Below are positions 1-44,581 of a DNA stretch of 44,581 nucleotides, piece after piece (the first letter of the stretch is position 1; each line of letters opens with the position of its first letter). A program made the position numbers and the translations under genes. The notes beneath the pieces are model-generated. The model saw only the letters and a program-made list of their open reading frames with translations, made no database searches and was not told where the DNA came from. This DNA comes from a virus, in IMG/VR virus record IMGVR_UViG_3300031963_011114, positions 1 through 44,581 of that record; one strand, written 5' to 3'.

Positions 1-172
1 TAATATCACTTGCACTTGTAGCGGTTTGTGGATATTTAAATTTTTCTGGTTTCTGACTGATATCTGGACTATTAATAGTATCTACACCAGTAGTACCCAA
101 TCCACCACCTTGTGAATAGGGTAATCCCGTCATCATTCTATCGCCCATTTCGTTTTCTTTTAATTTTGGCAT
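1..172 (-). CDS. Unknown protein, N-terminal part only
   Basis: An open frame begins with ATG at 172 and runs off the left edge without a stop, giving 57 codons. The visible protein starts MPKLKENEMGDRMM and is rich in Gly, Ser, Thr and Pro, with a GGGLGTTG stretch at about residues 22-29. There is no signal peptide or membrane segment. Its ATG lies 16 bases beyond the stop of the GT4 gene at 189, so the two minus-strand genes may be co-transcribed. The low-complexity start would suit a virion or linker protein, but I do not recognise a family and assign no function. Confidence 0.55.
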   Translation of the reverse strand, partial: MPKLKENEMGDRMMTGLPYSQGGGLGTTGVDTINSPDISQKPEKFKYPQTATSASDI

Positions 173-188
173 ATATATAAATATTAAA

Positions 189-1121
189 TCAGTTTAGTAT
201 AGAATAAAAATCTTTTACCATACAATTAATTGTTTTTTCATTTAAAATATAGTCATATGCTGCCTCAATTTTATTTTGATCGTGTTTATAATTTAAAATT
301 AATTTTTTTAATTCTTGATTGGATGAATAGATGTTTCCGTATTGTTTCATATCAGTCGCTCCTGCGATATCTCTACTAATCCATGGAATTTTGTTGATCA
401 TTGCATCTAATAAAACCAATCCAAATCCCTCACTATAACTATTCATTATGTATACATCCGCATTTGCAAGTATATTTAAATAATCCAATCGATTATTTAT
501 TTTAAAAACTTCTATATTTTTATTCGTTGAAATAGGAGGATCACCTATATATCCTGTTAAAATCAATTTAGTATTTGGTACGTTTAACTCTGTAAATATA
601 TCAATTAAATCACAAAATCCTTTATGAGCACCAAATCCCCCGGAACTTAAAAAAACGAAATCATTATGTGTTGATTTTGTTCCAAAACAATCATTCAAAT
701 CGACAGAATATCTGATATGTTTAGCTTTTGCTGCACAATTATATTTTAAAGCATGATTAAAATCATATGATGTGCCCCATCCTATTGCCGTCGCGTGTTT
801 AAAACCATTTATTGCACTTTCGCTATCAGATGGTTTAATTATCCAGTATAAAGTTTTTGCTTTGATTTTTTTAATATTTAATAATGCATAATCTTGAATT
901 GGCATATCATTTCCGTGAATGATTATCCAATCATATTGGCATGAAAATAATTCGTTTCTATCATTAATAACTGTGACATTTCCATAATTTCCCTGACTGC
1001 AATCAGTCAAAACGGTTACTTGATATTTTTCTTTAGCCATCGCTTCACTAATTAATTTAATATTATATTCCGATCCTCCATTGTAAGGATACGTGCGATG
1101 TACAACAAATAAAAGTTTCAT
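189..1121 (-). CDS. Glycosyltransferase family 4 (GT-B fold)
   Basis: This 310-residue protein has the layout of a retaining GT4 enzyme, which moves a sugar from a nucleotide donor to an acceptor in the cytoplasm. The N-terminal Rossmann half carries the Gly-rich acceptor loop (PYNGGSEYN, residues 12-20). The C-terminal donor domain opens at about 155 (FVFLSSGGFGAHKGF) and ends in the conserved block at 221-240, where SEGFGLVLLDA supplies the E-x6-D version of the family's E-x7-E motif. It is shorter than many GT4 proteins (350-400 residues) but both domains are present. There is no membrane segment. The start is only 13 bases from the stop of the upstream methyltransferase, so the two look co-transcribed. 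Sugar specificity cannot be read from sequence. Confidence 0.85.
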   Translation of the reverse strand: MKLLFVVHRTYPYNGGSEYNIKLISEAMAKEKYQVTVLTDCSQGNYGNVTVINDRNELFSCQYDWIIIHGNDMPIQDYALLNIKKIKAKTLYWIIKPSDSESAINGFKHATAIGWGTSYDFNHALKYNCAAKAKHIRYSVDLNDCFGTKSTHNDFVFLSSGGFGAHKGFCDLIDIFTELNVPNTKLILTGYIGDPPISTNKNIEVFKINNRLDYLNILANADVYIMNSYSEGFGLVLLDAMINKIPWISRDIAGATDMKQYGNIYSSNQELKKLILNYKHDQNKIEAAYDYILNEKTINCMVKDFYSILN

Positions 1122-1134
1122 ATAGATTTAAATA

Positions 1135-1825
1135 TTATTTTTCAATAATAACCACTAACCAATCGGTAATTTTTTCTTCTTCTTCAATAGTTAACTGACA
1201 ATTAATTGTCGATGTTGGTAATAAATCATTAACACAAATTTCATCGCCGCATTTATTACTAATATAAAATTTAGAGTTTTTAATGAAAAAATTCCAATTG
1301 TGCAATCCGTGATAATTTTCAACAATACCTTCATTTATTTTGTGTTCAAGAATAACATATTTATTGGAAACATTCACCATTTCCTGAATACATTTTATTG
1401 GATTATATGTATGATCAATACTATTTCTAGCATAAACAATATCAAATGAATTGTGTTGAAAATTCAAAGATAATTCCGATGCATCCAATGCGATTGGAAT
1501 CGTTGGAGGATAAACATTATACTGATTATACAATTTATAATAACTTTCTGCTAAATAATCTACCGCAGTTAGTTGTATATTTTTTGTGGACGTTCTTCCC
1601 AAAAAAGGAAAAGGACCAGATCCTACATCCAAAATTGTTATTTTATTTTTTTTTTATTGAATCTATCAACAATTGAACATTTCTATGAACCGGTAATTCT
1701 ATGTATAATCTAGTTTTTACATATTGATGTAAATATGAATTTGTATCTGTGGTATATTTATAAAATACATTATTCCAATGAGATATTTCAGTATCTACTA
1801 AAAATTTCCAATCTTCAATAGTCAT
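1135..1825 (-). CDS. SAM methyltransferase interrupted by a frameshift at an A10 tract
   Basis: Two minus-strand frames join into one class I methyltransferase of about 226 residues. The first runs from ATG 1825 (MTIEDWKFLV; ATG 1831 is possible) to a TAA just after ten A residues (coding strand, 1655 down to 1646). The second resumes without an ATG and reads KITILDVGSGP, the SAM-binding motif I. Loss of one A (or gain of two) joins them as ...LLIDSIKKNKITILDVGSGP, a typical helix-then-motif-I arrangement. After that come an acidic strand end (TAVDYL), FDIVYARNSIDH and EHKINEG. The likely role is methylation of a sugar or glycan, given the flanking glycosyltransferases. The break may be a sequencing error, a real mutation, or a site rescued by polymerase slippage. 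A TTG start at 1632 would remove the helix before motif I and is less likely. Confidence 0.75.
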
Positions 1826-1835
1826 ATGCATATAT

Positions 1836-2567
1836 ATGTTTATGAATTGTATTGTATCATTTAATACAAAAAATAATCCACATATCGTTTCTTCAAATGT
1901 TGAAGAAAGTATTAAATGTGCATGTGCAAATTGGAATTGTAAATATCTACGCATAGAAACTCCACTTCAACCAAGTAGATTTCATGATATGTTTACAAAA
2001 TTATACTTACCATATCAAACATTAAATTTTGATAGATGTATGTATCTTGATACTGATGTGTTGATAAAACACGATTCACCAAATCCCTTTGATATTTTCA
2101 ACGACACGGATTATTTTTATGTTGTCAAAGACATGCAGCAGACATTTCTTTCAGATGAAATCAAACAGGATTTCAAAAACAATCAACTTTGTAGACCTTG
2201 GTATAACGAATGTAAACGCGTATTAAATGTCAATTTAGAGTATCAAATATACAACGATAATTTTTTTAATGCTGGAATGTTCTTATTTACTCCACAAAAA
2301 CATTTGTATTTATTCGATCATATGATCAAAGCATTGTCGTTGATACAAGATCCGTATCCACGAATTCATCAAGTTGAACAGGCATTGTTAAACTATACTA
2401 CTATGTATTATTTGAATGATAAACTGATACATATTTCTAAAGAATGGAATTATATTGATCCGCCATTAAATTCAAAAACTATGGAAGGATATATTTATCA
2501 TTTCACTGGATGGTATTATGATACTTACAAATCACAATTAAACAATTTTAAATTATGGCAAAAATAG
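1836..2567 (+). CDS. Glycosyltransferase family 8 (glycogenin-like)
   Basis: The 243-residue protein is a GT-A fold retaining glycosyltransferase of the GT8 type. Residues 62-76 (LNFDRCMYLDTDVLI) contain the DxD metal and nucleotide-sugar motif as D72-T-D74, preceded by the usual hydrophobic strand. Residues 140-152 (NDNFFNAGMFLFT) match the GT8 FNAG(V/M) block that closes the donor site. Start ATG 1836 or ATG 1842 gives the same domain. The start faces that of the methyltransferase on the other strand with about 10 bases between them, so the divergent promoters must overlap the genes. Its end overlaps the next glycosyltransferase by 13 bases. Members transfer glucose, galactose or other sugars; specificity is unknown here. 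Confidence 0.85.
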   Translation: MFMNCIVSFNTKNNPHIVSSNVEESIKCACANWNCKYLRIETPLQPSRFHDMFTKLYLPYQTLNFDRCMYLDTDVLIKHDSPNPFDIFNDTDYFYVVKDMQQTFLSDEIKQDFKNNQLCRPWYNECKRVLNVNLEYQIYNDNFFNAGMFLFTPQKHLYLFDHMIKALSLIQDPYPRIHQVEQALLNYTTMYYLNDKLIHISKEWNYIDPPLNSKTMEGYIYHFTGWYYDTYKSQLNNFKLWQK

Positions 2568-3262
2568 CAATATTAACGATTGCAACTGATAAATATATTT
2601 CATTTTTAGAACCATTGCACAGAAGTATATTTTTAAAGTTTCTACCAGATCACGATAAAACTTTATTTGTATTTACAGATAAAGATATAAATTATATAAA
2701 TACAAACACTATTAAAATCAATTGTTTACCATGGCCAATTACCACTTTAATGAGATTTTTTTATTTTAATAGTATATCAAGTCTATTACAAACATTTGAT
2801 TATATTTATTATATTGATTGCGATATGTTGGTACATACCACTATCACAGAAGAAATATTACCCGTTAATAATGAAATTGTTGCGGCAAAACACTTTTATT
2901 TAGAAAATTCTACCGGAACATATGAAACAAATATAAATTCAACCGCATATGTAGAAGTTACGGATATGCTATATGGAAAATATTGTCAGGCTTGTTTTTT
3001 TGGATCGAATGCACAATCTTTTATTAAAATGACTATGGAATTGAATGAAAATATTAATAAAGATTTAAAAAATAATTATATCGCTATATGGCATGACGAG
3101 TCTCATTTTAATAAATACATTTTAAATAATCCTTGCAAATTATTACATTCAGGATATACACATCCTCCATTTATTTATGAAAAGGAGAATAAAAATCCAG
3201 TAAAATTATTGCATTTGAATGCACATGCTACTGGTATTAAAAATATTAATATTATAGGATAG
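2555..3262 (+). CDS. Glycosyltransferase family 6 (ABO blood-group transferase-like)
   Basis: The 235-residue protein matches GT6, the family of ABO transferases and alpha-1,3-galactosyltransferase. Visible marks are IAILTIATDKY at 4-14, an FVFTD strand at 38-42, YYIDCDML at 85-92 with DCD as the metal-binding DxD, YCQACFFGS at 143-151 (in GT6 usually a YYQGxxFGG-like run), and the diagnostic WHDESHFNKY at 179-188. The family adds GalNAc or Gal in alpha-1,3 linkage with retention. Like bacterial members it lacks the membrane anchor and stem of animal enzymes and is essentially the bare catalytic domain. Many bacterial GT6 proteins have NxN instead of DxD, so the DxD form here is notable. The start overlaps the GT8 gene, which suggests coupled translation. 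Confidence 0.9.
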   Translation: MAKIAILTIATDKYISFLEPLHRSIFLKFLPDHDKTLFVFTDKDINYINTNTIKINCLPWPITTLMRFFYFNSISSLLQTFDYIYYIDCDMLVHTTITEEILPVNNEIVAAKHFYLENSTGTYETNINSTAYVEVTDMLYGKYCQACFFGSNAQSFIKMTMELNENINKDLKNNYIAIWHDESHFNKYILNNPCKLLHSGYTHPPFIYEKENKNPVKLLHLNAHATGIKNINIIG

Positions 3263-3288
3263 TAAAAAATACTTTTTATTTAAATTAG

Positions 3289-3326
3289 AAAAAGATTCAA
3301 ATGACTTGTCATAGAATGTTGAATCT
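3289..3326 (-). terminator. Probable intrinsic terminator of the minus-strand glycan operon
   Basis: Arms AGATTCAA (3293-3300) and TTGAATCT (3319-3326) enclose a second small hairpin, ATGAC-tt-GTCAT (3301-3312). Read on the minus strand the structure is followed by a run of U just after the GT25 stop at 3340, as in rho-independent terminators. It sits between convergent genes. Function is inferred from structure and position. Confidence 0.5.
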
Positions 3327-3339
3327 AAAGTGAATAGTT

Positions 3340-4023
3340 TTAGTATGATTCAAAATTTGCATCCAATGTTAAAGATGCAAATGTTTTATCATTGTTATCA
3401 AATAATTCAGGATTTTGTTGCTGAAGTAACGACATTTGATTTACTAATGGAGGATTTAAAACGTAATGTTTTAATTGTTTTAATGATTTTAATTGTATTT
3501 GAACATCAACTGCCGCTTGGATTTGACTATTGGTATCTATCAGTGTTGGTATACTTGATTTTTTAATCATATAAGCATGTGTACACATCGGGGGATGTAT
3601 TGGATATATTATTCCATCTGATATAATAGTATTGTGTTCCATTTGTGGTAAACAACAATGTCCAACAAACACATATTGCCAATCATTCGGCAATCTGGAT
3701 TTTATTTCTAGGAATTTTTCGGTGAAATTATCTACCAGTTGTGCGTCATCTTCTAGAATTAAAACTTCATCATATGAGCTGTGCCATATTGTTTTCCATA
3801 ACATATAATGAGATAAAATACATCCGATACGACCTTGTCTTATAAATATCTCTTTGTCGTGTTCCGTAAATGGTATTGTTGTTCTTAATCCGGATAATGG
3901 ACCATCGAATCCTTCAAAAAATTCAACATCAACATTATGTTTTTTAAAATGGGATTCAGCGTATTCTTTTCGCTTTGGGGTGCTTTTTAAAGTTAAACAG
4001 AATATTTTTGGTAATTTGTTCAT
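3340..4023 (-). CDS. Glycosyltransferase family 25 (LPS biosynthesis type)
   Basis: With ATG 4023 as start the protein has 227 residues and begins MNKLPKIFCLTLKSTPKRK, the typical GT25 opening in which a hydrophobic strand is followed by a basic residue cluster. GRIGCILSHYMLWK (65-78) and VLILEDDAQLV (87-97) are the two hallmark blocks, the second providing the acidic metal and donor site. GT25 enzymes add galactose or glucose in LPS and lipo-oligosaccharide synthesis, and collagen galactosyltransferases belong to the same family. The start overlaps the FkbM gene stop as ATGA, which fixes the start and implies translational coupling. It is the last gene of the operon that begins at 10,274. 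Confidence 0.88.
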   Translation of the reverse strand: MNKLPKIFCLTLKSTPKRKEYAESHFKKHNVDVEFFEGFDGPLSGLRTTIPFTEHDKEIFIRQGRIGCILSHYMLWKTIWHSSYDEVLILEDDAQLVDNFTEKFLEIKSRLPNDWQYVFVGHCCLPQMEHNTIISDGIIYPIHPPMCTHAYMIKKSSIPTLIDTNSQIQAAVDVQIQLKSLKQLKHYVLNPPLVNQMSLLQQQNPELFDNNDKTFASLTLDANFESY

Positions 4024-4892
4024 ATTAATGCTCGGCAAAATAGATATCCACAATTATTATAATTGTCATTTTCAGTTGATAATTCGGGATAAAATGTATA
4101 TTTGTTAATTTTTACAATCTCATAATTTTTAACAGGAATATACTTTTTAATATCATTCAAATCTTCAAGACACGTTGAGTGTAACTCAATTAAAAAATTA
4201 GGTTTGTATTGTTTTATTACTTGTTGTGATTGCTCTAAAATTTTTACTTCTTCTCCTTCAGTGTCTAATTTAATTAACATATTATTAGAACAATATGGCA
4301 ATAAATCATCTAGTGTTTTAGTTATACAATCACAACTTTCAAAATTTTCATTGCAAAATTTAAATTTATCCAAATTAGTAAATGATAAATTATTTCTTTG
4401 ATTTGTAATATAATAATTGTATGCAAAAATATTATTTATATTATTAATTTCAAGATTTTTTTGTAGTATTGCAAAATTTTTTATATACGGTTCGATTGCA
4501 ATTACCTTTTTAGAAATTGATGAATAATTTAATGAATAGAATCCATGATGTGCTCCAACATCAATAATTGTATCCAGTTTATTGTACGTATTATCAATAT
4601 TATTGAGTTTTTGATAAAGGTCAATTAAATAATTATTTGTGTTTTTATTTGCATACAAATGATCTTTGAAATTTATTTTATTATAAAAAAACAAAGTACA
4701 TAAAATTAATTCAAAAGAAATATATGATTTGTAATTTTCATTTTTTTTCAAACTCACATGAACTGGATATGGATCTGTTGTTTTGTAAATAACAACATCA
4801 TCATACCATGCTTTTCCAGTTTCATCACCAATATAAAAATTAAAATCGTTATATGGATATCCCGCTGTTATTTTTGTAATGTAATTATTCAT
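4020..4892 (-). CDS. FkbM-family methyltransferase
   Basis: This 290-residue protein has an N-terminal segment of about 105 residues without recognisable motifs, then an FkbM-type SAM domain. IIDVGAHHGFYSL (109-121) is motif I, VIAIEP (130-135) is the acidic strand end, and IKLDTEGEE with the following helix (about 202-215) is the family's characteristic K-x-D-x-E-G-E block. FkbM proteins O-methylate sugars or polyketides and are common in glycan clusters. The start overlaps the upstream stop by one base (TAATG) and its stop overlaps the GT25 start, so it is tightly coupled. The likely substrate is a sugar hydroxyl, by context only. Confidence 0.85.
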   Translation of the reverse strand: MNNYITKITAGYPYNDFNFYIGDETGKAWYDDVVIYKTTDPYPVHVSLKKNENYKSYISFELILCTLFFYNKINFKDHLYANKNTNNYLIDLYQKLNNIDNTYNKLDTIIDVGAHHGFYSLNYSSISKKVIAIEPYIKNFAILQKNLEINNINNIFAYNYYITNQRNNLSFTNLDKFKFCNENFESCDCITKTLDDLLPYCSNNMLIKLDTEGEEVKILEQSQQVIKQYKPNFLIELHSTCLEDLNDIKKYIPVKNYEIVKINKYTFYPELSTENDNYNNCGYLFCRALI

Positions 4893-5500
4893 TATAATTT
4901 AATATATAGGTTACAATGATTATTAATATCATCCGATTTGGCTTTATCAATTAATTGTAATTTAAAGTTTTGTTCTATTAATTCGATTGCTTTTTTACTT
5001 TGTTCCCAATCGGCGTCATTAAACCATAAAAATCCACCAGATTTTATTTTTGGTACATATAATGAAACGTTTTGACACGCTGATAATGCTTCGTGATTTC
5101 CATCAATATGAAGGATGTCTATAGGAAAATTTATATTATTAGCGACATTCATCGAATTATCTTTTAAAATATGTACGAAATGTTCTGTTTCAGATTCTCT
5201 TATATTCGTTATACATTGATCATAAATCATGTCATAGTTTAATGAACTCCACCATTTAATGTCATTTTCATTTGTCATATGCATTAAGCAATCTATTGGA
5301 TTCCATGAATCAATTCCATATATTTTTCCGATTTTGTTTTTCTTCATTGCCAATGCTTGACATATTAAAGATTTTCCATAAAAAACACCTATTTCTACTA
5401 CACGTTGTGGTTTGGTAGCTAATATAAGACTTGTCATTTTTGTCATTTTTTCAGTGCTACACCACCCTTCTATACCTTTTACTAAATTATAATTTATCAT
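4892..5500 (-). CDS. Class I SAM methyltransferase (Methyltransf_24-like)
   Basis: The 202-residue protein has RVVEIGVFYGKSLI at about 33-46 (motif I with the E-I-G-x-x-x-G form), IYGIDSW near 60, DILHIDGNHE near 128 and a GGFLWFND strand near 154. This is the pattern of Methyltransf_24 and cephalosporin-hydroxylase-like enzymes, which bind a metal through the H-I-D-G-x-H block and methylate sugars. Start and stop overlap both neighbours (ATGA at 5497-5500; TAATG at 4892), so it is an internal gene of the operon. The most likely task is tailoring of a glycan residue. Confidence 0.8.
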   Translation of the reverse strand: MINYNLVKGIEGWCSTEKMTKMTSLILATKPQRVVEIGVFYGKSLICQALAMKKNKIGKIYGIDSWNPIDCLMHMTNENDIKWWSSLNYDMIYDQCITNIRESETEHFVHILKDNSMNVANNINFPIDILHIDGNHEALSACQNVSLYVPKIKSGGFLWFNDADWEQSKKAIELIEQNFKLQLIDKAKSDDINNHCNLYIKL

Positions 5501-6114
5501 AACTTATTTTTAAATAATCCGGTTAAAATATTTGTATTACCATCCACTGGTTTACGAATGACATCTTCTATATTTGAATATTTTACTAGATCAAAATTTA
5601 TTTCATTCATAAAGTTTTCTAACGAAGTTTTGTTAAAATGCCATATATGTTCATTTGGTTTTCGGTGCTTCCAATTAAAAAACCAATCGTCAGAAAAATA
5701 ATGACATTCTGGTACTGATATTAGATAATATTTCGTTTTAATATTTTTTATATCGTATACATCATCAAAATGCTCTAATACGTCAAACAACGTTACGACA
5801 TCAAATGTATTTTCATACAATGAATTTATCTTTTTAATTTTATTTGGTGCCGGATAGTTTGATACATCATATCCATAACAGTTTTCTATTATATCGGCAC
5901 TAACTGTTAAAAAATCACCATTACCATATCCAACATCCAATAATGATTTTGGAATAAAGTTTAAATTTCCAAGTAAAAATCCAAGACGCAAATAGCTTAT
6001 CTGTAAACTAGATGTTCTAATTTTATTATAATAATCAAAATATTCTTTTGTAATTTTATTTACAATATTTTGTTTTATAAGTTTATTGTTTAATTGTATA
6101 TAATTATCAATCAT
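5497..6114 (-). CDS. Class I SAM methyltransferase (Methyltransf_23-like)
   Basis: The 205-residue protein carries SLLDVGYGNGDFL at about 57-69 (motif I), a YGYDVSNYP segment at about 82-90 and FDVVTLFDVLEHF at about 104-116, the D-V-L-E-H motif of Methyltransf_11/23 enzymes. The later HIWHFNKTSLENFM segment is typical of methyltransferases in O-antigen clusters. It overlaps the upstream GT9-like gene by 8 bases and the downstream methyltransferase by 4. It is the first of three consecutive methyltransferases in this operon, so the product probably carries several methyl groups. The substrate is not identifiable. Confidence 0.85.
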   Translation of the reverse strand: MIDNYIQLNNKLIKQNIVNKITKEYFDYYNKIRTSSLQISYLRLGFLLGNLNFIPKSLLDVGYGNGDFLTVSADIIENCYGYDVSNYPAPNKIKKINSLYENTFDVVTLFDVLEHFDDVYDIKNIKTKYYLISVPECHYFSDDWFFNWKHRKPNEHIWHFNKTSLENFMNEINFDLVKYSNIEDVIRKPVDGNTNILTGLFKNKL

Positions 6115-7021
6115 TCTCTGTTAAAACATTATCTAATTTCATAGTTAAATTAGGAAATAAATCTAGACCACTTTTAAAGTTAAGTAGTGTTTGTACTAGT
6201 TCATGTCTAAAATAAATAATACTAGGTTTATTAAATACACCACCCAATAGTCCGGCAAAGCTTTCGGTTGATAAAACATTGGAAGCGTTGTATATTTGTT
6301 TAAATGTGTCTTCTAAATAAAGATCGCCGCACATATTTATGAATATTTTGTTTGGATATAATGGCTGAAGCTTTTCAATACAGCGTTGTGTCAAATCATA
6401 ATCTATAGTGCTGCCAACAAATTTATTAACAATTATATTATTTGATTCAATCCAATTTGTTAAATTTGAGAATGATATTCGTTTATGACATTTTGCAAAT
6501 TTATCAACGTGATGCGGTGAATAATGATGACTACAATACTGCACTATATTATAATTTTCTGTGATATCCTCTTTCAAGAAAGCAAATCGCTCTTGATAAA
6601 ATTTAATTATAGCATCACTACTAATAATAGAATGGAAATGATTCCAAAGTTCTAGTTTATTATCTAACATACATTCAATTGACGCATTTCTTTTAGAGAA
6701 ATAATGTTTAATCGTGTCTTCTATCTTTTGTCTACTTGACGGATTATCTTTTATTTCATCGGATATACCGCAAATATATGTAAAATCATCCAAAATATTC
6801 GCTTTTTTATACAATGTCAGTAGTTCTGTATAAATTGCCCATGTTGAATCAATCTGGCCTTCGCACGTAAGTTTCAACTCTATTTGATTTGCAATATGCA
6901 ATATTGCAATCTTTCTTAATTGTTTTAACTGTGCGTAGTGATATAATGCAAAAAATAGTCGAGCACCAGCAACAGTGTCGCCGATGCTGTTTGCATTCAT
7001 GAAGAAATATCCGATATTCAT
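6107..7021 (-). CDS. Putative GT9-like (heptosyltransferase-type) glycosyltransferase
   Basis: The 304-residue protein resembles GT-B transferases only faintly. The N-terminal NANSIGDTVAGARLFFAL (about 9-26) mirrors the G-x-G-D-x-x-x-x-P-x-l-x-x-L loop of ADP-heptose transferases, and NASNVLSTESFAGLLGGVFNKPSIIYF near 250-277 mirrors their C-terminal donor-site block, in which a conserved Ser/His pair precedes a Gly- and Pro-containing strand. The middle is not conserved enough to recognise. Its place inside a string of glycosyltransferases and methyltransferases supports the call. Alternatives are another GT-B family or a structural relative without transfer activity. Confidence 0.45.
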   Translation of the reverse strand: MNIGYFFMNANSIGDTVAGARLFFALYHYAQLKQLRKIAILHIANQIELKLTCEGQIDSTWAIYTELLTLYKKANILDDFTYICGISDEIKDNPSSRQKIEDTIKHYFSKRNASIECMLDNKLELWNHFHSIISSDAIIKFYQERFAFLKEDITENYNIVQYCSHHYSPHHVDKFAKCHKRISFSNLTNWIESNNIIVNKFVGSTIDYDLTQRCIEKLQPLYPNKIFINMCGDLYLEDTFKQIYNASNVLSTESFAGLLGGVFNKPSIIYFRHELVQTLLNFKSGLDLFPNLTMKLDNVLTEND

Positions 7022-8223
7022 ATTTTTTCAAAAAATATCATGTATGTGTTATTTACATTTTTTTTAATTATTGTTTTTTTGTAATTGCTTATAATTAAAT
7101 TGTCATTATTTGAAAAATATAAAATATATTTTATATCTTTGATATTTGATGGAACTTGTTGATTGTTTAATACTAATAAATCATAATTTTCATAATTAAT
7201 ATCGTCTAATATTTTACTATCTTTGAATATAATGTTAATTTTATAATTAAATAAATAATTTAAGTGATGTAAAATATCATGTTGTAATTGTGGTTCATCT
7301 CGTATTGTTGTGAACTGAAGTGGTTTAAGATGTAGTAAAATTCTAGAAATATATGCTCTATCAGTTTTATACTCGATAATATTTTGAATATTATATTTTT
7401 TAAGATCGATTATTTCATCAAAAAAACCAACGGCATTGTTTTGTGGATTGTGTATATTTACTGAAGAGATTTGATTATTAAGATATTGTCTTTCAAAATC
7501 AAACAAATCTACATCGGATTGTTCCACATAAAAATGTTTTGTATTCAAATGCATATCTTCATTTAGATTAAATGTATTTTTCCACTTATACAAAAAATAA
7601 AATAAGTTACGATCTTTGAAATCTGAAAATTTAGTTGTTATCAGTGGCTCCGCAGTGCCCCGTTTATTACCGAGTACTTCTGTTTCTTCAAAATTGTTTA
7701 TCATTCTAACCGATTTAAATCCGATACAATTATGAGATATATTATTATTTTGTTTTTTTCTAATTCTTTCAACCATATCAGAATCTTCAAAATAACATGG
7801 CCATATATTCTCATCAAAATATCCGGTTTTTTCAATCCAAGCTGGTGAAGCGATGAAAGCTGCCCAATGATTACACCATATTAAATGTATATTATCTTCT
7901 TTTAGATTTTTATTAAATTTATCATATATACTTTTTAATGAATCATTTGATGTAAAATAGATATCATCGCATATAAACATTATCGTTTGACCCGATGCAA
8001 TTTTTATTATTTGATTTAGTGCTCTACACGTTCCATAGTTATACGCATTTTTAATAATAGTAACGGGTATGTTTATATTTTTTTTCAATGTATATCCAAT
8101 TCCGTTATCAGATATGATTATTTCTTTAGGCAAGATTGATTGATCTTGCAAAGTGTTTAATAGGTCATCTAAATAGTCATATCGATTGTATGTAATTATT
8201 CCAAGAATAAAATCGGCGATCAT
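7018..8223 (-). CDS. GT2 glycosyltransferase with C-terminal extra domain
   Basis: Residues 1-160 of this 401-residue protein are a GT-A, GT2-type domain. FILGIITYNRYDYLDDLL is the opening strand-helix, PKEIIISDNG follows, YGTCRALNQIIKIASGQTIMFICDDI carries the DD metal site, and WPCYFEDSDMVERIRKK is the ED acceptor-site block. Residues from about 235 form a separate domain. A segment there (NIIEYKTDRAYISRILLHL) has the spacing of a methyltransferase motif I, and LLVLNNQ resembles motif IV, but the glycines are missing, so it is probably a degenerate or very divergent methyltransferase fold. The gene overlaps both neighbours by ATGA. Confidence 0.8.
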   Translation of the reverse strand: MIADFILGIITYNRYDYLDDLLNTLQDQSILPKEIIISDNGIGYTLKKNINIPVTIIKNAYNYGTCRALNQIIKIASGQTIMFICDDIYFTSNDSLKSIYDKFNKNLKEDNIHLIWCNHWAAFIASPAWIEKTGYFDENIWPCYFEDSDMVERIRKKQNNNISHNCIGFKSVRMINNFEETEVLGNKRGTAEPLITTKFSDFKDRNLFYFLYKWKNTFNLNEDMHLNTKHFYVEQSDVDLFDFERQYLNNQISSVNIHNPQNNAVGFFDEIIDLKKYNIQNIIEYKTDRAYISRILLHLKPLQFTTIRDEPQLQHDILHHLNYLFNYKINIIFKDSKILDDINYENYDLLVLNNQQVPSNIKDIKYILYFSNNDNLIISNYKKTIIKKNVNNTYMIFFEKI

Positions 8224-10274
8224 AATTTTATAATTCCTGTCTTTTCGTCATTAAATCCAAAACTAACATAAAAACTATTATCTTCATAAATAGCTCCACA
8301 TGGAAATACAACAATTGGATTAAAATTTGGTAAAAATCTAAAATCCGATTCATTTCCCCAAATAATAGGCTCCTTTGAGATTTCAATAATTTTAAATGGA
8401 GGTTTAGCTTCAAATGTATAATATCCCATAAAATATTGTCGTTTAGGATTTTTCCAAGGAACGCTACTATGAAAGAAATTATAGTATATACCATCTTTCA
8501 GAATTGGATTACTGCCCATGCGCGGTTCTCCAAAGCGCCATGTTTTAGTAATATCAACAAAAGTTTTGTATTCAGTCAATATACGACCGGTGTTATCAAA
8601 TTCTATAACTGTGTGTGGATGCATTTGATACACACATAGAATTTTATCATCATGTACAAAATATGTCCAATTTTTTTGGGAACGAGTATTACTTAAACAA
8701 TTAGATGAATTACCGTCATATACAGGATGAATATTTTCAATATGATTAAACGCACTATCAAATACTAATATTTTTTGATGTATCTTTTCAGAAACATGTA
8801 ATTGATAATTTGCACATCCCACATAAATTTTATTTTGATGAATTAATACTCTTGGATCTTCATATTGTTCGTCTTGAACTTCATCTTTAATTTTTAACGG
8901 AATTTCTTTTATTCCTTCATTTAAGTTAAATAATTTTAACGTGTTATGTGGAATTTTATCTTCATCAATATGGCAATATCTAGTCATCAAATATTTATTA
9001 TTATTAAATTTAAATATTGCTGGATTAAAATAAAAATTATTTGCATCATATGGTAAGTTTAACAACTTAACATTTGAATTTTGAATTTGAATTGGTATGG
9101 AATTATTATTTAATGTAAAATTTGATACACAATATTTTTCTGATTCCATTCCATTCTGATACGCGTTCTGCATCAGTTCAATTGCATGATTTTCATCAGC
9201 ATTAGCCCATACATAATCTTCATTTAAATAATGTTTTTGAGTTATGTATGAATTTACTGGGGATGTGTTATATCTGACCAATCCCGAATAATTTTCTCCT
9301 AAATATTCAACGTGACCTCCATATCCAGTTACAATAAGATTTTTATTGTGTTTATATGCGTCATAAATGCTAAGACCAAATCCTTCAGTGTGAGTTAAAC
9401 TTACATAACAATCAAAATGATAATGCATACTGTGTACTTCATCATGATTTAATTGTTCTTTAATATATACAATAGGTGCGTGATCGGGATATTGAGCAGA
9501 TAATTCATTTAAATATTTAGCACACTCGACTTGTTCTTGTATTGAATAATTTGATCTAAATGTTTTTAAAAATAGTGCAACTTTGTCAGTTGATTTAAAT
9601 GCTTTACAATAAGCATGCAATGTTGCAATTAAATTCTTTCTATCTGTCAATTGTTCTATACAATAGAATTTATAATAATCTTTTATATTTAACAATTTAA
9701 TGTCAGATTTTATTAAAACTACACTTTTCTTTAGTAAGTGTTCAATCGTATATAATTGATTTTGAAAGTCAACAAATATATGCGGTTCAACAATAATAGG
9801 CTTAAATATACCTGCCTTTAAAAATATATTTTTATTCCATTCAGTGGGAACGCTAACATGAGTTACAACACTGTTATTAATACTATCAATCCAATCAGGA
9901 TGTACTTTTTCAAACTCCCAAACGGTTCTTCCAATAATCTGTGTTTTATCAGTAATGTTAAATTTACTGTTAGAAATAAGTTCATTCCATACTAAAGGTA
10001 TGGAATGAACTATAATTGTGGATGGAGTTGACAGTATTACTTTTTTTGATTTGGATATATATAAATCAAAATTAGTATTTTCATTTAATGGCGTTGTACT
10101 AGCAATGTCATATTGTAACCATTGCACATAGTCTTTGTTTTTTACATGATTGTAAATATACCCCTTTGCCGCAGTAGCATATCCACTTGTGCCAATTGCG
10201 CTTATATATGCAATTCTTTTATCTGGAATTGATAATATTCTCTCTGGTAATAGATTAAATTTTGACGTATCCAT
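8220..10274 (-). CDS. Fusion: GT4 glycosyltransferase + GH130-like beta-propeller
   Basis: The 684-residue protein joins two carbohydrate-active domains. Residues 1 to about 390 are GT4-like: IAYISAIGTSGYATAAKGY at the start, YCIEQLTDRKNLIATLHAY at the donor-domain opening, and CYVSLTHTEGFGLSIYDAY as the E-x7-E type block. From about 410 the sequence changes to a five-bladed propeller pattern. FNPAIFKFNNNKYLMTRY, YEDPRVLIHQNKIYV, RFGEPRMGSNPILKDG and VFPCGAIYEDNSFYVSFGF all recall GH130 glycoside phosphorylases and their Arg/Gly/Pro-rich phosphate site, although the exact RGGxP form is altered. The fusion could couple building and trimming of a linkage, or the propeller may only bind glycan. 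It is the first gene of the operon. Confidence 0.72.
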   Translation of the reverse strand: MDTSKFNLLPERILSIPDKRIAYISAIGTSGYATAAKGYIYNHVKNKDYVQWLQYDIASTTPLNENTNFDLYISKSKKVILSTPSTIIVHSIPLVWNELISNSKFNITDKTQIIGRTVWEFEKVHPDWIDSINNSVVTHVSVPTEWNKNIFLKAGIFKPIIVEPHIFVDFQNQLYTIEHLLKKSVVLIKSDIKLLNIKDYYKFYCIEQLTDRKNLIATLHAYCKAFKSTDKVALFLKTFRSNYSIQEQVECAKYLNELSAQYPDHAPIVYIKEQLNHDEVHSMHYHFDCYVSLTHTEGFGLSIYDAYKHNKNLIVTGYGGHVEYLGENYSGLVRYNTSPVNSYITQKHYLNEDYVWANADENHAIELMQNAYQNGMESEKYCVSNFTLNNNSIPIQIQNSNVKLLNLPYDANNFYFNPAIFKFNNNKYLMTRYCHIDEDKIPHNTLKLFNLNEGIKEIPLKIKDEVQDEQYEDPRVLIHQNKIYVGCANYQLHVSEKIHQKILVFDSAFNHIENIHPVYDGNSSNCLSNTRSQKNWTYFVHDDKILCVYQMHPHTVIEFDNTGRILTEYKTFVDITKTWRFGEPRMGSNPILKDGIYYNFFHSSVPWKNPKRQYFMGYYTFEAKPPFKIIEISKEPIIWGNESDFRFLPNFNPIVVFPCGAIYEDNSFYVSFGFNDEKTGIIKL

Positions 10275-10296
10275 TATAACAATTTCTTATAAATAT

Positions 10297-10316
10297 ACGG
10301 ATCATTGATAATCCGT
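10297..10316. repeat. Small inverted repeat before the glycan operon
   Basis: ACGGAT (10297-10302) and ATCCGT (10311-10316) form a 6-bp stem with an 8-base loop in the 51-base gap between the deoxyribosyltransferase-like gene and the GT4-GH130 gene. Read on the minus strand it is followed by an AT-rich stretch, not a clean U-tract. It could be a weak terminator or leader structure at the replication/glycan boundary. Confidence 0.3.
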
Positions 10317-10325
10317 TTAATATAT

Positions 10326-10865
10326 TTATCGAAATTCAGGCTTCAATAATCTCCAACGACTGTTATTAATTTCAATTTCACCACTATCAATTCTTTTCAA
10401 TACATCAACTATTTCTTCTACATTGTTGTAAATGTACTTGTGGTTAAATAATCCCATAATCCATAGTGGACACTGGCGTTTATCACCTACACTAATAAAA
10501 ACAGGTTTGCGTTGCTGACTTGCCAATACAAGTTCATGCATTGTACCATATGTAGGATTTTTTATATCAAAATTAAAGATGAAAAAATCCGATACATCAA
10601 CCAATCGCAAATCTTTACGAATTATTTTCTTCATATGCTCATGCAAGACATCAAATTCCCCATTTGCACGTAGCATTTTTACTGTGCGCTGATTACTTTC
10701 ATCTTCAGGCATATCATCTGTAAACATTCGCTCTAACGGAGAAAGAAATGTTATATTTAACGAATTTAATTCATTTTTAACATAATCTCTCCATGTATTA
10801 GTGCTTGAATTTGCATTTTCAAGATTGCCTGCAAGATAAACCTTGGTTTTATTTAAAATATTCAT
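10326..10865 (-). CDS. Nucleoside 2-deoxyribosyltransferase-like protein
   Basis: The 179-residue protein starts MNILNKTKVYLAGNLENAN; the VYLAG strand-loop is typical of the nucleoside deoxyribosyltransferase superfamily. It continues with a DLRLVDVSDFFIFNFD strand near 83-98, and GTMHELVLASQQRKPVF (about 106-122) matches the G-T-x-x-E-x-x-x-A block that holds the catalytic Glu. These enzymes exchange or hydrolyse bases of deoxynucleosides or dNMPs, which fits a phage that remodels its nucleotide pool. The gene starts in an ATGA overlap with the 66-residue gene, and GGGAGG (10874 down to 10869), inside that gene's end, is its ribosome site. A dNMP glycosidase role is equally possible. Confidence 0.65.
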   Translation of the reverse strand: MNILNKTKVYLAGNLENANSSTNTWRDYVKNELNSLNITFLSPLERMFTDDMPEDESNQRTVKMLRANGEFDVLHEHMKKIIRKDLRLVDVSDFFIFNFDIKNPTYGTMHELVLASQQRKPVFISVGDKRQCPLWIMGLFNHKYIYNNVEEIVDVLKRIDSGEIEINNSRWRLLKPEFR

Positions 10866-11062
10866 TTTCCTCCCAATACGTGTGTTCTAATTCTAACTTT
10901 TTTATTTTTTTCGTATTCACTGAATAAGTGATCGTCGCTATAAGGATATTTTTTTACGATGATTACATATTCATTTTTATATGTGGTAGCGTATGCATTA
11001 TCATACCATGCGTATTTTGAAAAATACGATACTATCTCAGTTAGTTTTTTATCCATTTTCAT
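10862..11062 (-). CDS. Small protein between gp44 and deoxyribosyltransferase-like gene
   Basis: This 66-residue protein (from MKMDKKLTEIVSYF to HVLGGK) starts in an ATGA overlap with the clamp-loader stop, which selects ATG 11062 over the upstream ATG 11089. It is charged and aromatic-rich, has no membrane segment and matches no family I know. In T4 the gene after gp44 is gp62, the clamp-loader small subunit. This protein is too short and unlike gp62, whose likely homologue lies at 38,758. Its last codons hold the ribosome binding site of the next gene. Confidence 0.65.
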   Translation of the reverse strand: MKMDKKLTEIVSYFSKYAWYDNAYATTYKNEYVIIVKKYPYSDDHLFSEYEKNKKVRIRTHVLGGK

Positions 11063-11985
11063 AGTATTTCTAGAAGTTTTGCAATACACGCCATGAAGGC
11101 AATTTCTTTATTCACAATCATGCTGCTTTGATACAAATACTCTGCCACAACCAAAATCGCTGCCGATTGCTGTTTTGGTGCATAATCATCAACACGATCA
11201 AATAAAGTTTGATACAATTCTTCATAGTGACGAATACCACTATCTGCAATCAACTGTCTAATTTTATTGAATCCGGTGGCAGCGTTGGATTCCGACTTCA
11301 AAATCTCAACAAGCTGATTTTTAGTATTGTATGAAGACGAATTTAATTCTGCGATTTTAATCTCACCATTCAACACGCTCTGTTGTGCAAAATTTAACAC
11401 TTTACGAATATCAGGATAATATGTGTTAACAATATAACCCAAATCTTCCATTGTGTGCTGTATGTTTTCGGCATGCAACACATTTTTTAGATGGATTGCC
11501 ACATCTTTCTTTTGCAGAGGACTAATTTCAAAACACTGACAACGTGAATACAATGGCTCACTAATCTTTTCAATATAGTTACAGGTTAGAATGAATCGTG
11601 TAGTCAATGCATACGTCTCCATAATGTTACGTAATGCCGCCTGTGAATTGTGTGTGAGATAATCTGCTTCGTCCAAAATAATGATCTTCAATTCAGAAAA
11701 TCCAACATTTGAGGCAAAATCTTTAATTTTTGTACGAACGTTATCAACATTGTTTTCGTCCGATGCGTTAATATACATTGCATCGCACTCAACATTCTTG
11801 ATAATCAGCTTTGCCAAGGTTGTCTTGCCGGTTCCCGCAGTGCCATGAAATAACAGATGTGGGATGTTCTTTGAATCAATAAATTTACGAATTGTAGCAA
11901 TCAAATTTGGATTACTTACATATTCATCCAAAGATGAAGGACGATATTTTTCAGGCCAGATAGTATGATGTTCTTGTGTAGTCAT
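11059..11985 (-). CDS. 44: Clamp-loader large subunit (gp44-like AAA+ ATPase)
   Basis: The 308-residue protein is an RFC/gp44-type AAA+ ATPase that, with the small subunit, opens the sliding clamp and loads it on primer-template DNA. WPEKYRPSSLDEYV (10-23) is the conserved N-terminal RFC box. GTAGTGKTT (48-56) is Walker A, IILDEADYL (102-110) is Walker B, FILTCNY (131-137) is sensor 1 and SRCQ (147-150) carries the arginine finger. Length is close to T4 gp44 (about 319). It lies directly after the clamp gene, as in T4. Its stop overlaps the 66-residue gene as ATGA. The symbol follows T4 numbering. Confidence 0.95.
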   Translation of the reverse strand: MTTQEHHTIWPEKYRPSSLDEYVSNPNLIATIRKFIDSKNIPHLLFHGTAGTGKTTLAKLIIKNVECDAMYINASDENNVDNVRTKIKDFASNVGFSELKIIILDEADYLTHNSQAALRNIMETYALTTRFILTCNYIEKISEPLYSRCQCFEISPLQKKDVAIHLKNVLHAENIQHTMEDLGYIVNTYYPDIRKVLNFAQQSVLNGEIKIAELNSSSYNTKNQLVEILKSESNAATGFNKIRQLIADSGIRHYEELYQTLFDRVDDYAPKQQSAAILVVAEYLYQSSMIVNKEIAFMACIAKLLEIL

Positions 11986-11988
11986 ATA

Positions 11989-12759
11989 TTATTTAACAGT
12001 AAGACCGGTTACGTGATAGGTTGCAATGATGTCGCCGCTTGTAAATTGAGCAGTTGCCATAGGCTTAGTAACACCCAATTTGAGAATTGTATCGGTAGCA
12101 TCTTTATTTGCTACCAAAATTTGCTTCAAATACTCAGAACTAAAACCAAGTGACGATGGAAGTGTATCTTTCCCATTTGCAGTTTTAGGCAAATATTTAA
12201 TTTTTGAAGTGTTTAATGACTTGTTTGCACCTTGAATATGGCCGAATACCATTTCAAGTTTATTATCCTTGTTCATTTGAAATACTACATTCTCGCTATC
12301 GGACAATGCAGTTGTACTAGCAATATAAGTGTCAATAAAGTCTCTATCAAGCACGATTTCTACTTCAAACGGAGGTTCATTGACCTTCTTGATGGTCTTT
12401 ACCACTTCATTTGCTCGCAATACATTAATATCAGCGGTTACATATTCCATCTCAATATTACCAGAATTTACTACAATATTGTAAATTTTGCCATTGTTGT
12501 CTTGTTTGACGGACAATTTGATATCCGCATCCAGTGCATTCAACATCTTCAATAGCTTGGTGGTATCATTTACTGCAAACTCGGTTGTTGGAATTTCTTC
12601 AAAATTATTTAGTTCAACTACTACGCTCAGTACATAATTTGGAGTACACGCTGCCATTCGTAGCTGCTTTTTATCATTCAGTACCTTCCAAATTGAAGTT
12701 TCCATAAAATTTGCAAGATAATACTTCTTAATCATCGATTCTAATGTAGATTTAATCAT
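11989..12759 (-). CDS. 45: DNA polymerase sliding clamp (gp45-like)
   Basis: The 256-residue protein resembles the T4 gp45 trimeric clamp that tethers the polymerase and, in T4, also activates late transcription. It lacks sharp motifs, but the succession of beta strands with small polar loops, the IPTTEFAVNDTTKLLKML segment (about 56-73) and the C-terminal DIIATYHVTGLTV strand fit gp45-type clamps. The position between polymerase and clamp-loader genes is decisive. It is somewhat longer than T4 gp45 (228). ATG 12759 follows a hairpin and U-rich run with no Shine-Dalgarno site. ATG 12735 is an alternative but would remove the first helix. Confidence 0.85.
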   Translation of the reverse strand: MIKSTLESMIKKYYLANFMETSIWKVLNDKKQLRMAACTPNYVLSVVVELNNFEEIPTTEFAVNDTTKLLKMLNALDADIKLSVKQDNNGKIYNIVVNSGNIEMEYVTADINVLRANEVVKTIKKVNEPPFEVEIVLDRDFIDTYIASTTALSDSENVVFQMNKDNKLEMVFGHIQGANKSLNTSKIKYLPKTANGKDTLPSSLGFSSEYLKQILVANKDATDTILKLGVTKPMATAQFTSGDIIATYHVTGLTVK

Positions 12760-12767
12760 AAAAGAAA

Positions 12768-12810
12768 AACTGCTCGGTTATAAGTTACGCCACACTATAG
12801 CCGAGCAGTT
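12768..12810 (-). terminator. Hairpin with U-rich tail abutting the gp45 start codon
   Basis: Arms CCGAGCAGTT (12801-12810) and AACTGCTCGG (12768-12777) form a perfect 10-bp stem with a 23-base loop. On the minus strand the stem is followed by TTTCTTTT and then directly by the ATG of gp45 (12759). It lies after the polymerase stop (12829). It may be an attenuating terminator, an RNA processing site or a translational operator; the lack of a Shine-Dalgarno site before gp45 makes the last plausible. Confidence 0.55.
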
Positions 12811-12828
12811 GTAGGTTGTCCAGTTTAT

Positions 12829-15360
12829 TTACTCACAATCAAATATAATATTCATTGTGTTCATGCTGTATTGATCTGGATAATTCCACTTCAATACGTT
12901 GTAAAAGTCTTCTAATTTGCTTTTGAGTTCTTTTTGATACATCAATTTACGATCAATGTATTTCTCAATAAAATCAAGAATTTCTTTAGGATCGGTGCCG
13001 TCAGCTTTCATAGCCAATGCATCAATACCATAGTCATTCTCAATTAAATACACCCACTTGATTTTTTGTCCATGCATCAGTTTTGGATATTTAGTGTCAA
13101 GTTTCCAAAACTCAAGCAAATCATTGTAAGCAAGACCAGCTTTTACTTGAGCAGGAGTACCCAATATAAAATTAAAAGGTACACGATTATTAGGATCATA
13201 ATTTTTACCTTTATCCATACTTACAAACTTGATACTTGTGTTTTTTGCAAGTTCAATGATCGGCACGTCGTTCAATGTCAATTCAAACTCATAAATTTTC
13301 TGATTGATGATCTTCATGTCAGTCTTTTTAAGAATGTCAATCAAAAAGTCATTCATAAATTTTCTGAATCGAATTGGAAAACTTGTACGAACTACGTCGA
13401 TACCTTTGATTTCTAGTTCATCACATTCAACACCATTTTTATTAATAATGAACTGTGTATAACGTTTCTTAGCCAGCCAAAATGAACTCTTGGCAATAAC
13501 TTCTTGTTTTGCTTCAAATTCATGATGTTTCAAATGAAAGGCTCGTTGTGCCATTACATCAAAGATTTTATTAACAAACGTCTGTACCTCTGAACAAATT
13601 TTCAATGTTGTTTTGATCATTAACTCTTCGTTGTTAACATCAATTTCTGGCATGGTTCGTTCAATAATAGGCAATGCGCTTGCAAAGCAACTGTCTGTAT
13701 CAGTGTAGATGACATAATCACCGTCATCTTTTAGAATATCCTGATAATATTGATTGATTGCTTTACCTGCCGTTTGAATAATGGTTACACCACTCTTCGT
13801 AACAGCTTCTGCATTGTCTTTATCGTAAAATCTAAAAATTGGCAATCCAAGCACACCATAAGCACTGTTCAACATAATCTTTTGTACCAACTGACGTTGA
13901 TTATAAAATTGATACATTTCTTTGTTGTTTTCTTTAGCATACTTCTTTTCCAATTTACGCATCTCAACACGTTCATCAAACCACTTGGATAGAATCGATG
14001 GAATAACACCTTTCTTATCCAATTTGTACAAGCAACCGTTGCTCGAAACACTCAAGTTTTGCTGAGTCAACAATTTATGAAATTCATCCATAGTATATGG
14101 ATTGCCCGCAATAAATACTTTTTCAAGTTTGCCGGAAAGATACGCTTCTACATCCCAACTATCAATCTTACCAACTTTCGTTTCTGGACTAATATTGAGA
14201 CTAATCATGATTTTTGGATACATACTGGTCAAGTCCAAGTCAAATACATATTCGTACCGACCCGGAATTGGATCTTTCACATATGCACCTTCAAATCCTT
14301 CTTCGTTAGCTTCCAAACGCTGCTCATATTCTTCCTTGCCCTCCATTGGTTTATTTGGAGCAATAAGACCACCATTACGGCGCAAATATGTCAATATTGC
14401 ACCTTCTAGGTATCGACTGCTCCATGCAAAGTTTTCATATGGAACATGACCTGTGTGACAAATTTTACGGGCCAATTCAATATATTGTTTGAGTTTATCA
14501 ATCTCAACAACAATTTTTACGTCGTTGATATTGTAACGAATATACTTTTCCAAATCAGTCTTATACAAATGATCAAGACTTCCTTCAAATTCCACCTTAC
14601 CAATACCGACAAATTTGCGGCCAATTGGATCAAGTGCATACGAAGGTTCACGCTTGTCTGAATATTTCTTGAACAATTCAAGATAATCCAAACAACTAAT
14701 ACCCGCTATCACCAACCGTTTGCTCCAATCGTTGATATAACAAATATCAATGGGACTCAATCGCTTTGAATGCTCTTTTCCCATTACATTCGTAATACGA
14801 TTATACAGATAAGGCATATCAAATCCATCAATATTCCAACCTGTAACAATGGTAAATCCGAGTTCATTCCATTTGTTTAGGAACTTGCTCAATAGATTAT
14901 ATTCGTTGTCACTAGAAATAATTTCTATACCATCAATAGAATTGGTTTTTACCCGATTGTCTTTATCAAGTAGAAATGCAATATATTTGCCGCCTACATA
15001 ATCATACAATGCAATTGCAGTGATTTCTTTATCGCCCTTTTCAACGGTTGGAAACCCACCTTCGCTGTCCGTTTCAATATCGATGCAACCAATACGATGT
15101 CCTTTGGATACATCATCACTGGACTCGTACAAGTCAATTAAAATTTTGGTTTCAATTGGAATATCCGAGCCAAAAAGTGATGGATCTCTAGGATTAAAAA
15201 ATGTGACTCGTTCTAGTTCGTCACCATAAATACTACGATAACGTCCACCGGGACGCTTACGAAATGCATAGTTTTGAAAAGGTATATTTTGATAACCACC
15301 TTCATCATCCCATAGATGAACAGTGTTTGTTTTTTTATCTACGAATATATTTTGATACAT
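12829..15360 (-). CDS. 43: Family B replicative DNA polymerase (gp43-like)
   Basis: The 843-residue enzyme has both exonuclease and polymerase sites. Exo I is CIDIETDSEGG (D94/E96), Exo II NIDGFD (176-181) and Exo III Y276-x3-D280. Polymerase motif A is DLTSMYP (376-382), motif B KIMLNSAYG (494-502) and motif C YTDTDS (552-557). All metal-binding acids are present, so 3'-5' proofreading and synthesis should be active. It is slightly shorter than T4 gp43 (898). The C-terminus (FYNVLKWNYPDQYS and onward) is where a clamp-binding tail would be. It is the second gene after a promoter at 15716 and is followed by the clamp and clamp loader, the T4-like order of interacting parts. Confidence 0.97.
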   Translation of the reverse strand: MYQNIFVDKKTNTVHLWDDEGGYQNIPFQNYAFRKRPGGRYRSIYGDELERVTFFNPRDPSLFGSDIPIETKILIDLYESSDDVSKGHRIGCIDIETDSEGGFPTVEKGDKEITAIALYDYVGGKYIAFLLDKDNRVKTNSIDGIEIISSDNEYNLLSKFLNKWNELGFTIVTGWNIDGFDMPYLYNRITNVMGKEHSKRLSPIDICYINDWSKRLVIAGISCLDYLELFKKYSDKREPSYALDPIGRKFVGIGKVEFEGSLDHLYKTDLEKYIRYNINDVKIVVEIDKLKQYIELARKICHTGHVPYENFAWSSRYLEGAILTYLRRNGGLIAPNKPMEGKEEYEQRLEANEEGFEGAYVKDPIPGRYEYVFDLDLTSMYPKIMISLNISPETKVGKIDSWDVEAYLSGKLEKVFIAGNPYTMDEFHKLLTQQNLSVSSNGCLYKLDKKGVIPSILSKWFDERVEMRKLEKKYAKENNKEMYQFYNQRQLVQKIMLNSAYGVLGLPIFRFYDKDNAEAVTKSGVTIIQTAGKAINQYYQDILKDDGDYVIYTDTDSCFASALPIIERTMPEIDVNNEELMIKTTLKICSEVQTFVNKIFDVMAQRAFHLKHHEFEAKQEVIAKSSFWLAKKRYTQFIINKNGVECDELEIKGIDVVRTSFPIRFRKFMNDFLIDILKKTDMKIINQKIYEFELTLNDVPIIELAKNTSIKFVSMDKGKNYDPNNRVPFNFILGTPAQVKAGLAYNDLLEFWKLDTKYPKLMHGQKIKWVYLIENDYGIDALAMKADGTDPKEILDFIEKYIDRKLMYQKELKSKLEDFYNVLKWNYPDQYSMNTMNIIFDCE

Positions 15361-15369
15361 AATTGTATA

Positions 15370-15681
15370 TTACACCGACGTTGAATCAGGATTGGGAGTG
15401 TCGTTCGGGGTCTCGACAGACGACGAAACGGGTGGAACCGGGGGAACAATTGGTGCCATATTTAATTTTTGTCGCAACGACTCATAAATCGACTTATATT
15501 CGTCTTTAACAGCCAATTCAATTTGATCCACTCTAGATCGAATAGCATGTGGTTTGATGGCGCAAAATACAGATGGCTCCAATTCCACACCAGCCAATAC
15601 AGGTGGAGTAGTTTTGTTGACGGCATACCACAACATTTCGATTTCGTCTTCTGTCAGTGACTTGAATTCTTCCAATCTCAT
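15370..15681 (-). CDS. Small protein upstream of DNA polymerase
   Basis: This 103-residue protein has a helical N-terminal half (MRLEEFKSLTEDEIEMLWYAV) and a Pro/Val/Ser/Thr-rich tail from about residue 75 (APIVPPVPPVSSSVE) that is probably disordered. I do not recognise the family. Its stop is 9 bases from the polymerase start, so the two are co-transcribed. ATG 15681 lies only 6 bases past the -10 box of a good promoter, so its mRNA may be leaderless. A role as a polymerase accessory or small regulatory protein is speculation from position. Confidence 0.7.
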   Translation of the reverse strand: MRLEEFKSLTEDEIEMLWYAVNKTTPPVLAGVELEPSVFCAIKPHAIRSRVDQIELAVKDEYKSIYESLRQKLNMAPIVPPVPPVSSSVETPNDTPNPDSTSV

Positions 15682-15687
15682 GCTATC

Positions 15688-15716
15688 AAACTACCACAGA
15701 AAAGGAAAGTAGTCAA
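15688..15716 (-). promoter_or_regulatory. Promoter of the polymerase operon, possibly leaderless
   Basis: TTGACT (15716 down to 15711), 17-base spacer, TAGTTT (15693 down to 15688), then 6 bases to ATG 15681. The -35 box matches the sigma70 consensus at 5 of 6 positions; the -10 box is weaker. A start 7 bases past the -10 box would be the A of the ATG itself. The -35 box overlaps the stop of the FecR-like gene. Confidence 0.6.
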
Positions 15717-16471
15717 CGTATTTTAACACCAACTACATCTTTGTTAACAACGATAAATTTAATATTTGATTGTATTTCATTTAATGTTGTCAATTCTGCA
15801 CTCAATTCTTTATTATCTGTATCATCCAATGATTTAAGGCTAAACATATTTTGTTTTTTCATATGTTCCGCTGTGCGGCCTTGTAATTTTGGTGCAGGAA
15901 TCACAACCAACATATTTTTTTCTTTTACAACCTGAGTATACTTGCTAATACTATCCATTACAGTTGCTTCTCCTTCCAAGACAATAAATAATAAACTTTT
16001 TTCTTCGCTTCGAATTATAAATTTGCCACTTTTAATTACAATACTTGCCATCGAAGTAGAAACAATCATTGGATTTTCTTCAGTAAATTCCGATTTTACA
16101 TTCACTTGAGCAGATCCAAATAAGCTTAAATTTAAATTTGATGTAGTATACGTTGCAATATCCGGCAATTCATTTATATTGTTAAATGATTGATCAAATG
16201 AATCTATACTAAGTTTACTATTGTCATTCAATTTAACGATTACATCTGTACTAAAAGCTACTATACTCTCATTGTTTGTATTTGAAATTGTATAAATCGC
16301 ATCTTTACAATCATACGTTTGTTTTACAACCAATGCTGATGTTGTTAATTTATTATTTGTAATGTTGTCCAAAGTACTTGTTGTGCTTGATACAACATAA
16401 AATTTTCCGTCTGCCAATGCTGCAACAGACAAACAAAATGTCAATAAAAATAAAATAAAGGCGTGTTTCAT
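15713..16471 (-). CDS. Exported FecR-like domain protein
   Basis: Starting at ATG 16471 the 252-residue protein opens with a classical signal peptide, MKHAFILFLLTFCLSVAALAD: a positive start, a hydrophobic core and an A-L-A cleavage site at about residue 20. The mature part is beta-rich. GSAQVNVKSEF near 114 and the run from MIVSTSMASIVI to LEGEATVMD, ending in VVIPAPK (about 130-190), resemble the FecR beta-domain, which senses or scaffolds in the periplasm. No kinase or anchor is visible. It is expected to leave the cytoplasm during infection, which is unusual beside replication genes. The start is divergent from the nuclease gene with 42 bases between them. A role at the cell envelope, such as exclusion, is possible but unproven. 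Confidence 0.65.
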   Translation of the reverse strand: MKHAFILFLLTFCLSVAALADGKFYVVSSTTSTLDNITNNKLTTSALVVKQTYDCKDAIYTISNTNNESIVAFSTDVIVKLNDNSKLSIDSFDQSFNNINELPDIATYTTSNLNLSLFGSAQVNVKSEFTEENPMIVSTSMASIVIKSGKFIIRSEEKSLLFIVLEGEATVMDSISKYTQVVKEKNMLVVIPAPKLQGRTAEHMKKQNMFSLKSLDDTDNKELSAELTTLNEIQSNIKFIVVNKDVVGVKIR

Positions 16472-16477
16472 AATAAC

Positions 16478-16506
16478 TAGACACAGCGAGTTTTCTGCTG
16501 TATGGT
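16478..16506 (+). promoter_or_regulatory. Promoter of the nuclease gene, possibly leaderless
   Basis: TAGACA (16478-16483), 17-base spacer, TATGGT (16501-16506), then 7 bases to ATG 16514. The same -10 hexamer and spacing occur before the UvsE gene. It lies in the 42-base divergent gap and may head the long plus-strand unit. Confidence 0.5.
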
Positions 16507-16513
16507 TATACAT

Positions 16514-17443
16514 ATGTCTGATGAAACAAAACAAACACAAGAAATCACTGAAGTAAAAAAGAAAAAGGTAAGTTTTTCACAATATAGTATGTGGTTCAAA
16601 TGTCCCCACAGTTGGTATTTGAACTATGCTAAAGGAATGCGAAAAACAGATTTCAATCTTAGCATTTTCTTTGGAACTGCAATGCATCATGCAATTCAAA
16701 CCTATATTGAAACTTTGTATACCAAAGGAGTAGCTGAAGCAGGTGAATTGAACGTTTTTCAATTATTCAAAGATAAATTGCACCAAGAATTGGAAAAGGA
16801 AAAAGACAAGTATGTTCCCACTGAAGAAGAACTAGCGGAATTTATTGACGATGGTGCCAATATTATTAGAACAATTCTAAACACGGCCAATCGTATGAAA
16901 TACTTTCCAAGTAAAAAATATGAATTTATAGGAGTTGAAGTTCCACTGGACATGGAAATACTACATAATGTAAATTTTATCGCATTTATCGATCTTGTGC
17001 TAAAAGATAAAGAAACGGGCAAGTATAAGATTTACGATTTTAAGACTGCCGCTGTTGGTTGGAATAATTACATGAAAGAAGATGAAGCAAAATACAGTCA
17101 GATTCTTCTGTATAAAGCTTTTTACAGCAAAAAGTTTAATGTAAGTCTGAGTGATATTGAAGTAGAGTTCTTTATTTTAAAGCGTAAGCTTTATGAAAAT
17201 GTATCTTTTCCACAAAGCCGCATTCAAACATTTACTCCAACGCATACACAAGCAGCTATTTCTGATGCTTTAGGTGGATTTATCAAGTTTGTACAGGAAT
17301 GCTTTACACCCGAAGGCGCATACAATATGGACATCACTTATCCAAAAATACCCGGCAAAGCAAAAAAGAATTGCAAATATTGTGCCCATTACAAATCAAC
17401 GTGTGATGGTAAAGCAGATAAAATTGAGCAAGAAATTCTCTAA
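16514..17443 (+). CDS. Cas4/RecB-like PD-(D/E)XK nuclease with Fe-S cysteines
   Basis: The 309-residue protein (from MSDETKQTQE) is a PD-(D/E)XK nuclease of the Cas4/RecB group. GTAMHHAIQ (54-62) supplies the His-containing helix, D160 lies in FIAFIDLVL, DFK is at 175-177 and QILLY at 196-200 is the Q-x3-Y motif. One Cys near the N-terminus (C30) and three near the C-terminus (C287, C290, C297, spaced C-x2-C-x6-C) are placed like the four 4Fe-4S ligands of Cas4 and AddB. Cas4 enzymes are 5'-directed single-strand exonucleases; phage relatives serve recombination or DNA end processing. ATG 16514 is chosen over ATG 16502 because the latter lies in the promoter -10 box. No other CRISPR component is present. 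Confidence 0.85.
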   Translation: MSDETKQTQEITEVKKKKVSFSQYSMWFKCPHSWYLNYAKGMRKTDFNLSIFFGTAMHHAIQTYIETLYTKGVAEAGELNVFQLFKDKLHQELEKEKDKYVPTEEELAEFIDDGANIIRTILNTANRMKYFPSKKYEFIGVEVPLDMEILHNVNFIAFIDLVLKDKETGKYKIYDFKTAAVGWNNYMKEDEAKYSQILLYKAFYSKKFNVSLSDIEVEFFILKRKLYENVSFPQSRIQTFTPTHTQAAISDALGGFIKFVQECFTPEGAYNMDITYPKIPGKAKKNCKYCAHYKSTCDGKADKIEQEIL

Positions 17444-17465
17444 AATAAAATAAATAGATTCGTAA

Positions 17466-17481
17466 ATACGTATATACGTAT
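17466..17481. promoter_or_regulatory. 16-bp perfect palindrome, possible operator
   Basis: ATACGTATATACGTAT is self-complementary over all 16 bases and lies 24 bases before the start of a small protein with ribbon-helix-helix features. The surrounding gap (17444-17505) has related TACGTAT and TACG repeats. Such symmetric sites are usual targets of dimeric regulators, so an autoregulatory operator is a reasonable guess. Confidence 0.45.
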
Positions 17482-17505
17482 ATGTAGATATACAGTATTA
17501 CGTTT

Positions 17506-17745
17506 ATGAAAAGCAATAGTATTACTACCGTCAAGGTAGACAAACAGTTATATGAATCTTTTAAAATCACGAATGTAAAAAACAAGTTTTATTTACAGGA
17601 TTTAGTTAATAGATGCATGTATTTGTATTTGAATGATGATAAATTTCGCACTCAAATTTACAATTTTAACATTCCACAACTTAGCGAGCCGGCGCAAATT
17701 GCGGTACTAAATATTACCGGCTCCACTAACAAGGAGGTTCTTTAA
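17506..17745 (+). CDS. Small protein, possible ribbon-helix-helix regulator
   Basis: The 79-residue protein begins MKSNSITTVKVDKQLYESF, a short beta strand with alternating Thr/Val/Lys followed by a helix. A second helix (YLQDLVNRCMYLYLND, about 29-44) follows, which is the arrangement of CopG/Arc-type DNA-binding proteins. The C-terminal 30 residues have no recognisable motif. It lies between the nuclease and a split glycosyltransferase, and its end contains the strong AAGGAGG ribosome site (17731-17737) of the next gene. The palindrome at 17466-17481 supports a regulatory role. The fold assignment is from pattern only and could be wrong. Confidence 0.5.
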   Translation: MKSNSITTVKVDKQLYESFKITNVKNKFYLQDLVNRCMYLYLNDDKFRTQIYNFNIPQLSEPAQIAVLNITGSTNKEVL

Positions 17746-17746
17746 T

Positions 17747-18292
17747 ATGCAAAAAAAGAAAATTCTATTGTTGAGTGATGATTTGCGCATGCATAGTGGT
17801 ATTGCAACTATGAGTCGTGAATTGATTTTGGGTACTGCACACCATTATAATTGGGTGCAGATTGCAGGAGCGGTCAAACATCCTGAAAATGGTAAAGTTA
17901 TAGATTTGTCACAAGCAACCAATGATCAATTAAAAATTAAAGATGCATATGTTCGACTATATCCCACCGATGGATATGGTAATGAAAATATGCTTTTTGC
18001 TGTTATGGAGGCAGAAAAACCAGATGCCGTTATGCACTTTACTGATCCTCGTTATTGGGGTTGGCTGTATGCAATTGAAAACCAAATTCGTAGAAAAATT
18101 CCATTGACTTATTTGGATATTTGGGACGATCTTCCATATCCAATGTGGAATAAACAGGCGTATGAAAGTTGCGATGCGTTGTTTGCTATTAGTAAGCAAA
18201 CCGACAACATCAATAAATGGGTATTGCGTCCAGAAAATTGTATTGCAGTAGACGGATATTATGACAATAACGGTAATTTAATAAAATATTAA
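17747..18292 (+). CDS. Split GT4 glycosyltransferase, N-terminal (acceptor) half
   Basis: The 181-residue protein is only the first Rossmann half of a GT-B, GT4-type glycosyltransferase. KKILLLSDDLRMHSGIATMSREL (about 3-25) is the first strand with the Gly-containing acceptor loop. DAVMHFTDPRYWGW and PLTYLDIWDDLPYP follow, and CDALFAISKQT (about 145-155) is the strand before the hinge. It then stops. The donor-binding half follows 8 bases later in another frame with its own ribosome site. Translation is driven by AAGGAGG at 17731-17737. The two halves together (515 residues) have a normal GT4 plan, so a two-subunit enzyme is the best reading. Confidence 0.8.
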   Translation: MQKKKILLLSDDLRMHSGIATMSRELILGTAHHYNWVQIAGAVKHPENGKVIDLSQATNDQLKIKDAYVRLYPTDGYGNENMLFAVMEAEKPDAVMHFTDPRYWGWLYAIENQIRRKIPLTYLDIWDDLPYPMWNKQAYESCDALFAISKQTDNINKWVLRPENCIAVDGYYDNNGNLIKY

Positions 18293-18300
18293 GGAGTATT

Positions 18301-19305
18301 ATGCCATTTAAAATAAATAATCAAGTTGTAGACAAACATTTGCTTCATTATGTACCTCATGGTATTGATAGTGATACATTCAAACCATTAGATGAAAATG
18401 AAAAACGTATTCGTGATAAAAAGAAAATGTTGTTTGGTGAAAACCAATATAATTTTGTTTTATTTCACAATAGTAGAAATGTTCAACGTAAAAAAACAAG
18501 TAACACTATTTTAGCTTTTAGAGCATTTTGTGATAATTTAACACCGGAACAAGCATCTAAATGTGTATTAGTATTGCACACTGAAGCAATTCAAGATGCG
18601 GGAACAGATCTACCAGCCGTCATTCAGGCATTGTGTCCAAACTACAAAGTAATTATTGACGAAAGTCGTATGAGTCCAGAGGATATGTGTGCAATGTATA
18701 ATATTGCAGACGTAACTATTCTTATCAGCAGTAATGAAGGCTTTGGTTTGAGTATTTCTGAAAGCATTATGTGCGGCACACCAGTTATTGTAAATGTAAC
18801 AGGTGGATTGCAAGATCAAATCGGTCAATTGGATGATAATGGAAATCCTGTAGAATTTACTGCTGAATTCGGAACCAATAATACAGGTAAATACAAGAAA
18901 CACGGCATTTGGGCAAAACCAGTGTATCCTGCTTCTCGTTCAATTCAAGGCAGTCCGCCAACGCCTTATATTTTCGATGATATTTGTACTTGGGAAGATG
19001 CTGGCGAAGCAATTATGTATTGGTATCTTGCCGGTTCAGAAAAAAGAAAATTAGCTGGATTAGAAGGCCGTCGTTGGGCTATGAATGAAGGTGGATTAAA
19101 TAGCAAAAATATGTGCAATCAATTTATCAAAGCAATGGATTACACTATTAATCATTTTACTCCACCACCAGCATTTAATGTATTTAAGCCAGAACGATTC
19201 ATTGGTCAGGAACAACCATTTAATAAAATTGGTGTCCCGATTCCTACGTTTGACAAATCAAAAATTGAGGCTGACATCACGGCTCTATTTAAGACCGCAC
19301 AATAA
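18301..19305 (+). CDS. Split GT4 glycosyltransferase, C-terminal (donor) half
   Basis: The 334-residue protein begins at the hinge of a GT4 enzyme: HYVPHGIDSDTFKP (about 16-29) is the conserved interdomain segment. It contains the donor-site strand NFVLFHNSRNVQRKK and the block VTILISSNEGFGLSISESIM (about 138-157) with an E-x7-E pattern. The C-terminal 80 residues (after the AGLEGRRWAMNE helix) are an extension ending in a Pro-rich and Lys-rich tail. AAGGAG (18291-18296) overlaps the stop of the N-terminal half and sits 4 bases before the ATG, so this half is a separate polypeptide and not simply frameshift debris. It should bind the nucleotide sugar. Confidence 0.85.
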   Translation: MPFKINNQVVDKHLLHYVPHGIDSDTFKPLDENEKRIRDKKKMLFGENQYNFVLFHNSRNVQRKKTSNTILAFRAFCDNLTPEQASKCVLVLHTEAIQDAGTDLPAVIQALCPNYKVIIDESRMSPEDMCAMYNIADVTILISSNEGFGLSISESIMCGTPVIVNVTGGLQDQIGQLDDNGNPVEFTAEFGTNNTGKYKKHGIWAKPVYPASRSIQGSPPTPYIFDDICTWEDAGEAIMYWYLAGSEKRKLAGLEGRRWAMNEGGLNSKNMCNQFIKAMDYTINHFTPPPAFNVFKPERFIGQEQPFNKIGVPIPTFDKSKIEADITALFKTAQ

Positions 19306-19309
19306 AAAA

Positions 19310-19338
19310 TTGACACGATATTTTTTATACAATAGGAT
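19310..19338 (+). promoter_or_regulatory. Promoter before dUTPase, possibly leaderless
   Basis: TTGACA (19310-19315), 17-base spacer, TAGGAT (19333-19338), then 8 bases to ATG 19347. The perfect -35 box begins right after the stop of the split glycosyltransferase. AGGA inside the -10 box could also act as a ribosome site on read-through mRNA. Confidence 0.5.
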
Positions 19339-19346
19339 ATCAATCC

Positions 19347-20060
19347 ATGAAAATTGAAGTATTAAAAAACGAAACATATAATAATGTTGCCGCGTTGCCA
19401 GACGCGGCAACCGAACGATCTACTGGTTATGATATTGTTGCAACTAGTGATCCTGAAATAGTAGGTAAACTACACGGAGAATCAAAAAATGTATATGAAA
19501 GTATAGATTACATTCAGTACAAAACTAATCTTCGAATTGCTGTTCAAAAAGATAACGTATGGACTGGAGGTACATCAAGTCCATTAAATATTGATTACGA
19601 TGTATTGGCTATGCCTCGTAGTAGTGTTAGCAAATACAATCTTGTACTTGCAAATGGTATTGGATTAATTGATGCGGATTATCGTGGCGAAATTCTTGTA
19701 CGTTTCAAATATATTTGGCAACCAGAAGATTATCTGATTAACACTAAACTTGCAAATGATGGTGCGCCTTTGTATCAATATGTTGCAGGAAAACCTAATC
19801 TTGATAAGATCTACAAGAAAGGTGACAAAATTTGTCAATTGAAAATTACCAAAGTTGAACATGCTGAGTTTTATTTGGTGGATGCATTAGATAAAACACA
19901 ACGTGGCGAAGGTGGTTTTGGCAGCACTGATGTAACATCTACTCCAATTGTTCCCGATGAAACATTGGTTGATATGATTAAAAATTACAAAAAAAATCCT
20001 GTGTATACTCCAGAAAAGAAGTATAGTGATTTAATGAAAGAAAGAGAAAATAATCTATGA
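19347..20060 (+). CDS. dut: dUTP diphosphatase (trimeric type)
   Basis: The 237-residue enzyme hydrolyses dUTP to dUMP and pyrophosphate, keeping uracil out of DNA and feeding dTMP synthesis. All five family motifs are visible in order: STGYDI (25-30), PRSS (90-93), NGIGLIDADYRG (103-114, with the catalytic Asp), GDKICQL (159-165) and the C-terminal RGEGGFGST (186-194). It is longer than usual (about 150), with inserts between motifs 1 and 2 and between 3 and 4 and a 40-residue tail after motif 5. The stop overlaps the next glycosyltransferase as ATGA, so a nucleotide-pool gene is embedded in a glycan operon. Confidence 0.95.
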   Translation: MKIEVLKNETYNNVAALPDAATERSTGYDIVATSDPEIVGKLHGESKNVYESIDYIQYKTNLRIAVQKDNVWTGGTSSPLNIDYDVLAMPRSSVSKYNLVLANGIGLIDADYRGEILVRFKYIWQPEDYLINTKLANDGAPLYQYVAGKPNLDKIYKKGDKICQLKITKVEHAEFYLVDALDKTQRGEGGFGSTDVTSTPIVPDETLVDMIKNYKKNPVYTPEKKYSDLMKERENNL

Positions 20061-21358
20061 GCAAACCAGTTTGTGTATTTCAAAGTCCTATTTTTACTCG
20101 CAGTGGTTACGGTGAATGGGCAATGGCAGTTGGTAAAAGTTTGTTAAGATATAACAAATTTGATCTACTTGTTGTGCCGACTCCATGGGGTGGAACTCCG
20201 CGTAAACTAAACGTTGCGGATATTGATCCGAATGATCATGAAGCAATAGAATTAGGAAATCGTATTTTACGATCCCCTTTACAAAAACAACCAGAAGTAT
20301 TCATTCAAATGACAATTCCAAATGAATTTCAAACTCCTGCTAAATACAATATTGGTATGACTGCCGGTATTGAAACAACGATCCCACCGGGTGAGTGGAT
20401 TGAAGGATTAAATAAAATGAATGTTAACTTTGTAACTAGTACATTTTCAAAAGAAGTATTTCAAAAAGCAAACTTTGTCAAGACTTTGCCAGATGGTCGT
20501 AATGAACCATTAGTAGTAAATAAGCCTATGGAAGTTACCCCTTGGGGTGCAGACATCAAAGTATTTAAGAAAACAGATGAAAAAGTTGCAACCGTAGAAG
20601 CCGCATTAAGCAATATTCCTGAAACTTTTGCATTTTTGTTTGTTGGTCAATGGACAAGCTCAAATGGATTATATAATGATCGTAAAGACATTGGTAATTT
20701 AATCAAGTCCTTCTGTAATACTTTCAAAGACAGAAAAGGTGAACGTCCTTGTTTGATCTTAAAAACAAGCGGTGTTAATTTTTCTATCGCTGATAGAGAT
20801 GCATGTTTGGCACGTATTGCCGCTATTAAAAAAGAAGTTGGTGGTGATTTACCAAATGTATATCTTTTGCATGGTGAACTTAATGATGTAGAAATGAATG
20901 CATTGTTTAATCATGAAAAAGTTAAAGCACATGTTAGTTTTACACACGGTGAAGGATATGGACATCCATTATTACTTGCAAGTTTGAGCGGCAAACCAAT
21001 ATTGGCAAGTAATTGGAGTGGTCATCTTGATTTCTTGAACCCGAAGTATGCACAGTTATTGCAAGGAACCATAAAGCAGGTTGATCCAGCATCTTCTAAT
21101 CAATGGCTTATTAAAGAAAGTAGTTGGTTCTCTGTTGCTTACGGTCTTGCTGAAGAACGATTCAAGACAATATTTTACAGTCCGGCGCCATCTATCAAAG
21201 AGAATGCGGAAAAGCTACGCATTGAAAATATGGAAAGATTTAGTATGGAAGCAACTGATAAAATTTTACATGCATATTTAGACAAATATGTTCCAGAATT
21301 TGCAATTGAAAAGAAAATTGTATTACCAAAACTTAAATTACCTAAATTGAATAAATAA
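20057..21358 (+). CDS. Glycosyltransferase family 4
   Basis: The 433-residue protein is a full-length GT-B glycosyltransferase. CVFQSPIFTRSGYGEWAMAVG (about 5-25) is the acceptor-domain loop, GMTAGIETTIPPGEW and VTSTFSKEVF lie before the hinge, VTPWGADIKVF is the interdomain segment, FLFVGQWTSSNGLYNDRKD opens the donor domain, and VSFTHGEGYGHPLLLASLSGKP is the acidic donor-site block. The C-terminus is a Leu/Pro/Lys-rich tail. Coupling to dUTPase through ATGA sets the start. It resembles the split GT4 pair in domain plan and may be a distant paralogue. Confidence 0.88.
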   Translation: MSKPVCVFQSPIFTRSGYGEWAMAVGKSLLRYNKFDLLVVPTPWGGTPRKLNVADIDPNDHEAIELGNRILRSPLQKQPEVFIQMTIPNEFQTPAKYNIGMTAGIETTIPPGEWIEGLNKMNVNFVTSTFSKEVFQKANFVKTLPDGRNEPLVVNKPMEVTPWGADIKVFKKTDEKVATVEAALSNIPETFAFLFVGQWTSSNGLYNDRKDIGNLIKSFCNTFKDRKGERPCLILKTSGVNFSIADRDACLARIAAIKKEVGGDLPNVYLLHGELNDVEMNALFNHEKVKAHVSFTHGEGYGHPLLLASLSGKPILASNWSGHLDFLNPKYAQLLQGTIKQVDPASSNQWLIKESSWFSVAYGLAEERFKTIFYSPAPSIKENAEKLRIENMERFSMEATDKILHAYLDKYVPEFAIEKKIVLPKLKLPKLNK

Positions 21359-21363
21359 ATACT

Positions 21364-21918
21364 ATGGAACATTATTATAAAAATGTAAGAGGTGCATTTA
21401 CGTTTCCTGCATTATATTTTGAAATGGTAACACGATTTGATAATGCGGAATTTGTAGAAATTGGATGTGATTGTGGGCAAAGCGCATGCTTTATTGGTGT
21501 GGAAATTATTAATCGAAACAAAAATATTAAACTAAATCTTATTGATACATGGACGGATGTGGATCTTAATAATCCAAATGGGTATCCGTCATACGATCTG
21601 TTTTGTAAAAATATCGAACCAATTAAAGAGAAATTAAAAGACAATCTTAACATTATTAAAGATTATTCTGTGAATGCATCTAAACTGTTTCAAAATGAAA
21701 GTCTTGATTTCATTTTTATCGATGCATGTCATGATTACGAGTGTGTTAAAGAAGATTTACATGCTTGGTTCCCAAAACTAAAGAAAAATGGAATTATTGC
21801 CGGACACGATTATTATGATGGCCATTATGGGGTAGAACAGGCGGTAAATGAGTTTTTTTACGAAAACCGAAGCAAACTACATAGTCAAGAATATTGTTGG
21901 GTATATACTAATACATAA
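21364..21918 (+). CDS. SAM methyltransferase (Methyltransf_24-like)
   Basis: The 184-residue protein has FVEIGCDCGQSACFIG (about 30-45, motif I), LNLIDTW (about 58-64), LDFIFIDACHDYECVKEDL (about 118-136, metal-binding I-D-x-x-H) and GIIAGHDYYDGHYGV (about 146-160). This order is that of the small class I methyltransferases that modify sugars and lie in LPS or antibiotic sugar clusters. There is no Shine-Dalgarno site; the start is 5 bases past the previous stop, so it probably relies on ribosomes from upstream. The likely job is O-methylation of a glycan residue. Confidence 0.85.
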   Translation: MEHYYKNVRGAFTFPALYFEMVTRFDNAEFVEIGCDCGQSACFIGVEIINRNKNIKLNLIDTWTDVDLNNPNGYPSYDLFCKNIEPIKEKLKDNLNIIKDYSVNASKLFQNESLDFIFIDACHDYECVKEDLHAWFPKLKKNGIIAGHDYYDGHYGVEQAVNEFFYENRSKLHSQEYCWVYTNT

Positions 21919-21919
21919 T

Positions 21920-22594
21920 ATGTCATTACCATTTGTATCATATTTAGTAACATGCAAGAATGAAGGTATGCAAATAAAACCTTTATTGGAACGTCTTTTT
22001 AAATACAAAGACGACGGCGAATGTATAATACTTGATGATTATAGTGATGATGCCGCCACTGTTCAAATATTGCAAGACGCAGTAAATACAGGTGGCGGCT
22101 TTTTTCAGTTACATAAACATGCGCTAAATAAAAACTATAGCGAACATAAAAATTATGGTAAATCATTGTGTAAAGGAAAATACATATTCCAAATTGATGC
22201 TGATGAATTACCATCTATATTTTTATTGGAAAACATCAAACTTATATTAGACACAAATCCTGATATAGATTTATATTGGATTCCTCGTATTAATGATTTT
22301 ATAGGTGTAAATCCAGATAATGCAAAACAATGGGGTTGGAGATTAACTCCATTTGAAAACAGATTGATTGTTAATTGGCCAGATCCGCAAGGGCGTCTTT
22401 TTAAAAATGTTTCATATATGAAATGGGAGCGTAGATTGCATGAAAAAATTGAAGGTGCAAAAACATATAGCCACTTGCCATATGAATACGAATTTGCATT
22501 ACATCACAATAAAACTATTGAAAAACAAATTGCGACCAATTTGAAATATAATGCAATTTTTTCACAAGAAGAAAATTTTGGATTTAAATTATAA
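21920..22594 (+). CDS. Glycosyltransferase family 2
   Basis: The 224-residue protein (from MSLPFVSYLVTCKNEG; ATG 21920 just past the previous stop, TAATATG junction) is a GT-A, GT2-type enzyme. VSYLVTCKNEGMQIKPLLERL is the first strand-helix, GECIILDDYSDD carries the first Asp pair, GKYIFQIDADELPS is the DAD metal motif (about 92-100), and WERRLHEKIEGA near 178 is the late acceptor-site helix typical of this subgroup. An upstream in-frame ATG at 21848 would overlap the methyltransferase by 70 bases and is unlikely. Confidence 0.88.
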   Translation: MSLPFVSYLVTCKNEGMQIKPLLERLFKYKDDGECIILDDYSDDAATVQILQDAVNTGGGFFQLHKHALNKNYSEHKNYGKSLCKGKYIFQIDADELPSIFLLENIKLILDTNPDIDLYWIPRINDFIGVNPDNAKQWGWRLTPFENRLIVNWPDPQGRLFKNVSYMKWERRLHEKIEGAKTYSHLPYEYEFALHHNKTIEKQIATNLKYNAIFSQEENFGFKL

Positions 22595-22595
22595 T

Positions 22596-24458
22596 ATGAA
22601 TATTGTTATACCGTTAGGTGGAAAAGGAGAAAGATTCAAATCTGAAGACTACCATTTTCCAAAAATATTAACAAATGTCTTGGGAAAGCCAATCATTACA
22701 TGGGTCATTGATTCGTTAAATATTTCAACTGATGATTGTGTTACTATTATATATAATTATATTTTAGATCATTATAACTTTCAAGACATTCTTCAAAAAG
22801 AATATAAAAATATAAAGTTTAATTTCATCAAGTTGCCGTATCAAACTTCTGGACCTGTGGAAACAATTTTGTACGGATTGTCTAAACTACCCGACCATAT
22901 TTTGGATGAAAAAATAATTATTCATGATGGAGATTCATTTATCAAAAACAACAAATTTGATAGAGATTCTTCAAATAATGAAATTTATTATACAATCGAT
23001 AAGACACCAACTCCACTATTCAGTTATATTAAACTAAACGAAAATCAAATTATTGATATCAAAGAAAAAGTAAAGATTTCAGACAACGCAAATATTGGTT
23101 GTTATGTATTTAAAAATGCGAAATTATTTCAATCATACGCAATGAAATGTGATCAGACATTGAACGAAATTTACATTTCACATGTATATCAAAAGATGAT
23201 TGAAGATAAACAATATGTTGTCGGAAAATATATTGAAAAAAATAATTATGTATGTTTGGGCACTCCATTACAAGTAATGGATTTTTGCAGCCAAAATTCT
23301 ACACAAAAACAATTACGCTTTTGTTTTGATTTGGATAATACATTAGTTACATATCCTCAAAAAACAGATGATTATACAACGGTTGAGCCAATACAAAAAA
23401 ATATTGACTTTCTTAATCATTTGAAAAACCAAGGTCATTATATTATAATTTACACGGCACGGCGAATGAGAACTTATAGTGGAAATGTGTCTAAAATTTT
23501 AAAGGACGTGGGAATTATTACTTTTAATACACTAGAAAAATATAACATACAGTACGATGAATTATGTTTTGGAAAGCCGCATGCAGATTTTTATATTGAT
23601 GATTTAGCAATCAATGCCCGTGCAAATCTTGAAAAATCTACCGGATTTTACATTAATTCAGTTACTCCTCGTTCTTATAATCAAATTCAAGTTAAAGAAA
23701 ATAGCATTGTTAAAACATCAACAAAATCGTTGAGTGGTGAAATTTATTATTACAAAAATATACCAAATATAGTTTCACATCTATTTCCAAAGTTAATCTC
23801 AACAAATGGTGAAAACGAATTAGAAATTGAAAAGATTGATGGAACATTGTTTTCTACAATGTATGCTCACAAAGAGCTTACAACCACTCATATCGATTTG
23901 TTATTCAAATCACTAAAGCAACTACACTCAATTGTTCCAGATCAGTTTAACAACAATATTTATGATAATTATTACAATAAACTGATATCCAGATTTGATA
24001 ATTATAATTACACTAAATTTAAAAATTCAAACATTGTTTTCAATTCTCTTAAAGAAAAACTTTTTAATTATGAAAAAATGAATGGAGGTAATTTATCATT
24101 AATTCATGGAGATTGTGTATTTTCAAATATATTTGTAAAAAATAATAGTTTACAATTTATAGATATGCGCGGAAAGTTAGGAAATACATATACAATTTAC
24201 GGCGATTCTTTTTATGATTATGCAAAAATATATCAATCTCTAATTGGATATGATTTTATTTTAAATTCAAAACCAATATCTTTTTCATATTGTTCTCCAT
24301 TAATTTCTTATTTTGAAAAGTGTTTTGTAGAGTTGCATGGAACAGAACAATTAAAGCATTTGAAAGCATTGACGGCGAGTTTATTATTCACATTAATACC
24401 ACTGCATAATGATGCAAAGTGTGAAGATTATTACAATTTAATACATTATTTAATATGA
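22596..24458 (+). CDS. Three-domain sugar activator: nucleotidyltransferase + HAD phosphatase + APH-like kinase
   Basis: The 620-residue protein joins three activities usually encoded separately. Residues 1 to about 230 are an NTP-transferase (GGKGERF 8-14; HDGD 110-113). Residues about 240-350 are a HAD phosphatase (CFDLDNTLV 243-251 with both catalytic Asp; IIYTARR 284-290; DFYIDDLA 331-338). Residues about 360-620 are an aminoglycoside/choline kinase-like domain (H504-G-D506 with N511; D523 in FIDMR as metal Asp). Together they could phosphorylate a sugar at C1, remove another phosphate and attach a nucleotide, in the manner of the separate heptose enzymes HddA, GmhB and HddC. Choline- or amidate-type groups are an alternative. 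The start is at a TAATATG junction; the stop overlaps the next gene as ATGA. Confidence 0.85.
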   Translation: MNIVIPLGGKGERFKSEDYHFPKILTNVLGKPIITWVIDSLNISTDDCVTIIYNYILDHYNFQDILQKEYKNIKFNFIKLPYQTSGPVETILYGLSKLPDHILDEKIIIHDGDSFIKNNKFDRDSSNNEIYYTIDKTPTPLFSYIKLNENQIIDIKEKVKISDNANIGCYVFKNAKLFQSYAMKCDQTLNEIYISHVYQKMIEDKQYVVGKYIEKNNYVCLGTPLQVMDFCSQNSTQKQLRFCFDLDNTLVTYPQKTDDYTTVEPIQKNIDFLNHLKNQGHYIIIYTARRMRTYSGNVSKILKDVGIITFNTLEKYNIQYDELCFGKPHADFYIDDLAINARANLEKSTGFYINSVTPRSYNQIQVKENSIVKTSTKSLSGEIYYYKNIPNIVSHLFPKLISTNGENELEIEKIDGTLFSTMYAHKELTTTHIDLLFKSLKQLHSIVPDQFNNNIYDNYYNKLISRFDNYNYTKFKNSNIVFNSLKEKLFNYEKMNGGNLSLIHGDCVFSNIFVKNNSLQFIDMRGKLGNTYTIYGDSFYDYAKIYQSLIGYDFILNSKPISFSYCSPLISYFEKCFVELHGTEQLKHLKALTASLLFTLIPLHNDAKCEDYYNLIHYLI

Positions 24459-25498
24459 GTTCACGTATTCTTTTTTTCGATATTCCCGAATCAACTATAA
24501 ACAAAAACCGTGAGTTTTGCATTGAATATAAGAATATTTATATTTTGCACCCGAGAGGTGAGGACTGTAATTTAGAAGTATTTCATAATCACAAGAAAGT
24601 AATAGGTGGCATCGACAAACATACACAAATGATTGGTGATCATAGATTACTATATGACAACAATATTGTTAATAGTAATGAATCCTATGACGTGTTAGTT
24701 GATGAACCGTCGTTTTTATTACAAGATCCTGCTGGACTAAATTATATTCATTTTTTCTTTTGTTTTTTTGGTAAATGTCATTATTACGATGAATTGATAA
24801 AACAGACGAATATTAAATTATACATTCCCGCTGAGTTATATCATAATACAGGCCGCGCAACTTTTATAAAAGAGTGGATGCAATTGTATTATCCAAATAT
24901 TAATATTTATGTTATCGACCATGATAAACGATATAAATTTAAAAATTTAATAGTACCAAATTCATTTTATAATTTTCCACAACCATTTGGATATAATATT
25001 ATTTATAAAATGATGAGAAAGGTTATAGATAATATTCCAATTAATGAAAATTATTTAAATAAATCTGTGTATATTTCAAGACAGGATACTATTAAACGTG
25101 GATGGTATCATAATAGAATATTAATAAATGAACTTGATCTTATCGATGGCTTTAAACGTAACAATTATGATATTATTGAGTTAATGGATTTTAATATGGC
25201 ACAAAAAATTCAAATTTTTAAATCATATAAAACAATAGTACAACAATCAAGTGCATCCGTGATCGGTATTCTATTTTCAAGTAAGCATACAACACATTAT
25301 TTGATAGAACATCCAAAAATGAATTGGTGGCTTACTCCAAAATGTAAAGAATTTGCTTCATTAAGCAAATCAAATCTCGTAACAATTGAAGATTTCGGAG
25401 AGATTATATCAAGTGAAAAACAAACAGACGATAATAATTATCCTTGGAAAATAAATGAAATTGAATATATGATTGAAAATATAAAAAATACGATATAA
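24455..25498 (+). CDS. Glycosyltransferase family 61-like protein
   Basis: In this 347-residue protein the C-terminal half fits GT61 (DUF563): VYISRQDTIKRGWYHNRILINE (about 199-220) is the I-S-R ... R-x-x-x-N-E block. FKRNNYDIIELMDFNMAQKIQIFKSYKTIVQQSSASVIGILF (about 226-267) is the signature run in which the glycan-transfer loop ends in a Ser/Ala/Gly-rich helix. The N-terminal half is divergent. GT61 includes xylosyl- and arabinosyltransferases; the donor here is unknown. It starts in an ATGA overlap with the three-domain activator, so sugar activation and transfer are translationally linked. It has no membrane helix. Confidence 0.7.
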   Translation: MSSRILFFDIPESTINKNREFCIEYKNIYILHPRGEDCNLEVFHNHKKVIGGIDKHTQMIGDHRLLYDNNIVNSNESYDVLVDEPSFLLQDPAGLNYIHFFFCFFGKCHYYDELIKQTNIKLYIPAELYHNTGRATFIKEWMQLYYPNINIYVIDHDKRYKFKNLIVPNSFYNFPQPFGYNIIYKMMRKVIDNIPINENYLNKSVYISRQDTIKRGWYHNRILINELDLIDGFKRNNYDIIELMDFNMAQKIQIFKSYKTIVQQSSASVIGILFSSKHTTHYLIEHPKMNWWLTPKCKEFASLSKSNLVTIEDFGEIISSEKQTDDNNYPWKINEIEYMIENIKNTI

Positions 25499-25507
25499 AT
25501 TTATAGA

Positions 25508-25536
25508 TTGACATATTGAATCTAACGTATTATATT
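25508..25536 (+). promoter_or_regulatory. Promoter of the dideoxy-sugar operon, possibly leaderless
   Basis: TTGACA (25508-25513), 17-base spacer, TATATT (25531-25536), then 6 bases to ATG 25543. This is the best-scoring sigma70-type promoter inside the plus-strand glycan block. It would let the sugar genes from 25543 onward be expressed independently. Transcription would start at or next to the ATG. Confidence 0.65.
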
Positions 25537-25542
25537 ATGGAA

Positions 25543-26853
25543 ATGATAGAAATTTTAAATAAAATTAAAGAATATATTAATGAAAAACACGCATCTAAAA
25601 AATGGGAAGCTGGTAAAGATTGGGTGCAATATGCAGGACCATTTTTCGACGAGAAAGAATATATTGCTGCAATTAATTCATTGTTGAATGAATGGTTAGT
25701 ATTAGGGCAAGATGCAATCACATTTGAAAATAAATTTCCATTATTAGTAGGTAAAGAATATGGAATATTAACAAATAGTGGAAGTAGTTCTAATTTATTG
25801 ATGATGTTAGCAATGACATCAAAAAGATTATACAATTTACCAAAAGGAACAAAAGTAATTACCCCAATTGCTGGGTTTCCTACAACATTAAATCCAATTT
25901 TTCAAGTTGGATTCGAACCTTTATTTGTTGATATTGACTTGGACACATTAAATTTAAATCTTGATCAAGTAGAAGAACAAGCAAAAAAAGGCGCAAAAGT
26001 TATAACATTTGCACACGTTTTAGGTAATCCGCCGAACATGAATCGATTGATGGAAATCATAAAACAATATAATTTAATTTTGTTAGAGGATTGTTGCGAT
26101 GCACTTGGATCAACATATAATAACAAGCCACTTGGCAGTTTCGGTGAGTTAGCTAGTTGTAGTTTTTATCCAGCGCATCACATGACGATGGGTGAAGGTG
26201 GATTTGTAGCATGTAATACAAAAATACAAGAAATAGTTACACGTAGTTTTCGTGAATGGGGTCGCGGATGTTATTGTGTGGGCTTAAAAGCAAATAAACT
26301 AAAAAACGGAAGCTGTGGAAATCGATTTAGTAATTGGCTACCAGAATTACCAGATGAAATATTTGATCACAAATATGTGTATGACGAAATTGGATATAAT
26401 TTAAAGCCAATTGAATTACAAGCATCAATTGGTTTAGAACAAATTAAAAAGCTGCCGGAAATACATGCTAGACGTAAATCAAACTTTAAACAATTGTTTG
26501 ATATATTCAAACCATACGAAGAGTTTTTCATTCTACCAAAAGCAACAGAACATGCAGATCCTAGTTGGTTTGCATTTCCATTGACAATTAAAAACAATAA
26601 TAATTTTAAAAGAAAAGATATTATTAATTATTTGGAAGATAACAAAATTCAAACCCGCCCATATTTTGCGGGTAATATTATGCTACAACCAGCTTATTCT
26701 GGAATTATGGATAAACAGGATGTTATTAACAAATATCCTAATGCTAGAAAAGTCACGACGGATAGTTTCTTTTTAGGAACAAGTCCAGTAATATCGTCTG
26801 AACAAATTATGTATATTCAAACGATTATTGAAAAATTTTTTAAAACAATATAA
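25543..26853 (+). CDS. rfbH: NDP-4-keto-6-deoxyhexose 3-dehydratase (RfbH/E1 type, PLP and Fe-S)
   Basis: The protein belongs to the DegT/DnrJ/EryC1/StrS fold but is a dehydratase, not an aminotransferase. In FYPAHHMTMGEGG (about 208-220) the PLP-binding Lys is replaced by His, as in RfbH (E1) and ColD. C243, C245 and C258 with C184 or C185 match the extra cysteines that hold the 2Fe-2S cluster of E1. The segment from DHKYVYDEIGYNLK to LEQIKKLPE is also characteristic of E1. E1 removes the C3 hydroxyl of CDP-4-keto-6-deoxyglucose on the way to 3,6-dideoxyhexoses. A partner reductase (E3) is not seen and may come from the host. ATG 25543 is preferred to ATG 25537 because of the promoter; the difference is two residues. 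Confidence 0.88.
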   Translation: MIEILNKIKEYINEKHASKKWEAGKDWVQYAGPFFDEKEYIAAINSLLNEWLVLGQDAITFENKFPLLVGKEYGILTNSGSSSNLLMMLAMTSKRLYNLPKGTKVITPIAGFPTTLNPIFQVGFEPLFVDIDLDTLNLNLDQVEEQAKKGAKVITFAHVLGNPPNMNRLMEIIKQYNLILLEDCCDALGSTYNNKPLGSFGELASCSFYPAHHMTMGEGGFVACNTKIQEIVTRSFREWGRGCYCVGLKANKLKNGSCGNRFSNWLPELPDEIFDHKYVYDEIGYNLKPIELQASIGLEQIKKLPEIHARRKSNFKQLFDIFKPYEEFFILPKATEHADPSWFAFPLTIKNNNNFKRKDIINYLEDNKIQTRPYFAGNIMLQPAYSGIMDKQDVINKYPNARKVTTDSFFLGTSPVISSEQIMYIQTIIEKFFKTI

Positions 26854-26854
26854 T

Positions 26855-27814
26855 ATGTCTAAAATAGTTTATATAACAGGATGTTTAGGATTTATCGGTT
26901 CATATGTAACCCGTGCATGTTTAAATAAAGGATGGTATGTAAAAGGAATTGATAAAATTACATATGCAGCTGATCCAAATTTAATTAAAGAATTCGAATC
27001 AACAGACCGTTTTCATTTTGAAAAACAAGATATCTGTAATATAGATCGTCTAATTGACTGTGATTATTTTATTAATGTTGCCGCAGAAACGCACGTTGAT
27101 AATTCAATACGTAAAAGCGACGATTTCATTCATTCAAATATTGATGGAGTATATAATATTCTCGAATTGTTAAAGCACTATAAAAGTACTGGTCATATTA
27201 CTCCTACATTAATTCAATTCAGCACAGATGAAGTATATGGAGATATTGTTGATGGAGAACATATTGAAACAGATATTTTAAAACCGAGCAATCCATATAG
27301 TGCTACAAAAGCAGCGGCTGACCAATTAATAATAGCATGGGCACGAACATATGGAATTCCATATGTTATTGTAAGACCTACGAATAATTATGGTATCGGT
27401 CAATATGTTGAAAAATTGATTCCGAAGACATGTAAGTTTTTAAAGCTTAATAGAAAAATTCCTTTGCATAATAATGGAACACCAATTCGTAATTGGTTAC
27501 ATGCAAAAGATACAGCAGACGGTATTATTACAATCATAGACGCTGGTGTAAAAAATGAAATTTATAATATTGCTGGTGGATTTGAACAATCTAATATAAT
27601 AACGGTTGAAAAAATTATAACTGCGTATTTTCAAGAATTTCAACCTAATTATAAAGAGGAATACATCGATTTTTGTTTTCATCGCGCAGGTCAGGATGTA
27701 AGATACGCGTTAAATGATTTTAAATTACGTAATTTAGGATGGACACCAAAATGTAATTTTGATGTAGAAATAAAAGATATTGTATCTTATTATAGAAATA
27801 ATTTTATTTGGTAA
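26855..27814 (+). CDS. NDP-glucose 4,6-dehydratase (RmlB-like SDR)
   Basis: The 319-residue extended SDR has ITGCLGFIGS (7-16, NAD-binding Gly motif), NVAAETHVDNSI (74-85), STDEVYG (123-129, with the T-D-E active-site triad characteristic of 4,6-dehydratases) and YSATK (148-152, Tyr/Lys pair). IRNWLHAKDTADGI comes later. It should convert an NDP-glucose to the 4-keto-6-deoxy form that the 3-dehydratase just upstream would use. The motifs fit dTDP-glucose dehydratase better than the CDP-glucose enzyme (RfbG), so the nucleotide of the pathway is uncertain. It starts at a TAATATG junction without a Shine-Dalgarno site. Confidence 0.85.
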   Translation: MSKIVYITGCLGFIGSYVTRACLNKGWYVKGIDKITYAADPNLIKEFESTDRFHFEKQDICNIDRLIDCDYFINVAAETHVDNSIRKSDDFIHSNIDGVYNILELLKHYKSTGHITPTLIQFSTDEVYGDIVDGEHIETDILKPSNPYSATKAAADQLIIAWARTYGIPYVIVRPTNNYGIGQYVEKLIPKTCKFLKLNRKIPLHNNGTPIRNWLHAKDTADGIITIIDAGVKNEIYNIAGGFEQSNIITVEKIITAYFQEFQPNYKEEYIDFCFHRAGQDVRYALNDFKLRNLGWTPKCNFDVEIKDIVSYYRNNFIW

Positions 27815-27823
27815 TTATAATTT

Positions 27824-28840
27824 ATGAGAGTATCAGACTATATAGCACAACGTTTGGCAAAAATTGGAATTAAATACGTATATGGATTAATGGGTGGTGG
27901 AGCAGCAGGGCTTAATGACGGATTTATTAAAGAAAAACAAATAAGTTATATTTGTTTTCATAATGAACAAGGAGCAGGACATGCTGCCGTTGGTGAGAGT
28001 AAAGTAACAAACAAATTATCAGTAGTTAATCCTACAACCGGATGTGGTGGAACCAATTGTATTACATCATTGTTGGATGCATGGCAAGATAGCTTACCCG
28101 TTTTATTTTTATCTGGAAATGTTAAAAAAACACAAACTAGTTTATTTATTAACAGAGAAAAAAACGTATCTATTAGAAAATATGGAATTCAAGAACATAA
28201 TATCATTGATACAGTCAAGTCATTGACAAAATATGCAATAATGGTTGAAAATGCAACTGATGTTCCATACGAATTAGATAAAGCTATTCATATCGCTTTA
28301 TCGGGACGTATGGGACCAGTGTGGTTAGATATACCGAGCGATATTCAACACGCGGAAATTGACATAACACAATGCAAATCATTTATACCAGAGTCAACAT
28401 TGAACAACTCGTCAATTACCATAAAAAATTTACTTCCAATAATTGAATCGTATGATCGTCCACTTATTTTAGCAGGATATGGTATAACATTAAGCAATTC
28501 TAAACAATTATTTAAACGTTTCGTAGAAAAGCATCAAATTCCTACAGTTACTTCATATTTGGGAATTGATATTTTAGGTCATAGACATCCATTACATTTA
28601 GGAACAATCGGTATTAAAGGCAGCCGAGCAGGTAATTTTGCAATACAAAATTGTAATTTATTGCTTATTTTAGGATGCTCTCTTAATTGCTCTCACACTG
28701 GATATGATGAAAAATTATTTTCCCCACATTCATATAAAATCATGGTCGATATTGATGATAACGAACACAGAAAGAACACAATAAAAATTGATAAGTATAT
28801 TAATGCCGATTTAAATTATTTTTTAAACTATGACAAATAA
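27824..28840 (+). CDS. Split ThDP-dependent enzyme, Pyr and central domains
   Basis: The 338-residue protein corresponds to the first two of three domains of acetolactate synthase-like enzymes. The Pyr domain has GIKYVYGLMGGGA and the cofactor-activating Glu as E48 in CFHNEQGAGHAA. NPTTGCGGTNCITSLLDAWQDSLPVLFLSG matches the family's G-P-G-x-x-N region, and ISGQ-like residues follow. The central domain runs from about 190 (RPLILAGYGI) to 335 (LLLILGCSL, then VDIDDNE). The PP domain is in the next gene, which overlaps it by 11 bases in the +1 frame. In sugar clusters such enzymes (YerE type) add a two-carbon unit from pyruvate to a ketosugar. FAD use cannot be judged. Confidence 0.82.
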   Translation: MRVSDYIAQRLAKIGIKYVYGLMGGGAAGLNDGFIKEKQISYICFHNEQGAGHAAVGESKVTNKLSVVNPTTGCGGTNCITSLLDAWQDSLPVLFLSGNVKKTQTSLFINREKNVSIRKYGIQEHNIIDTVKSLTKYAIMVENATDVPYELDKAIHIALSGRMGPVWLDIPSDIQHAEIDITQCKSFIPESTLNNSSITIKNLLPIIESYDRPLILAGYGITLSNSKQLFKRFVEKHQIPTVTSYLGIDILGHRHPLHLGTIGIKGSRAGNFAIQNCNLLLILGCSLNCSHTGYDEKLFSPHSYKIMVDIDDNEHRKNTIKIDKYINADLNYFLNYDK

Positions 28841-29585
28841 AGAAAAATGGATAGAAAAATGTAAATATTGGAAAAATAAATGGCCTATTTACGAAGAATC
28901 TTATAAAGACGATACAAATGGTATAAATTTGTATACCTTTATTGAAACATTAAATGATGTCATGTCGGCGTCTGATACAATTGTGTCCGATGCGGGAAGT
29001 GCAATTTATGTGCCTAGTCAAAATTTAAAAATGATTGATAATCAGATATTTGTATTATCTGGCGCACAGGCAGATATGGGATTTGCATTACCAGCATCTA
29101 TCGGAGTAAAGTTAGCAGATCCTACAAAAAACGTTGTAGTGATTACTGGAGATGGAAGTTTCAATACCAATATACAAGAATTAGCCACAATTAAATATTT
29201 AAATTTGCCGATCAAAATATTTGTCTGGAATAATAGCGGTTATTTAAGCATCAAAAACACACAGAAAAAGTTTTATGAAGGGCGTGTATATGGTACTGAT
29301 AGCAATCACGGATTATGGTTTCCTGAATTAAAAAATGTTGCAGAAACATATGAAATGGAGTATAGTAAAATTACTTCAAATCAAGAATTGAAAAAAAATT
29401 TAAAAAATATCTTAAATAAAAAAACAGGCATTATATGCGAGGTAATATGTAAAGAAGAGCAAGAAATTGTGCCTACATTAATGCTTAAGAAAGATAAAAA
29501 TACAGGACAATCAATACAATGTGGATTGGACGATATGTATCCGTTTTTGTCAGATGAAGAACTAAAAGCTGAAAAATATTTATGA
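28830..29585 (+). CDS. Split ThDP-dependent enzyme, PP domain
   Basis: The 251-residue protein is the pyrophosphate-binding domain missing from the previous gene. GFALPASIGVKLADP (84-98) leads to ITGDGSFN (105-112), and NNSGY (134-138) closes the Mg/ThDP motif GDG-x24-NN. An N-terminal stretch of about 40 residues forms a linker that may dock on the partner. Together the two chains total 589 residues, the usual size of a one-chain enzyme, and the cut falls cleanly between domains. Start codon ATG 28830 lies inside the end of the first gene, indicating coupled translation. Natural two-chain ThDP enzymes exist, for example sulfopyruvate decarboxylase. Confidence 0.85.
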   Translation: MTNKEKWIEKCKYWKNKWPIYEESYKDDTNGINLYTFIETLNDVMSASDTIVSDAGSAIYVPSQNLKMIDNQIFVLSGAQADMGFALPASIGVKLADPTKNVVVITGDGSFNTNIQELATIKYLNLPIKIFVWNNSGYLSIKNTQKKFYEGRVYGTDSNHGLWFPELKNVAETYEMEYSKITSNQELKKNLKNILNKKTGIICEVICKEEQEIVPTLMLKKDKNTGQSIQCGLDDMYPFLSDEELKAEKYL

Positions 29586-30511
29586 AAAAATCAATTATTA
29601 ATTTTAACAAAATGAAACAAGCAGGTGAACCTATTACATGGGTTACTGCCTATAGCTATCCATTTGCAAATGCAGTTGAAAATGCTGGTATCGAAATGAT
29701 ATTGGTTGGAGACTCTGGTGGAATGGTAGAATTGGGTTATCAAACAACTAATCCAGTAACTATGGATGAAATGATTAGTTTTGCTAAAGCAGTTCGTCGC
29801 GGTGCTCCAAATACATTTATTGTCGGAGACATGCCACAGGGAGCATATGAAATTTCAAAAGAAGAAGCTGTAAAAAATGCGATCCGATTTGCAAAAGAAG
29901 CCACATGTGATGCAATCAAATTGGAAGGCGGAAAACGTGTTGCTGATAAAATTAAAGCAATTGTTGATGCAGGAATTCTTGTTATCGGACATTTAGGATT
30001 AACTCCTCAAAGTACAGTGTCGTTTGGAGGATACCGAGTTCAAGGAAAAACAGTGGAAAGCTTTGAAGAAATGATGGAAGATAGTATAGAAATTGAAAAA
30101 GCTGGATGTTCTATGTTATTATTAGAAGCTGTTCCAGATGCAGTTGCACAACAAATTGCTAAAAAGTTAAAAATTCCAGTTATGGGAATTGGTGCTGGTA
30201 AAAATGTAGATGGTCAATTAATTATTATGCATGATTTGGCCGGATTCTATCCAAATTTTAGACCATGGTTTGCAAAATGCTATATACCAGAAGCATTAAA
30301 TACTTTACAAACAGAATTAGCAACTCAACAAAATGTCAAGAAATATGGAATCGATACACGCAATGATGGTGTATTGCGACTAATGCAAATTGCCTTGAAA
30401 AATTACTATAACGAGGTAAAGGGAAAAGTATATCCATCCGAAGAATATATTTATCCTATTAAACTAGAAGAATTAGCATCGATAAAAAAATCACTTTATT
30501 GGACTGAATGA
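29582..30511 (+). CDS. panB: PanB-like ketopantoate hydroxymethyltransferase
   Basis: The 309-residue protein aligns over its whole TIM barrel with PanB, which transfers a hydroxymethyl group from methylene-tetrahydrofolate to a 2-keto acid. VTAYSYPFANAVENAG (21-36), VGDSGGM with metal Asp D44, GDMP with D83, KLEGG with K113 and E115, GHLGLTPQS with H137, and LEAVP with the catalytic E182 are all kept. A C-terminal extension of about 40 residues is extra. Canonical PanB serves pantothenate and CoA synthesis. Here it sits between a ThDP enzyme and an SDR in a sugar operon with ATGA overlaps on both sides, so a role in building a branched sugar or acyl group is as likely. Catalysis of some aldol-type transfer seems safe. 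Confidence 0.88.
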   Translation: MKKSIINFNKMKQAGEPITWVTAYSYPFANAVENAGIEMILVGDSGGMVELGYQTTNPVTMDEMISFAKAVRRGAPNTFIVGDMPQGAYEISKEEAVKNAIRFAKEATCDAIKLEGGKRVADKIKAIVDAGILVIGHLGLTPQSTVSFGGYRVQGKTVESFEEMMEDSIEIEKAGCSMLLLEAVPDAVAQQIAKKLKIPVMGIGAGKNVDGQLIIMHDLAGFYPNFRPWFAKCYIPEALNTLQTELATQQNVKKYGIDTRNDGVLRLMQIALKNYYNEVKGKVYPSEEYIYPIKLEELASIKKSLYWTE

Positions 30512-31335
30512 ATGTTTTAATAACAGGAGCTAACGGATTTGTTGGATCGAATATAATAAATATGCTATCCAACAAATTTTGTTTTTTTAGAGGAACTAGA
30601 CAAACAATTGATTTGTATTCAATTTCTAGTATTGAAAAATATCTAAATGAAAATAAAATTGACAGTATAATTCATTGTGCAATAGAAGGAGGCAATCGAA
30701 CAGCAGTCGATCCCGCCTCAGTGTTTTATAACAATTTATTGATGTATGAAAATCTTATTCATTTTAGATATAGGGTAAAACATTTTATTAATATTGCATC
30801 GGGTGCTGAATTTGATCGCCGCAATGATATTAATCAATATAATGAAGAGCAACTGTTTAGTAATGTGCCGACTGACTTTTATGGACTTTCAAAAAACATT
30901 ATAGCAAAAAGCGTACTTCAAAATAATGGAACAAATTTAAGATTATTTGGCTGTTTTAATTATAATGAACTTCAATCAAGATTCATAAAAAATAACATCA
31001 ATGCATATATTAATAATACGGAAATGATTATCCATAAAGATAGATATATGGATTTTATTTACACAGACGATTTATCAAAAATCGTCGAATTTATATTAAA
31101 TCAGTCAATTTATACAAATGACATTAATATGGTATATGAAAATAAATACAAATTATCTGAATTAGCAACTTATATTAATAACTTGTCAGGTAAAAAAATT
31201 AAAATTAATGTGTTGAATACAGGCATGGATTTATCTTATACAGGCGACGGAACAAAACTAAAATCTTTAAATTTGCAATTGACTGGGTTATTTAATGGAA
31301 TAAATAATTGTTATACAAAATTATATGAATATTAA
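30508..31335 (+). CDS. NAD(P)-dependent sugar epimerase/reductase (extended SDR)
   Basis: The 275-residue SDR begins MNVLITGANGFVGSN (the GxxGxxG NAD(P) motif at 7-13), has the strand IIHCAIEGGNR near 54-64, NIASGAEFD near 94 and the catalytic YGLSK (Y-x3-K) near 126. It resembles GDP-fucose synthase and RmlD-type 4-ketoreductases more than 4-epimerases. In this operon it is the natural candidate to reduce the keto group left after the 3-dehydratase and ThDP steps, comparable to YerF in yersiniose synthesis. The start is in an ATGA overlap with PanB; the end overlaps the next gene by 11 bases. Confidence 0.8.
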   Translation: MNVLITGANGFVGSNIINMLSNKFCFFRGTRQTIDLYSISSIEKYLNENKIDSIIHCAIEGGNRTAVDPASVFYNNLLMYENLIHFRYRVKHFINIASGAEFDRRNDINQYNEEQLFSNVPTDFYGLSKNIIAKSVLQNNGTNLRLFGCFNYNELQSRFIKNNINAYINNTEMIIHKDRYMDFIYTDDLSKIVEFILNQSIYTNDINMVYENKYKLSELATYINNLSGKKIKINVLNTGMDLSYTGDGTKLKSLNLQLTGLFNGINNCYTKLYEY

Positions 31336-32269
31336 AATTATTACACATTTCATGCCTTGGGAAATTGATCATGCTCTATTACTTGCTGATAAATTAAAAA
31401 AAAGCCTCTATTACATAGAAAATACAGACCATATTTACATAGATATGGTATTAAATTTGTCTTCTAGTATTATAGACTGGGACAGTTCAATATTAAAAAA
31501 AGATTTTTTTATAGAAAAATACAATGTAATCATTGAAATGTTAAAAACTAAAACAACAATTAGATCTAAAATTTATGATGGGAATGCTGTATATGGCCAT
31601 CTTGATTTACAAAAAGAAGCCATTGAATCTCATATAGACGCATACGTTTATATTTGTCCAGATATTAGTTTTCATGAACATTTGATTTTTTATTTGATAG
31701 CTGCTGCAAAAACAATTACTGATGATTATTATTTGATTACTCCACAGATATTTAAATGCTGGGATAATAGCTGGGATGAATTAGTACATCCGGCGTTTTT
31801 AAATACAATACCAACATCCAAATGTATAGATATTGACATACACGAAATAGAACATCAGTTTGTAAATTTAACGGCAGAACCTGCAATCAGAAAATTAAAT
31901 AATTTTAAATTTGCAGGATGGTTTGATTTATATAACAAAAATTTTATTGAAAAGTTTGTGCCTATTTTGGATGAATGGCATGGATACGGACCATGGGATT
32001 TATACTCATTACATGTATGTCAATATGCAAAAGACAACGGTGTAAATGTATGCGAATATTTATTAGAAAATCAATTGATATGGTTTTACGACACCGGAGT
32101 ATTAAAAAATGACATTGAATACGGTGGATATGGCAAATTAAAAACGTCTTATAAAAAATTTATTAAAACAAAAATAGATGCTAATAAACAACGTGCTGAA
32201 ATTGAAAAGAATATCGGCGAGTATTTAACACGTTGGGTATCTTATGCAAAACAAAATAAAATTTTATGA
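31325..32269 (+). CDS. Putative GT-A-type glycosyltransferase, family not identified
   Basis: The 314-residue protein starts [24 protein letters not shown], a strand-loop-helix opening like GT-A enzymes. Later come [21 protein letters not shown] near 105-125 and [19 protein letters not shown] near 138-156, then [30 protein letters not shown] near 197-226, which resembles the acceptor-side helix of phage and cyanobacterial GT2-like proteins. There is no clean DxD; CPDIS or CWDNSWDE may serve. It is Trp- and Tyr-rich, has no membrane helix and overlaps both neighbours. I infer a glycosyltransferase from context and pattern but cannot exclude another sugar-modifying enzyme. Confidence 0.5.
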
Positions 32270-33405
32270 ATACACATCGTATTAGAAGTGTGGGAAAACA
32301 CACATACGGACATCAAAATATTGAAATTTATTATTGGGGAGAAAATACATGGCTTGATATAGGCGATTATTGTTCAATCTCAGGGCATATTTTAGTATAT
32401 TTAGGAGGAAATCATCGAATCGATTGGGCTACTACATATCCATTTGGACATGTAGCTACTGATACATTTAAAAAGTATAACGGACAAGGACATCCGAGTA
32501 CCAAAGGAAATGTAAAGATAGGCAACGATGTTTGGATAGGAACTCATGTAACAATTATGAGTGGAGTTACAATTGGAGATGGCGCATGTATCGCATGTAA
32601 TTCGGTAGTAACTAAAGATGTTCCACCATATACAGTTGTTGGTGGAAATCCTGCCAAACTAATAAAGTACAGATTTGAAAAAGATATAATTGATAAATTA
32701 TTAAAATACAAATGGTGGGAATTGGAAGAAAAATATGTGGATGAAATATCACCATTATTGTGCTCTAATAATTTTAGCTTGCTATTTAAAACTATAGATA
32801 ACATAAAAAACAAAACTATGTATAATTTAGAAAATATAATTAATACGATTTATTCGACTCCATCTGACATCAACGAACATATTCCAACTCTCATAAAATA
32901 CGCATCCGAGTGTAGTCATATTACAGAAATGGGTGTCCGTGCAGTACAATCGACATGGGCATTTTTAGGGTCTGCTCCAAAAAAATTAATCAGTTACGAT
33001 TTACACAATCCTTCAAGATGGGGAGGAAACATTCAAAATGTTTTTGACGTTGCCGCTTATTATAATCTTGATTTTACATTTGTAGAAGCTGATGTACTAA
33101 AAATAGACATTGAACAAACTGATTTGTTGTTTCTTGATACATGGCATACGTATGAACAAGTTAAAAATGAACTTGCATTACATGCAAATAAAGTAAATAA
33201 ATATATTGTTTTTCATGACACGACAACATATGCATTTAGAGACGAACCATTGACATCAGAACACTCAGAAACTCTTTCAAACATATCAGGGCGTGGAATT
33301 TGGCCAGCAATACAAGAATTTTTACAAAATAATAGCGACACATGGGAATTATTAGAAAAATTTGATAATAACAACGGATTAACAATTATTCAGAGAAAAA
33401 AATAA
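32266..33405 (+). CDS. Fusion: left-handed beta-helix O-acyltransferase + SAM methyltransferase
   Basis: Residues 1 to about 185 are a hexapeptide-repeat (LbH) acyltransferase of the CatB/Vat type. [29 protein letters not shown] contains the catalytic His loop (GNH), [49 protein letters not shown] is the coil series and closing P-x-x-V-x-x-G-x-P-A signature, and KWWELEEK follows. Residues from about 186 form a class I methyltransferase: [15 protein letters not shown] (motif I), [27 protein letters not shown] (motif IV with metal-binding His) and [10 protein letters not shown]. One chain would both acylate (probably acetylate, via acyl-CoA) and methylate, perhaps the same terminal sugar. The start overlaps the previous gene as ATGA. 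Confidence 0.85.
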
Positions 33406-33475
33406 AAAAAAAGTTTCGTTAGTTAAAATGTCTATGTATTCAAGATATTAATTATTCTGATATTTTAAAAAATTT

Positions 33476-34471
33476 ATGAAAAGCATTATTATTACAGGTG
33501 TAGGAGGTTTATTAGGAAGTCGTTTAGCAGATTATATTGTTGAAAATCATCCAGATTATAAAGTAATTGGAATAGATGATTTCAGCGGTGGATATATTGA
33601 GAATGTCAATAAAAAAGTATTGTTATTTACTAGACAATTAGGTACTTCGTATATCGAAGATATTTTTCAACAATATCAACCAGAATATGTATTTCATTTT
33701 GCAGCATATGCGGCTGAATGTTTAAGTCCATTCATCAGAAAATATAATTATCAAAACAACTTGGTCGCAACTTCAGATATAGTAAATAATTGCATCAAAT
33801 TTTCTGTAAAACGACTAATATTTACTTCTACATTAGCAGTTTATGGTGATCAAAATCCTCCATTTGACGAAACATTAATACCTTGCCCGGTCGATCCATA
33901 TGGAGTTAGTAAGTATGCATGTGAATTAGATATCAAAATAGCAGGAGAACAACATGGACTTGACTGGTGTATTTTACGTCCACACAATGTATATGGGGCA
34001 AAGCAAAACATTTGGGATAAATATCGTAATGTTCTTGGTATTTGGATGTATCAATATATGAATAATGAACCTATGACTATATTTGGCGACGGCTTACAAA
34101 CTAGAGCTTTTAGCTTCATAGATGATAGTTTACCTGCATTTTGGAATGCCGCCGTTCTCCCCGGTGCATCAAAGCAAATTGTGAACGTTGGGGGTAAACA
34201 TCATACCCGTATCAAAGATGCATGCGAAATTTTGCAAAAAGTTGTTGGTGGAGGAGATATTGCTTTTAAAGAAGCACGTCATGAAGTAAAGAATGCATAT
34301 GTGACATGGCAAAAATCAGTGGACATTCTTGGTTATGAAGAAAATCATACATTGGAACAAGGAATAACTACTATGTGGAATTGGGCAAAACAACAACCAC
34401 CTAGAAAACGATTTGAATGGGATCGATTTGAGTTAGATAAAGGAATTTATTCTTATTGGAAAATTAAATAA
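33476..34471 (+). CDS. NAD-dependent epimerase/dehydratase (UDP-glucose 4-epimerase-like)
   Basis: The 331-residue extended SDR has IITGVGGLLGSRLADY (4-19, NAD motif), YVFHFAAYAAECLSPF (about 74-89), FTSTLAVYGDQNPP (about 121-134, with the Ser/Thr of the active site) and DPYGVSKYACE (about 145-155, Tyr-x3-Lys). Later come RPHNVYG and TRAFSFIDD, typical of UDP-hexose 4-epimerases and related dehydratases. It probably supplies another nucleotide sugar, such as a galactose-configured donor. A 70-base gap before it shows no good promoter, operator or Shine-Dalgarno site, only AT-rich sequence. Confidence 0.83.
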   Translation: MKSIIITGVGGLLGSRLADYIVENHPDYKVIGIDDFSGGYIENVNKKVLLFTRQLGTSYIEDIFQQYQPEYVFHFAAYAAECLSPFIRKYNYQNNLVATSDIVNNCIKFSVKRLIFTSTLAVYGDQNPPFDETLIPCPVDPYGVSKYACELDIKIAGEQHGLDWCILRPHNVYGAKQNIWDKYRNVLGIWMYQYMNNEPMTIFGDGLQTRAFSFIDDSLPAFWNAAVLPGASKQIVNVGGKHHTRIKDACEILQKVVGGGDIAFKEARHEVKNAYVTWQKSVDILGYEENHTLEQGITTMWNWAKQQPPRKRFEWDRFELDKGIYSYWKIK

Positions 34472-34473
34472 TT

Positions 34474-35181
34474 ATGACTATTACAAAAAAAATAAACAGT
34501 TACGAAGAATTAATTAATGATCTCTACCTAAATAATATAACTATGGTACATCCAAATATAATGAAAACTATTTTAACTTTATATCCGCAAATTTCATTAA
34601 TTGAAGGTGATATATTAGAATGTGGAGTTTGGAGAGGTGGAGTTTCAATATTTTTAAGTTATTTGTTTAATGATAGAAATATTTGGGTAAGCGATTCATT
34701 TCAAGGATTTCAACCGCTTGAAATGGCAAGATATAAATATTTAAATGAACGACATACTCCTGCTTATACTCATTGTGCAAATGGCCCAATGGGAATTAGT
34801 TTAGAAGAAGTAAAATTTAATTTTGAAAAATATGGATTGCAAAATAATTCCAGAATTACGTTTTTAAAAGGATTTGTAAAAGACACATTACCCAGTGCTA
34901 ATATTGAAAAATTAGCGTTACTTAGAATTGATGTGGATTCATTTTCTGCGACTTTAGAAGTATTAGATGAAATGTATAATAAAGTTCAGCCCGGTGGATG
35001 TATTATTTTTGATGATTCGAATTTAACTGAAAGCTTAGACGCAATCAAAACATTTTTTACAAAATATAATATTGATTATTATATCTTACATCCTATAACA
35101 CATGACAAATTATATTTAAATAGTAAGTATACGTTTGATGATTCTGGATTTCCTACTGGATGTTATATTATAAAAAAATAA
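34474..35181 (+). CDS. TylF/MycF-type sugar O-methyltransferase
   Basis: The 235-residue protein matches the TylF (macrocin O-methyltransferase) family, which methylates sugar hydroxyls with SAM and Mg. GDILECGVWRGGVSIFLSYLF (about 45-65) is motif I in the E-C-G-V-x-x-G-G form. VSDSFQGFQP (about 71-80) is the family's D-S-F-x-G block, LALLRIDVDSFSATLEVLDEMY (about 146-167) is the metal-site L-R-x-D-x-D-x-x-x-x-T-x-x-x-L-x-x-x-Y region, and GGCIIFDDSNL (about 172-182) ends it. It starts 2 bases past the epimerase stop. It is the clearest sugar O-methyltransferase of the window. Confidence 0.9.
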   Translation: MTITKKINSYEELINDLYLNNITMVHPNIMKTILTLYPQISLIEGDILECGVWRGGVSIFLSYLFNDRNIWVSDSFQGFQPLEMARYKYLNERHTPAYTHCANGPMGISLEEVKFNFEKYGLQNNSRITFLKGFVKDTLPSANIEKLALLRIDVDSFSATLEVLDEMYNKVQPGGCIIFDDSNLTESLDAIKTFFTKYNIDYYILHPITHDKLYLNSKYTFDDSGFPTGCYIIKK

Positions 35182-35237
35182 ATTTTAATAAATAAACTAG
35201 ATAAAGACGTGCATTCTTATTAAAAAAATAAATAATT

Positions 35238-35951
35238 ATGAATATTAAGTTATTAATTAGACATTGTAATTTTTCGGCAAATAGTGCGAATAAAAAAAAT
35301 AGACCGAGTTGGTTTGACAAAGAAAAGATTTTTAATTGTCTATTAAACTCCATTGATAATAGAGTTGATGTAACGGTTTTGTTTGATGGTGATGTAAGTA
35401 AGCACTTTTTAAACAATGAAAATCGATGTAATATTGTAGAAAAAAAAGGCGGAAACGACGGAAAAAGTTTTTTAAATTTACTTGAATATACAATCGCACA
35501 ACCGTATAATGCAAATGATATTATATACTTTGTAGAAGATGACTATTTTCATCGACAAGGCTGGGTAGATATTTTAATAGATGGATTTGAAAATTTAAGC
35601 GCAGATTATTTTACATTGTATGATCACAATGATAAATATATTTATGAAGCGTATTCCACTCTACAGTCTTCTATTTATCCAACTAAATTATCTCATTGGA
35701 GAACTACGCCATCAACTACAAACACATATGCAATGTTATTTTCAACGTTTAAAAAACATTATGATATGCATACACAATACTGTGATTTAGTAAAGGGATA
35801 TACAAGAGATCATGATAAATTTATTAATCTTTGGCAAAATGGATCTAATTTGGTGTCTTCTATACCCGGTTATTCAACTCATTGTGAAAACGAATATATG
35901 TCACCTGTTGTTAATTGGTCAAAAGAATTTGAAATATTAAATAAATTATGA
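35238..35951 (+). CDS. Putative GT-A glycosyltransferase
   Basis: The 237-residue protein starts MNIKLLIRHCNFSANSANKKNRPSWF and has VDVTVLFDGDVSKHF (about 43-57), then NDIIYFVEDDYFHRQGWVDIL (about 95-115), in which VEDDY followed by a Trp-containing helix resembles the metal-binding acidic motif of GT-A enzymes. A YTRDHDKFINLW helix lies near 190. It has no membrane helix. The gene overlaps the following GT2 gene as ATGA. The 56-base gap upstream (35182-35237) is AT-rich with a weak TTTTAATAA/TTATTAAAA inverted repeat and no Shine-Dalgarno site. Family not identified with certainty. Confidence 0.6.
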   Translation: MNIKLLIRHCNFSANSANKKNRPSWFDKEKIFNCLLNSIDNRVDVTVLFDGDVSKHFLNNENRCNIVEKKGGNDGKSFLNLLEYTIAQPYNANDIIYFVEDDYFHRQGWVDILIDGFENLSADYFTLYDHNDKYIYEAYSTLQSSIYPTKLSHWRTTPSTTNTYAMLFSTFKKHYDMHTQYCDLVKGYTRDHDKFINLWQNGSNLVSSIPGYSTHCENEYMSPVVNWSKEFEILNKL

Positions 35952-36748
35952 ACAATCAAATTTCAATCATCATTCCTTCATATAAAAATCCAAAATGTCT
36001 TGAGATTTGTTTGGATTCTGGATTATTAGGAGAAACAAACAAAAATCAATATATTGTTGTATTAGATGGATTTGCGGAACAATATACTTCCTTAAAAAAG
36101 AAGTACAACAATACAAATGTACAATTTTATGAATTTGAAGAAAATCAAGGAATGCAACAAGCATTAAACGTTGGAGTTTTTCATGCAACAAACGAGAAAA
36201 TATTAATTGTTAACGACGACAATGTGTTTCCGGTAGAATGGGACAAAATTTTACTTGAAGATTTTCATCATGATACAATCATAACGCCTAATCAAATTGA
36301 ACGAAATCCTAGCATATTTAATTTTGGAATTGGAGATTTTGGCGGACCAGATAATTTTAGATATAAAGAATTTAGCGAAAAAGAACCATCATATAGATCC
36401 AATCAGTTAACACAAGACGGGGAAATATTCCCGTTTTTTATGACTAAGAAAGATTACATGACAGTTGGGGGATTTGATACAATCTTCAACAGTCCATTTA
36501 TATGCGATTGGGATTTCTTTCTTAAACTAGAACTTATAAATAAAAAATTCTTAAGAAGTCGTAAACTTAATTTCTATCACTTCGGAAGTGTTTCAACTAA
36601 AAATGGAAGTGAGCGAGATAAATTTAATGAAAGCGAAAGAAATGCAGCAGAAATATTTTATTATAAGTGGGGATTTCATGCAACCAGACATCCTAAAACC
36701 AATTCGCATAAACCAATGGAAAAATTTGTAAATGGAATAACTTTTTAA
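35948..36748 (+). CDS. Glycosyltransferase family 2
   Basis: The 266-residue protein is a standard GT2 enzyme of the GT-A fold. ISIIIPSYKNPKCLEICLDS (5-24) is the first strand and helix, YIVVLDGFAEQY (about 35-46) the second, FEENQGMQQALNVGVFHATNEKILIVNDDNVFP (about 60-92) includes the N-x-G loop and the DDN metal site, and MTVGGFDTIFNSPFICDWDFFLKL (about 172-195) contains the W-D acceptor-site motif. It ends with helices but no membrane segment. Translation starts in an ATGA overlap. This is the last recognisable glycan gene of the plus-strand block. Confidence 0.9.
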   Translation: MNNQISIIIPSYKNPKCLEICLDSGLLGETNKNQYIVVLDGFAEQYTSLKKKYNNTNVQFYEFEENQGMQQALNVGVFHATNEKILIVNDDNVFPVEWDKILLEDFHHDTIITPNQIERNPSIFNFGIGDFGGPDNFRYKEFSEKEPSYRSNQLTQDGEIFPFFMTKKDYMTVGGFDTIFNSPFICDWDFFLKLELINKKFLRSRKLNFYHFGSVSTKNGSERDKFNESERNAAEIFYYKWGFHATRHPKTNSHKPMEKFVNGITF

Positions 36749-36752
36749 AGAT

Positions 36753-37097
36753 ATGTTATTTGCAATATTTTTAATAACTTCAATATTATTAATTTGGTTC
36801 AATACAGAAGCATTTGTAGAATACGCGAAACTAATACATTTGCCTTACGTAAAAGTAAAAGAATATCTAATTGCCAAAGAAAAAGATTGTACGATATCAT
36901 ATCATACATTTTTACTAGTAAATTATAATAATTTTTTTACTAGATTAATTACATGTCCAATATGTACATCGTTTTGGTTATCAGTTATTATAGGATTTTT
37001 TGCACAATTGTCATTTATTTGCTGTCCGGTGATATTTATATGTAGTTTGTATTTATACGAGGCATATAATAAATTAACTGGATATGAGAATAAATAA
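36753..37097 (+). CDS. Small membrane protein with CPIC motif (DUF1360-like)
   Basis: The 114-residue protein has a hydrophobic helix at its start (LFAIFLITSILLIWF, about 2-16) and a longer hydrophobic region near the C-terminus (SFWLSVIIGFFAQLSFICCPVIFICSLYLY, about 73-102). ITCPICTSFWLS contains a Cys pair just before the second region, as in the DUF1360 membrane proteins found in phages and bacteria. Function is unknown. It follows the GT2 stop by 4 bases and overlaps the next small gene by 14 bases, so it is co-transcribed with the glycan block. Confidence 0.6.
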   Translation: MLFAIFLITSILLIWFNTEAFVEYAKLIHLPYVKVKEYLIAKEKDCTISYHTFLLVNYNNFFTRLITCPICTSFWLSVIIGFFAQLSFICCPVIFICSLYLYEAYNKLTGYENK

Positions 37098-37374
37098 TAT
37101 TGGAGAATTTAAAACATTTTTGACTGATAATCAATTGGATAATATTGATGCCAGTGTTGCTGATTTTGTTGCATGTGTTATACAATATAGTTTATTTTGT
37201 AGTTGTAAAAAAACTCAAAAAAATCAAAAATATGAAATTTGTAATCAGCAATATATGCATATTGTATTGCAAATATTGCCTTCTAAAAAAGATTTAATAT
37301 TTTCTAAAATAACACAAGATTCAATTGAATTTTATTATAATCAAAATTATTATATAGCTACACTGTCACGTTAA
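37084..37374 (+). CDS. Small protein of unknown function
   Basis: The 96-residue protein (MRINNIGEFKTFLTDNQ and onward) is charged and contains a SLFCSCKK cysteine pair near 36-43 and a Tyr-rich C-terminus. I do not recognise it. It is translationally linked to the membrane protein before it. Its stop overlaps the stop of the convergent DruA-like gene by 9 bases, so it closes the plus-strand unit with no terminator visible. Confidence 0.6.
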   Translation: MRINNIGEFKTFLTDNQLDNIDASVADFVACVIQYSLFCSCKKTQKNQKYEICNQQYMHIVLQILPSKKDLIFSKITQDSIEFYYNQNYYIATLSR

Positions 37375-38100
37375 TAATATATCTCTCCAATTTTTTACCA
37401 ATGGTTTTATAAAAACCAGCTTCTTTTGTGTGTTTTGTACGTTGTACCCATACTTTTCGCTGTTATTGACATAAAACGCATACTGCCGCATACATTCTTC
37501 TGGATTCTCTCTGGCTAATCTACCACGTTCAGTGTTTTCTTTCTTCCACATAATCAAAGGTATCTTTTTTATTGAATTACCTTCAGTCATACCCAATTCG
37601 ATCCAGTTGTCAGCTTTATAACACGCTCCATTTCGATTAGAATGCCCTATATATTGGTTTTCTCTGGTGGGTAGTATAAAAGTCTCCAAAAGCACCAAAT
37701 CATCGTTATATTTTGTTTTCCATGCGTCAACACCTATTGTTCGTAATGATTTGAGAGTCATGCTGGCAGCATTAGCTATTGTGATATTGTTTTTGATTAA
37801 ACAAAACCGACTATTATTTGCAATTTGATGCAAATGTTTCATTTTAAGATCATTGTTCCATCCAATATATTCTTCTCTACATTTCAATGCCAATGTGCCG
37901 CTGGTCAATCCTATACAACCAATAAAATTGCCGCTTACACTCTCATAAACGAGAAATGACAAGCGGCGAGTTGGACTATCTTTATATTTTACGTAACTAT
38001 GATGCTGATCAATAGTATCTCTAAATAATTTAAATTCAGACGATTGTTTGCATTCAATCAGCTTTATTGGATAATCTTGTGTTGTATTGACTTGAGACAT
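37366..38100 (-). CDS. DruA-like DUF4338 protein
   Basis: The 244-residue protein fits the DUF4338 family, to which DruA of the Druantia anti-phage system belongs. The order of conserved blocks is visible: DTIDQHHSYV near 29-38, LSFLVYESVSGNFIGCIGLTSG near 47-68, EYIGWNNDLKMKHLHQIANNSRFCLI near 77-102, IANAASMTLKSL near 107-118, WKTKYNDDLVLLETFI near 126-141 and GACYKADNWIELGMTEG near 158-174. The fold is thought to be acyltransferase-like; the biochemical activity is not established. No other Druantia gene is adjacent. It starts inside the last 37 bases of the gp1-like gene, so the two are expressed together. A role in interference with host defence or in superinfection exclusion is speculation. 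Confidence 0.78.
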   Translation of the reverse strand: MSQVNTTQDYPIKLIECKQSSEFKLFRDTIDQHHSYVKYKDSPTRRLSFLVYESVSGNFIGCIGLTSGTLALKCREEYIGWNNDLKMKHLHQIANNSRFCLIKNNITIANAASMTLKSLRTIGVDAWKTKYNDDLVLLETFILPTRENQYIGHSNRNGACYKADNWIELGMTEGNSIKKIPLIMWKKENTERGRLARENPEECMRQYAFYVNNSEKYGYNVQNTQKKLVFIKPLVKNWRDILLT

Positions 38101-38765
38101 TCTATAACAGTGTTATTTAGATATTGATTATCTAACAACTCTGCATAAGTCAGATTTTTGCCAACACCAATATCTTCCCACTGTAATAAATAGTCTGCCT
38201 TTTTCTGTAACTTAGGATCATTTAATGCTTCATGACTATTTGCTGGATCTGTAAATATTTTAGTATTGTTTACAGTTTGTCCGCTTACTTTTACTACGCG
38301 TCCATCAGTTGGAAATCCATATGTGTATTTGCTTATATGAATAAATGGTCCGTTCTTTTCTTTACGAATAAAATCCACTTCGTCATTCTCATAAAAGTCA
38401 TATCGAATATCACTAATAATGGCAACATCAATAGGTGGAGTGCCCCATGCAAATTCTTTTCCAATTCTGGTATTTAACTTATCAATCCAATAGCGACCAT
38501 TGCTTTGCTTTCGTTTAGCATCTCCATACCAAACCAACATATCACGAAATATCTTTTTTTCATCAGTATTTTCTGTAAAGACATCAATATTGAATTTATC
38601 CCAAATGAATTGCCGACAATCCATTTTCAATTCATATGCCAGCGCATAATGCTGTGCATGTAAATTATATTGTTGTTTGAGTTGTTTAACCAGCAAATCA
38701 CAAAACAGATTTTTACCTGCTCTTGCAACGCCGCCTACACCTATAACGATTTGTTTATTATTCAT
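38064..38765 (-). CDS. 1: Deoxynucleoside monophosphate kinase (gp1-like)
   Basis: The 233-residue protein is a P-loop dNMP kinase of the T4 gp1 type, which phosphorylates dNMPs to dNDPs for phage DNA synthesis. GVGGVARAGKNLFCDLL (9-25) contains the Walker A loop GxxxxGKN/S. HAQHYALAYELKMDCRQFIWDKF (about 36-58) corresponds to the substrate-binding region, VAIISDIRYDFYENDEVDFI (about 112-131) to the D-x-R strand, and a K-K-A-D-Y segment occurs near 190. Length is close to T4 gp1 (241). It overlaps its upstream neighbour by 8 bases and the DruA-like gene by 37. Confidence 0.82.
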   Translation of the reverse strand: MNNKQIVIGVGGVARAGKNLFCDLLVKQLKQQYNLHAQHYALAYELKMDCRQFIWDKFNIDVFTENTDEKKIFRDMLVWYGDAKRKQSNGRYWIDKLNTRIGKEFAWGTPPIDVAIISDIRYDFYENDEVDFIRKEKNGPFIHISKYTYGFPTDGRVVKVSGQTVNNTKIFTDPANSHEALNDPKLQKKADYLLQWEDIGVGKNLTYAELLDNQYLNNTVIECLKSIQHKIIQ

Positions 38766-39276
38766 CTTTTCCTTCTAACATTTTTTCAATTTGAGTTTCG
38801 CTAAATCCAACACTACTACACAAATTGATTAAATTAGTCAATTGTGTTTCATCACGAAAGAATGAAGTGCAATAATCATATGCATCACTTTTACTGATTT
38901 TATAGTAAGATGCGATAATCTCAATGAGCTTTTTACTATATTTTGGCTTTGATGATTTTATCCATTTGCAAAATCTTGTCGATTTTGGAGTAACATCGCA
39001 GCATACTTTATAAAATGCATTTGGAGGCAATATATCTAAATATTTAGATATATAACTAACTCCTTCAATTGCCGTTTGATCCATACTTAAACCCATCAAA
39101 ATAACATATTTGTTAAATGTTTTTTGATCAGCTTCAGTTAGCGATTGATAATAGTCGGGCGCCTTGGATTCACGGATGTGTTTGATATGATCAAACACCG
39201 TCTTGGGTTTCACCAAATTCTTTGGTTGAATCAAATCCAGCGGATTTGAGTCTTGGTTCGTTGAGCTTTTTGGCAT
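38758..39276 (-). CDS. 62: Clamp-loader small subunit (gp62-like)
   Basis: The 172-residue protein resembles T4 gp62 (187 residues), the non-ATPase subunit of the gp44/62 clamp loader. The stretch FYKVCCDVTPKSTRFCKWIK (about 89-108) parallels the gp62 segment ending in a K-R-x-x-K-W motif, and LIEIIASYYKISKSDAYDY (about 117-135) parallels the following helix in which residues precede a N-x-x-x-A pattern. The first 40 residues are polar and Pro-rich. Unlike T4, it lies 27 kb from the gp44 gene. The start overlaps the membrane-anchored gene upstream by 86 bases; no better start is visible. Confidence 0.68.
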   Translation of the reverse strand: MPKSSTNQDSNPLDLIQPKNLVKPKTVFDHIKHIRESKAPDYYQSLTEADQKTFNKYVILMGLSMDQTAIEGVSYISKYLDILPPNAFYKVCCDVTPKSTRFCKWIKSSKPKYSKKLIEIIASYYKISKSDAYDYCTSFFRDETQLTNLINLCSSVGFSETQIEKMLEGKDE

Positions 39277-39493
39277 AAAAATTATTGATTCTAACTCTTA
39301 CAGCGTTCACCAAAGACAATAGCAGAGTTTGGTTCTGGTATAAAGTTTTTACATCGTCTTTATACTTTTTATATTCCGCTGCATCAGGAATCAATTTTTC
39401 AACAGTGTCAATACGAGCGTTGATCTTTTTTATATCGCGTTTGATATAAATAAACAAAAATATACCAACAATTAATGTAACAATTATTTCCAT
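39191..39493 (-). CDS. Small membrane-anchored coiled-coil protein
   Basis: Starting at ATG 39493 the protein (100 residues) begins with a hydrophobic helix, MEIIVTLIVGIFLFIYIKRD, then a helical region (IKKINARIDTVEKLIP and DDVKTLYQNQTLLLSLVNAV) likely to form a coiled coil. Two earlier ATGs at 39526 and 39508 lie inside a perfect hairpin, so I prefer the ATG after its U-rich tail. The membrane helix would anchor it with the C-terminus in the cytoplasm. Its 3' end overlaps the gp62-like gene by 86 bases in another frame, an unusually long overlap. Function unknown. Confidence 0.6.
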   Translation of the reverse strand: MEIIVTLIVGIFLFIYIKRDIKKINARIDTVEKLIPDAAEYKKYKDDVKTLYQNQTLLLSLVNAVRVRINNFYAKKLNEPRLKSAGFDSTKEFGETQDGV

Positions 39494-39501
39494 AAAATAA
39501 A

Positions 39502-39531
39502 ATGCCATGACAATTATTATTGTCATGGCAT
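39502..39531 (-). terminator. Perfect 13-bp hairpin before a start codon
   Basis: Arms ATGCCATGACAAT (39502-39514) and ATTGTCATGGCAT (39519-39531) are perfectly complementary with a 4-base loop. On the minus strand the hairpin follows the stop of the 50-residue gene (39540) and is followed by TTTATTTT and ATG 39493. It looks like an intrinsic terminator but abuts a gene start, as does the hairpin before gp45. Confidence 0.65.
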
Positions 39532-39539
39532 ATAACAGT

Positions 39540-39692
39540 TTAATATTCGTTATCTACGTCGTCCGTATATACTTTCAAATGCTTTGAAAATTTGGGTTCA
39601 TCTTGACCAGTTTTAAATTTTTCTGATTTAGATTTACCTTTTTGAAAATTTTTTATTTTTCTCTCCGAATTACGTCGATATGTTTTTCCCAT
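39540..39692 (-). CDS. 50-residue basic protein
   Basis: A short frame from ATG 39692 to TAA at 39540 encodes 50 residues. It begins MGKTYRRNSERKIKNFQKGK, is rich in Lys and Arg over its first 30 residues, and ends in the acidic VYTDDVDNEY. It fills the space between the 71-residue gene and a hairpin exactly, with 5 bases to the upstream stop, and GGAGAG-like or stronger ribosome signals are not evident. Small basic proteins with an acidic tail are common in T4-type phages. It may bind nucleic acid. No family recognised. Confidence 0.6.
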   Translation of the reverse strand: MGKTYRRNSERKIKNFQKGKSKSEKFKTGQDEPKFSKHLKVYTDDVDNEY

Positions 39693-39697
39693 AACTA

Positions 39698-39913
39698 TCA
39701 ATAAATAGTAGACTTTGAACTATTTAATGCGTTTTCTTTTGCAAAAACTTTCTTAAGAGTATTGATCTGATAACCATTCAATTTAAGAGTTTTATTAGCA
39801 GTCTTTAATGTTAATATCTTTGCTCGTTTTGCATTAGGCCGAGCAGTAGAAAGCTCGACTTTGAATCCGCGATGTGAATTTGTGATTAAGTAATTACGAT
39901 TATTTGTTTTCAT
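39698..39913 (-). CDS. Small basic protein of unknown function
   Basis: The 71-residue protein (MKTNNRNYLITNSHRGF and onward) is strongly basic, with RPNAKRAKILTLK near 25-37 and a C-terminal KLNGYQINTLKKVFAKENAL helix. I do not recognise it. The upstream gap of 60 bases (39914-39973) has TAAAAT 7 bases before the ATG, which resembles the -10 placement of the other near-leaderless promoters, but no acceptable -35 box is present. It is followed at once by the 50-residue basic gene. Confidence 0.55.
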   Translation of the reverse strand: MKTNNRNYLITNSHRGFKVELSTARPNAKRAKILTLKTANKTLKLNGYQINTLKKVFAKENALNSSKSTIY

Positions 39914-39973
39914 ATGTTTTATTTTAAACTACACGTTTATTGTGCCACATTAATTGAATTCGTGCAAGTTATT

Positions 39974-40900
39974 TTAATACCAAGGATATTTCTTCTGAAA
40001 CTCCATGATAGCCAAATCTTTGGCTTTGAATTCCAGTTCCAAATCTAGAACATCTGTGTTATTATATTCGTCCGGTAGTGTATTTGCATAATCTGCATGT
40101 GCTCTAGGATTATCTCCATTTGGAATACTGTCGCTAAAATGAAACAATGGAATTGTTCCAGTAGGCCAAGTGCTATATGCAAGTTTGTAAGCTTCAGTAG
40201 CAGTTAGTTTTCCGGGGTTGCAACGATGATGCAAATTATCATAAGTAATAGGAATTTTTACGGCACTGTAAATATGTTCATACAATTGCTCTACATTCCA
40301 ACTGTTGGGTTTGTCTTCGTTTTCAAGGACAAGACGAGATTTGACATTGTGTTGCAATTGATTATATACGTCAATGAATCGTTTGGCAGTGTCTTTAAGA
40401 TCGCCGCCTTTGAAACAATTCATGTGAATATTGATTGGACTATTATAGTCTTGGCTAAGACCAAACATATCCATCATTTTGCCGTGCATATTGAGTTCAA
40501 TTACACTTTTTGCAGCAACCGCTGGATTGGCAGATGCAGGTACAACAAATTGATCTGGATGTGTACTGCAACGAACATTATGTTGTTTAATTGCAGATGC
40601 TGCAAGTTTGAATTCGTTTTGAATGCCGTTGAAATTATGTGTATTTTCAATCAACAGATTTACATCTGGCAAGGTTTCCAGTGGCATCATTCCACTACTG
40701 ATGCGATAATTCCAGTTTTTTGAAGCACAAAACTCAATGGTTTTACGTGCAACCATAACATTGTTGAGAGTACGTTCTGCCACGATTTTTTCTGCTTGTT
40801 TGCGGTTTAGTTGCAAAAAGCGAGTTTTGGTCATGGTGGAGGATTTGAATCCTTGATCCTGTAGGGTAAGGCTGATGCAGCAAAGTCCGTATCGTTTCAT
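39974..40900 (-). CDS. uvsE: UV-damage endonuclease (UvsE/UVDE)
   Basis: The protein (308 residues from MKRYGLCCISLTL) is a TIM-barrel UV endonuclease that nicks 5' of pyrimidine dimers and starts alternative excision repair. YRISSGMMPL (about 69-78), CSTHPDQFVVPAS (about 108-120), INIHMNCFKGGDL (about 152-165), RLVLENEDKPNSWNVEQL (about 186-203), ITYDNLHHRCNP (about 216-227) and FHFSDSIPNGDNPRAHADY (about 248-266) hold the His, Glu and Asp residues that bind metal ions. ATG 40900 is chosen because an upstream ATG at 40912 lies in the -10 box of the promoter. It would help the phage survive sunlight, in keeping with an aquatic host. Confidence 0.92.
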   Translation of the reverse strand: MKRYGLCCISLTLQDQGFKSSTMTKTRFLQLNRKQAEKIVAERTLNNVMVARKTIEFCASKNWNYRISSGMMPLETLPDVNLLIENTHNFNGIQNEFKLAASAIKQHNVRCSTHPDQFVVPASANPAVAAKSVIELNMHGKMMDMFGLSQDYNSPINIHMNCFKGGDLKDTAKRFIDVYNQLQHNVKSRLVLENEDKPNSWNVEQLYEHIYSAVKIPITYDNLHHRCNPGKLTATEAYKLAYSTWPTGTIPLFHFSDSIPNGDNPRAHADYANTLPDEYNNTDVLDLELEFKAKDLAIMEFQKKYPWY

Positions 40901-40907
40901 GACCCAT

Positions 40908-40936
40908 ACCATAGGTCGCTTTTATAGAAACGTCAA
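40908..40936 (-). promoter_or_regulatory. Promoter of uvsE, possibly leaderless
   Basis: TTGACG (40936 down to 40931), 17-base spacer, TATGGT (40913 down to 40908), then 7 bases to ATG 40900. The -10 hexamer and distances are the same as at 16478-16506. The -35 box overlaps the stop region of the upstream 125-residue gene. Confidence 0.6.
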
Positions 40937-41310
40937 GTGTAAACGTAAACAACTGGACATGGACTGCATACAGTATTAAACGGGCATGTATATCCTAAAA
41001 ATTTCCAAGTTTTGGATACGGAAGAGCTATTTTTTACCCATGTAACTCTTTGATTAAGTCCCTGTTCCAATAGATATTTTCTAGGAGCAACAACATACGG
41101 AAATAATTGAGAAAGATTTACAAATTCGCTATCTGTATTTTCTTGATACAGAATGTCACTTCCATTTTTTACCAAAATCGTTCCCATATCTCCATCAAAT
41201 AAATTATTTGGACTTAAATCGATATAGGATGTATCTGTCTCATTTCGAGATACACTAATTAATCTATCCAAAAATGTTGGAAATCTATTGTCTTTGATAA
41301 AATTGATCAT
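40933..41310 (-). CDS. Protein of unknown function with Cys-rich C-terminus
   Basis: The 125-residue protein begins MINFIKDNRFPTFLDRLI and is beta-rich in the middle (DMGTILVKNGSDILY near 41-55). It ends in YTCPFNTVCSPCPVVYVYT, with three Cys in C-x5-C-x2-C spacing that could bind zinc or form a disulfide. I recognise no family. It is divergent from a small plus-strand gene; the gap of 55 bases contains a TATAAATA motif on the plus strand. Confidence 0.55.
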   Translation of the reverse strand: MINFIKDNRFPTFLDRLISVSRNETDTSYIDLSPNNLFDGDMGTILVKNGSDILYQENTDSEFVNLSQLFPYVVAPRKYLLEQGLNQRVTWVKNSSSVSKTWKFLGYTCPFNTVCSPCPVVYVYT

Positions 41311-41319
41311 TGTGCTAGA

Positions 41320-41327
41320 TATAAATA
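41320..41327 (+). promoter_or_regulatory. Possible T4-type late promoter
   Basis: TATAAATA, the T4 late promoter sequence, lies 38 bases before ATG 41366 of the only plus-strand gene in this region. In an AT-rich genome the octamer also occurs by chance, so this is a weak call that rests on orientation and distance. Confidence 0.35.
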
Positions 41328-41365
41328 TGATAATTATATTAAAAAAGAGCTATTTATTATCATAT

Positions 41366-41644
41366 ATGACCACAATGTATAGCCCAAAAAATGTTGACCA
41401 GACATTTATTTTAATTATATATCCAAACAATGTTTATATGTTATCGGAAACTGAATTGGAAAAGGAGCAGCCGATGTATATGGGAAAGGACAGAATCAAA
41501 ATGGAAGCTATTTTGAAATCTGTTAAGAAAGAATCGGATAAAAAACAATATAAAAATACTAATTTAAAAGTATATACGCTGACACCGGATGGTATCAAAT
41601 ACGCGCCACAATCACCATTTTATTCGATATTACCATCAAAGTAA
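41366..41644 (+). CDS. Small protein of unknown function
   Basis: The 92-residue protein (MTTMYSPKNVDQTFILIIYP and onward) is charged, with a Lys-rich middle (ILKSVKKESDKKQYKN) and an ordered-looking TNLKVYTLTPDG strand near the end. No family recognised. It is the single plus-strand gene among minus-strand genes between 37,366 and 44,581, has a possible late promoter, and ends convergently with a 9-base overlap to the 63-residue gene. Earlier in-frame ATGs (41288 and 41327) lie in or before the promoter motif and are unlikely. Confidence 0.5.
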   Translation: MTTMYSPKNVDQTFILIIYPNNVYMLSETELEKEQPMYMGKDRIKMEAILKSVKKESDKKQYKNTNLKVYTLTPDGIKYAPQSPFYSILPSK

Positions 41645-41827
41645 GACTTGTAATTTAACAATACAATATTCTTCTGGATTATACATACTCATATCGTATT
41701 CAAAAAATATTTCTTCCTCACTTAGATCAACTTTTATTAGTTTGGATGTTGGTAAATGAAAAATACCGTATATGGTGACTTTATCACCATGATACGGTAT
41801 TTTCACTGGTGATTTTTTATTAGGCAT
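41636..41827 (-). CDS. 63-residue protein of unknown function
   Basis: The protein (from MPNKKSPVKIPYHGDKV) is predicted to be mostly beta strands: VKIPYHGDKVTIYGIF, then a STSKLIKVDL-like strand, then EEIFFEYDMS. This could be a small barrel. The start ATG 41827 overlaps the end of the previous gene by 8 bases, so the longer frame reaching upstream is not real. Translation is probably coupled to the winged-helix-like protein before it. No family recognised. Confidence 0.55.
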   Translation of the reverse strand: MPNKKSPVKIPYHGDKVTIYGIFHLPTSKLIKVDLSEEEIFFEYDMSMYNPEEYCIVKLQVLL

Positions 41828-42236
41828 TAATATTATTTGACAACACATCGACAGATGTTTCTTCCGCAGAAGCTTCTTCAGAAGCAAGTTGTGCTTCTTC
41901 ATCAATAGCAATCTTAACAGAATCAACACTGACAACGGCGATGCTGTCGTAGTTCTCGTTGAAAATAACACCGGCTTGACGAGCCGCTTCCAACACTTCT
42001 TTAGAAACAGGAGTATTTGCAAAAACCAACTTTGGACGACCCTTACCACTATGAATACATCCAATCTCAGCAATTTGATTTTCCTTCTTTGCAGAATTCA
42101 AACGTGAACGTAGCGTGATTTCTACGAAATTAGGATTTGCGGCATGTAAATCTTCAATGGTGAAGAAATTATTTACCCAATTAACTACCAAATTGGTTTT
42201 GTTTTTGCGGTTTGTCTTTTTAATTGTATTACTCAT
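41820..42236 (-). CDS. Unknown protein, possible winged-helix fold
   Basis: The 138-residue protein has a basic start (MSNTIKKTNRKNKTN), then FFTIEDLHAANPNFVEITLRSRLNSAKK (about 24-51), which reads as helix-turn-helix, and IGCIHSGKGRPKLVFANTPV (about 58-77), which reads as a wing with a G-R-P turn. The C-terminal third is acidic (EEAQLASEEASAEETSV) and likely flexible. It has its own strong promoter and a 64-base structured leader, which suggests independent control. Possibly a DNA- or RNA-binding regulator; this is pattern-based only. Confidence 0.55.
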   Translation of the reverse strand: MSNTIKKTNRKNKTNLVVNWVNNFFTIEDLHAANPNFVEITLRSRLNSAKKENQIAEIGCIHSGKGRPKLVFANTPVSKEVLEAARQAGVIFNENYDSIAVVSVDSVKIAIDEEAQLASEEASAEETSVDVLSNNINA

Positions 42237-42260
42237 ATTTAATTATTTGGTTAATGAATT

Positions 42261-42293
42261 GCACCACTTTGGTATTCCAATGCCTGATGGTGC
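42261..42293 (-). promoter_or_regulatory. Structured mRNA leader of the winged-helix-like gene
   Basis: GCACCA (42261-42266) pairs with TGGTGC (42288-42293), and inside it TTGG (42269-42272) pairs with CCAA (42277-42280) around a TATT loop. It lies in the 64-base leader between the promoter and ATG 42236, and no Shine-Dalgarno site is seen. It could be a protein-binding leader element; no known riboswitch is recognised. Confidence 0.35.
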
Positions 42294-42306
42294 GATTACG
42301 AGTACA

Positions 42307-42335
42307 ACTATAGAACAAGTGGGAGGGAGTGTCAA
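42307..42335 (-). promoter_or_regulatory. Strong sigma70-type promoter
   Basis: TTGACA (42335 down to 42330), 17-base spacer, TATAGT (42312 down to 42307): perfect -35 and 5 of 6 matches at -10. Transcription should start near 42300, giving a leader of about 64 bases, unlike the near-leaderless promoters elsewhere. It begins immediately after a terminator, so the two units are insulated. Confidence 0.75.
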
Positions 42336-42336
42336 T

Positions 42337-42368
42337 AAAAAAGCGCATCTTTTTTTTAATGCGCTTTT
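42337..42368 (-). terminator. Intrinsic terminator of the lysine-rich protein gene
   Basis: Stem AAAAGCGCAT/ATGCGCTTTT (42339-42348 and 42359-42368) with a 10-base loop, followed on the minus strand by six U. It lies 24 bases past the stop at 42392. Both arms end in A/T runs, so it can also terminate in the other direction. Confidence 0.85.
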
Positions 42369-42391
42369 ATAAGATCTTGTTATTGTTACTT

Positions 42392-43048
42392 TTATGATTT
42401 TTTAGACTTGCTTTTCTTGGATGGTAACTTTACTACCAATTTATTATTTTTTTGCTTTGGATACTTATAATTTTGTTTTGTACCTTTAACACTGTGATCA
42501 CTTTGTTTTTTAATTGATTCAACAGATTTCAAAGGTTGATCTGGTAAATCATCTTTCTTTTCTACCATATCCTTTGCTTTTTCACCTACATGCTTAACAG
42601 CTTCGTCACCGCTCTTGGTTTCTTTGTCTTTATCATTTTCAGCAGCTTTATTATATGCTGTCTCTACATAATTATTAGTCTTTTTTCCAAGTACTTCTTT
42701 GACAAACTTCTTAAGATCTTCAAATTGAACAGATACCTTTTTGCTACGATCCGTACCATCTTTTATATATGTCATTTGAAAACGATCTTCATACATGTGC
42801 TTTAATTTAATCATATGAGGAGGACATCCACATACGTTATAATAACCAGCATCGTCTTTGGTGACAGTCAATTCTTTATTTTCTTTTTTAACTTCGCCAT
42901 CCAATTCGTCCATCATTTCTTGGCAGCTAAGTTTCTTTTCAGCTTTAATTTCTTGAATTGCTTCAACAACTAATTGCTTTAAAGCATGTTTTAATTGATG
43001 TTCTTTAACACATTCAAGAATAAGCTTATCTAATTGGTCTTTGTTCAT
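42392..43048 (-). CDS. Lysine-rich protein of unknown function
   Basis: From ATG 43048 the protein has 218 residues. The first half is ordered: two helices (MNKDQLDKLILECVKEHQLKHALKQLVVEAIQEI), then a strand region YYNVCGCPPHMIKLKHMYEDRFQMTYIKDG with C-G-C-P-P, then a helix at VQFEDLKKFVKEVLGKK. From about 128 it is a highly charged Lys/Asp/Glu repeat-like tail ending SKKSKSKKS, surely disordered. No family recognised. The upstream ATG 43078 lies in an inverted repeat. It is bounded by terminators on both sides (43118-43145 and 42337-42368), so it is a single-gene unit. Confidence 0.7.
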   Translation of the reverse strand: MNKDQLDKLILECVKEHQLKHALKQLVVEAIQEIKAEKKLSCQEMMDELDGEVKKENKELTVTKDDAGYYNVCGCPPHMIKLKHMYEDRFQMTYIKDGTDRSKKVSVQFEDLKKFVKEVLGKKTNNYVETAYNKAAENDKDKETKSGDEAVKHVGEKAKDMVEKKDDLPDQPLKSVESIKKQSDHSVKGTKQNYKYPKQKNNKLVVKLPSKKSKSKKS

Positions 43049-43070
43049 ATATGATAATCTTAATATAAAT

Positions 43071-43109
43071 ATAGGCAAATATAAGATACAGCGTATTATT
43101 TTTGCCTAT
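43071..43109. repeat. Spaced inverted repeat in an intergenic region
   Basis: ATAGGCAAA (43071-43079) and TTTGCCTAT (43101-43109) are perfect 9-base inverted arms with 21 bases between. They lie between the terminator of the RNR gene and the start of the Lys-rich protein gene (43048), where its promoter should be. It could be an operator or a second hairpin; no convincing -35/-10 pair is seen with it. Confidence 0.4.
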
Positions 43110-43117
43110 GTAAACAA

Positions 43118-43145
43118 AAAATCCCGACAATTATGTCGGGATTTT
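43118..43145 (-). terminator. Intrinsic terminator of the ribonucleotide reductase gene
   Basis: AAAATCCCGACA (43118-43129) and TGTCGGGATTTT (43134-43145) form a 12-bp stem with a 4-base ATTA loop, followed on the minus strand by more U residues. It lies 17 bases past the stop at 43163 and is a textbook rho-independent terminator. Confidence 0.9.
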
Positions 43146-43162
43146 GTCTTGTTTTTAGTATT

Positions 43163-44581
43163 TTAACGAATTGGACATGCGCCACCTTCACATTCGATAC
43201 CTTGCAATACATCACCACTAATAATGTTGGTAATGGTACTCAAAGGCTTCACCTTTGATTTATACTTTTCATAGGTTTCCTTGTCAATTTCTTGATAAGG
43301 AGCTTGTTTGAATCCATGCTTTTGACGCAACAAGAAGCTCACACTCTTCAAATGATTCTTATAATTATCTTTCAACCAGTCTTTGAGAGCATCCAATTCT
43401 TCCGGGCTATAATATGCTGTTACACTGACAGCATTATCACTCCATACAGATTGCAACTTTTTAACCATTTCAAGTTGTTTAATAACATCCATATTGTCTG
43501 CAAGAATTGCAGATTCTGGAGTTTCGCATGGAAAATAAACGACAATAGTATCCCGATTTTCCGTTCCATCAAAATTCAACAAGAATTCTGTATGATAACC
43601 AAGATCACGACAAATTTGTACCAACTTATCGCTACTACTCATTCGCACAGTGCGTAGATAATATTTACTATATGCAGGATGAACACCGGGAGTTGCGCCC
43701 CCAAGCAAACTGAGTGTTCCACTTGGCTTGACAGTGGTCAACTTTACACTTTCTGACCATCCACGCTCTTTGCTCCATTGTTTGTCAAATTTACGAAGAG
43801 CGACATAGCAATCATCCAACCAATCAATTTTATTTAATGATTGACATACGCCAGTTACACCAAGACCCAATCGCATATTTTTATGCACGATCTTATTAGT
43901 TTCTTCGTGCAAGAATGGTAATGCCGCAATTGCTTTCTGAGTTTTATAGAGCAATTTTGCACAATCAATTAACTCTTCCTTGCTTGTAATATTGTTCAAA
44001 TATAACTCGCACAAATTACAACATTCATAATTACTCAAACTAATTTCACCACATGGATTGGTTCCAACTACATTGTCACTGTCGGTAGGATACAAATTAC
44101 TGTCCTTCATCAATCCATCTTTGGTACGTCCATACTTTTGTGACAAAGGAAGATTAAAGAAACCGTATGGTTCGCCGTTGGCAAATCCAGTGTCTTTGTT
44201 AATTTCATAACCATTGGTCCAGAATTCAGCAAGCAAATGACTATAATCATCTACATACAATGTATTGTTACTCATTGCTCGCCAATTTGGCACATTACCT
44301 GCACTCCAATTTTTGGCACGTAGATAAAGAATATCATCTGGATCACCAAGTGCAATTTCTGCACTACGACGAACATTGCCAGCTACAACAATACTACCAA
44401 TAATATTGCATACATCCAATACGTCAATACTACGCAATTTCTTGCCTTCTCGACTATGGAAAATACTGACTATTTTTGCCATACCATCAACAAGAATTTG
44501 TGGTCCGCTTGCTTTGCCACCAAATCCGTTGATTTTTTCACCAGCACCACGTATCAAAATAGTACTATATGTAAACGACTT
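43163..44581 (-). CDS. nrdJ: Adenosylcobalamin-dependent (class II) ribonucleotide reductase, C-terminal part
   Basis: The frame is open to the right edge, so the gene is 5'-truncated; 472 of probably about 740 residues are visible. Near the start of the visible part is RGAGEKINGFGGKASGP. TNPCGEISLSNYECCNLCEL (near 170-190) holds the radical Cys in N-P-C-G-E, VKPSGTLSLLGGATPGVHPAY is the conserved P-S-G-T loop, and the C-terminal ECEGGACPIR has the C-x4-C reducing pair typical of the monomeric Lactobacillus-type enzyme. It reduces ribonucleotides to deoxyribonucleotides using coenzyme B12, with no oxygen requirement and no small subunit. With dUTPase and gp1 it completes a dNTP supply set. 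Confidence 0.9.
   Translation of the reverse strand, partial: KSFTYSTILIRGAGEKINGFGGKASGPQILVDGMAKIVSIFHSREGKKLRSIDVLDVCNIIGSIVVAGNVRRSAEIALGDPDDILYLRAKNWSAGNVPNWRAMSNNTLYVDDYSHLLAEFWTNGYEINKDTGFANGEPYGFFNLPLSQKYGRTKDGLMKDSNLYPTDSDNVVGTNPCGEISLSNYECCNLCELYLNNITSKEELIDCAKLLYKTQKAIAALPFLHEETNKIVHKNMRLGLGVTGVCQSLNKIDWLDDCYVALRKFDKQWSKERGWSESVKLTTVKPSGTLSLLGGATPGVHPAYSKYYLRTVRMSSSDKLVQICRDLGYHTEFLLNFDGTENRDTIVVYFPCETPESAILADNMDVIKQLEMVKKLQSVWSDNAVSVTAYYSPEELDALKDWLKDNYKNHLKSVSFLLRQKHGFKQAPYQEIDKETYEKYKSKVKPLSTITNIISGDVLQGIECEGGACPIR

Follow-up and report, generated by a model that had tools for sequence, protein, structure and literature searches.

Genes for a putative carbon-branched deoxy-sugar in a family of aquatic T4-like phages

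Described branched-sugar routes and the phage locus

Two kinds of described pathway come closest to the phage genes reported here: the yersiniose and erwiniose routes of Gram-negative lipopolysaccharides, which include an E1-type 3-dehydration, and the orthosomycin antibiotic routes, whose EvdU5/EvdS3 we take to be two-chain ThDP enzymes of the AviB1/AviB2 type. In the former, a ThDP carboligase (YerE, ErwE) puts a decarboxylated 2-oxo acid on a 3,6-dideoxy-4-ketosugar and a reductase follows (PMC12247030). Among donors, ErwE favours 4-hydroxy-2-oxo acids, one of which it is described as attaching to CDP-4-keto-3,6-dideoxyglucose; the assay used an analogue of this ketone (PMC12247030). JanthE, a YerE-like enzyme from Janthinobacterium, takes 4-hydroxy-2-oxovalerate when benzaldehyde is the acceptor (PMC12188165). 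EvdU5/EvdS3 is proposed to branch a 4-ketosugar (PMC10338323), but enzymes of this type resemble pyruvate dehydrogenase, whereas the phage enzyme is a split member of the decarboxylase superfamily. Relative to the yersiniose and erwiniose routes, the phage set occurs in T4-like phages, has a dTDP-type rather than a CDP-type dehydratase and a ThDP enzyme in two chains with PanB adjoining, and had no E3 gene in the records searched. Viral rfbH has already been published (PMC11295528, PMC10653327); the whole pathway, or the PanB link in phage, is undescribed among the literature matches listed, which covered few subscription journals and preprints.

The DNA analysed, hereafter the window, is a stretch of 44,581 nucleotides (IMG/VR record IMGVR_UViG_3300031963_011114) whose source is a T4-like phage. 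The six genes from 25543 to 31335 are uninterrupted reading frames on the + strand whose adjacent ends overlap or nearly do so; they are listed here with three others of the window:

22551..24458, + strand: nucleotidyltransferase-like and HAD phosphatase-like protein with a further C-terminal part; candidate only
24455..25498, + strand: GT61-like glycosyltransferase (PF04577, 5e-10), upstream in the same gene run
25543..26853, + strand: RfbH/E1-like NDP-4-keto-6-deoxyhexose 3-dehydratase; alternative starts 25537 (ATG) and 25516 (TTG)
26828..27814, + strand: RmlB-like (dTDP-type) 4,6-dehydratase; possible alternative start at an inner ATG, 26855
27824..28840, + strand: YerE/JanthE-like ThDP enzyme chain 1, N and middle domains (PF02776, PF00205; tree)
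28830..29585, + strand: YerE/JanthE-like ThDP enzyme chain 2, C domain (PF02775; GDG ... NN motif)
29582..30511, + strand: PanB-like hydroxymethyltransferase, proposed donor maker (TIGR00222; catalytic residues; linkage)
30508..31335, + strand: extended SDR, proposed branch-ketone reductase (PF01370, 5e-20; YxxxK visible)
33476..34471, + strand: second NAD-dependent epimerase/dehydratase (PF01370, 5e-39); candidate only for the pathway

The product of 22551..24458 is weakly like RmlA/GlmU, with scores far below the RmlA/GlmU cut-offs. Every enzyme named in the first-pass annotation is present, as confirmed by profile scores and by recurrence in other loci. Chance grouping is excluded because RfbH-like, ThDP and PanB genes recur together across the loci fetched, each set of which takes in a near-identical 123.7-kb record: an RfbH-like gene (at least 100 bits) was found in 18/18 loci retrieved by the ThDP N chain, and a ThDP frame in 14/14 fetched with PanB and in 42 of the 80 fetched with RfbH, many of these last being incomplete. 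A family of aquatic T4-like phages seems to carry an enzyme set for a deoxy-sugar with an extra carbon branch. The same annotation had placed the genes in one operon behind their own promoter; the overlapping run on one strand stands, and a private promoter is not supported, since the region has 131 promoter-like sites and shuffled sequence 131.7 +/- 13.2. TTGACA-17-TATATT is present at 25508-25536, its -10 element abutting the ATG at 25537, and T4 late promoters are at chance level.

The dehydratases and the two-chain ThDP enzyme

The RfbH-like product scores 467.3 bits against NCBIfam PRK15407, above the cut-off of 423, and 349 bits against E1 (CDP-6-deoxy-L-threo-D-glycero-4-hexulose-3-dehydrase, 3bcx), compared with 193 for the best ColD-type chain. 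It aligns with E1 over its full length and shares the catalytic His, which occupies the position of the PLP Lys in the window and in 103/103 phage homologues scoring at least 300 bits, whereas the same column holds Lys in 5/5 distant bacterial DegT proteins. Four E1-aligned cysteines (columns C194/C251/C253/C261 in script numbering), presumably the Fe-S ligands, are likewise kept in all 103. By score and motif the protein therefore goes with E1 and not with ordinary lysine-type aminotransferases, as had been proposed. It differs from E1 in having an insert of 5 residues ahead of the final Fe-S cysteine, and in its company: the partner dehydratase is dTDP-type and an E3 partner was not found in the records searched.

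That partner, a 4,6-dehydratase as first annotated, resembles the dTDP-glucose type (TIGR01181, 295 bits, under the 365 cut-off) rather than the CDP-glucose type (TIGR02622, 68 bits), and scores 229 bits against PDB 2hun; a CDP-linked substrate, as in CDP-yersiniose, is not supported. The first-pass annotation had proposed a search for an E3-type [2Fe-2S] flavin reductase (PF00111); none was found in the window record or in 36 related virus records, most of them fragments, and RmlA (TIGR01207) was above cut-off in none of 18 related virus records, so that the host would supply both electrons and dTDP-glucose. rfbI, an E3-type reductase, is listed in a published virome table (PMC3877843).

The two ThDP chains match the TPP_enzyme_N, _M and _C domains of Pfam, and their closest relative among solved structures is JanthE (PDB 8rph): the phage profile gives 598 bits to JanthE, 409 to 5ahk, which we take to be PpYerE, and 381 to E. 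coli AHAS I. In a tree with JanthE as reference in place of YerE and ErwE, JanthE fell within the phage group while IlvI, AHAS I and Gcl fell outside it; 5ahk was also outside, yet nearer than AHAS. Against the AHAS model TIGR00118 (cut-off 538) the N and middle chain scored 192 bits and the C chain 127, scores that are each lowered by the splitting. The two-chain ThDP enzyme and its comparison with YerE are thus upheld by domains, scores and tree, and the alternative of a catabolic acetolactate synthase fails. The pair is YerE/JanthE-like, apart from AHAS and glyoxylate carboligase, and is predicted to carboligate to a ketone. Both the window enzyme and JanthE have a GYLxI...TQ region (GYLSI and GYLMI, respectively). 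They differ in that the window enzyme comes in two chains and carries GDG where JanthE, like six phage homologues, has CDG, and JanthE groups with the aldolase-linked and two LdpA-linked phage enzymes rather than with the window's subclade.

The split is not a sequencing slip, since it is found repeatedly (18 distinct among 22 phage rows). The reading frames overlap by 11 nt in the window. A programmed frameshift joining the chains was rejected: despite a U_UUA_AAC-like stretch in the window, its second chain lies in the +1 register, and most members of the other split subclade have an ATGA overlap with the opposite register. In one tree the split rows made up one side of an unsupported branch; in another the unsplit L042 and L077 lay inside them (97), which would fit either two fissions or a single fission followed by re-fusion.

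PanB and proposed exchangeable donor genes

The PanB-like product passes the KPHMT equivalog cut-off (TIGR00222; 284 bits against 207.6), and D45, S46, D84, K112, E114, H136 and E181, which we take to be the metal and catalytic residues of PanB, are kept in 19/19 phage rows. Compared with KPHMT/PanB (1oy0, 1m3u), the phage proteins carry extra residues near the C-terminus and Gly in place of Leu47 in 14 of the 19 rows, and they lack the pantothenate context, with no PanC in the 19 PanB-bearing virus records. The nearest cellular relatives in the genomes searched are up to 55% identical and belong to Omnitrophota, the phylum of L130's genome. PanB was near none of 80 bacterial ThDP relatives, within the stretches covered. 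A bacterial glycan cluster was considered as the source of PanB and rejected: when 7 bacterial PanB neighbourhoods of 12.8-19 kb (L269 by tblastn) were compared with the window operon proteins, JanthE and PanC, only PanB was matched.

A YerE-like ThDP gene lies within 2 kb of PanB in 93 of the 94 distinct viral PanB loci examined, the sole exception adjoining panC in an ordinary vitamin operon. Elsewhere in phages the PanB slot is filled by an acetaldehyde dehydrogenase and a 4-hydroxy-2-oxovalerate aldolase, two examples of each passing equivalog cut-offs; a YerE-like ThDP gene is within 2 kb in 62/67 distinct viral aldolase loci (at least 150 bits), and no locus examined holds both PanB and the aldolase cassette. 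Because viral PanB is tied to the YerE-like enzyme and other phages substitute another maker of 4-hydroxy-2-oxo acids, PanB is the likely donor maker; E. coli PanB, which joins formaldehyde to a range of 2-oxo acids (PMC10127515), can make acids of this kind. Viral panB, usually read as a vitamin B5 gene, thus probably makes the building block of the branch.

We consider it fairly probable, from gene content and sequence relationships, that the product of the operon is a nucleotide-linked 3,6-dideoxyhexose bearing a hydroxylated carbon branch at C-4, PanB supplying the donor. The RmlB-like enzyme, by its family, would turn what is presumably host dTDP-glucose into a 4-keto-6-deoxy sugar, from which the E1-like enzyme, whose active-site residues are visible, would remove the 3-hydroxyl with electrons from a host reductase. 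PanB would put a hydroxymethyl C1 unit on a small 2-oxo acid; with pyruvate, the simplest choice, the result would be 4-hydroxy-2-oxobutanoate. This the two-chain ThDP enzyme, assigned by family, would decarboxylate, passing a 3-hydroxypropanoyl group to the sugar 4-ketone, so that the branch on the dTDP-3,6-dideoxy-4-ketosugar would be a hydroxylated three-carbon rather than a two-carbon one. The SDR would reduce the new side-chain ketone and the glycosyltransferases would attach the sugar to a glycan, possibly a host surface glycan or a virion protein.

There is about an even chance that this is a modular phage system, in which a core of RmlB-like, E1-like and YerE-like ThDP enzymes and SDR is joined by an exchangeable donor cassette that sets branch length: PanB would give a one-carbon extension, acetaldehyde dehydrogenase and aldolase a two-carbon one, and NeuB-like or aminotransferase genes are possible further cassettes. 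As a universal rule for ThDP neighbours the donor-maker idea was rejected, being at odds with the DHQ-synthase-like and LdpA-like partners. It misses some subfamilies, since the DHQ-synthase-like partner, found instead in 17 viral ThDP loci (19 with mixed labels), makes no 2-oxo acid; 20 of the 223 distinct viral ThDP loci, several of them not truncated, have none of the partners sought.

Other readings and the meaning of viral panB

The first-pass annotation had read the locus as yersiniose-like, with a two-carbon unit added to the sugar and PanB an additional enzyme. The phage set for a 3,6-dideoxy, carbon-branched sugar and the presence of PanB both stand; the linkage of PanB, or elsewhere of the aldolase, to the ThDP gene suggests that the branch is probably not a two-carbon acetyl and that PanB is more than an addition. 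We hold it unlikely that the ThDP pair transfers a pyruvate-derived acetyl unit for the SDR to reduce, with PanB acting later or elsewhere, for example by hydroxymethylating the acetyl branch. This reading draws on the use of pyruvate by YerE (PMC12247030), on a single gene run holding the same kinds of enzyme, and on the absence of PanB from the window's closest ThDP sister (L002, 70% identical) and from most split-chain relatives, but it leaves unexplained both the near-constant PanB-ThDP linkage and an aldolase that fills the PanB slot and never accompanies PanB.

One glycan might instead have two separate building blocks, one of them the 3-deoxy sugar and the other served by the ThDP/PanB pair. 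Consistent with this, 38 of the 80 RfbH loci, many of them incomplete, have no ThDP frame, and 4/14 PanB-fetched loci have PanB/ThDP and no strong RfbH match (at least 300 bits); however, RfbH-like genes (at least 100 bits) occur in 81 of the 94 viral PanB loci, the panC-linked one included, and in 174 of the 223 viral ThDP loci, and we regard such a separation as improbable. Very improbable, in our estimate, is an auxiliary metabolic role for PanB and the ThDP enzyme in supplying the host with branched-chain amino acids and vitamin B5/CoA, even though PanB passes the KPHMT cut-off and the pantoate transferase of oxygen-minimum-zone viromes, their commonest vitamin/cofactor gene, has been so interpreted (PMC8940887). 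The ThDP enzyme is JanthE-like and not AHAS-like, the 19 PanB-bearing records lack PanC, the neighbours are glycosyltransferases, RfbH and RmlB, and among 40 Pfam-scanned window proteins there is no pantothenate or ordinary branched-chain amino acid gene besides PanB.

If the modular reading, with PanB as donor maker, is correct, viral panB genes now classed as auxiliary genes for vitamin B5 would be glycan genes, and the pantoate transferase of oxygen-minimum-zone viromes (PMC8940887) may be a sign of varied glycans and not of vitamin supply. The enzymes would be of use as biocatalysts for tertiary alcohols and in virus-host recognition, and carbon-carbon-forming sugar enzymes would join the known phage repertoire, with a branch length that visibly varies.

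Linkage of PanB or an aldolase to a YerE-like ThDP gene

PanB alignments combining phage and bacterial sequences were used in two viral scans; each gave 121 PanB-coding stretches, of which the best 80 were kept. With earlier loci added and distinct genes defined by their central 300 bases, this yielded a set of 94 from which part of the 121 may be missing. A YerE-like ThDP gene lies within 2 kb of PanB in 93 of these 94 distinct viral loci, within 150 bases in 83 of those, and scores higher with YerE-like queries than with the acetolactate synthase IlvI in 93/93. In the sole exception, locus L498, panC comes after PanB in an ordinary vitamin operon, and PanC was found in none of 19 PanB-bearing records. 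A control viral scan with bacterial PanB only, limited by two peptide patterns, returned L498 and one previously found contig. Catalytic residues are conserved in all 19 full-length phage PanBs; in the PanB tree the phage proteins form a single group with modest support (80), and the closest cellular PanBs among the searched genomes (at most 55% identity) are from Omnitrophota.

In phages of the L022 type, an acetaldehyde dehydrogenase and a 4-hydroxy-2-oxovalerate aldolase directly follow the ThDP gene, each over its equivalog cut-off in loci L022 and L026. Scanning with the aldolase produced 67 distinct loci of at least 150 bits, 62 of them having a YerE-like ThDP gene no more than 2 kb away; in four of the other five the aldolase is at or near a cut contig end, and in L403 no ThDP gene occurs in the 6 kb upstream. 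None of the loci examined holds both PanB and the aldolase. Among 80 bacterial loci, the pair occurs in two, L133 and (on the opposite strand) L135, and L120 has a partial aldolase.

Neighbours within 2.5 kb were counted for 223 distinct viral ThDP loci. The route by which these were fetched favours PanB and aldolase, and the de-duplication and distance limit differ slightly from those behind the 94- and 67-locus counts. The neighbour was PanB in 94 loci, the aldolase in 61, a DHQ-synthase-like gene in 17, a class I/II aminotransferase in 10, an LdpA-like Fe-S protein in 8, a cupin set in 6, a NeuB-like gene in 4 and an HMGL-like gene in 1; 20 loci had none of the sought partners, and just two carried two labels. 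The locus with the closest sister of the window ThDP enzyme, L002, is without PanB. DHQ-synthase-like (sugar cyclase-like) genes adjoin the ThDP gene in L033, L048 (Pfam) and others, 19 distinct in all, hinting at a cyclitol acceptor and suggesting that some members of the group act on other acceptors.

The first-pass annotation had taken PanB to be a C1-transfer enzyme added to a yersiniose-like pathway. Because the YerE-like enzyme ErwE favours 4-hydroxy-2-oxo acids, is described as coupling one of them to CDP-4-keto-3,6-dideoxyglucose and was tested on an analogue of that ketone (PMC12247030), JanthE of Janthinobacterium takes 4-hydroxy-2-oxovalerate when benzaldehyde is the acceptor (PMC12188165), and E. 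coli PanB converts several 2-oxo acids and formaldehyde to 4-hydroxy-2-oxo acids (PMC10127515), we infer that PanB and the aldolase would be alternative routes to one kind of donor, a 4-hydroxy-2-oxo acid. This would account for their common slot and mutual exclusion. The window donor would then be 4-hydroxy-2-oxobutanoate, from which the ThDP enzyme would place a 4-C-(3-hydroxypropanoyl) branch on a dTDP-3,6-dideoxyhexose, with later conversion to a dihydroxypropyl branch.

The enzymes of the proposed pathway

Most phage ThDP relatives are one chain of 575-612 residues; in a subset (22 rows including the window, 18 distinct) the chain is broken behind the middle domain, like that of the window. 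A frameshift joining the chains was rejected: within the window's subclade the overlap measures 8-14 nt, in most other split loci it is 4 nt (ATGA) and in a different register, and with length and register varying in this way the chains are two separate genes. A putative split into two frames (366 and 213 residues) also occurs in a Bacteroidales MAG (L188, from 7998). A profile built from 15 unsplit phage enzymes scored JanthE at 598 bits, 5ahk at 409 and the acetolactate synthase E. coli AHAS I at 381. In quick trees with SH-aLRT support only, JanthE and 80 bacterial relatives group with the phage enzymes, apart from IlvI and glyoxylate carboligase (Gcl), and JanthE clusters with phage enzymes linked to the aldolase and two linked to LdpA-like proteins (support 100). 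By motif count, CDG replaces GDG in six phage enzymes; PMC12247030 describes CDG as unique to JanthE.

The 25543 product exceeds the curated RfbH cut-off (467 bits vs 423), and among solved structures it scores highest with E1 (349 bits); ColD-type chains (193) and sugar aminotransferases come lower. In 103/103 phage homologues of at least 300 bits, His stands in place of the PLP lysine and four aligned cysteines are conserved; the 15 weaker homologues all retain the His and one cysteine, the next being Arg or Lys. As for an electron partner, a Fer2 domain was found neither in the window nor in 36 related records, most of them fragments; the reductase gene rfbI appears in a published virome table (PMC3877843). 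An LdpA-like 4Fe-4S protein adjoins or lies near the ThDP gene in L020, L025, L029, L042, L056, L057 and L077, followed in six of the seven by a partner of 126-131 residues, and is a possible electron partner of the E1-like enzyme.

The window dehydratase scores 295 bits with the dTDP-glucose model and 68 with the CDP-glucose model, both under cut-off, and two further phage dehydratases are similar (~299 bits, dTDP model). Among eight tested bacterial dehydratases of ThDP loci, three passed the CDP model and one the dTDP model. RmlA (TIGR01207) was over cut-off in none of 18 records, and the nucleotidyltransferase match of the window 22551 protein is weak. Because the scores favour dTDP and RmlA was not recovered in those records, the sugar is probably dTDP-linked and supplied from the host.

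A T4-like phage and its glycan genes

We assign the window to a T4-like phage on its protein matches: PHROGs named for polymerase, clamp loader and ribonucleotide reductase are hit, the first two proteins being read as gp43 and gp44, and a gp62 model is also matched. A locus fetched from a 123,688-base IMG/VR record encodes the operon proteins at 100% identity; that record also has the gp23 capsid protein, which is present in 12/36 and 11/20 related virus records (two sets, with many fragments). The closest polymerase among annotated phages is that of Microcystis phage Mel-JY01 (43.7%). All six enzymes lie in a plus-strand run, for the most part of glycan genes, from 22551 to ~36.7 kb. Features of the window are:

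2555-3262, plus strand: GT6 family glycosyltransferase (PF03414, 1e-19)
19347-20060, plus strand: 237-residue protein, dUTPase match restricted to residues 156-194
22551-24458, plus strand: one protein combining a nucleotidyltransferase-like part, a HAD phosphatase-like part and a long C-terminal remainder
32266-33405, plus strand: hexapeptide acetyltransferase-like part, then ~200 further C-terminal residues
37369-38100, minus strand: DruA-like protein (PF14236, 2e-25), a Druantia defence component, adjoining gp62 in the T4-like region
38761-39276: clamp loader A (gp62), model match

The GT6 gene lies in a second cluster of glycan genes, between 0.2 and 10 kb, which also encodes GT8, GT25 and several methyltransferases; the GT6 family is otherwise known best from vertebrates. 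Relatives of the 22551-24458 protein occur in L013, L027, L028, L033, L034, L091, L092 and L095.

Relation to known pathways and viral genes

The yersiniose and erwiniose pathways use chemistry of the same known kind as that proposed here, and published lists of viral genes already include RfbH (PMC11295528, PMC10653327). RfbH matched 72 annotated phage records, 17 with at least 80% query coverage, eight of those at 39-42% identity; in one of these, Synechococcus phage S-H68, the surrounding 21 kb gave no ThDP match. The same collection holds 45 records with a ThDP match, many of which look, by name, like bacterial fragments. As far as our searches show, the novelty lies in many phages carrying the complete set, in the division of the ThDP enzyme into two chains, and in the PanB cassette and the exchange of cassettes. 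Oxygen-minimum-zone viromes have been reported as rich in pantoate transferase, interpreted there as vitamin B5 supply (PMC8940887); on the loci described here, linkage of PanB to the ThDP enzyme offers a possible alternative reading of those genes.
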